DNA of 32,707 nt, taken from positions 1 to 32,707 of the forward strand of contig CAIYYA010000179.1 in assembly GCA_903930255.1 (NCBI GenBank), given 5' to 3'. This stretch comes from an uncultured beta proteobacterium. GTDB lineage: Bacteria > Pseudomonadota > Gammaproteobacteria > Burkholderiales > Burkholderiaceae_C. The position numbers were made by a program, and so were the translations under genes. Of the stretch, positions 1 to 32,707 are shown piece after piece (the first letter of the stretch is position 1; each line of letters begins with the position of its first letter). The notes under the pieces are model-generated. The model saw only the letters and a program-made list of their open reading frames with translations. It was not told the DNA's origin and searched no databases.

Positions 1-574
1 CCACCGCACGGGTGCCAATGCGCAAGCTGATGCGCCCGTCTTGCGGCAGCCGGCGCTCGGCAATATCGAGCTCGGCCATGATCTTCAGGCGCGAAATCAG
101 CGCGGCGTGCAGCGCCCGGTTGGGCTGCACCACCTCGCGCAGCGTGCCATCCACGCGAAAGCGCACCGATGAATGCCGCTCATAGGGCTCAATATGAATG
201 TCACTGGCACCGTCGCGCGCGGCCTGCGTGAGCAGCGCATTGAGCATGCGGATGATGGGCGCGTCGTCGGCGGTTTCCAGCAGGTCTTCAATCGCCGGCA
301 GCTCTTGCATCATGCGTGACAGATCGGCGTCGCTCTCAACCTCGCTGACCACCGCAGCGGCACTTGACTCACCTTGCGCATAAGCCACGCTGATGCGCTG
401 AATCAGGCTTGCCGAGGCGACGATCTGCAACTGGCTGCGCGGGTATTTGCGCAACACTTCGCCCAGCGCACTGGAGCTTGACTGAGTATGCAACAGCAGC
501 GTCAGACTAGCCGCATCTTCTTCGAGCAGCAGCTGGTTCGTGCGCGCAAAAGCGTAGGGCAAGGGGTAACGCAT
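1..574 (-). CDS. gspE: Type II secretion ATPase GspE, 5' part (truncated by window edge)
   Basis: The start codon lies 2 bp after the gspD stop and the frame stays open to the window edge, giving 191 visible residues. GspE is the cytoplasmic hexameric ATPase that powers pseudopilus assembly; its N-terminal domain docks on the cytoplasmic part of GspL. The visible part covers the N-terminal domain and the start of the ATPase core, including the family block ASDIHIEPYE (about residues 123-132), followed by VRFRVDGTLREV and AELDIAERRLPQDGRI (about 167-182). The Walker A and B motifs would lie beyond the edge. It is the last visible gene of the gspG-to-gspE operon, and gspF is expected next. The DIHIEP block separates it from unrelated ATPases. 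A PilB-type ATPase is unlikely in this context. Confidence 0.95.
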   Translation of the reverse strand, partial: MRYPLPYAFARTNQLLLEEDAASLTLLLHTQSSSSALGEVLRKYPRSQLQIVASASLIQRISVAYAQGESSAAAVVSEVESDADLSRMMQELPAIEDLLETADDAPIIRMLNALLTQAARDGASDIHIEPYERHSSVRFRVDGTLREVVQPNRALHAALISRLKIMAELDIAERRLPQDGRISLRIGTRAV

Positions 575-576
575 GG

Positions 577-2595
577 CTATTTTTTAGCCGGCAAAGCGGG
601 CAGCGTCGGGGCTTCGTTGATCGGCACCAGACTGCTTGGCGCAGGCTGGGCTTTGTCCAGACCCGAGCGCATTTGCTCATAGCGATCAACCGAGAGCCTG
701 TCGGTAGACTGCGCATCACGCACCACCATGGGGCGCAAAAACACCATCAAATTGGTCTTTTTGCGCGCCCGCGCCTCGCTTTTAAAGAGGTTGCCAAAAA
801 ACGGCACATCGCCCAAGCCCGGCACTTTTTCCTGGTTGCCGGTGTAGTCGTCTTGCAACAAACCGCCCAGCACCACGATGGCACCGTCTTCCACCACCAC
901 GTTGGTCTCGATGGTGCGTTTATTGGTGGTAGGGCCGTTAGCTGACTCGCTGGCTACGCTCGACACCTCCTGAAAAATCGACAGCCTGACCGTGCCGTTT
1001 TCGCTGATTTGCGGCTTCACGCGCAGTGTCAGCCCGACATCCTTGCGCTCGATGGTCTGAAAGGGGTTGACTGAACCGGCCGTGTTAGCACCTGTGTTGG
1101 TGAACAAGCCAGTGACAAAAGGCACGTTTTGCCCGATGGTGATTTTGGCTTCTTCGTTGTCCAGCGTGAGCAAATTGGGCGTTGAGAGCACATTGCCGCT
1201 ACCGCTGGATTCGAGAAAGTTGGCCAGGAAACCCAGCACATAAACCCCGTTGGTTTGCTGCGCCAGCCCCAGATTCATGCCACGCCCAGGCGCCGCCGTG
1301 CCGTTCCAGCCACCGGCGGCAAGGTTTAAGATGTTTTTGCCACCGGTGCCAAAGTTGCTGCCGAGCAAGCCAATCACACCGTTATTGGCATTGCCCAGCG
1401 GGCCTTGCCACTGAATGCCAAACTCGGCCGCCTTGTCGGTGCGCACCTCGGCGATCATGCTTTCAACAAACACCTGGGCACGCCGGGCATCGAGCCGGTC
1501 GATGACGGCGCGCAGTTGGCGATATTGTGGCTCGGGTGCACTGATGATGAGCGAATTGGTGGCAGCATCGGCCTGAATTTGCCCGCCCGTGCTGGTGGCT
1601 GGCGCCGCCGCTGTGCCAGGCGCTGCAGCGGGCGCCACACTGCTGCTAAGCGCGGCCCGCAGCGTGGCCGCCAACTTGACCGCATCGGCATTTTTCAGAT
1701 AAACCACATGGATGTTGCCCGCCATGCCGTTGCTGCCAGCGTCTGGCTGGTCGAGCTTTTCGACCAGTGACTCCACCAGCACCAGTTGCGCTGCGTTGGA
1801 AGCCCGCACGATGAGGGCATTGGAACGCGCTTCGGCGATCACCGTGGTCTTAAAGGCTGCATCGGTTTGACCTGCCGCTGCCGTGCTGGCGGCTGTGCCC
1901 AACAAGCGTGTGACGAGTGCCGCCAGGTCGGACGCAATGGCGTGTTTCAACGGAATAATCACCACATCGGTCGCATTCGCCACATCGAGTGCAGCAATGA
2001 TGCGCCCGATGCGGCGCAGGTTGTCGGCGTAATCGGTGATCACCAGCGAGTTGTTGCCAGGGTTGGCGTTGATGGTGTTATTGGGGCTAATGAGCGGACG
2101 CAACACGGCAACCAGGTTGTTCGCCGACTCGAAATTGAGCTTATAAATTTGCGTAGCAATTTGGTTACCCACCGGTTTGCCTGGCGCAGTGCCCTCACTC
2201 ACCGCCACCGCTTCGGTTTGCAATTTGGCATCAGCCTCGGGCACCACTTTGTATAAGCCCGCCGACTCCACCAGCGTGAAGCCCTGCAAGCGCAGCGCCG
2301 CGACAAATTGCCCCATGGCTGCCGAGCGACTGAGCGGTTTTTCGGTAACCAGCGTGATGGTGCCCTTGACGCGCGGGTCAACCACCACATTGGTGCCGGT
2401 GATGCTGGCAAACGTGCGTGCCACCGCATCAATCTCGGCGTTGTTGAAGTTCAGTGTGACGGAGTCGCCGGCCTTGCCCGGTTTGGCCACGGTCTGTGCT
2501 GACACATTAACAGAAAAAAGGCTTGCAGCGCTTATCAGCAATGCATGAGCAGCTATTGAATAAGGAGCAAATTGAAAGCGAAACAGTGTTGGCAT
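577..2595 (-). CDS. gspD: Type II secretion secretin GspD
   Basis: This is the outer-membrane secretin channel through which folded exoproteins leave the cell. From the ATG at 2595 it has 672 residues, the usual secretin size. A GTG at 2628 in the same frame would add 11 residues and overlap gspN; the ATG is preferred because it yields a clean signal peptide (residues 1-33, cleavage after VSA) and lies 4 bp after the gspN stop. Order: N0 domain (from about residue 45, LNFNNAEIDAVARTFA), N1-N3 repeats with a short Ala/Pro-rich linker near residues 315-335, then the C-terminal secretin domain with VPFVTG at about 491-496 and the late block VVVEDGAIVVLGGLL. No lipobox is present, so outer-membrane targeting probably needs a pilotin or another mechanism. 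The h-region of the signal peptide is encoded by a sequence resembling the dispersed intergenic repeat of this genome (see findings). Confidence 0.96.
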   Translation of the reverse strand: MPTLFRFQFAPYSIAAHALLISAASLFSVNVSAQTVAKPGKAGDSVTLNFNNAEIDAVARTFASITGTNVVVDPRVKGTITLVTEKPLSRSAAMGQFVAALRLQGFTLVESAGLYKVVPEADAKLQTEAVAVSEGTAPGKPVGNQIATQIYKLNFESANNLVAVLRPLISPNNTINANPGNNSLVITDYADNLRRIGRIIAALDVANATDVVIIPLKHAIASDLAALVTRLLGTAASTAAAGQTDAAFKTTVIAEARSNALIVRASNAAQLVLVESLVEKLDQPDAGSNGMAGNIHVVYLKNADAVKLAATLRAALSSSVAPAAAPGTAAAPATSTGGQIQADAATNSLIISAPEPQYRQLRAVIDRLDARRAQVFVESMIAEVRTDKAAEFGIQWQGPLGNANNGVIGLLGSNFGTGGKNILNLAAGGWNGTAAPGRGMNLGLAQQTNGVYVLGFLANFLESSGSGNVLSTPNLLTLDNEEAKITIGQNVPFVTGLFTNTGANTAGSVNPFQTIERKDVGLTLRVKPQISENGTVRLSIFQEVSSVASESANGPTTNKRTIETNVVVEDGAIVVLGGLLQDDYTGNQEKVPGLGDVPFFGNLFKSEARARKKTNLMVFLRPMVVRDAQSTDRLSVDRYEQMRSGLDKAQPAPSSLVPINEAPTLPALPAKK
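2512..2573 (-). repeat. Dispersed intergenic repeat-like sequence inside the gspD signal peptide
   Basis: Read on the minus strand, this segment aligns with the repeat at 20667-20727 at about 42 of 62 positions with one gap (hand count). The shared blocks are AATTnGCT, AGCTnCTCA, ATAAGCG and AAGCCTnTTTTCT, in the same order and spacing. It encodes GspD residues 8-28, which is essentially the whole hydrophobic core of the signal peptide. The similarity is seen directly; descent from a repeat insertion is inference. Confidence 0.55.
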
Positions 2596-2599
2596 GCGG

Positions 2600-3388
2600 T
2601 TAACCCAATTTGATGATGGAGCGCGCACCGTTGCGCCGTCCGATGATATTCAGGAGGTTCGACAGCGCGGCCTCATGCTCGGGCAGGCTGCTGGCTTCAC
2701 CCTCGAAGCGAAACTGCCCGCCCAGCCATTGACCGTTGCCTGAAAGTTGCAAACTACCTTGCAGAGTCGACAGTGCCAGTGTGCTGGGGGCGCCCCCCTG
2801 CAAGCTGAAACGGTAGCTACCCATCGGGTGCAGCGTGGACAGGTGCGACGACAAGTTGAGTGCATCGAGCTGCAACTGCCCCGCCGCCTGCCAGCGCCCA
2901 GTGCTCCAGTTCAGGCTGGTGCCACGGGTGTTTAAGTTCAGGCTGCCCTGCGCCTGAATGGTGTTCCAGGGTGTTCCGAGCCCTTGCAACAACTGCGCGG
3001 GCCATTGCGATTGGCTGTCTGACAAACTGATTTGTACGCCGCTCCAATGTGGCATAAGCGTCAATGCGAGAGCTTGCTGCATACAACAATCGGCGTTCAA
3101 ACTGACACCGAGGCCACGCCCGCTAGCCGACATTTGCCAGGCCAGGCGCCCCGGCAAAATGCTGCGATCCAAGCTGGAGGCTCCGCCGGTGAGCATCAGC
3201 TGGGCAGAACCGGCCCACAGCGAACCTTGTGCGTTTTGCAACAGCACACGGCCTTGGCTGGCGGCCTGCACACCCGAGGCCAGCCAACGCGCAGGCGCAA
3301 ACAGCAACACACTGAGCAGCAGGCCAAGCAGCGCACCCATGAAAGCCCAGCGCCAGGGTGCTGCAGGCACACCGCGCAGAGAGGGCAT
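2600..3388 (-). CDS. gspN: Type II secretion protein GspN
   Basis: GspN is an accessory inner-membrane T2SS component found in only some systems; its role is not well defined. The chosen ATG at 3388 overlaps the gspM TGA by one base (TGATG); a GTG one codon upstream is possible. The product of 262 residues has one N-terminal membrane segment (about residues 16-36, MGALLGLLLSVLLFAPARWL), then a periplasmic beta-rich region with many Leu/Gln/Ser stretches. The C-terminal block NIIGRRNGARSIIKLG is the recognisable GspN tail. The Cys pair near residue 101 (DCCMQQ) is not something I associate with the family. It lies between gspM and gspD. Confidence 0.88.
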   Translation of the reverse strand: MPSLRGVPAAPWRWAFMGALLGLLLSVLLFAPARWLASGVQAASQGRVLLQNAQGSLWAGSAQLMLTGGASSLDRSILPGRLAWQMSASGRGLGVSLNADCCMQQALALTLMPHWSGVQISLSDSQSQWPAQLLQGLGTPWNTIQAQGSLNLNTRGTSLNWSTGRWQAAGQLQLDALNLSSHLSTLHPMGSYRFSLQGGAPSTLALSTLQGSLQLSGNGQWLGGQFRFEGEASSLPEHEAALSNLLNIIGRRNGARSIIKLG

Positions 3389-3870
3389 CACGGCTGAGCT
3401 CCCGACAAAATCACCAGAGTGCCATCCCAGGTCTGCGCGGCGTTGCGCAGCAGATGCGCCTCGGCCGGAGCCGTGCGAGCACTTTCACGCAGGCTCAGCA
3501 GACATTGTGCCAACGCGTCGGGGCTTAAACCCTTAAAAGAAACGGTGATGCGCTCGCCCTGCTGGCTGATTTGCAGCGCAGCACCGAGAGGCTTGAGTGC
3601 AGCTTCGACCAGCGGGCGCAGCTGGTCGGCAGGCAAAACGGGTTGCGCCTGCAAAGCTTGCGCCTGCGCCTTGAGCTGCTGCATCTGTTGCAGCTGGGCA
3701 TCCAGTGCCAGATGCCGCGCCGGGGCTGTGCTGCGCACGCCCAATGCGGGTGCCAGCGCCAGCCACCACATTACCAGCGCGCCAAGCAGCCACAGGGCGG
3801 CAAGCACCAAGCGTCGCTCACGCGCAGCCAAACTCTGCCACTTGAGTTGCCAAGGCGCCAGCCACTTCAT
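3388..3870 (-). CDS. gspM: Type II secretion protein GspM
   Basis: GspM is a bitopic inner-membrane protein that pairs with GspL in the assembly platform. The ATG at 3870 forms an ATGA overlap with the gspL stop and gives 160 residues. A longer form starting 27 bases upstream would overlap gspL and add residues unlike the family. A short cytoplasmic tail (MKWLAPWQLKWQSLAARERR) precedes the membrane helix at about residues 21-41, then a Gln/Ala-rich coiled coil (about 58-80), then a small ferredoxin-like periplasmic domain ending with a QTWDGTLVILS block. The short basic N-terminus, single helix, coiled coil and position between gspL and gspN all fit GspM. Confidence 0.92.
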   Translation of the reverse strand: MKWLAPWQLKWQSLAARERRLVLAALWLLGALVMWWLALAPALGVRSTAPARHLALDAQLQQMQQLKAQAQALQAQPVLPADQLRPLVEAALKPLGAALQISQQGERITVSFKGLSPDALAQCLLSLRESARTAPAEAHLLRNAAQTWDGTLVILSGAQP

Positions 3871-5120
3871 GATGCAGCACCCGCTTTGATGCGCCACTGC
3901 ACACCATCATAGGAGGCCGACAAGCCTTGCTGTTTGAGTGCCAAAACAATGCGGGACAGCTCGCCAGCGGCGCTTGGTGGGCCTTTTAGAAGCAACTCTT
4001 GTGCTGCGTAATCAATAGCTGTCAGCGCATAGCCAGCGGGCGCTAGAGCCAAAAAAGATGCCAACATTGCATCGAAATCAGTGCGCGAGGCAGCCCCACT
4101 GGCGCGCGCCAGTGCGGCAACTTCACGCGCCATTTGCAGGGGCGCATCCACCACCACGGCCACTTTAGGGAAAGTGCCGGTCAGCAGGGTACGCACGGCC
4201 TGCTGCTTGGCTTGCAGCAGGCTTTGCTCACGCCAAGCCCAGACATTCAACCCGATCAAATTGCACAATAGCAAGGCCAGCAGCGACCAGCGTGCCGGGC
4301 GCCATTGCGGTGCCTGCCAGAGACTGCGCCCGAACTGCAACGCGCGCGCCCAACGCCGGTTGCTGCGGCTGTTTTGCATGTCAAACTGAGCCAAATCCCA
4401 CTGAGTCTGGGTTGCTTCCAAGTAACGCTGGGGGCGCTGCAACAAGCGCACCGGGCCCACCAGCAAGGCTTCAGCCAGCGCTGCCACCGCAGGCTCTGCG
4501 ACCCAATCACGTGGCGCTGGTGCAGCTGGCCCGGCAGCTAGCAAAGCCAATGCCGAGCTCGATAAAGGGCACACCAATAGGGTGTTGGCTGCAGCGCTCT
4601 GCATGGAAGCCACCAAAACGGGTTGTTGTTCGTCACCCAGCGCATACAGGGTTTGCCCCAGACTTTCTGGCGTGAACTCGGGCACGATGCGCGTGGCCGC
4701 ATAGCCAGCCTGCGCCAGCGCCTGCACATTCGATGCAAGCCAGGCTCGATCGCACGCAGCCACCCACACGGGGGCATCTGCGCGTGGCTGCGGTTGCAGC
4801 GCCAGATGCAACTGGGCTGGGTCGTCGAGCAATTGCTCTTCGAGCAAACCTTCCAGAATGCTGCGCAAACGGTTAGCGCCTTGCTGCGCCAGCAAACCAC
4901 GTGACAAACTGCCTTTTGGCAACTGCACCTGATGCCAAGACAAGGCCTGCGCCGGAACGATCAGCAAAACTTCAGTTTGCCGATCGGTCAGCTTGGGCAG
5001 CAGTGCCAAGGGTGCACTGCCATGCTTGGCCAGCGTTAAGCCGTCGGCACTTTGCACGTAGTCCAGCATGGAGCTAGCGTCAACGCGCGCGGGAGTAAGG
5101 GCAAGGATCAGGCTTGACAT
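3867..5120 (-). CDS. gspL: Type II secretion protein GspL
   Basis: GspL links the cytoplasmic ATPase GspE to the inner-membrane platform. The product has 417 residues. The N-terminal two thirds is the cytoplasmic actin-like-fold domain that binds GspE; a single transmembrane helix lies at about residues 278-298 (WSLLALLLCNLIGLNVWAW). A periplasmic ferredoxin-like domain follows, with the family-like block LTAIDYAAQELLLKG at about 366-380. The start is 19 bp downstream of the gspK stop and the end overlaps gspM by 4 bp, so the gene sits in the coupled part of the operon. The length is typical for the family. Confidence 0.94.
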   Translation of the reverse strand: MSSLILALTPARVDASSMLDYVQSADGLTLAKHGSAPLALLPKLTDRQTEVLLIVPAQALSWHQVQLPKGSLSRGLLAQQGANRLRSILEGLLEEQLLDDPAQLHLALQPQPRADAPVWVAACDRAWLASNVQALAQAGYAATRIVPEFTPESLGQTLYALGDEQQPVLVASMQSAAANTLLVCPLSSSALALLAAGPAAPAPRDWVAEPAVAALAEALLVGPVRLLQRPQRYLEATQTQWDLAQFDMQNSRSNRRWARALQFGRSLWQAPQWRPARWSLLALLLCNLIGLNVWAWREQSLLQAKQQAVRTLLTGTFPKVAVVVDAPLQMAREVAALARASGAASRTDFDAMLASFLALAPAGYALTAIDYAAQELLLKGPPSAAGELSRIVLALKQQGLSASYDGVQWRIKAGAAS

Positions 5121-5139
5121 AGGGATATTTGTGAGCCGG

Positions 5140-6114
5140 TCATTGTAAGAGCGGCTGGGTGCTGCCCAACACTTCGCGCTTTCGGCTCAGAGTTTTGACT
5201 TGCATACCATCACGTTGCAGCAGCGACTGCTCTTGCACCAAGGCGTGTCCGACCCTGAGCTGACCGGTTACGCTGAAAAAACGCGATGCGACAACGTGCT
5301 CGGTTGAATCCAACTGCAGGCGTGCATCACCCAGCAACTGCTTGGCGTCGTCGAGCGTTTTCATCGGCTGGATGGCACGCGCATCCACCAACTTGCGAGC
5401 CTGCGCCTTGTCGAGTTGCACTATGCAGGCCAGCAACACTTCGGCAGAGGCGGTGTTCAGGTTAACCGGTGTGCGCTCGGGCAGCAAGGTGATGAAGGGT
5501 TGCAGCACTTGCAGGGTTTCGCTCGACACGCCAAGCCAAGCCAGATCAGCGACCGTTTGCGGGCGCAACGGACTGGGCGACTTGTCGGGTGCCGGGTTAG
5601 CCCAGTCAGACGCCGATTGCAGGTTGAGCAGCAAGCGCTGCAGCTCGCTCTCGGGCAGATTCAGCTGCCTGAAGAGCCGCTCCCAAAAGAACCGCGTCGG
5701 CTCATGCAATTGGCCATTGCTGAGTAAATTGCTGAGATTCAGGCGCGCTTGCTGATCTTGCATATAACCGGCCAAAAAGGCGTCCTGACTGCTGTCAATT
5801 TCGTCGCTGACCAGCGCCTCCCCACGCTCGGCTGATAAAAAAGTGGACAGGCGCGCGGGTGCCAGCGGCACGGCCCAAGGCTCGCCCAAGTGATCGGCAC
5901 CACCTTGACGCGCATCTTCACGCAAAATCATCCGCGCCCAATCGAGCGCACCGGTCAAGATCCAGGCCGATTGCACGCGTGTGCGCTGAGCCGACTCGAT
6001 CTCGACACTGCGCCACTGCTGCCAAAGCATGGCGCTGGCCAGCGTTGCCACCAGCACCACGGTCAGCATGGCCGTCAAAATGGCCGCGCCACGCTGTTGC
6101 GAAGGCCAACTCAT
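5140..6114 (-). CDS. gspK: Type II secretion minor pseudopilin GspK
   Basis: GspK is the largest minor pseudopilin and caps the pseudopilus tip with GspI and GspJ. The 324-residue product begins with a short basic leader ending QQRG, followed by a hydrophobic helix (AAILTAMLTVVLVATLASAML). It lacks the Glu at mature position 5, a known feature of GspK that sets it apart from the other pseudopilins. The globular part carries the GspK-type helix-hairpin-helix signature TPVNLNTASAEVLLA at about residues 215-229. The start overlaps the gspJ stop (ATGA). Confidence 0.95.
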   Translation of the reverse strand: MSWPSQQRGAAILTAMLTVVLVATLASAMLWQQWRSVEIESAQRTRVQSAWILTGALDWARMILREDARQGGADHLGEPWAVPLAPARLSTFLSAERGEALVSDEIDSSQDAFLAGYMQDQQARLNLSNLLSNGQLHEPTRFFWERLFRQLNLPESELQRLLLNLQSASDWANPAPDKSPSPLRPQTVADLAWLGVSSETLQVLQPFITLLPERTPVNLNTASAEVLLACIVQLDKAQARKLVDARAIQPMKTLDDAKQLLGDARLQLDSTEHVVASRFFSVTGQLRVGHALVQEQSLLQRDGMQVKTLSRKREVLGSTQPLLQ

Positions 6115-6815
6115 TGGCCACCGCCCAGCTGCCCGCGCACCCAGTCACGCGTGAGCATGCCACTGATAGCCTGGCCTGGCGCCAGCGTCAGTTGCAGGCG
6201 TACACCTTCAGGCAGCGTGTTGTTGGCCAAGCCGGCTACAGGGTTGGTGGCTACCGGGGCACTGGCAGCAGCACTCGCCGGTGCAGGGGTTGCATCGGCT
6301 GTCCCGGCGCTAGAAAGCGGATTGCTCCAGGTGTTGCCACGGAAATAATAAATTTGCCAGGCCTCCAAAGCCACCGTTCGCACTTCGCGCAGGCGGTCTG
6401 CATCGCTGGGTGTTTGCACCCACAACTGAGCCCACTGCCAAGCTTGCGTCAGCTCTGTGCGAGTGTGCAGCACTGGCGATTGCCAGCGCATCAATTGAGC
6501 GTCGGCACTGCGTCGTGCCCAGGCCACCACCAGCAAGCCAGCATCGGCAGCATCAGCGCTGCGCCGCACCATGCGCATCGTGCGACCGTCCCAATCGAGA
6601 CTTGGCATGCCGGGCTGCTCGGCGATGGCATCCAGGTCAACACCCCATTGCGCCAGCGTGGCCTGCAGGGCCAGCACGTCATCAGCGTGCTGTTGCAACT
6701 GCACTTGCGCACGACTGATGCCATCCAGGCCACGCCAGCCCAGCAGTGTCATCAAGGCCATCAGGCTGATGGCTATCAGCAATTCAATCAGAGTAAAGCC
6801 GCGAACCCGTTGCAT
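6111..6815 (-). CDS. gspJ: Type II secretion minor pseudopilin GspJ
   Basis: The prepilin signature MQRVRG/FTLIELLIAI gives a cleavage after Gly6 and Glu at mature position 5, so this is a substrate of the prepilin peptidase. The length (234 residues) and the GWRGLDG block after the helix are typical of GspJ, which forms the pseudopilus tip with GspI and GspK. An Ala/Pro/Thr-rich loop near residues 170-190 (SSAGTADATPAPASAAASAP) looks like an unstructured insertion. The start overlaps the gspI stop by one base (TGATG) and the end overlaps gspK by 4 bp. Confidence 0.94.
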   Translation of the reverse strand: MQRVRGFTLIELLIAISLMALMTLLGWRGLDGISRAQVQLQQHADDVLALQATLAQWGVDLDAIAEQPGMPSLDWDGRTMRMVRRSADAADAGLLVVAWARRSADAQLMRWQSPVLHTRTELTQAWQWAQLWVQTPSDADRLREVRTVALEAWQIYYFRGNTWSNPLSSAGTADATPAPASAAASAPVATNPVAGLANNTLPEGVRLQLTLAPGQAISGMLTRDWVRGQLGGGQ

Positions 6816-7177
6816 CAGTAGCGCCCCACGACCGTTGAAAGGCGCCAGATCGGCACCTCGGCATCGAGCACCCGCGCGTCCACACGTCTGAAATTAGGGT
6901 TGGGCGTGGGTCGCACGGTGAGCTCCAGTTTCAGGCTACGCCCGGCTTGTTCACACGCATGTGTGGTGTCACCCACATCGGGCATTTGTTTTGCCAGGCG
7001 GACTTTGATAAGCTCGTTTTCTGCACAAAGCTGTGCCAGCAGCATGTCGGTCGAGCGCTGGGCATGCCGGGTCAGTGCGGCTGTTGCCTGCATCCCCGCC
7101 ATCAGAGCGATAGCCACAATGCCCAAGGCCACCAGCACCTCAACCAGGGTAAAGCCCGAGCTTGCCAAGCGTTTCAT
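6815..7177 (-). CDS. gspI: Type II secretion minor pseudopilin GspI
   Basis: The 120-residue product has the prepilin signature MKRLASSG/FTLVEVLVAL, with cleavage after Gly8 and Glu at +5. Length and position between gspH and gspJ fit GspI, the minor pseudopilin that starts tip-complex assembly. Two Cys residues lie in the globular domain (AQLCAENE and HACEQAG) and could form a disulfide in the periplasm. The start overlaps the gspH stop as ATGA. Confidence 0.94.
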   Translation of the reverse strand: MKRLASSGFTLVEVLVALGIVAIALMAGMQATAALTRHAQRSTDMLLAQLCAENELIKVRLAKQMPDVGDTTHACEQAGRSLKLELTVRPTPNPNFRRVDARVLDAEVPIWRLSTVVGRY

Positions 7178-7701
7178 GGCATGGCCTGCACAGCAAATGG
7201 CCGCACACCGTCGGTGCCCAAGCGCAAGCGCTGTGTGGGCTGGCTACGCGAGAGCAGCGTCAGAGTTTGTGGCGCAATGATGGGCTCGGGGCCAAGTAAC
7301 AGCACAGCAGAGCGTGATACGTCCTCGGTCAAAAGAGGGTCTTGGCTCAACGAATTGACGCTGGCGCGGGTGTCAGTGTCAAGCCAGACTTGGGGCAACT
7401 CGTCGTCACGGGTGTCTGTTTTGGGTAAGCCCTCAAAAAGGAAACCCTCGGGTGTGACACGCCAACGCACAGCCACACCACTGACTTGTGAGCGCGCGCG
7501 TGCCGACTCAAGCAAGGCCGCCAGCCGCAGTGCCTCGCGTTCAAGACGGGTTTGTGTGCCATCACGTATTGAGAATCCAACCCCGGCGGAGGCAATGGCA
7601 ACAATCGCCAGCACCACCAACAGCTCCAGCAGGGTAAAACCGGCCGCCTTTAGGGAAACTGCCAATATCCCATTTTCGGCGGCACTGACGGGCGCTTCCA
7701 T
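7174..7701 (-). CDS. gspH: Type II secretion minor pseudopilin GspH
   Basis: The signature KAAG/FTLLELLVVLAIVAIA identifies a type IV pilin-like minor pseudopilin of the GspH/FimT type; the product has 175 residues. The leader before the cleavage site is unusually long (21 residues). Its first dozen residues (EAPVSAAENGIL) are encoded by the left arm of an inverted repeat whose partner lies after gspG. The true start is therefore uncertain. A TTG at codon 13 could be used, and an out-of-frame ATG inside the arm leads to an early stop. The globular domain (IRDGTQTRLEREALRLAALLESARARSQ) matches the GspH helix pattern. Confidence 0.88.
   Translation of the reverse strand: MEAPVSAAENGILAVSLKAAGFTLLELLVVLAIVAIASAGVGFSIRDGTQTRLEREALRLAALLESARARSQVSGVAVRWRVTPEGFLFEGLPKTDTRDDELPQVWLDTDTRASVNSLSQDPLLTEDVSRSAVLLLGPEPIIAPQTLTLLSRSQPTQRLRLGTDGVRPFAVQAMP
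7664..7694 (+). repeat. Inverted repeat arm A (left), in the gspH leader
   Basis: The 31-base arm is complementary at 28 of 31 positions to 7840-7870 by hand alignment. It covers the codons of the first residues of GspH. The similarity continues leftward with gaps to about 7645 (the TTTAGGG segment opposite CCCTAAGG at 7885-7892). Confidence 0.8.
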
Positions 7702-7721
7702 TCGTTTGGCTTTTTCACACC

Positions 7722-7746
7722 CCTAAGGGATGCAGAAATTGCAAAT
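7722..7746 (+). repeat. Inverted repeat arm B (left)
   Basis: The 25-base arm begins CCTAAGGGATGCAG and is complementary at 23 of 25 positions to 7868-7892. Together with that right arm it bounds a segment of about 170 bp that fills the gspG-gspH gap. Confidence 0.82.
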
Positions 7747-7839
7747 GTAACGTTTATGGCGAGTGCTGGAGGGATGCAGCGCTAGGCGCTCAGAGCGCAG
7801 TGTGGCAAGTCCACACAAGCGATGAGCAACGAAGCAATG

Positions 7840-7870
7840 CGCCCGCCAGTGCCGCCAGAAATGGGATATT
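7840..7870 (-). repeat. Inverted repeat arm A' (right)
   Basis: Partner of 7664-7694 (28 of 31 complementary). It overlaps the first bases of arm B' at 7868-7892. Confidence 0.8.
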
Positions 7871-7892
7871 TGCATTTTCTGCATCCCTAAGG
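7868..7892 (-). repeat. Inverted repeat arm B' (right), containing the gspG stop codon
   Basis: Partner of 7722-7746 (23 of 25 complementary). The gspG TAG at 7887-7889 lies in it, so the last codon and the stop of gspG are part of the repeat. Confidence 0.8.
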
Positions 7893-8330
7893 CTGCCAAC
7901 TGCCAAGGTCGGCATTTTTGCCTTCGCCACCGGCTTGGCCGTCGGCGCCATAGGACATCACATCGACTTCGCCCTTGATGCCGGGATTCAGATAAACATA
8001 GGGCTGCCCCCAGGGGTCTTTGGGCAGCTGGTCGAGATACGTTTTCCAATTGGCTGGCACAGGCGCTGTGCTGGGCTTGGCAATGAGCGCTTGCAAACCC
8101 TGCTCGGCACTGGGGTAGCGCTGGTTGTCCAACCGATACAGCTTGAGCGCTTGCATCAGGTTGCTGACATCGGTTTTAGCGGCGGTAACGCGCGCATCGT
8201 CAGCACGGTCGAGCACATTGGGCACGATCAGCGCGGCCAACACGCCAATGATGAGTAGCACCACCATCAGCTCGATCAAGGTAAAGCCGTCTTGCAGCTT
8301 GCGGTGGAATGTAGATGATTTTGCGTTCAT
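7887..8330 (-). CDS. gspG: Type II secretion major pseudopilin GspG
   Basis: The 147-residue product is the main subunit of the pseudopilus. The leader MNAKSSTFHRKLQDG is followed by FTLIELMVVLLIIGVLAALI, with cleavage after Gly15 and Glu at +5. The globular region holds the family hallmarks: the helix block TDVSNLMQALKLYRLDN, RYPSAEQGLQAL, and DPWGQPYVYLNPG in the calcium-loop region, ending YGADGQAGGEGKNADLGSW. It is the first gene of the T2SS operon in this window. There are 72 bp between it and the upstream co-directional urea-transporter/M23 gene, so it could have its own promoter there, but I see no convincing -35/-10 pair. Confidence 0.97.
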   Translation of the reverse strand: MNAKSSTFHRKLQDGFTLIELMVVLLIIGVLAALIVPNVLDRADDARVTAAKTDVSNLMQALKLYRLDNQRYPSAEQGLQALIAKPSTAPVPANWKTYLDQLPKDPWGQPYVYLNPGIKGEVDVMSYGADGQAGGEGKNADLGSWQP

Positions 8331-8358
8331 GTCGTCAGTGTCGCTCGGGTAAGGGGTT

Positions 8359-8373
8359 GCGCTTTCAAAGCGC
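8359..8373. other. Short perfect palindrome upstream of gspG
   Basis: GCGCTTTCAAAGCGC is a perfect 7+1+7 palindrome in the 72 bp gap between the urea-transporter/M23 gene and gspG. No T-run follows on the minus strand, so it is a poor intrinsic terminator. It could be a weak hairpin or a protein-binding site. Confidence 0.35.
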
Positions 8374-8402
8374 TGGCAAGTTTAGCGACAAATCGCCTGG
8401 TT

Positions 8403-10553
8403 TCATGCCAGTGCCACTTCCCAGGCTGGCACACCCATGTCGGCGCGCTGAAAAGAGCTGGTAGCTTGCAGGGTGTAGTGCGACGATCCAATTTGAGCCG
8501 TCAGGTAAACGCAGCCAATTTGGGGCGCAATGCGCGCTTGGGTTTTGACTTCGATCTGCGAAACCCCCTGCCGATGCCGCGCCTCCTGGCGCCACGCCTG
8601 CAGTTGCTCGTCCCAAAAGCGTCGATGCTCGCTGCGCGCAAATGTGGCCCAAGGCCACAGGCAGCGTGCCCATAACTTGGCACCCAGATTTGGAAACAAA
8701 TACGCTGGCGTGGCGGCATCTTGCCAAAGATCAACATCGAATGAGGCCGGGTTATAGCCACAGGCCAGCAACCAAAGGTCAAAATACGGGTCAGCCACGG
8801 CATTGCGCTCATAACACGAAAAAACCGCCCAGGTTGACTCTGCAACACAACGCGCACCTCGGCTTGACACCAGCACGAGACGCCCCAAATCGTCGACCTC
8901 ACAACGCAGCGTCCAGTCAAACCGGGTGTTTTCGTTGTGCGCCACGGTATAGCGCAAACCACGGCCAACCAGCAAATACAGGGGGCGCACATGGGCATTT
9001 TGAGCGCTCGTCAAAACCGCACCCTCGGGTGGAACCAGCACCAGCTTGTATTGCGCAGCCTGGCCGGCCTCGGCAAGCATCACACTGGCCAGATGAAAAG
9101 GCGCCGTGGGCGAGCCTGGCTCATCGCTGGTTTGCACATGCATGTGGATATGCGGCTGGGGTGAGCGCCCCGAATTGCCACAATGTCCCAACAAATCACC
9201 TGGCTTGACCCAAGCCCCCACAGCCACCACAAGAGAACCCGGCTTGAGGTGTGCCAACAACAAATAACGCCCTTCATAAAGCTTGATCACAACATAGTTG
9301 CCCCAGTTGGCCGAGACGTTGATAGCGCCTGGCACGTTGTCGGGCACATCATTGGCAATGCGCCAAACTTGTCCATACACGGGTGAGATCACCGGCAAGT
9401 TGTAGCAATAAAAATCTTCCAGGCGGCTGCCTCGATTAACAAAGCTTTTCCCGCCCTTGAGCACCATGAAATCGAGTGCATGCCGCCAAGGGCCTTTGTG
9501 CGTATGCGCTCCAGAGAAACCTTGCGACACCGCCCATTGCCCCATGTAAGGCAAGCCGACAGGGACACTGCCCGGCTCACCAATGCGCTCACGGCTGATG
9601 CAGGCTCGCTCATAGGAGCGCTCAGGAAAGTCGGGGAGTAGCAAATTAAAACTGCTGGCCATGGTAGTGTTGCGCACAGCGGCATACAACACCAGCCACG
9701 AGGCCAGCACAAATGGCACCGAAAACGGCACCAGATGAGCGACATCGAGCAAACGCCCCAGTGCCAGAGCCAGCCAGGCAGCCAAAACGGCAGCCAGCAT
9801 GGCCAAGCCCGCCGTGAGCAAAGAGGGCGTGGCAAACAGCCCACCGACCAGCAAAGCCGCCAGCATGGCATTGCTGTCCCAGGCGGTGCTGGCCAAGTGC
9901 TCAGGCGCCGCACCCAACAACGTTAGCCAAGCGGAAGACAACACGTAGGCCAGCACGGCGAGCACGACAAAATAGCGCGAAACCACTAGCAGGCAGAGCA
10001 GCACAAGCAAGCCAGCCCATGGGTTGGGCATGAAATAGAGCGCACCCAAGGCATTCAAAAATGGGTCAACCCCATTGCCGAACAACTCGGGCGGCGCCAC
10101 ATAAGCCCGAAACTGCAAATTCGACATGCTGGAACTGGCCGCACTGGTGAGCATCGCCCCCAAAGCAAAGGGCAGACTCAAAATCGGCAAGCGCACCAGC
10201 GACCAGGCCAAACGCGCAAACACCACAGTCAACCAACCCGAAAAAATGCCGCCCAGCACAGCCAGCATCAGCATGCTCAGGCTGGGCAGCCATAGGTGTG
10301 CCACAAACAAACCGCTGAGCAGGCCATTGAAGACACACACCGGGCGTTCAGCGGCATCTGAACCCGCAATTTGGCCGGCATACCAAGCACAAATGGCCGA
10401 CAGCGAACCCACCACACCCACGGCAGGCTCGGCAAAGGTCAGCAAAGCCAAAGGCACACCAGCGCGCCAAGTTGGCAGCAGGGCAATCCAGGCGTAGCCC
10501 AGAGCCAGTTCTTGCAAAAGACGGCGCACATAGCGCTGAAAAATCATCAACAT
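8403..10553 (-). CDS. Urea-transporter-like membrane domain fused to an M23 (LytM) peptidase domain
   Basis: The start is set at the ATG at 10553, 13 bp after the C45 gene; a TTG two codons upstream and an ATG two codons downstream are alternatives. The positions here count from the TTG (718 residues). Residues about 1-295 are highly hydrophobic and show the two-fold pattern of the urea transporter (UT) family. VCVFNGLLSGLF and the half-site PILSLPF lie in the first half, and DSNAMLAALLVGGLF with VPFSVPF in the second; the family's P-x-x-T-x-P-F appears with Ser for Thr. Residues about 330-480 form an M23 metallopeptidase domain: HTHKG (352-356), HALDF (360-364), GNYVVIKL, LLAHLKPGS, HCGNSGRS, and PHIHMH (469-474) with the HxH zinc motif. 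The remaining 240 residues match nothing I know. It could channel urea or a small amide, with the peptidase domain probably on the periplasmic side; both are inference. Confidence 0.85.
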   Translation of the reverse strand: MLMIFQRYVRRLLQELALGYAWIALLPTWRAGVPLALLTFAEPAVGVVGSLSAICAWYAGQIAGSDAAERPVCVFNGLLSGLFVAHLWLPSLSMLMLAVLGGIFSGWLTVVFARLAWSLVRLPILSLPFALGAMLTSAASSSMSNLQFRAYVAPPELFGNGVDPFLNALGALYFMPNPWAGLLVLLCLLVVSRYFVVLAVLAYVLSSAWLTLLGAAPEHLASTAWDSNAMLAALLVGGLFATPSLLTAGLAMLAAVLAAWLALALGRLLDVAHLVPFSVPFVLASWLVLYAAVRNTTMASSFNLLLPDFPERSYERACISRERIGEPGSVPVGLPYMGQWAVSQGFSGAHTHKGPWRHALDFMVLKGGKSFVNRGSRLEDFYCYNLPVISPVYGQVWRIANDVPDNVPGAINVSANWGNYVVIKLYEGRYLLLAHLKPGSLVVAVGAWVKPGDLLGHCGNSGRSPQPHIHMHVQTSDEPGSPTAPFHLASVMLAEAGQAAQYKLVLVPPEGAVLTSAQNAHVRPLYLLVGRGLRYTVAHNENTRFDWTLRCEVDDLGRLVLVSSRGARCVAESTWAVFSCYERNAVADPYFDLWLLACGYNPASFDVDLWQDAATPAYLFPNLGAKLWARCLWPWATFARSEHRRFWDEQLQAWRQEARHRQGVSQIEVKTQARIAPQIGCVYLTAQIGSSHYTLQATSSFQRADMGVPAWEVALA

Positions 10554-10566
10554 AGTCAAGTGTCAC

Positions 10567-11547
10567 TTAGTCCAGATCGACCCACAGCTCAGCAGGCTCA
10601 AAGCAGGCAAACGACTGGTACATGCGCACCCGGTTGGGCCAGCGATATTCCATGGCCCTGAGCTGTGGGTTATAGATGGCAGTGTAGAGCGTGCCAAAAC
10701 CCTGGGCGTAATTGGTCACACGCAAGGGGCTGTATTCAAACGAATGAACAAATGACTCAATGCTCGCCAGCGGGTCCTGCAGTTTCGACAGCAAAAATTG
10801 CTGGCGCTCATAAGATTGTGAAAACATTGCATAGTTGGTCAGTTCAAAATCACCTTGATGATTCACTGCCAGCGGTTTGAACGTGACCTGTGGCGCTGAA
10901 AAAGGGCTCAGCTCGAGCGTTCGCACCTGGCCATAAGTGTCGAGCAAGGTCACGTTATAGGCCATGTGTGCCGGCACCCGGCACAACACTTTGACAGCTT
11001 CATCGACCGTGCAACAAAACTCCAGCACATAACGCAAGATCAGTGCAATGCCAAATCCCTCGGCCACGCCGTCTTGCCCACCATAGGCCAAAGACACGGT
11101 TAAGCCATGTTCATTCATGCCATCGAGTACACCCCACAGGCAGTCGGTTGACGCAATCACAGTCGAATCATGCCAGCGCGATTTCATGATGCGCCCCTCG
11201 CACAGTGCCGGGGCGTAATCGTAGTTGCGCACCAAGGTTGGCGTGTAGCGAGTCCAAACCGCCTGCGAGCAGCCCGACAGATAGGGAGCCGGGCAATACA
11301 TGCTGAGCATGCGGGCGTCCTGATCGTCAGCACCGACCAGTTTCAGCAAGTTTTCCCAAACCGGCAACAACTCGGGCATGTAGTGACCCAGCGCGTCGCG
11401 ACATTGCGCCAAGCCTGGGCGCTTGAGCTCGCCCTCGCTGGCAAACCAGCGCCGATAGCTGGGCGCAGCCGTCTGATAGTGCGCAAGCCACTGCACATCG
11501 GGCAACGCTTCGTCAACGGCTCGGAAAGATTTTTTGTAATAGGTCAT
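10567..11547 (-). CDS. C45-type autoproteolytic acyltransferase/hydrolase (Ntn hydrolase)
   Basis: The product has 326 residues. The pattern G92-C93-S followed by VRNYD (106-110) is the hallmark of C45/choloylglycine-type Ntn hydrolases. In these a Cys is exposed by self-cleavage after a propeptide and acts as nucleophile, and the downstream Arg/Asn/Asp help catalysis. Other family-like stretches are GVLDGMNEHGLTVSLAYGG (nucleophile-core strand pair) and RYVLEFCCTVDEAVKVL. The family includes isopenicillin N acyltransferase and Drosophila Tan, which cleaves beta-alanyl-amine conjugates. No signal peptide is visible, so it is probably cytoplasmic. The start overlaps the ATP-grasp stop as ATGA, indicating coupled translation. 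The substrate is unknown; an amide made by the neighbouring ligase is my preferred guess. Confidence 0.82.
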   Translation of the reverse strand: MTYYKKSFRAVDEALPDVQWLAHYQTAAPSYRRWFASEGELKRPGLAQCRDALGHYMPELLPVWENLLKLVGADDQDARMLSMYCPAPYLSGCSQAVWTRYTPTLVRNYDYAPALCEGRIMKSRWHDSTVIASTDCLWGVLDGMNEHGLTVSLAYGGQDGVAEGFGIALILRYVLEFCCTVDEAVKVLCRVPAHMAYNVTLLDTYGQVRTLELSPFSAPQVTFKPLAVNHQGDFELTNYAMFSQSYERQQFLLSKLQDPLASIESFVHSFEYSPLRVTNYAQGFGTLYTAIYNPQLRAMEYRWPNRVRMYQSFACFEPAELWVDLD

Positions 11548-13055
11548 GGTTGCGTGCGTGCGCTTTTCACGTTAGCCGGGTTATGTGCCAACTCGATCAA
11601 GGCGCGCTCTTGCTGGTTCAGCGGCCGGCTGGGAAACTGCGCTTTCAATGCGTTCACCCAGCGCACACCTGCCGCATTCAGCGCGCCATCGGCAGATCGA
11701 ACCACTTCATTGACAAACATGATCGCCAGATCGGCACCGTGATAGACACACTCCCCAGCCGACATGATGCGCAACACATAGGCCTGGTTTGCGCCCAGCG
11801 CGTCGCGCCGGTTCACACTCGCCGCTTCAAATTGCAGCGTTCCGTCGTCCTGCAAGGCATAAACACCAGAGACCGGCGCCTGAGTCAGATGCTGCAGTTC
11901 AGCCCCGGTGTATTTCAGAATCAGTTGCACCGAAACACCTTGCGCACCCTGTTCCTGCATGGCCTGGTTAAATTGCGCCACGTCAAGCGTTAAATCTATG
12001 GCAGGGTCGTATTCAAGCAAATGAAACAGGAACAATGGTATTTGTGCCATGGCGTAGTCCGACATGTTGGTGAGTGCACTGACACCACTGATACGCGCGT
12101 TGAGTTCTCCCAAAAACACCTCGCCCGTGTCAATGTCGAGCAGAAAATCAAGCTCAAAATAGCCTCGGTAACCACGCTGATACAGCGCATCGCCCATGGC
12201 CTGAGATTTTTGCTGCACCTGCCGCCGAACATCAGCGCCAAACGCCACTTGATCAACCTCGTTACCACACCAGCCACCGCGATAGGGCGTGAGCGATTCA
12301 ATGCCAATCATTTCTGACAGCAGCGGCCCCACAAAAGTGCCCCAGCGCGTCGCACAGGCCTCAATCGCCGTGCCCACGCAGCGCAACCAGCGCATCACCT
12401 TAACTTTGTCTTGCGCTTGGATTTGCTGTGCCACTGCGTTGTAGTCTGCTTCACAGGCAATGAAAAATGTGGTTTTGCCCGAGTCGCCATAAGCCGTTTG
12501 AATCACCCAGCGCGAACCCAAACCCGCCTGCTCAGCCAGCGCTTGCAGATCGGCATAAGACGACACACGCGCCAGCACATTGGGCACACTCGCCACACCG
12601 GCGGCATTGCCGATTTCGGTGGTGACAATCTTGCTGTCGATCTCGCGCACCAGCGCATTTTTTGGCAGCACCACCTCCAGGCCCAAGCCTTCGCACAAGT
12701 CTTCAATTTGCGGGTCAAAAAACAAAAAGAGTGCCTGGGCTGGCCCGCCCGACTGCTTTTTGGCACGAGCGATCAACTCGCGTGTAGCTGAGCTGTTCAA
12801 CAAATAACGGTTCACGTCTTCAATTCCTTCGAACACCTGGGCGTGATCGTCCGCGATCACCAAGGCGCACGGATGGGCACCATCGTAGCAATCGAGCAAA
12901 TTGATGTTGTGCCAGTTTTTCACCCATTCGTGCATGCCCATCATGTTGAAATTGATGGCACTGATAAAGAACAAAGGCACGCTGTTATGGGCAAAGTGCG
13001 CCTTGATGTCTTGCACACTGTGCAAAACTTTTTTGCTTGCTAACGTTTTGTTCAT
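11544..13055 (-). CDS. ATP-grasp ligase (biotin-carboxylase-like fold), substrate unknown
   Basis: The product has 503 residues. The ATP-grasp nucleotide-binding loop is seen as WVIQTAYGDSGKTTFF (about residues 189-204). The metal-binding strand pair is seen as GYFELDFLLDIDTGEVFLGELNARISG (about 299-325), with the Glu and Asn positions expected to bind Mg-ATP. These enzymes join a carboxylate, via an acyl phosphate, to an amine or thiol. The N-terminal 140 residues form a pre-ATP-grasp-like domain and there is a 160-residue C-terminal extension. A strong ribosome binding site (GAGGAAG) precedes the ATG, which overlaps the decarboxylase stop as ATGA. No biotin-carrier or carboxyltransferase gene is present, so 'biotin carboxylase' would be a fold label only. 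Confidence 0.85.
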   Translation of the reverse strand: MNKTLASKKVLHSVQDIKAHFAHNSVPLFFISAINFNMMGMHEWVKNWHNINLLDCYDGAHPCALVIADDHAQVFEGIEDVNRYLLNSSATRELIARAKKQSGGPAQALFLFFDPQIEDLCEGLGLEVVLPKNALVREIDSKIVTTEIGNAAGVASVPNVLARVSSYADLQALAEQAGLGSRWVIQTAYGDSGKTTFFIACEADYNAVAQQIQAQDKVKVMRWLRCVGTAIEACATRWGTFVGPLLSEMIGIESLTPYRGGWCGNEVDQVAFGADVRRQVQQKSQAMGDALYQRGYRGYFELDFLLDIDTGEVFLGELNARISGVSALTNMSDYAMAQIPLFLFHLLEYDPAIDLTLDVAQFNQAMQEQGAQGVSVQLILKYTGAELQHLTQAPVSGVYALQDDGTLQFEAASVNRRDALGANQAYVLRIMSAGECVYHGADLAIMFVNEVVRSADGALNAAGVRWVNALKAQFPSRPLNQQERALIELAHNPANVKSARTQP

Positions 13056-15688
13056 GCTGCTTCCTCGGTATGCAAATAGTCTTCGGTAAACACGCGAAAA
13101 CCGCGTTCAAAATCGAATCCGTGAATTTCTTTAACCTTGACGTGCTGAAAAAAAATGAGAATTTCTACGGTGATGATCTGCCCTGGCACCAGCACCGGAA
13201 AACCGGGCGGATAAGGTGTCACAAAACTTGCTGAGACCCATTGCTTGCCAAGCTTGGCCTGCGCCAGCGTCTCCAAAGACAAGCTGATGTAAGTCACATT
13301 GGCCTCTTGTTCGCCTGCGTAATAAGCACGCCGCACGTCGCTAGCCTGGCAATCGCCACTCTCAAAAGGCACAAAAACAGCATGGAAAATGCGTTTCGCA
13401 GGCAAGGCGATGGATGGCTCGATGTTCAGCGCCAGACGTCGGTGCTCGGTCGCAAAGCGTGCGGCCATTTCATGCAACACTTGCACCAGATAGTCCACAC
13501 TGGCCTGGGTAGCGCCAATGTTGATTAAAAACAGCACGGTATGGCGTGAGGTTTTGTTCACCTGAATGTCATAGCGGGTCATCAGCAATTGCCGAAAACT
13601 GCTGCCGTTAAGTCCGCTACGGCTGACATCGAGCGTGATCCGGGTAGGATCAACCACAAAATCAGACTGACCCCAGAGCGCACTCAAGCCTGCGATATCG
13701 CCAGGTTCATCGGCAGTCGAGTTGCTGCGGTAGCACGCCGGAATCATCTGCGCATCGCCCAGGACTGAAAAATAAGTCTGCAACAGTGTCGACTCACGAA
13801 TGCGCTGGCGCAACTGCAAAGACAGGCGCAAACACTCGCGCACCCGGTGAAACCCCTCCAGTGCCGCCTGACGACGCGCCATGTCGAGTGAGGCAATGAT
13901 CTGGTAATTGGGCGAGGTAGAGGTATGAATGCGAAACGCATCGAGAAAATTAGCCTGCTCGAAACGGGCATCGGCCACATGAATCATCGATGCTTGGCGA
14001 AACGCCGACAGTGTTTTGTGCGTCGACTGAGTGGCATACACCCGCAAACTCACCTGTGCCGGGTCCGGATACACCGTTTTCAGCCACTTATCGGGGTCGT
14101 CATTGGCCTCAAATTGGGCCTGCCAAAGTGCATAAAACTGGTGATATTGCGGATCTTGCAAACGCTGGCGAATTTTCTTCACAGCTCCCATGGCACTTCG
14201 GCTGTGGTAAAGCGGATGGAAATGCGCAAAAGCAAACCAGGCCTCGTCCCAATGAAAAATCACGTCAGGCTTGATGCCGAGCAGTTCCATCATGAAGTTT
14301 TCACAGTGGTAAATCAGCCCGTCAAAGGTCGAATTGGTCAGGGTGATCTGTTTCAGGCGATCCAGTCGACCGTGTTTTTTCAGGTCGAGCATGACGGCTT
14401 TGATCTGCGCTAGATCAATGCAGCCATACAGGTCGTAGTCAACCAGCGGGTAAGTCTCCAGAAAAATCGGCAGCGCCCCGGTGAGCATCACCGAGTAAGG
14501 GATCGATTTATGGCAATCGGCCGAGATCAGCACGATGTCGCCTGGCTTCAAATTCGCCTGCATGACAATTTTGTTCGAGGTCGAGGTGCCGTTCGTCACA
14601 AAAAAACTGGCATCCGCACCAAAGCACTCGGCCGCCTTGGTGTGCGCCTGCTTGATGGCGCCGGTCGGGTCAAGCAGGGAATCCAGTCCGCCCTGTGTGG
14701 ATGAGGTTTCTGCCAAAAACAGGTTGGCACCGTAAAAGTCCAACATGTCGTGAATCCACGGCGAATCTTTCACTGAGGCACCACGCGACAAGGGCAGCGC
14801 ATGAAAAACGCCCTTGGGCTGACGGCTATAGGCCTGCAAAGCATCAAAAAATGGCGCGCTGTAGCGTTGCCGCACGCCATTCAAAATGGCCTGATGTAAA
14901 TCCTGAAACGGATTCACATGAAACAGCACACGATCAAATTGATGGCGTGTTTCAAACACCATGTCAGCTGGAGGCTGATCGCTGATGAGATAGTGATTCA
15001 GTTCGGCGCGCATGCTGCGCAGGCTGCGGCACAAATTGACTTCAAGGCGGTCTTGCCAGCGCGCCGGCAGCGTGGTTTGCAAAAGTGGCTGGCTGTAGCG
15101 CGCATAGAGTGCGCTCGAATCAGCCGATGACTCCGGCACATGGTGCAGGTAAACACAGGCCTGAATATCGGTGTTGGCCAGCGCTGCGCTTAAGGCGTCC
15201 TCGGCACAAGCCACCAGCACAATGTCGTAAAAAAATTCGTCATGTGCAGATTTGAGTTGCGCCAGTTGCTGGCGATAAAGCATCTCGTATTCTTGCGCCA
15301 GCGGGTGCACCAGCAGCACCTCAAAATAAGGCTTGAAAACTTGCGCCGACTGCGCTTGCAAAGCATCATCTTGTTGCAACACCGGGCGATCGAGGCGTTG
15401 CAAGTTGGTTTGAAACGGGCTGAAAACTTGCTGCCGATAGCGCTCTTTAGTCAGCGCATGACAGCAGTTGCCAAGCAATTGCGCCAGCAAAACATACTGC
15501 GCTTGCGCCACATACTGCTGCAAGCGCAACATGACCGCACCACCCGGAAAAGTCCAAAACCGATCGATCTGCGCAAGCTCGTGCAACTGCTGGGTTATTT
15601 CGGCAACCGGCACCGGTTTTTGCTGCACGGCTGTGTGCAACGAACACCAGAGCGACAGGCGCTTTTGCTTCAAATCAAAGCTGTTCAT
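13052..15688 (-). CDS. Orn/Lys/Arg-type PLP-dependent decarboxylase, long form
   Basis: The product has 878 residues, clearly longer than the inducible enterobacterial lysine or arginine decarboxylases (about 715-755). The fold-type I PLP core is well preserved. GLDSLLDPTGAIKQA and FFVTNGTSTSNKIV form the cofactor phosphate region, ISADCHKS carries the stacking His, FHWDEAWFAFA the Asp that pairs with the pyridine nitrogen, and ATQSTHKTLSAFRQAS the Schiff-base Lys (Lys558). The N-terminal 290 residues include a wing/linker region; I do not recognise a clear receiver-like fold there. The product would be a diamine or agmatine, but the sequence does not tell which amino acid is used. It leads the coupled set; the start is 71 bp downstream of the TPR gene stop. 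Confidence 0.9.
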   Translation of the reverse strand: MNSFDLKQKRLSLWCSLHTAVQQKPVPVAEITQQLHELAQIDRFWTFPGGAVMLRLQQYVAQAQYVLLAQLLGNCCHALTKERYRQQVFSPFQTNLQRLDRPVLQQDDALQAQSAQVFKPYFEVLLVHPLAQEYEMLYRQQLAQLKSAHDEFFYDIVLVACAEDALSAALANTDIQACVYLHHVPESSADSSALYARYSQPLLQTTLPARWQDRLEVNLCRSLRSMRAELNHYLISDQPPADMVFETRHQFDRVLFHVNPFQDLHQAILNGVRQRYSAPFFDALQAYSRQPKGVFHALPLSRGASVKDSPWIHDMLDFYGANLFLAETSSTQGGLDSLLDPTGAIKQAHTKAAECFGADASFFVTNGTSTSNKIVMQANLKPGDIVLISADCHKSIPYSVMLTGALPIFLETYPLVDYDLYGCIDLAQIKAVMLDLKKHGRLDRLKQITLTNSTFDGLIYHCENFMMELLGIKPDVIFHWDEAWFAFAHFHPLYHSRSAMGAVKKIRQRLQDPQYHQFYALWQAQFEANDDPDKWLKTVYPDPAQVSLRVYATQSTHKTLSAFRQASMIHVADARFEQANFLDAFRIHTSTSPNYQIIASLDMARRQAALEGFHRVRECLRLSLQLRQRIRESTLLQTYFSVLGDAQMIPACYRSNSTADEPGDIAGLSALWGQSDFVVDPTRITLDVSRSGLNGSSFRQLLMTRYDIQVNKTSRHTVLFLINIGATQASVDYLVQVLHEMAARFATEHRRLALNIEPSIALPAKRIFHAVFVPFESGDCQASDVRRAYYAGEQEANVTYISLSLETLAQAKLGKQWVSASFVTPYPPGFPVLVPGQIITVEILIFFQHVKVKEIHGFDFERGFRVFTEDYLHTEEAA

Positions 15689-15759
15689 AAACTGCTGTTG
15701 GGTTAAGTTAAATCATCGATTGAAGAAATCTTTTGCACGCGCTTTTGCATCCGTCGGCT

Positions 15760-16371
15760 TTATTTCTTTTCGAGATAGGCCTTGGCCTCGAGATGCCCTG
15801 GGTAACGCGCCAGCACCGCAACATAAGAAGCCATCGCATCATCACGCTTGCCCAGCCAGGCGCTGGCACGTGCCATATAAACATGCGCGGTGGCATCGGA
15901 GGGATAGCTTTGCACCATGGCCGTGGTGATTTTTGCCATGACAGACCAGTCTTTTTGCGCCTCCAACGCCAGCACCAGACGCAACATGGCGGTGTAATTG
16001 TTCGGTGCCAAGTTCAAAGCGGCTTGGGCACTTTGCTCAGCTTCACGCCAGCGCTTGGCGGCCAGCAAAGGCAGCGTCAAACCCAAACGGGCATCCACCG
16101 ATTTTGGATTGCGCTCGACCGCCAGCCGATACTCACGAATCGATTCGTCAAATCGTCCGGGCAAATAATATAACCAGCCTCTGCGCAACAATTTCAGCTC
16201 GGCCTCTGGGCCGTTGGCTGCAACCTGATCAATGGCACTGAGTGCCTCGGTGTATTTGCCAGCTGACTCAAACTGGTAAGAGTTTTGCCAAAGCACCTCT
16301 TGGGCAATAACGGGAGCAGCCAATAAGGTCAGGGATGCCAGCAGGGTTGCCAGCAAAGTTGAAGGTTTCAT
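15760..16371 (-). CDS. Exported TPR-repeat protein
   Basis: The 203-residue product begins with a signal peptide (MKPSTLLATLLASLTLLAAPVIA, cleavage after VIA at about residue 23). The rest is tetratricopeptide repeats: about four to five helix pairs with the usual G/A-Y-x-P spacing (KYTEALSAIDQ, RFDESIREYRLAVERNPKS, RWREAEQSAQAALNLAPNN, KRDDAMASYVAVLARYPGH). A periplasmic scaffold role is likely, but no specific partner can be named. It lies 71 bp upstream of the decarboxylase on the same strand and may be the first gene of that operon. It is divergent from the response regulator, with a 169 bp shared region that holds the candidate operator. Confidence 0.85.
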   Translation of the reverse strand: MKPSTLLATLLASLTLLAAPVIAQEVLWQNSYQFESAGKYTEALSAIDQVAANGPEAELKLLRRGWLYYLPGRFDESIREYRLAVERNPKSVDARLGLTLPLLAAKRWREAEQSAQAALNLAPNNYTAMLRLVLALEAQKDWSVMAKITTAMVQSYPSDATAHVYMARASAWLGKRDDAMASYVAVLARYPGHLEAKAYLEKK

Positions 16372-16480
16372 GATGAATGTGACTCCGTTGAAATAATTTA
16401 TCAGTTAGCGCCTAAATGGCTCTTGCATTGTGCAGGATGAATTTTGCTGGCGCTGCATAACGGCATGCCGTGACCCTGCG

Positions 16481-16496
16481 TGACAGTTTTGTAATC
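16481..16496 (+). promoter_or_regulatory. Candidate response-regulator operator, regulator/TPR divergent region
   Basis: TGACAGTTTTGTAATC lies 45 bp before the regulator start and about 110 bp before the divergent TPR gene start. It matches the reverse complement of the element at 18789-18806 at 14 of 16 positions (TGAC-N-GTTTTGT-N-AT). Self-regulation by an OmpR-type regulator through such a site is common; its use here is inference. Confidence 0.5.
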
Positions 16497-16540
16497 TTGC
16501 TTGCCGTGCGATGGCGTAAGCTCGCGGTGAGGATCTGATC

Positions 16541-17269
16541 ATGAAAATACTACTGGTTGAAGACGAAAAAAAGATCGCCGACTTCGTTTGCGCAGGCTTC
16601 AAAGAGCAGCGTTTCGTCTGCGAACACTGCGCCAACGGCATCGATGGCTACGACAAAGCCAGCACGGGCAACTTTGATGTGATCGTGCTCGACATCATGC
16701 TGCCCGGTCGCGATGGCTTGTCGATACTCAAGGGGTTGCGCAAGGCTGGCAACGTGACGCCGGTGATCTTGCTCACCGCGCGCAATGAGCTCGATGACCG
16801 CATTGAGGGTTTGTCACTGGGTGCCGATGACTATCTGGCCAAGCCCTTTTTTGTTGAAGAACTTGTCGCCCGGGTACAAGCGCTACTGCGCCGGGTTTCT
16901 GGCGAACGGCAAAACATTTTGAGCGTGGGTGACCTCAAGCTCGACCGCATCACGCGTGAGGTGACCTGGTGCGGTGAAACCGTCGATCTGACCGGGCGCG
17001 AGTTCAACCTGATCGAATACCTGATGCGTTCGCCCGGTCGGGTTTTTACCCGCACGCAAATTTTGGAACACGTGTGGGACTACGACTTTGATCCCAGCAC
17101 CAACATCATCGATGTGTGTATTCAGCGCATTCGCAAAAAAATGGCCTCGATTGGCGTTGCTGCAGATGGCTTGTCGGCCATTGAGAGCGTGCGCGGAGTC
17201 GGTTACCGCTTTCGCAAGCTGGCTGCCTGTCAGGCTTTGGTCGTCGATAGCGAGAATCGGCCCACATGA
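16541..17269 (+). CDS. OmpR-family response regulator
   Basis: The product has 242 residues. The receiver domain (1-120) has the acidic pair Glu7/Asp8, phospho-acceptor Asp51 (VIVLDIMLPGRDG), Thr79 and Lys101 (YLAKPF). The DNA-binding winged helix (about 128-226) shows REFNLIEYLMRSPGRVFTR, VWDYDFDPSTNIIDVCIQRIRKK and the VRGVGYRF hairpin. The style (VEDEKKIADFV, WDYDFDP) is that of the CopR/CusR/PmrA-like branch. The start follows a GTGAGG ribosome binding site, and the stop overlaps the kinase start by 4 bp, so the two are co-translated. Confidence 0.95.
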   Translation: MKILLVEDEKKIADFVCAGFKEQRFVCEHCANGIDGYDKASTGNFDVIVLDIMLPGRDGLSILKGLRKAGNVTPVILLTARNELDDRIEGLSLGADDYLAKPFFVEELVARVQALLRRVSGERQNILSVGDLKLDRITREVTWCGETVDLTGREFNLIEYLMRSPGRVFTRTQILEHVWDYDFDPSTNIIDVCIQRIRKKMASIGVAADGLSAIESVRGVGYRFRKLAACQALVVDSENRPT

Positions 17270-18810
17270 TCAAATCGTTTCAAGTTCGCCTGATCTGGCT
17301 TTCGGTACTCGTCAGTGGCCTGGCTCTGAGCGGTTTTGGCATCGGCTCCTGGTGGCTGATTCGTGGCATTCAAATCGAGCGCATCGACAGCGAAGTGCGT
17401 GCCCACGCTGAGCGCGAAGCTGGGCGTACACGCACCCCCTTTGCCTGGCAGCGCTTTGAGTCCACCGTGTTGAGCAATTTTGGATTGCGTCAATCCGATG
17501 AACTTTTGCTGCTGGTGCAAGACGCTGCAGGGCAGGTAATTTACCAATCCGCAGACTGGCCCAACAGCCTCGAAACCGATCGCCTGCCTTGGCCGAGTCG
17601 GCAGGATGCCCACAAGCCCGGCCCCTGGATTCAACTGCTCAGACCCCCTCCGCCTGACGGCGCGCGTCTCTCTCAAGGCTCAGCGCCATCAGAAGGCAAC
17701 CCCAAGGCGCCACCCGGCACAGACTTCCTACCACCCGGCATGCGTCCGGCGGCCTCGGTCATTTTTCGAGATATTGGCACTCAGCAGTGGCGCATGGGGC
17801 TGGCCAGCACCGACCGTGCCCGCGTCCTGATTGGCGTGAATGCCAAAGTCATCGATGACGACATGATCAGTGTGCGCAATGCCTTTTTAGTGGCCATCCC
17901 TTTTTCCTTAATTTTGATCAGTCTGGGCGCCTGGGTGCTCTCCAGCCGGGCTCTGCGGCCGCTAAAAAAACTCACCGCGGCAACCCGGCAGGTGACTGCC
18001 CAGGGATTGGATCAACGCATCGCTGCCATCGGAGAAGACCGCGAATTCAGGGAACTGATCGGCGTATTCAACAGCATGCTCGAACGCCTGGAGCGCAGCT
18101 TCTTGCAGGCCAACCGCTTCTCTGCCGATGCAGCACACGAACTTAAAACACCCTTGGCGATTTTGCAAGGTCAGCTTGAGCGCGCCATCCATCAGGCAGA
18201 AGATGGCTCGGTCTTGCAAGGCGAGCTCACCAGCATTCTGGACGAAGTGCGCCGACTCTCCACGATCTCGCGCAAATTACTGCTGCTGGCGCAAGCCGAT
18301 GCTGGGCGCATGCGTGTTTTCAAGGAACCATTTGACTTGACGCTGGCTCTGCAAGACTTGCTCGAAGACGCGCAGATGCTGGCACCTCAGCTGCAGCTCA
18401 GCAGCGCCATTGAAGCGAACTTGGTGCTTGCGGCAGACAGCAGCCTGCTGCGCCAGGTGTTGCACAACCTGATCGGCAACGCCATCAAATACAACCTCGA
18501 ACCTGGCTGGATTCACCTTTGCGCACAGCGCCACGCCCAGCAGATTGAAGTGACGGTTACGAATGCATCGCATGGCATCGCCAAGCTCGACGAGAGCAAA
18601 CTGTTTGAACGCTTTTACCGCGCTGACACGGCACACAGCAGGCAGGTTGAAGGGGTTGGACTGGGTTTGAGCCTGTCGCGCGAAATTGCCCGTGCCCACG
18701 GTGGCGACATCACGCTCAAGCCACCCACCGAAGGTCAAGTTGAATTTGTCCTGACTTTACCGTGTAACCCGCAAGATGGGGTTGATAGCATGACAAAACC
18801 GTCATCGTGA
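17266..18810 (+). CDS. Sensor histidine kinase, partner of the OmpR-type regulator
   Basis: The product has 514 residues. TM1 is at about residues 8-33 and TM2 at about 206-228; the periplasmic sensor region of about 170 residues between them contains a Pro-rich loop (PPPDGARLSQGSAPSEGNPKAPP). HAMP follows TM2 (RALRPLKKLTAATRQVTAQGLDQRI). The HisKA box is DAAHELKTPLAILQGQLE with phospho-His at 291. In the ATPase domain the N box has Asn405 (LHNLIGNAIKYN). The usual D-x-G-x-G box is degenerate (TNASHGIAKLDESKLFERFYRAD), while the G2 box VEGVGLGLSLSREIA is intact. The degenerate G1 may weaken or alter ATP binding. The signal is unknown; metals, cationic peptides or envelope stress are typical for this subfamily. 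Confidence 0.93.
   Translation: MIKSFQVRLIWLSVLVSGLALSGFGIGSWWLIRGIQIERIDSEVRAHAEREAGRTRTPFAWQRFESTVLSNFGLRQSDELLLLVQDAAGQVIYQSADWPNSLETDRLPWPSRQDAHKPGPWIQLLRPPPPDGARLSQGSAPSEGNPKAPPGTDFLPPGMRPAASVIFRDIGTQQWRMGLASTDRARVLIGVNAKVIDDDMISVRNAFLVAIPFSLILISLGAWVLSSRALRPLKKLTAATRQVTAQGLDQRIAAIGEDREFRELIGVFNSMLERLERSFLQANRFSADAAHELKTPLAILQGQLERAIHQAEDGSVLQGELTSILDEVRRLSTISRKLLLLAQADAGRMRVFKEPFDLTLALQDLLEDAQMLAPQLQLSSAIEANLVLAADSSLLRQVLHNLIGNAIKYNLEPGWIHLCAQRHAQQIEVTVTNASHGIAKLDESKLFERFYRADTAHSRQVEGVGLGLSLSREIARAHGGDITLKPPTEGQVEFVLTLPCNPQDGVDSMTKPSS
18789..18806 (-). promoter_or_regulatory. Candidate response-regulator operator upstream of the DUF1566 gene
   Basis: The element is TGACAAAACCGTCA, itself a TGAC-N6-GTCA palindrome, at the very end of the kinase gene and about 70 bp before the start of the DUF1566 protein. 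Read on the minus strand it is TGACGGTTTTGTCAT, matching the site at 16481-16496. It suggests the DUF1566 gene is a target of the adjacent two-component system. Confidence 0.5.
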
Positions 18811-18873
18811 GGCGCGCTGCGCTGTGATGTTGGGCCTCCACAATGCCGACATCTCAACGCATGGAGAGTTGCC

Positions 18874-20115
18874 ATGAAAACACATTTGTTCGGTTTCAGT
18901 TTATCGCTCTGCGCCCTGGTGACGGGCGTCTGTGCCGAGCCATTAGCGCCGCCCTACCGCATCACCAGCACCCAACAAAGTGCCTGTTACGACGATTTTC
19001 ATGCGATCCCCTGCCCTGCGCTTGGACAGTCGTTTTATGGCCAAAATGCACAAACAAACCAGGTTCCTGCCCGCTTGTCGCTGGCAAGTGACGGCTTGAC
19101 GGTGCAAGACACCAGCACCGGCCTGACCTGGCAGCGCAGCCCCGATATCAACCATGATCAGCAGTTGACACGCGCCGACAAACTGGACTGGGCACAAGCC
19201 CAACGCCGGCCAGCCGAGCTCAACGCGGCTCATTTCGCAGGCTATTCCGACTGGCGCCTGCCCAGCATCAAAGAACTTTATTCGCTGATCAATTTCAATG
19301 GCACCGACCCAGCACCGAATGTGCTGACAGCCCAGCTTACGCCTTTTATCGACACCCGTTACTTTGCCTTTGCCTACGGCCAGACCAGCCAAGGTGAACG
19401 CGTGATCGATGCGCAATATGCCTCTAGCACGCTCTACGTCAACAGCAACTGGTTCAACTCAAAAAAGCTCTTTGGCGTGAACTTTGCTGATGGTCGCATC
19501 AAGGGCTACGACCTCAAAATGCCGGGTGGTTCAGAGAAAACTTTCTTTGTTTTGTGTGTGCGCGGCAACCCCGCTTATGGACAAAACAATTTTGTGGCTT
19601 CTGCGAATGACACCGTGAGCGACTTGGCAACCGGTCTGATGTGGTCGCGTACTGACAGTGGCGAGGGCATGAACTGGCAGCAGGCACTGGCCTGGGCGCA
19701 AAGCAAAAACGCACAGGCTTATTTGGGCTACAGCGACTGGCGACTGCCCGATGCCAAAGAACTGCAAAGCATTGTGGACTACGCGCGCTCCCCCGATAGC
19801 AGTCAATCGGCCGCCATCAACCCGATCTTTCACACCACGGCTGTCACCAACGAAGCCGGACAAACCGATTACCCGGCATTTTGGAGCAGCACCACACACG
19901 CCTCACCCTATGCCGGCAGCAACGCGGTGTATCTCTCTTTTGGGCGCTCACTCGGCTTGATGCGCGGTGTCTGGCAAGATGTGCATGGTGCGGGCGCTCA
20001 GCGCAGCGACCCCAAAGCCGGCAACCCAGCGTTCTACAGCTCGGGCCGTGGCCCACAGGGCGACGCAGTTCACATCAACAATTTTGTGCGACTGGTGCGC
20101 ACCATAACCCACTGA
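18874..20115 (+). CDS. Exported protein with two DUF1566 (Lcl C-terminal-like) domains
   Basis: The product has 413 residues. A signal peptide is present (MKTHLFGFSLSLCALVTGVCA, cleavage at about residue 21). Two DUF1566-type units follow, each with a D-x-x-TGL-x-W opening (TVQDTSTGLTWQRS; SDLATGLMWSRT), a W-x-x-A helix, and the hallmark G-Y-S-D-W-R-L-P-x-x-K-E-L (about 121-134 and 283-296). Each closes with an FWSS- or VRLVR-like strand. Related domains are found in secreted lectin-like or formylglycine-generating-enzyme-fold (FGE-fold) proteins, and binding of sugars or cell surfaces is often suggested. A GGAGAG ribosome binding site lies 6 bp before the ATG. It is the gene after the two-component pair, with a candidate operator in between. 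Confidence 0.88.
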   Translation: MKTHLFGFSLSLCALVTGVCAEPLAPPYRITSTQQSACYDDFHAIPCPALGQSFYGQNAQTNQVPARLSLASDGLTVQDTSTGLTWQRSPDINHDQQLTRADKLDWAQAQRRPAELNAAHFAGYSDWRLPSIKELYSLINFNGTDPAPNVLTAQLTPFIDTRYFAFAYGQTSQGERVIDAQYASSTLYVNSNWFNSKKLFGVNFADGRIKGYDLKMPGGSEKTFFVLCVRGNPAYGQNNFVASANDTVSDLATGLMWSRTDSGEGMNWQQALAWAQSKNAQAYLGYSDWRLPDAKELQSIVDYARSPDSSQSAAINPIFHTTAVTNEAGQTDYPAFWSSTTHASPYAGSNAVYLSFGRSLGLMRGVWQDVHGAGAQRSDPKAGNPAFYSSGRGPQGDAVHINNFVRLVRTITH

Positions 20116-20125
20116 TGAGGGTCAA

Positions 20126-20185
20126 TATTGCTACCAATAAAAGAGCTGCTCACGCCCTATGGACGTGCTCTACAGGGCTATTTCC
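20126..20185 (+). repeat. Dispersed intergenic repeat, copy 1
   Basis: The core reads ATTGCTAC ... AGCTGCTCACGC ... GGCTATTTCC. It matches copy 2 at 20667-20727 at about 40 of 60 positions by hand alignment, in the same orientation. It fills the gap between the convergent DUF1566 and FKBP genes and includes the FKBP stop codon. I recall this repeat type as common between genes in Comamonadaceae. Confidence 0.65.
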
Positions 20186-20621
20186 CGTTAATTCCCAGAA
20201 GCTCAACTTCAAACAGCAGGGTCGCGCCCGGCGGAATCAGGCCACCCCCTGCGCCGCGCTCGCCATAGGCAATTGATGCCGGGCAGGTCAGCTTGGCCTT
20301 GCCACCAATTTTCATGCGCTGCACACCCTCAGTCCAGCACTTGATAACGTTGCTCAAGGGGAACTCAATTGCCTGGTTGCGTTTGTAGGAGCTGTCGAAT
20401 TCTTTGCCATCGGGGAAGGTGCCCCGGTAATTGACCTTGACGGTGTCGCTGGCCTTGGGGCTGGCACCGCTGCCATCTTTGAGCGAACGGTACACCAAGC
20501 CACTGGGCGTGACGAGCGCGCCAGCTTCTTTGGCTGCGGCTTCGAGTGTGGCATCGGCAGCCCAACTGCTACCCAGACTCAGGGTCGAAACCAATAAGAC
20601 CATTTTAAAAATCGTATTCAT
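20178..20621 (-). CDS. Exported FKBP-type peptidyl-prolyl cis-trans isomerase
   Basis: From the ATG at 20621 the product has 147 residues; starts at 20627 or 20663 are possible, but the longer N-termini do not look like signal peptides. The signal peptide is MNTIFKMVLLVSTLSLGSSWA with cleavage before AD. A short helical linker is followed by one FKBP domain: VKVNYRGTFPDGKEFDSSY, WTEGVQRMKIGGKAKLTCP, YGERGAGGGLIPPGATLLFEVELL. The conserved Tyr, Phe, Asp, Trp and Ile-Pro positions of the active pocket are all present. It probably assists folding in the periplasm. It is a single gene bordered on both sides by the same dispersed repeat, and its stop codon lies in one copy. Confidence 0.92.
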   Translation of the reverse strand: MNTIFKMVLLVSTLSLGSSWAADATLEAAAKEAGALVTPSGLVYRSLKDGSGASPKASDTVKVNYRGTFPDGKEFDSSYKRNQAIEFPLSNVIKCWTEGVQRMKIGGKAKLTCPASIAYGERGAGGGLIPPGATLLFEVELLGINGK

Positions 20622-20666
20622 AGGCATGTGGATTAAGGTTGAAGTGAAAGAGCAAAGCAGCATTCT

Positions 20667-20727
20667 AATTGCTACAACTAAAGTAGCTACTCACGCTTTC
20701 TGCATAAGCGTCAGAAGCCTATTTTCT
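20667..20727 (+). repeat. Dispersed intergenic repeat, copy 2
   Basis: The core reads AATTGCTAC ... AGCTACTCACGCTTTCTGCA ... AAGCCTATTTTCT and partners copy 1. It lies upstream of the FKBP gene, between it and the small membrane protein gene. It is the best match in the window to the segment inside the gspD signal peptide. Confidence 0.68.
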
Positions 20728-20756
20728 ATAAGATTTTGAAGCATCCCTGAGCACAG

Positions 20757-20933
20757 CTAGACAACACGCTCAAGAATCAGCACCGCAAAGAAACCAAACC
20801 CGGACATCAATGCCCATTTCAAGGACATCCAGCCGTAACGTTTGAAACGCGGGTCACCGGTGCCGACATAAAAGCCAAACGACACCAAAGCACCTAACAG
20901 CAGCAACAAAACCAACCAGCGAAAAAGCAGCAT
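20757..20933 (-). CDS. Small membrane protein (58 residues) downstream of lpxC
   Basis: A clean frame from ATG (20933) to TAG encodes MLLFRWLVLLLLLGALVSFG, then a polar stretch (YVGTGDPRFKRYGWMSLKWA) and a second hydrophobic helix (LMSGFGFFAVLILERVV). Two transmembrane helices with a short basic loop are likely. It starts 11 bp after the lpxC stop on the same strand, so it is probably co-transcribed with lpxC. The function is unknown. Small proteins of this type sit beside lpxC in related genomes as far as I recall. Confidence 0.7.
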   Translation of the reverse strand: MLLFRWLVLLLLLGALVSFGFYVGTGDPRFKRYGWMSLKWALMSGFGFFAVLILERVV

Positions 20934-20944
20934 CGTGCACGCTC

Positions 20945-21868
20945 CTACCAGGCGCGCGCGAGCTTGGCGAAGCCCTCTGGCGCGAGTTTTTCATCATCGA
21001 ACGTCACAACGTCCCAGGCGTTGGTGTGCTGCAACAGTTCGCGCAACAGCAGGTTGTTGAGCGCATGACCCGATCGAAACGCGCTGTAACTGGCCAGCAT
21101 CGGCTTACCCAACAAATACAAATCGCCCATGGCATCGAGAATTTTGTGTTTGACAAACTCATCGTCGTAGCGCAAACCACCGGCGTTGAGAACCTTGTAG
21201 TCATCCATCACAATGGCGTTGTCGAGCCCACCGCCAAGCGCCAGGCCGTTGGCACGCATCATTTCGACGTCTTTGGTAAAGCCAAAAGTGCGTGCGCGGG
21301 CAATGTCTTTAGAGTAAGAGCCTGTGCCCATGTCAAACAAGACGCGCTGGCCAGTTGAATCAACTGCCGGGTGACTGAAATCAATTTCGAAATTAAGTTG
21401 GTAGCCGTGATAGGGTGACAAACGCGCCCATTTTTCGTTGTCGCCTTGCCCCTGGCGCACCTCAACCGGTTCCAGCAGTCGAATAAAGCGGCGTGGTGCG
21501 TTTTGCAGCGCAATACCCGCGCTTTGCAGCAAAAAAACAAACGAAGCAGCCGAGCCGTCAAGAATCGGCACTTCTTCGGCGGTGATATCCACATACAGGT
21601 TGTCCACTCCCAAGCCGGCGCAAGCTGACATCAGGTGCTCAACCGTGTGCACCTTGGCGTTGCCCTTGGAGATGGTGGAGGCCATGCGCGTGTCGGTTAC
21701 GGCCAAAGCGGATACGGGTATATCCACCGGGTCGGGCAAGTCAACACGCCGAAAAACAATGCCTGTGTCGGGCTGCGCCGGCCGCAAGGTGATTTCGACG
21801 CGCTGCCCGCTATGCAGTCCCACGCCAACGGCTCGGGTCAGGGATTTGAGGGTTCGTTGTTGCAGCAC
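20945..21868 (-). CDS. lpxC: UDP-3-O-acyl-N-acetylglucosamine deacetylase LpxC
   Basis: LpxC catalyses the committed zinc-dependent deacetylation of lipid A synthesis in the cytoplasm. The 307-residue length is standard. The motifs are intact: [17 protein letters not shown] with the catalytic Glu77 and zinc ligand His78; [15 protein letters not shown] with zinc ligands His241 and Asp245; and SGHALNN with the catalytic His268. RTFGF (193-197) and [10 protein letters not shown] are also typical. In many proteobacteria lpxC closes the dcw cluster after ftsZ. Here the upstream neighbour is a TolC-type gene 80 bp away, so it has either been separated from ftsZ or the T1SS locus was inserted. Confidence 0.97.
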
Positions 21869-21948
21869 CGGGTGATTTTACGTTTGCAGCGATGCGCTTA
21901 TTCCGTTTCCAGATCGATACGACATTTCGGATTGATCTGAATATGGAA

Positions 21949-23397
21949 TTACCAATGGCGCAACATCCGGTTGATGGCTGCCACCGCCGCGCGGTCAGCC
22001 CCCCCCGCCAGAGCGAGCAAGCGTACTTTGGACAGCAGATACAAGTAGCGCGCCTGTGCCAGGTCGCGTTGCACCAGCGTGCGTTGCTGCTGTGCGTTCA
22101 AAATATCCAGCATGGTGCGACTACCGGCCTGCTGCGCCTTGCGGTTTGACACCACCAATTGCTCGGCCGAGCGCAGAGCTTGCTCCAGCGCCTTGATTTT
22201 GAGAATGTTTTCCGTCACACCACGAAACTCTTTGTGCACCCGCAGTTCCAACTCACGCCGGCTTGCCTCGAGTGTTTGCTCAGCTCGCTCCTGCCCAGCC
22301 AATGCTTGGCGCACGGCTGCATTCACGTAACCACCGGAGAACAAAGGAATATTCAGCTGCAGACCGATCGAATTGTTGGTGTAGCGGGAACTGGTGTTGG
22401 TGACGTTTTCGCTCTCGCTTTGAGTCCATTGCGCCAGTGCATCCAATGTTGGATAGTGACCCGAGCGGGTTTTATCAACCTCTTGACGTGCTACTTCAAT
22501 GCGCGCTTTGAGTGACTGGATTTGCGGACTGTTTTGTTCGGCACGCTCGAGCCAGCGTTCCAGTCGATTAGGCTCTGGGTAGTCGAGCTGCAAGCTGGCA
22601 ACGTCCAGCGTGGCCAGCTTGCTCACCGGTTGATTGATCAGCGATTGCAGTTGTGCCAGGGTATAGGCCATGTTTTGGCGCGCTTCAAGCGCCTGCGCGG
22701 CACTCATGTCCAAGCGCGCCTGAGCTTCGTCGATATCGGTGCGAATGCCCGAACCGCTGGCCAAAGCCTTGCGCGCCGCATCCAACTGCGTGGTGTAAGC
22801 ATCTTGCTGCGCCAACACTAAGGCCAATTGGTCATGCGTCAGCAGCGCCTCAAAATAAATACTGCTCACGCGCACAACCAGACTTTGCTCTTCTTGTGCC
22901 AGCGTTGCAGCGGCTGCATCGACCTGCGCCTGTGCCTGCTCATATTGCGCCGTGAGCTGGGGACGATACAAGGCCTGGCGCAGTGTCAGCGTTTTGTTGC
23001 TGCTGGGGTAGCCCACGTTGGTCGTGATCTCCTGCCCCAAATTGTTGCTACTCTTGCTCTCGAGCTGGTTATTGTTGCGCGACAAACTCGCGCTCAAACT
23101 CGGCAACATTTGCGCTTTGGCCTGCGGCAGCCGCTCACGCTCGCCTGCTGCCGTGGCCTTGGCTGCCTGAAAGCTAGCATCTTGCAGCTGAGCTGCTTCA
23201 TACACCTGCAACAAATTCATCGATTCAAGAGCAACAGTCGATGCGACGAATACGGGTTGCTGCTCACCTTCACGCGCTTGCAAAGCGGGTAGCTCGGTGG
23301 CTGGCATGGCAAAGCCCAAGCTCGGTGCCAGGCACACCAAAGCCTGGCAAATTGACCATTTGGCAGGGTGAGCATGCTTGAAAGACCGGTTCTTCAT
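21949..23397 (-). CDS. TolC-family outer membrane protein of type I secretion
   Basis: The product has 482 residues with an N-terminal signal peptide (about residues 1-30, ending in LGFAMPA). Two copies of the outer-membrane efflux pattern are present: long Gln/Ala-rich helices (QAQAQVDAAAATLAQEEQSLVVRV and ARIEVARQEVDKTRSGHYPTLD) separated by beta strands. The second repeat has NIPLFSGGYVNAAVRQA, and the C-terminal half ends in TMLDILNAQQQRTLVQRDLAQARYLYLLSKVRL, a TolC/TolC-like signature. It begins 3 bp after the adaptor gene and forms the outer-membrane exit of the T1SS. Confidence 0.93.
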   Translation of the reverse strand: MKNRSFKHAHPAKWSICQALVCLAPSLGFAMPATELPALQAREGEQQPVFVASTVALESMNLLQVYEAAQLQDASFQAAKATAAGERERLPQAKAQMLPSLSASLSRNNNQLESKSSNNLGQEITTNVGYPSSNKTLTLRQALYRPQLTAQYEQAQAQVDAAAATLAQEEQSLVVRVSSIYFEALLTHDQLALVLAQQDAYTTQLDAARKALASGSGIRTDIDEAQARLDMSAAQALEARQNMAYTLAQLQSLINQPVSKLATLDVASLQLDYPEPNRLERWLERAEQNSPQIQSLKARIEVARQEVDKTRSGHYPTLDALAQWTQSESENVTNTSSRYTNNSIGLQLNIPLFSGGYVNAAVRQALAGQERAEQTLEASRRELELRVHKEFRGVTENILKIKALEQALRSAEQLVVSNRKAQQAGSRTMLDILNAQQQRTLVQRDLAQARYLYLLSKVRLLALAGGADRAAVAAINRMLRHW

Positions 23398-23400
23398 GGG

Positions 23401-24750
23401 CTACTCTTCTTTCATCGATGCGGCCATGCGCTTGGTCAGCGGGTTCAGCAGATAGGTTAGCAACGAGCGTTGCCCGGTGATAAAAACCACCTCGACCGGC
23501 ATGCCAGGCTGAAGCACGCGCTTGCCCAGCTGCTGGTAGCCATCCGCCGTAACCCCCACACGAGCCAAGTAGTAGCCCACCCCAGTTTGCGGATCAACCA
23601 GCAAATCTGCCGACACCGACACCACCTTGCCTTGAACGACCAATTGGGGCGTGTGTGCAAATGACGAAAAACGCACATCCACCGGCAGACCTTGATGCAC
23701 CCGATCAATCAGGTGCGGTGCCACCCTAGATTCGATCAGCAAAGCCTGATCTTGTGGCACGATGTCCATCAGCTTCTGCCCAGGGCCAACAACCCCACCC
23801 ACGGTTTGAAACGCCAAGCCAACCACCTGTCCCGTTGCCGGTGACTTGATCTCGATGCGACCCAAATCGTCTTTGGCCGCACGGTATTTTTCGGCATCGC
23901 CTGGCACTTCGCGACTGACTTCAGCGAGCTGTGTTTCGACTTCTTTGCGGTATTCCTGTTGCCGCAAAATGGCACGCTGCTGCAATTCGGTGATGCTGCG
24001 TTTGGCACGAATCGTGTTCCCCAAGAGCTCCGCCATCGAAGCGCTGGCATCGGCGCGCATGCGCTCCAGCTCTAGCTGCCGGTTGCGTGGTGCATAGCCC
24101 TCTTTGACCATTTCACGCGTGTTGTTGAGCTCTTCACCAAGCAGGTTGTGCTGGTTTTTGCGGTTTTCCAACATGCTCTCATAAGACTGAATCAAGCCTT
24201 GCTGCCCCTGAATGCTTTCTTGGGTGGATTGCAATTCGGCTTGCAGGGCGGCACGGCGTGCGTTGAGCAACTGCTCTTGCGTATAAACCACCTCGCGCAT
24301 TTGCGCATCTTGCTGGCTCGCCTCTAGCACGTCAGGGTGAAAGCTGACTTTGCCCTGCCCACGTTGCTCGGCCAGCAAACGCCCTTCCATGGCGCGCAGG
24401 CCCACATAGCGCTGCCGTGCGGCCTCAAAGGTGGCGCGCGCCACGGCTTCATCGAGCCGAATCAACAATTGACCTTCTTTAACGAGGTCGCCTTCACGCA
24501 CCAGCACGTCCTTGATCAAACCGCCGCTCAAATGCTGAACGGTTTTGCGTTTGGTGTCAATCGAGACCATGCCTGAGCTGGGCACCCCTTCGTCCAGCGG
24601 AGCAAAACTAGCCCATGCCAAAAATCCGCCAAAACCAAGCGCCAATGCCCAAAGTCCTATGCGTGCAGCACGCCCAGTTTTTTTGGATATGACTTGTGCA
24701 TCGCTCGGTGCATCGGACGGCGAACTCTTTGAAATATCTTGGGTAGCCAT
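23401..24750 (-). CDS. HlyD-family periplasmic adaptor of type I secretion
   Basis: The start is set at the ATG at 24750; a TTG 30 bases upstream would add 10 residues and sits 9 bp after the ABC gene. The product of 449 residues has a cytoplasmic tail, a single TM helix (about residues 28-50, IGLWALALGFGGFLAWASFAPL), a lipoyl-type half (GLIKDVLVREGDLVKEGQLLIRLD), a long coiled-coil hairpin (about 95-290) and the second lipoyl/beta-barrel half (IKSPATGQVVGLAFQTVGGVVGPGQKLMDIVP). It ends with PGMPVEVVFITGQRSLLTYLLNPL, the family tail. It bridges the ABC transporters and the TolC-type protein. Confidence 0.94.
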   Translation of the reverse strand: MATQDISKSSPSDAPSDAQVISKKTGRAARIGLWALALGFGGFLAWASFAPLDEGVPSSGMVSIDTKRKTVQHLSGGLIKDVLVREGDLVKEGQLLIRLDEAVARATFEAARQRYVGLRAMEGRLLAEQRGQGKVSFHPDVLEASQQDAQMREVVYTQEQLLNARRAALQAELQSTQESIQGQQGLIQSYESMLENRKNQHNLLGEELNNTREMVKEGYAPRNRQLELERMRADASASMAELLGNTIRAKRSITELQQRAILRQQEYRKEVETQLAEVSREVPGDAEKYRAAKDDLGRIEIKSPATGQVVGLAFQTVGGVVGPGQKLMDIVPQDQALLIESRVAPHLIDRVHQGLPVDVRFSSFAHTPQLVVQGKVVSVSADLLVDPQTGVGYYLARVGVTADGYQQLGKRVLQPGMPVEVVFITGQRSLLTYLLNPLTKRMAASMKEE

Positions 24751-24789
24751 GTCAGTCTTGATGTCTTGGTAATCGGTCAATAAGAAAAC

Positions 24790-26520
24790 TTAAGCCGCAG
24801 CAATAGCAGCGCCAGGCCCGGGAGTAGAAGCGTGTCTGTTGGCTTGCATGGCCGCGATAACGCCATCTCGTGGTCCACTGGCAACCACTTGACCGTCCTG
24901 CAATAGCAAAAGCCGGTCGGCTACGGCCAGAGCGCCAGGCCGGTGCGTCATTAAAAATACGGTGCAGCCTTTGGCCTTGAGTTGTGCCACCGACTTATAC
25001 AAAGCGGCCTCACCAGCCTCATCCAGGTTGGCATTAGGTTCATCAAGCACCACAAGTTTCGGATTGCCATAGAGCGCACGCGCCAAACCAATGCGTTGGC
25101 GCTGGCCACCTGACAACAAATTACCCGCCTCACCAATCGGCGTATCGTAGCCTTTGGGAAAGCGCAAAATCATCTCGTGCAGGCCGGCACTTTGTGCCGC
25201 TTCAATCACCAAAGTCGGGTTGACTTCTGAAAAACGGGCAATGTTTTCGGCAATCGTGCCTTCAAACAACTCGATGTCTTGCGGCAAATAACCTAAATTC
25301 GGGCCCAGCTCAATCCGGTTCCAACCATCCATCGGCAAACCATCGAGCAAAACCTGTCCCGAGACGTCTGGCCAAATGCCCATCAACACGCGTGCCAGAG
25401 TCGATTTACCCGAACCCGAAGGCCCCATCACGGCGGTCACACTTCCCACCGGCGCTGTCAGCTGGATATTTTTCAGAATCGGATCGGCGCGACCTGGCGC
25501 TGTGGCAAACACGTCTTGCAAACGCACCTCGCCTTTGGGTGCCACACGTTTGAGAGCTGGGTCGCGCTCGGGAAAATCGAGCAGCATTTGCTCAAGCCGG
25601 CCAAAGGCAAAACGCATGCCGATGAACTGGCGCCAACTCCCCACCAACGTATCAATCGGCGCCAGCGCGCGCGACATCAGCACATTGGCGGCGATCATGC
25701 CGCCCGGTGTCAATTGCCCGTCGATCACCAGCAACGCCCCCGCGGCCAGTGAAAGCGATTGCTGGCTGTAACGAATGAACTTGCTCATGGCGGTGATGCG
25801 GTGCGTGAGTTGCTGGGCCGCGCTGCTTTTATCCAGATGGTTTTGATGTCGCAGAGCCCAGCGGGTTTGCAGGTTTTGCAGCATGCCCATCGATTCAAGG
25901 ACCTCGGCATTGCGTAACTTGCCTTGCAAAAACTGGGTTGCGTCGGCACCGGCCTGGGTAGCGGCTTCGGCAGGCGCCAGGGTATGACGATGCCCAAACC
26001 AGGCCAGCGCTGCCTGGAAAACGGCAAAAACAAGACTCAACACACCCAGCAAGGGGTGCAGCAAAAACAGCACCGCCATATAAATGGGCGCCCAGGGTGC
26101 ATCAAAAAACGCAAAAATGCCGTTGCCTGTTAAAAACTGGCGGATTTGAATCAGATCGCCAAAAGCACGCGACGGGCTGGCGCCAGCCTGGCTCAAATGC
26201 GCTTCGAAGCTGGCATTGAACACCTGGGTGCTCAGGGCTTCGTCCAGACGCACACCCGCGCTGATCAGCACGCGCGAGCGCATCCACTCGGCAAACCCCA
26301 TGACAGCAAACAGAAACAGCGTCAACAACGACATGGCCACCAAGGTCAGCTCGCTTTGGCTGCTGAGCACGCGGTCATAGACCTGCAACATATACAGCGT
26401 GGGCGAGAGCATTAGCACATTGGCCAGCATGCTGAAGACCCCCACAATCAAAAACTCGCACCGAAAACTCCACAAAATGCGGGTCAGCGGGCTGCGTGTG
26501 AAAAAAGTGGGTATTTGCAT
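24790..26520 (-). CDS. Type I secretion ABC transporter (PrtD-like), second of a tandem pair
   Basis: The ATG at 26520 is chosen; a TTG at 26535 overlapping the preceding stop is an alternative. The product of about 576 residues has the membrane domain first (six helices over about residues 15-300; TLYMLQVYDRVLSSQSELTL is typical of the PrtD/LapB/HasD branch). The ATPase domain follows, with Walker A GPSGSGKSTLAR, LSGGQRQRIGLARALYG, Walker B LVVLDEPNANLDE and the H-loop MTHRP. No C39 peptidase domain is present, so the substrate should not have a double-glycine leader but a C-terminal signal. It overlaps or abuts the other ABC gene. Confidence 0.93.
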   Translation of the reverse strand: MQIPTFFTRSPLTRILWSFRCEFLIVGVFSMLANVLMLSPTLYMLQVYDRVLSSQSELTLVAMSLLTLFLFAVMGFAEWMRSRVLISAGVRLDEALSTQVFNASFEAHLSQAGASPSRAFGDLIQIRQFLTGNGIFAFFDAPWAPIYMAVLFLLHPLLGVLSLVFAVFQAALAWFGHRHTLAPAEAATQAGADATQFLQGKLRNAEVLESMGMLQNLQTRWALRHQNHLDKSSAAQQLTHRITAMSKFIRYSQQSLSLAAGALLVIDGQLTPGGMIAANVLMSRALAPIDTLVGSWRQFIGMRFAFGRLEQMLLDFPERDPALKRVAPKGEVRLQDVFATAPGRADPILKNIQLTAPVGSVTAVMGPSGSGKSTLARVLMGIWPDVSGQVLLDGLPMDGWNRIELGPNLGYLPQDIELFEGTIAENIARFSEVNPTLVIEAAQSAGLHEMILRFPKGYDTPIGEAGNLLSGGQRQRIGLARALYGNPKLVVLDEPNANLDEAGEAALYKSVAQLKAKGCTVFLMTHRPGALAVADRLLLLQDGQVVASGPRDGVIAAMQANRHASTPGPGAAIAAA

Positions 26521-26531
26521 CTCGCTGTCGT

Positions 26532-28262
26532 TCAATTGCGCGCGGCGCTGGCCGCTTGGGGTTGGCGCGCCTGCGCTGCAGCATCGCTCAGGGCCTTGAG
26601 CACTTCATCGCGCGGGCCAAACAACTGCGCTTGGCCATCGCGCAGCACCAGCATTTTGCTGGCCACCGCCAGCACGCTGGTGCGGTGTGTCATCACCACA
26701 AAAGTAGTGCCGCTGGCAGCGCGCTGAGCAATGGCTTGCGCCAAGGCGGCATCACCTTGTTCATCCAGACTCGAATTGGGTTCGTCGAGCACAACAAATG
26801 CCGGCTTGCCGTAAAGGGCACGCGCCAAAGCCACGCGCTGGCGCTGGCCACCCGAGAGCATGGCGCCTTCGCGCCCAACTTGGGTGTCGTAGCCTTGCGG
26901 CAAAGCTGTAATCATTTCGTGCAGACCCACTGCTTTGGCAGCAACCTGGACTTTGGCCATATCCACGTCACCAAAGCGGGCAATGTTTTCGCCAAGGCTC
27001 CCGTCAAACAGCTCAACACCCTGCGGCATATAACCAATATGCGGGCCTAACTCTGCCTTGCTCCAGGTGTAAACATCCACGCCATCCAGACGCACTTTAC
27101 CGTTCGAAGCCGGCCACAAGCCCACCAACAATCGGGCCAACGTGGTTTTACCCGAGGCTGAGGCACCCACCACGGCCAGCACTTCCCCGGCTTGCAGGTT
27201 GAAACTCAAGCCTTTCAAGATTGGCACTGACGCGCCAGGTGCGCCGGCAACCAGGCTTTCAACCTGCAGACTTCCCGCTGGGGCTGGCAAGGGCATGGCC
27301 GCTGCGCGCACCGGCACCGCAACCAGCAAGTTGTCGAGCCGGGCATAGGCTCCGCGCACGTTCACCACGGTTTGCCACTGTGTGACGATCTGCAGCAAGG
27401 GTGCCAGCACACGCCCCCCCAAAATTGAAGCGACGATCATATAGGCTGCACCGCCATTGAGCTGATTGCGCAGCAGCAGCCAGGCCCCCAAACCCAGCAA
27501 ACCTGAGCTCACGGTGTTTTGCAATAACTTGGAAAGAGCCTGGTAATACCCAGCATGGATGGAGGCGTTCGCTTGCAGTCCCAAGAACTCGCGCTGCTTA
27601 CTGATCCAGCGCTGATGAATGTCACGCAGCATGCCCATCGATTCGATCACCTGGGCATTGCGCAGGGTGCCGTCGGCATAAACCTGGGCGGCAACAGCGC
27701 TGCGGTTAGCCGCGAGCAGCGGCGGCTGGGTGCTACGCTCATTGAGCCAACCCACCCCTACCTGAAAGATGGCAGCCACCACGGCCGACCAACCCAGCAC
27801 AGGGCTGATAGCGAAGATCAGCACCAAAAAGACCAGCGAGACAGGTGCCTCCATGAAGGCCAGCAGCACCGGGTTGTAGAGAAAATCGCGCACCAGGCGA
27901 AAGTCGTTCATCGGTTGTGCCGTGCCACCGGGCAGGCGTTTCAGGTTCGCCTCAAAAATGGCGCTGAAAACCCGGCTGCTCATGCGCTTGTCAAATGCGT
28001 GTGAAGCACCCAGCAAGACCTCGGAGCGCACCCAGTCGAGCACTTCCATCAGCACATATGCGGCCAACACCAACAAGGTTTCCATCGCCAGCGTCATGTG
28101 GCTGCGGCTGTTAACCACCCGGTCATACACCTCCAGCATATAGGCCGAAGGCGCCAGCACCAGCATGCTGGCACACAGACTAAACCAGGCGGCCTGCTTG
28201 AACTGCGGACGCAGCTCGGCAATGGCTTGGCGGAGTTCGGTGGTTGGCTGTGCTGAGTTCAT
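26532..28262 (-). CDS. Type I secretion ABC transporter (PrtD-like), first of a tandem pair
   Basis: The product has 576 residues. The membrane domain starts with a helix near residues 24-42 (FSLCASMLVLAPSAYMLEVYDRVVNSRSHMTL). The ATPase domain has Walker A GASASGKTTLARLL, LSGGQRQRVALARALYG, Walker B FVVLDEPNSSLDE and the H-loop MTHR. It resembles the next gene in plan but is clearly diverged, so this is an old duplication. Both ATPase domains look fully competent. The pair may form a heterodimer for one large adhesin substrate or serve two substrates; the sequence does not decide. Confidence 0.93.
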   Translation of the reverse strand: MNSAQPTTELRQAIAELRPQFKQAAWFSLCASMLVLAPSAYMLEVYDRVVNSRSHMTLAMETLLVLAAYVLMEVLDWVRSEVLLGASHAFDKRMSSRVFSAIFEANLKRLPGGTAQPMNDFRLVRDFLYNPVLLAFMEAPVSLVFLVLIFAISPVLGWSAVVAAIFQVGVGWLNERSTQPPLLAANRSAVAAQVYADGTLRNAQVIESMGMLRDIHQRWISKQREFLGLQANASIHAGYYQALSKLLQNTVSSGLLGLGAWLLLRNQLNGGAAYMIVASILGGRVLAPLLQIVTQWQTVVNVRGAYARLDNLLVAVPVRAAAMPLPAPAGSLQVESLVAGAPGASVPILKGLSFNLQAGEVLAVVGASASGKTTLARLLVGLWPASNGKVRLDGVDVYTWSKAELGPHIGYMPQGVELFDGSLGENIARFGDVDMAKVQVAAKAVGLHEMITALPQGYDTQVGREGAMLSGGQRQRVALARALYGKPAFVVLDEPNSSLDEQGDAALAQAIAQRAASGTTFVVMTHRTSVLAVASKMLVLRDGQAQLFGPRDEVLKALSDAAAQARQPQAASAARN

Positions 28263-28657
28263 GCAAGGAGTTTAGACGCGCGATGGATCACGTCAGGAGA
28301 ATTAGAATTTTGCGAGCCGCTATTCTCGCTGATGAAACAGGAACAGAAACAGAATCAGACCCTGTCAATCACGCCCCTTGCGTAGGCGTATGCGGGCTTG
28401 GCACAGTCGCATCCAAATTTTCTTTTTGTAGGGAGTCTTTTGGTTGAGACAGATATTTTGAGGGGGTTTGCTCGGATGCAGCATCCAGCAGATACGCAAG
28501 CCTTTTCATCGCCTCGCGTATTTGCACCACTAATCGCCGTTGCACAACACCATCCAGTAAAGGTATTACCATTCGCCCTCCTAAAACAGGCAGCACAATC
28601 ACCATCCCTGTGACGTCATGAAGACGACTCATCAGTGAAGGTCAATTTTTGATCTTG
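28263..28657. other. 395-base stretch between lipoprotein gene and ABC transporter genes
   Basis: No recognised gene is visible. A stretch at about 28334-28359 is built from near-repeats of a hexamer (ACAGGA, ACAGAA, ACAGAA). An 87-residue minus-strand frame (28369-28632) is listed separately. I see no convincing hairpin terminator. Any promoter for the T1SS genes would be expected here, but none can be named. Confidence 0.5.
28369..28632 (-). CDS. Hypothetical small protein, uncertain
   Basis: The frame of 87 codons is co-directional with the T1SS genes and starts MSRLHDVTGMVIVLPVLGGR. It has two short hydrophobic stretches and a polar Ser/Thr/Pro-rich tail (SQPKDSLQKENLDATVPSPH). No ribosome binding site of note precedes it, I recognise no family, and the opposite strand also carries a frame of similar size. 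It may be chance. Confidence 0.25.
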   Translation of the reverse strand: MSRLHDVTGMVIVLPVLGGRMVIPLLDGVVQRRLVVQIREAMKRLAYLLDAASEQTPSKYLSQPKDSLQKENLDATVPSPHTPTQGA

Positions 28658-29683
28658 CTAAGGTTGCTTGTTTGTAGACTGAATATCGCCCTCAGAGCCA
28701 TTTGCTGTTGCGAAGGCAAAGTTGGCACTAGTTTTGGCCGCGTTAAGCGTCACAATTCCAGTGAATGCCTTGACCGTAGCAGCACACGTCTCATTCAGGG
28801 TCAGATCAAAGACACCGACCGACGAGTGCACCGCAAGGGCACCGGTGTAGGTGCAGCCCGCCGTGCTGCTGCCCGTGAGCGCACCCGCAGCACTCACGTC
28901 CCAGGTCACCACCACGGCGCCCGCACTTTTTGTGCCCTGCCACTTACCCGTCACATCGGCCAGCGCAGCCGCCGTTTGATAACGACTGTCGTAAGTGAAA
29001 CTCAAGGTCTGTGCAGCCTGGCCAGCAGGTGTCAATGTGCCACCCAGAGAGGCCTTGGACACCACCGTTGGTGCAAACGACACTGCAATCGGAGCCGCTG
29101 CCGAGCCCGAAATAAATTGCTTGCCACTGCCGGTATAGACCGTGTCGGTTCCTGACAGCGTAGCGGTGTAAAGCTGAACCTGACCGGCATTATTGGCCAC
29201 GATCCAGGCATTGCCGTTGGACAGTATCACGGCCGAGGCTTGACCGCCACCCACGGTTCCGTTCCAGATACCTGGTAAATCGCCAACACCCAAAATGACC
29301 GCCGTGCTCAGCGTCTGGGTCACTGTTTTGGGGTTGCCCTTGCCGTCCACGTAGCTTGCCTGCACGCTAACAACCTTGCCCACTTGGGTCGATGTCAGCG
29401 TGAAGGTGGCGCTGGTGGCCCCCGCAATGGGAACACCGCCAGCCAACCATTGGTAGCTGATGGTGCCCAACCCGTCTGCGTCAGCCAGCGTGCCAGAAGC
29501 GACGGACAGTGTCTCGCCTTGGCTGGCTGTGCCACTGATCGCGACAGCACCGGTAGGCAGCGCAGGGGTGCTGGCTGCTGGCGAGCCGCCTCCGCCACCG
29601 CCACCGCAAGCGACCAGGGAAGCAGTCAGGCAAGCAGTGCACAGCGCAGACATCATTGAAAATTTGAAAGATGTGATTTGCAT
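28658..29683 (-). CDS. Lipoprotein with N-terminal Ig-like domain, next to the adhesin
   Basis: The start is set at the Met that begins MQITSFKFSMMSALC; a TTG 78 bases upstream would add residues unlike a signal peptide. The product of 341 residues has a lipoprotein signal with lipobox LVAC at Cys26 and seven glycines after it. An Ig-like domain follows (about residues 45-125; AISGTASQGETLSVASGTLA, ISYQWLAGGVPIAGAT, FTLTSTQVGKVVSVQASYVD). It is the same domain type as one near the adhesin C-terminus (see findings). The rest is beta-rich, with repeated blocks like GVGDLPGIWNGTVGGG and LADVTGKWQGTKSAG. A role as a surface or periplasmic partner that retains or anchors the adhesin is plausible but unproven. 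Confidence 0.82.
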   Translation of the reverse strand: MQITSFKFSMMSALCTACLTASLVACGGGGGGGSPAASTPALPTGAVAISGTASQGETLSVASGTLADADGLGTISYQWLAGGVPIAGATSATFTLTSTQVGKVVSVQASYVDGKGNPKTVTQTLSTAVILGVGDLPGIWNGTVGGGQASAVILSNGNAWIVANNAGQVQLYTATLSGTDTVYTGSGKQFISGSAAAPIAVSFAPTVVSKASLGGTLTPAGQAAQTLSFTYDSRYQTAAALADVTGKWQGTKSAGAVVVTWDVSAAGALTGSSTAGCTYTGALAVHSSVGVFDLTLNETCAATVKAFTGIVTLNAAKTSANFAFATANGSEGDIQSTNKQP

Positions 29684-29717
29684 AATGTTTTCCAGAATTA
29701 ATGAAGGGAGTGCAAGC

Positions 29718-32707
29718 TCAGAAGAAAAAACCACCCAGTGGCACGTCTGCGGTATGACCAATCAAGCTCAGCTCCATGTGGGCGGCTGACCCGGCCGCAG
29801 CAATAATGTTGCCAGTTGCATTGGTGTCGTAGGTGCTACCGTCTTGGATGGTGAAATCGAGTCGGGTCTTGCCCCCTTCGGTCACCATTTGCCCGCCATA
29901 AGCGGCGCTGGCCAGATTGACCCACACATGAGCCGCGTTTTCCACCCAATACCCATTCACACCCTGTGCGCTGTCCACATACAGGCTGAAGTTTTCGCCC
30001 CCCGAAGCATTGCCGCTTGAAGTGAGGTTGAGTACGCCCAAGGGAGCCGTCATGCTGGCAGGCAATACCGATGAAGTCCCAGTGCCTGATTTTGTGATTT
30101 GAACCTGATCAGATCCGCCGTTATTGCTGTTGAGCACCACGGCAACTTCGGTTGAGTTGCTGGCACCACTTGGCGTAACAGGCAAGGTGCTGACTGTTGA
30201 ACTCTGAGCCGTTGACCCACCTGCGGCAGATGCAATGCTGGCGTTGCTGGTGCTGCTGGTTGCCACACCTGCAATGGTGTAACTCGCAACGGCCGTAATA
30301 GCCTTGCCAACGTCTGCGGCGGTCAACGTGTAATTGCTGCCAGTGGCACCGGTGATGGCTTGGCCGTCTGCCTTCCATAAATAACTGACTGTGCCCAAAA
30401 TGCTATCCACATCAGCCAGCGAACTCGTGGCCGAAAGCGTGTTGCCCTGGGTTGAGGTGCCACTGATCAGGATGGCACCCGTCGTAGCATCATCGACCCC
30501 GGCAATGGTCACGGCCACCACTTGCGTAGTACCGTCAGCAGTTGCTACCGTCACGCTGTCGGTGTAGTCCGTTGCGGCTATAAATTCGTTGTGCGCGCTA
30601 TCAGCGGTGTAAGTCCATGCACCATCTGTTGTGATGCTGAATTTGCCGTAACCGTTGGAGCCGGCCGCGTTGATCTGCGCCGCAAACAAATTGGCTGGGT
30701 TATCAACATCCGTCGATGTGAGTGTGCCTGTGACCGTCAAAGCTGCATTGGTTTGGGTCCGTCTGGCGGTACTGGTACCGCTGATGACGGCGGCATCGTT
30801 GCTGCCCGCAATGGTTACCGTCACCACTTTCGTGGTGCCATCAGCGGCTGCTACCGTGATCGAGTCGGTGTAGTTGGTGCCAGTGGCAAACTCGTTGTGA
30901 GCGCTATCAGTTGTATAGCTCCACACGCCCGCTGCGTCTATGCTGAACTTGCCAAAGCCGTTCGATCCGGCGACATTGGACTGCACTGTGAACAGGTTGG
31001 CTGTGCCATCAACATCGGTGGAGGTAAGCGTGCCACCGGTCGTCAGCACGGCATTGGTTTCGCTCAGGCTGGCCGTGCTGGTGCCGGTGATAACGGCTGC
31101 ATCGTTGCTGCCAGCAATGGTGACGGTCAGCAATTGCGTGGTGCCATCAGTGGCTGCTACCGTGATCGAGTCGGTGTAGTTGCTGCCCGCTGAAAATTGA
31201 TTTTGGGCGCTATCAGTTGTATAGCTCCACACGCCCGCTGCATCTATGCTGAACTTGCCAAAGCCATTTGATCCCAAGGCGTTGGTCTGCACCACAAAGG
31301 CGTTCGAGCTGTCGGGGTCGGTGGCGATCAGCGTGCCGCCGGCTGTCACAACGGCGTTGGTCTCCGCCACGTTGGCGCTGCTGGTGCCGGTAATCACCGT
31401 CTTGTCGTCGCTGCCATTGAGGGTGACCGAGATAGTCTGGTTGACAAACGCGCCTTTGTCGTCGGTCACTCGCGCAGTAAAGGTTTCAAGCACCGTCTGA
31501 TTCGCCGCCAGTGCCTGGGTGGCCGCCTTGTTGTTGTCCAAGGTGTAAGTCCACACGCCTGTGCTGGCATCAATGCTCATACTGCCATAGGTGGTGCTGG
31601 GGGTACCCACCAAGCTCCAGGCCTGGGTAGCGCCGTTGTCCACATCGCTGGCGCTTAGTTGGCCGCTGGCGGCTGCCGTGCCTGCCACCGAGGTGCCAAC
31701 CTCTGTCACCGTGCCAAGCAAGGCCGCAGCATCATTGGCGACGACAGGCACATCGTTGGTACCGGTAATTGTCAAAGTGACCGTCTGATCAACAAAAGCC
31801 CCTTTGTCGTCGGTAACACGGGCCGTGTAGCTTGTGCTAACTGAATCGCCCTCTCTCAGAGCCTGGGTTGCTGGCAAGTAGTTGTTCAGGGCAAAGTCCC
31901 ACTGACCCGTGGCAGCATTGATGCTGAAGGTGCCGTAAGAGATGCTTGGCGCTGTACCAACCACACTCCAGGTTTGTGTTGCACCGGCATCCACATCGGT
32001 GGCGCTGAGCTGACCTGTGATATGCGACAACCCGTCAACACCCATACCATTGAGCACCGCCTGCCCGTTGTCCAGATGACCGGCTTCGATCACCGTGCCA
32101 GTCAAAGCACTTGGGGCATTGCTGACCACAGGGGTGTCGTTGGCTGCGACCACCGTCATCTCAATGGTGCGGGTGGTGGTTGCGTTTTGGCTGTCGGTTA
32201 CCGTCACCGTGAAGCTGTCCGTGGTGTTGCTGCCGGTTTGCAGGGCATTGACCGCTGCAGCGTTGACCACGTAGCTGTACGTGCCGTTAGCGTTGACGGT
32301 CAGCGCGCCATAGCTGCCTGCGGCGCTGCCGCTCCAGGTCAAGGTATCGGCCGTGTCCACATCGGTGGCGGCCAGTGTGCCGGCCAGGTTGGCAAACGTA
32401 TCGAGTGCTGCGGTGTCGGTCACCGTGTGCGTGTAAGTGCCGGTAGCGACCGGGGTGTCGTTGGCCGCGACCACCGTCATCGCAATGGTGCGGGTGGTGG
32501 TTGCGTTTTGGCTGTCAGTCACCGTGACCGTAAAGTTATCTGTGGTGTTGCTACCCGTTTGCAGGGCATTGACCGCTGCGGCGTTGACCACGTAGCTGTA
32601 CGTGCCGTTGGCGTTGACGGTCAGCGCGCCATAAGCGCCGGTTGCGCTGCCGCTCCAAGTCAAGGTATCGGCCGTATCCACATCGGTGGCTGCCAGTGTG
32701 CCGGCCA
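29718..32707 (-). CDS. Giant VCBS-repeat adhesin, C-terminal part (5' end beyond window)
   Basis: The frame is open to the right edge and shows 995 residues ending in the stop at 29718. The visible order from the N-terminal side is two near-identical VCBS-type repeats of 107 residues (one cut), then two more diverged VCBS-type repeats (SALTGTVIEAGHLD and ALLGTVTEVGTSVAG blocks). Three shorter repeats of about 102 residues follow, then one Ig-like domain (SGTSTQGNTLSATSSLADVD), a Ser/Gly-rich linker and a C-terminal domain of about 150 residues ending LGGFFF. The hydrophobic end fits a C-terminal T1SS signal. No RTX nonapeptides are visible in this portion. It is the likely substrate of the T1SS genes downstream and probably a biofilm or surface adhesin. 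Confidence 0.88.
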   Translation of the reverse strand, partial: AGTLAATDVDTADTLTWSGSATGAYGALTVNANGTYSYVVNAAAVNALQTGSNTTDNFTVTVTDSQNATTTRTIAMTVVAANDTPVATGTYTHTVTDTAALDTFANLAGTLAATDVDTADTLTWSGSAAGSYGALTVNANGTYSYVVNAAAVNALQTGSNTTDSFTVTVTDSQNATTTRTIEMTVVAANDTPVVSNAPSALTGTVIEAGHLDNGQAVLNGMGVDGLSHITGQLSATDVDAGATQTWSVVGTAPSISYGTFSINAATGQWDFALNNYLPATQALREGDSVSTSYTARVTDDKGAFVDQTVTLTITGTNDVPVVANDAAALLGTVTEVGTSVAGTAAASGQLSASDVDNGATQAWSLVGTPSTTYGSMSIDASTGVWTYTLDNNKAATQALAANQTVLETFTARVTDDKGAFVNQTISVTLNGSDDKTVITGTSSANVAETNAVVTAGGTLIATDPDSSNAFVVQTNALGSNGFGKFSIDAAGVWSYTTDSAQNQFSAGSNYTDSITVAATDGTTQLLTVTIAGSNDAAVITGTSTASLSETNAVLTTGGTLTSTDVDGTANLFTVQSNVAGSNGFGKFSIDAAGVWSYTTDSAHNEFATGTNYTDSITVAAADGTTKVVTVTIAGSNDAAVISGTSTARRTQTNAALTVTGTLTSTDVDNPANLFAAQINAAGSNGYGKFSITTDGAWTYTADSAHNEFIAATDYTDSVTVATADGTTQVVAVTIAGVDDATTGAILISGTSTQGNTLSATSSLADVDSILGTVSYLWKADGQAITGATGSNYTLTAADVGKAITAVASYTIAGVATSSTSNASIASAAGGSTAQSSTVSTLPVTPSGASNSTEVAVVLNSNNGGSDQVQITKSGTGTSSVLPASMTAPLGVLNLTSSGNASGGENFSLYVDSAQGVNGYWVENAAHVWVNLASAAYGGQMVTEGGKTRLDFTIQDGSTYDTNATGNIIAAAGSAAHMELSLIGHTADVPLGGFFF
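30487..31410 (-). repeat. Three tandem repeats of about 303-306 bp in the adhesin
   Basis: The units start near VITGTSSANVAETN, VITGTSTASLSETN and VISGTSTARRTQTN and share SNGFGKFSIDAAGVWSYTTD and TDSITVAA-DGTT blocks. The landmark GCATCGTTGCTGCC is 306 bp apart between the second and third units. The third unit has diverged most (RRTQ in place of SLSE). Confidence 0.85.
32131..32707 (-). repeat. Tandem 321-bp VCBS repeats, near identical, running off the edge
   Basis: The GGGGTGTCGTTGG landmark at 32131 recurs at 32452, a period of 321 bp (107 residues). The second copy is cut at 32707 and differs from the first at few positions. More copies are expected to the right. Confidence 0.88.

Follow-up and report, generated by a model that had tools for sequence, protein, structure and literature searches.

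The window, by which we mean the whole 32,707-nucleotide stretch of DNA analysed here, carries a likely operon of five reverse-strand genes that we judge, at about even odds (roughly 0.5), to serve a small amide conjugate and to couple a cytosolic pathway to an envelope channel. A decarboxylase (DC), an ATP-grasp enzyme (ATPG) and an N-terminal-nucleophile hydrolase (C45) are encoded in a row, keep their likely catalytic residues and recur together in many families. The gene that follows them encodes a urea-transporter-like channel fused to an M23 peptidase domain (UT-M23), and elsewhere it stands behind an unrelated decarboxylase and ATP-grasp pair that replaces DC and ATPG.

Gene layout of the window locus

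The open reading frames of the window, together with the Pfam matches of their products, confirm the four-gene coupled cluster described in an earlier note on this DNA. All four genes lie on the reverse strand: DC (13052..15688; 878 aa), a fold-type-I PLP decarboxylase of the OKR_DC_1 family and its long, Rv2531c-like subfamily; ATPG (11544..13055; 503 aa), an ATP-grasp enzyme with the label 'biotin carboxylase' (PRK06524-like), likely a ligase; C45 (10567..11547; 326 aa), an N-terminal-nucleophile hydrolase/acyltransferase; and UT-M23 (8403..10559; 718 aa when read from a TTG, the likelier start being the ATG at 10553). The earlier note spoke of three genes overlapping by 4 bp each; the 4-bp overlaps are real, but there are only two, DC/ATPG and ATPG/C45. 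Its figure of 13 bp to the fourth gene is indeed the distance from the C45 stop to the UT-M23 ATG, the distance to the TTG being 7 bp.

A further gene, absent from that note, lies 71 bp upstream of DC (15760..16371, reverse strand) and encodes a TPR protein (TPR_14, 1.1e-12) with a signal-peptide-like N-terminus as read by eye. It is likely the first gene of an operon TPR-DC-ATPG-C45-UT-M23. A TPR homologue is close to DC in nine of 28 ATPG-bearing genomes, and these nine are all the UT-type loci among them.

A divergent two-component pair at 16541-18810 on the forward strand was likewise missing from the earlier note. It comprises a response regulator (16541-17269) and a histidine kinase (17266-18810), both named from their sequence and BLAST clustering rather than by a family scan. 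The pair is a possible regulator of the cassette: a homologous pair adjoins the clusters in L009, L077 and L080, L079 has the kinase too, and homologues stand beside only some of the nine UT-type loci among the 28 genomes. The intergenic stretch that separates the TPR gene from the two-component pair (16372..16540) is proposed as the likely control region from the gene layout only, since a promoter consensus scan of 7500-17000 returned three promoter-like sites against a shuffle mean of 4.2, that is, no excess.

Recurrence of the cassette

The earlier note left it to a genome search whether the cluster recurs in distant taxa or whether its genes are neighbours in this strain alone. DC, ATPG and C45 occur together in many families, among 28 ATPG-bearing genomes from 20 families, and their grouping is therefore neither confined to this strain nor due to chance. 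C45 is present at the locus in all 28 genomes (our own included), and in 26 it is directly downstream of ATPG on the same strand with a gap below 600 bp, gaps being approximate because they were taken from tblastn ends. DC is present at 25 of the loci, and at 24 it lies on the strand of ATPG and adjoins ATPG or C45. Genes at the loci were picked by family guidance and tblastn; the 28 genomes derive from overlapping samples, with L008, L009 and the plasmid loci outside this count, and L097, L099, L102 and L133 terminate inside or near the cassette. L080 (G563) and L009 are probably the same genome, as their contigs are both 39,334 bases long and share one gene layout. The gene order is broken up in G324 and G198.

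DC is not obligatory, in that ATPG-C45 is found without DC at the locus in three genomes of one family and in 4 of 13 plasmid loci (14 of the 32 ATPG-matching plasmid records were used; L105, from S. medicae and with ATPG fragments only, was not counted). On the Roseateles XES5 plasmid, which has such a locus, a DC homologue is found about 550 kb away. ATPG, C45 and DC give correlated distance matrices (r 0.74, 0.88 and 0.70), with none of 2000 permutations as high, a correlation that shared ancestry alone can produce.

The place of UT-M23 as a fixed member of the set, as the earlier note took it, is not supported. It is at the locus in 8 of the 28 genomes, with a ninth having it on another contig, and is missing from the loci of the other 19; 15 of the 28 have a carbon-nitrogen hydrolase (CNH) gene with the cassette instead, and UT-M23 also accompanies the alternative pair described below. 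Cupriavidus necator N-1, for instance, has a CNH-ATPG-C45 set, and Rhizobium leguminosarum strains have DC-ATPG-C45. Other versions of the cassette have as neighbours ABC importers, a gabT-type aminotransferase, ALDH, agmatinase and 5-guanidino-2-oxopentanoate decarboxylase, which handle peptides, amines or arginine. Viral spread of the cassette is not backed, as viral_contigs holds no relative of ATPG.

Conserved residues of the three enzymes

DC matches PF01276 (3e-75, 254 bits, cut-off 27) and resembles the Rv2531c-type decarboxylase (PDB 9n0o; also 9n0n and 9n0p) over nearly its full length, with 637 bits to 9n0o across DC residues 31-877. This entry is M. tuberculosis Rv2531c, the nearest relative with a solved structure and an enzyme without assigned activity (PMC12910592). 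None of the six Lys/Arg/Orn decarboxylase models compared scores DC above its cut-off. In its alignment (A3; 34 of 36 sequences, L079 and L080 omitted, five homologues without an adjacent ATPG, L047-L051, included), S555, H557, K558 and D481-E482-A483-W484 are invariant; we take the S-x-H-K motif to hold the PLP lysine and DEAW to be the acidic site. Besides the cassette type, DC relatives include an AspT-linked and a mycobacterial branch. Orn/Lys/Arg decarboxylases produce diamines or agmatine.

ATPG has no Pfam match. Its profile matches the ATP-grasp domain of biotin and pyruvate carboxylases, and it matches NF005096 (PRK06524, 'biotin carboxylase') at 2.7e-161 and 537 bits, under the 684-bit cut-off that is exceeded in 4 of 274 class genomes. 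The G190-D-S-G193 loop with T195 and T196, as well as D303, E317, N319 and R321, presumably the Mg/ATP residues of the ATP-grasp fold, are invariant in 37 sequences (A1; 37 of 41 ORFs, with L045, L046, L080 and L083 omitted as near copies). The R(I/L)QVEH stretch of the aligned carboxylases, which we assume to have a functional role in biotin-dependent carboxylases, is missing from 37 of 37 ATPG sequences, where RITGAS-like letters stand in its place. We therefore rejected the biotin carboxylase identity on account of the missing QVEH and the unattained cut-off of the label. Judged from these sequence features, ATPG is likely a ligase; ATP-grasp enzymes join a carboxylate to an amine.

C45 matches PF03417 (4.6e-35, 121.8 bits, cut-off 23.2) and NF040521 (4.2e-42, 144.6 bits, cut-off 85). 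C93, R107-N-Y-D110, N229 and R248 are invariant in 39 sequences (A2; 39 of 42 used, L046, L080 and L083 omitted), and G92 is kept in at least 90%. The Cys/Arg/Asp/Asn/Arg set presumably comprises the catalytic residues and G92-C93 the Gly-Cys cleavage site, so that self-cleavage is predicted between G92 and C93. C45 enzymes such as Tan hydrolyse aminoacyl-amine conjugates. The conserved residues of DC, ATPG and C45 fit a system in which an amide of an amine is made and cut. The proposal of the earlier note is partly supported: the three enzymes agree with an amine conjugate that is made and cut, while UT-M23 as a fixed part and urea as the cargo find no support.

The channel fusion and its alternative enzyme pair

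UT-M23 consists of a urea-transporter-like channel domain (residues 21-293; PF03253, 6.9e-34, 117.8 bits, cut-off 25), a Peptidase_M23 domain (389-481; PF01551, 5e-10, 39.9 bits, cut-off 28.7) and a C-terminal stretch. The channel domain keeps an N-x-LLVG-like stretch, and the protein reaches only 64.5 bits with TIGR03441 (urea_trans_yut), whose equivalog cut-off is 274.6. H354, D363, H437, H470 and H472, which we take to be the Zn and catalytic positions of M23, are invariant in 16 of 16 aligned homologues (A6, with L008, L077, L080, L084, L085, L127 and L131 omitted as truncated, split, duplicate or unclearly called), with a spacing from H354 to D363 longer than is usual in M23. In the segment after the channel domain, K+R exceeds D+E in 13 of the 16, a faint hint, by the positive-inside rule, that the M23 domain may be cytosolic; in the UT-M23 of the window the two sums are equal (5 versus 5), which gives no such sign. 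AlphaFold models from three-row alignments had mean pLDDT values of 45.1 and 33.6, too poor for fold comparison.

UT-M23 is found in 14 of 274 class genomes, our own included. DC and ATPG accompany it in three of these, and ten have directly upstream an alternative pair, a LysA/FslC-like decarboxylase and a PRK12767-type ATP-grasp enzyme (AG2), arranged in this way at 11 loci; the remaining genome has a LysA-like gene at a contig edge. ATPG alone is modestly associated with UT-M23 (3 of 8 ATPG genomes of the class sample are positive; Fisher 0.005). AG2 occurs in 10 of the 274 genomes, and all ten are UT-M23 positive (Fisher 1.8e-15, uncorrected for relatedness). By BLASTP the two decarboxylases are not significantly similar (best E 0.41), and nor are the two ATP-grasp ligases (best E 0.27). 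Two unrelated decarboxylases, each with its own ATP-grasp enzyme, thus converge on one channel protein.

The residues of the alternative pair that we take to be active-site positions are invariant in 11 of 11. A TPR homologue follows UT-M23 at six of the 11 loci and an OmpR/CpxA-type pair is adjacent at three, and some loci of both pair types share the same TPR and barrel genes. C45 was not found in the sequence stretches covering the alternative clusters, and is therefore not needed for the UT-M23 step. A search with one query and no positive-control genome found no outer-membrane barrel in other parts of G000 or G023, and is uninformative.

These arrangements suggest, with somewhat less assurance than we attach to the operon as a whole, that UT-M23 is the membrane end of an undescribed small-molecule system fed either by DC, ATPG and C45 or by the fold-III LysA/FslC-like and PRK12767-type enzymes. 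Its urea-channel fold with the fused peptidase would then transport or process an amide derived from an amine, not urea, and in several lineages this amide would be handed on to the TPR protein in the periplasm and to a barrel in the outer membrane.

Proposed pathway and alternative explanations

The chemistry, order of steps, cargo, direction of transport and regulation that we infer for the cassette are as follows. DC would turn an amino acid, which may already be conjugated, into an amine by decarboxylation, and ATPG would activate a carboxylate with ATP and couple it to an amine. C45, once self-cleaved at G92|C93, would later hydrolyse off the acyl group or transfer it. UT-M23 would take the product, or a fragment cleaved from it, across the envelope. 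The periplasmic TPR protein may assist in this, as may an outer-membrane barrel in relatives, and the M23 domain of UT-M23 may trim the transported molecule. Control of the cassette may lie with the divergent two-component system.

The rival that survives best, although we consider it rather unlikely, is a catabolic carrier route that works like the gamma-glutamyl-putrescine (Puu) pathway. In it, DC would yield a diamine and ATPG would mask one of the two amines with an amino acid; the other end would be oxidised by a transaminase and ALDH, after which either C45 or the CN hydrolase would free the carrier and an omega-amino acid. In its favour are the ALDH and/or gabT-family aminotransferase (annotated in L041) within about 8 kb in L041, L052, L073, L086 and L099, the peptide-type ABC or TRAP importers adjoining several cassettes, and the genes for converting arginine to GABA that neighbour ATPG-C45 in Shinella and Roseateles XES5 and, judged by homology, in Sinorhizobium RAC02. 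However, the window operon has neither a transaminase nor an ALDH, none was recognised near the UT-type clusters, and UT-M23, the TPR protein and the outer-membrane barrel are left unexplained.

Envelope modification, whereby the decarboxylase and ligase pair makes an amine or amide for attachment to peptidoglycan or to the outer membrane while the M23 domain opens the wall, appears improbable to us, and cell-wall hydrolysis is a weak rival for the role of UT-M23. The invariant M23 positions, the TPR and outer-membrane-barrel-like partners, and the OmpR/CpxA-type regulators and NlpC/P60 gene alongside the alternative cluster L122 all agree with it. The charge distribution, which faintly favours a cytosolic M23 domain, points the other way, and the CNH-type loci, most of whose neighbours are unannotated, show no recognisable gene related to the wall.

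A urea system, in which DC would form agmatine as a source of urea set free at another place and the UT domain would export or import that urea, is very improbable; the earlier note had proposed urea or a small amide as the cargo of the channel. The UT domain exceeds its Pfam cut-off, urease and three genes of the arginase family are present in our own genome, and agmatinase lies near ATPG-C45 in Shinella-type loci, but the TIGR03441 score falls far short, and neither urease (6 of 19 UT-M23 genomes versus 15 of 40 without UT-M23) nor the arginase family (9 of 19 versus 18 of 40) is enriched, both being missing from 7 of the 19 (19 of 20 UT-M23 genomes were counted, G238 being omitted, against 40 UT-negative class genomes at least 90% complete, hand-picked rather than random).

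Comparison with known systems

The amide-conjugate reading of the cassette shares its logic with the gamma-glutamyl-putrescine (Puu) pathway, in which a masked amine is made and later cut. The Puu pathway relies on a ligase of the glutamine-synthetase fold and on a hydrolase resembling class-I amidotransferases, whereas the cassette proteins scanned include no match to the PuuA or PuuD families. In the Ebony/Tan aminoacyl-amine cycle, the cutting enzyme, Tan, is of the C45 (AAT) family, as in the cassette, but Ebony is an NRPS-like enzyme in place of an ATP-grasp ligase.

An FslC/LysA-like PLP decarboxylase, as in the alternative pair, is also found in NIS siderophore pathways (rhizoferrin FslC, vibrioferrin PvsA/PvsE), and the vibrioferrin pathway employs an ATP-grasp enzyme as well. 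In contrast to those pathways, the scanned neighbours of the alternative pair (10 + 8 proteins, a partial look) include no siderophore synthetase, and UT-M23 serves as the membrane protein. UT-M23 shares its UT domain and the N-x-LLVG-like stretch with bacterial urea transporters (UT/Yut family) and differs from them by the fused M23 domain and C-terminal stretch, the sub-cut-off urea_trans_yut score and the lack of urease enrichment. In line with the earlier note, which could name no known pathway with this combination, none is described among the matches listed from the open-licence literature (titles and abstract starts, with few subscription journals).

If our reading is correct, the urea-transporter fold would gain a new kind of cargo, and a pathway context would be provided both for Rv2531c-type decarboxylases and for 'biotin carboxylase'-labelled proteins that do not have a carboxylase hallmark. 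The two enzyme pairs, expected to yield the same or a similar molecule, would offer a natural comparison. Two Rhizobium leguminosarum plasmids among those read have nif genes next to the cassette, which may thus bear on nodule metabolism.

Organization of the cluster and predicted chemistry

All four genes are on the minus strand of the window. The fold-I PLP decarboxylase (DC; 13052-15688) matches OKR_DC_1, and the N-terminal-nucleophile hydrolase C45 (10567-11547) matches AAT/C45, both above the Pfam cut-offs. For the ATP-grasp protein ATPG (11544-13055), Pfam gave no match, and the sole family match, to PRK06524 ("biotin carboxylase"), falls below threshold. The fusion of a urea-transporter-like channel with a peptidase (UT-M23; 8403-10559, likely ATG at 10553) exceeds the cut-offs for both UT and Peptidase_M23. 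The tight coupling proposed in the earlier note is borne out by 4-bp overlaps between DC and ATPG and between ATPG and C45, and by the start of UT-M23 13 bp past C45. The gene for a TPR protein (15760-16371), signal-like at its N-terminus, precedes DC by 71 bp and is divergent from the genes of a response regulator and a kinase (16541-18810). On the far side of this pair are genes for an Lcl_C-domain protein (18874-20115, plus strand) and LpxC (20945-21868, minus strand). Downstream of the cluster, minus-strand ORFs at 6111-8330 have pseudopilin-like N-termini and read by eye as type II secretion-like. The assembly is fragmented (377 contigs; estimated contamination 6.5%), and another of its contigs (L145, G000:C69) carries a second, distant fold-I decarboxylase, with an open frame of 822 aa and 39% core identity.

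Judged by their residues, DC, ATPG and C45 look like working enzymes. Almost the whole of DC aligns with PDB 9n0o (637 bits), identified in PMC12910592 as Rv2531c of M. tuberculosis, a protein listed there with no assigned activity. Across 34 relatives, DC shows no change in its PLP lysine motif or in its acidic DEAW site. In ATPG, the likely ATP-grasp residues are retained in 37/37 sequences, while RITGAS-like letters occupy the position of R(I/L)QVEH in biotin-dependent carboxylases; ATPG is therefore likelier to be a carboxylate-amine ligase than a carboxylase. C45 has C93, R107, D110, N229 and R248 in 39/39 sequences and G92 in at least 90%, the set that a self-cleaving N-terminal-nucleophile enzyme should have.

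Distribution of the cassette

ATPG is rare and patchy. Counting high-scoring matches only, with our own genome included and sampling within one phylum, it occurs in 2/60 relatives (our genome and G023), 8/274 genomes of the class, 7/349 of the order, 10/349 of the phylum, and 6/289 of another class of the same phylum, that of G727, itself counted. We examined the 28 distinct ATPG genomes from these samples, representing 20 families. C45 is at the ATPG locus in all of them, and in 26 it comes immediately after ATPG in the same orientation; DC is at the locus in 25, the three genomes without DC belonging to one family. Distance matrices for DC, ATPG and C45 are correlated with one another, as expected for genes that travel together but also for shared ancestry. 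At L081-L083 (three genomes, one family), where the order is CN hydrolase-ATPG-C45 and DC is absent, a KdpD-type sensor kinase gene is close by.

Two versions of the cassette differ in what accompanies this core: 15 of the 28 genomes have a carbon-nitrogen hydrolase (PF00795), and nine have UT-type partners: UT-M23 is at the locus in eight, and in G309 it lies near the end of a different contig from ATPG. Four genomes, two of them on short contigs, have neither, and no locus among the 28 genomes combines the CN hydrolase with UT-M23. The recurrence that the earlier note proposed to check holds for the core enzymes, and extends to the channel at the locus in 8/28. All nine UT-type genomes have the TPR protein, and seven have an outer-membrane-barrel-like protein, so labeled from the appearance of its sequence (a Pfam scan gave 0 matches), which is missing in the window and in G023. 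In the latter, of the same genus, UT-M23 is split across two overlapping ORFs (L077:10948-13156), by assembly error or frameshift.

A second enzyme pair beside the channel

UT-M23 was found in 14/274 class genomes, our own included (E 1e-30), and DC with ATPG in three of these (our own, G292 and G309). In ten others, the genes immediately before UT-M23 encode a PRK12767-type ATP-grasp protein (AG2, ~357 aa) and a LysA/FslC-like fold-III decarboxylase (~462 aa). The remaining genome, G238, has a fragment of a LysA-like gene next to UT-M23 at a contig edge, and AG2 was not found for this genome. The 11 loci with both genes show spacings of at most ~50 bp or overlaps, and the likely active-site residues of both enzymes are kept in 11/11. 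BLASTP detected no similarity between the two decarboxylases, nor between ATPG and AG2, although both of the latter are of the broad ATP-grasp kind. AG2 occurs in 10/274 class genomes (E 1e-40), all ten UT-M23 positive (Fisher 1.8e-15, uncorrected for relatedness); for ATPG alone against UT-M23, the Fisher value is 0.005 in the 274 genomes. Among these, none has a UT-M23 clearly separate from a decarboxylase and ligase pair, G309 being assigned via contig ends. Because two unrelated versions of this pair adjoin one channel protein, our analyses suggest that the channel serves the product of the decarboxylase and the ATP-grasp ligase.

The second-pair loci include the TPR protein in 6/11, the barrel in 5/11 and an adjacent OmpR/CpxA-type regulator pair in 3/11; in at least two of the loci lacking the TPR protein or the barrel, L127 and L131, the contig stops at UT-M23. 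In L129, a tyrosinase-family gene (6929-8488, minus strand) lies 320 bp downstream of UT-M23.

Cargo, catabolic alternative and novelty

Substrate, product, transport direction and membrane side are all ones that we infer. The presence of a UT domain points to a small neutral amide as cargo. Urea, which the earlier note named as cargo beside a small amide, is unsupported, since neither urease (6/19 UT-M23 genomes vs 15/40 others) nor the arginase family (9/19 vs 18/40) is commoner where the channel occurs. The M23 domain keeps its five metal/catalytic positions in 16/16 homologues, and the charge past the channel domain, balanced in the window's copy, weakly hints at a cytosolic location in 13/16; a cytosolic M23 domain could conceivably cut the conjugate rather than the cell wall.

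C45 was not found near the second pair in the loci as retrieved, and therefore probably serves a step peculiar to the DC and ATPG route. The main rival is a catabolic route modeled on gamma-glutamyl-putrescine catabolism, which we retain because importers, aminotransferases and aldehyde dehydrogenases near the CN hydrolase-type and plasmid loci suggest catabolic use.

Small-molecule pathways pairing a ligase with a decarboxylase are already known. The gene set and its channel are absent from the titles and abstract openings of the open-licence literature searched, in agreement with the earlier note, which could name no pathway with this combination.

Plasmid loci

ATPG matches occur in 32 plasmid records, of which 13 loci were examined. 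C45 follows ATPG in 13/13, although in L045 it is shortened beside insertion elements. Nine of the loci include DC (R. leguminosarum, S. meliloti SM11, Roseobacter ponti, Cupriavidus oxalaticus and Pseudorhodobacter). ATPG and C45 without DC lie amid arginine genes, namely agmatinase, 5-guanidino-2-oxopentanoate decarboxylase, aldehyde dehydrogenase, D-amino acid dehydrogenase and alanine racemase, in Shinella and Roseateles XES5 (identified by annotation) and Sinorhizobium RAC02 (by homology); on the Roseateles XES5 plasmid, a DC homologue occurs ~550 kb from this locus.

On R. leguminosarum plasmids, the cassette adjoins nifHDKEN in L104 and lies ~10 kb from nifA in L045, and in the clover-associated L040 and L044 a RiPP radical SAM maturation cluster and a Glu/Leu/Phe/Val dehydrogenase gene are just upstream. 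PMC8305402 reports that Bphy_7724, a "putative biotin carboxylase" of the Paraburkholderia phymatum symbiotic plasmid and a candidate ATPG homologue, is up-regulated in bacteroids of a nifA mutant. In seven plasmid records of S. medicae, ATPG is present as fragments only; L105 shows two short hypothetical proteins at 8001-8634. In L048-L051 (Phyllobacterium, Rhodobacter, Ensifer and Rhizobium plasmids), DC homologues without ATPG or C45 adjoin aspT (aspartate-alanine antiporter), with aspartate 4-decarboxylase in two loci and an HdeA/HdeB-type chaperone gene in one, possibly an acid-stress setting.
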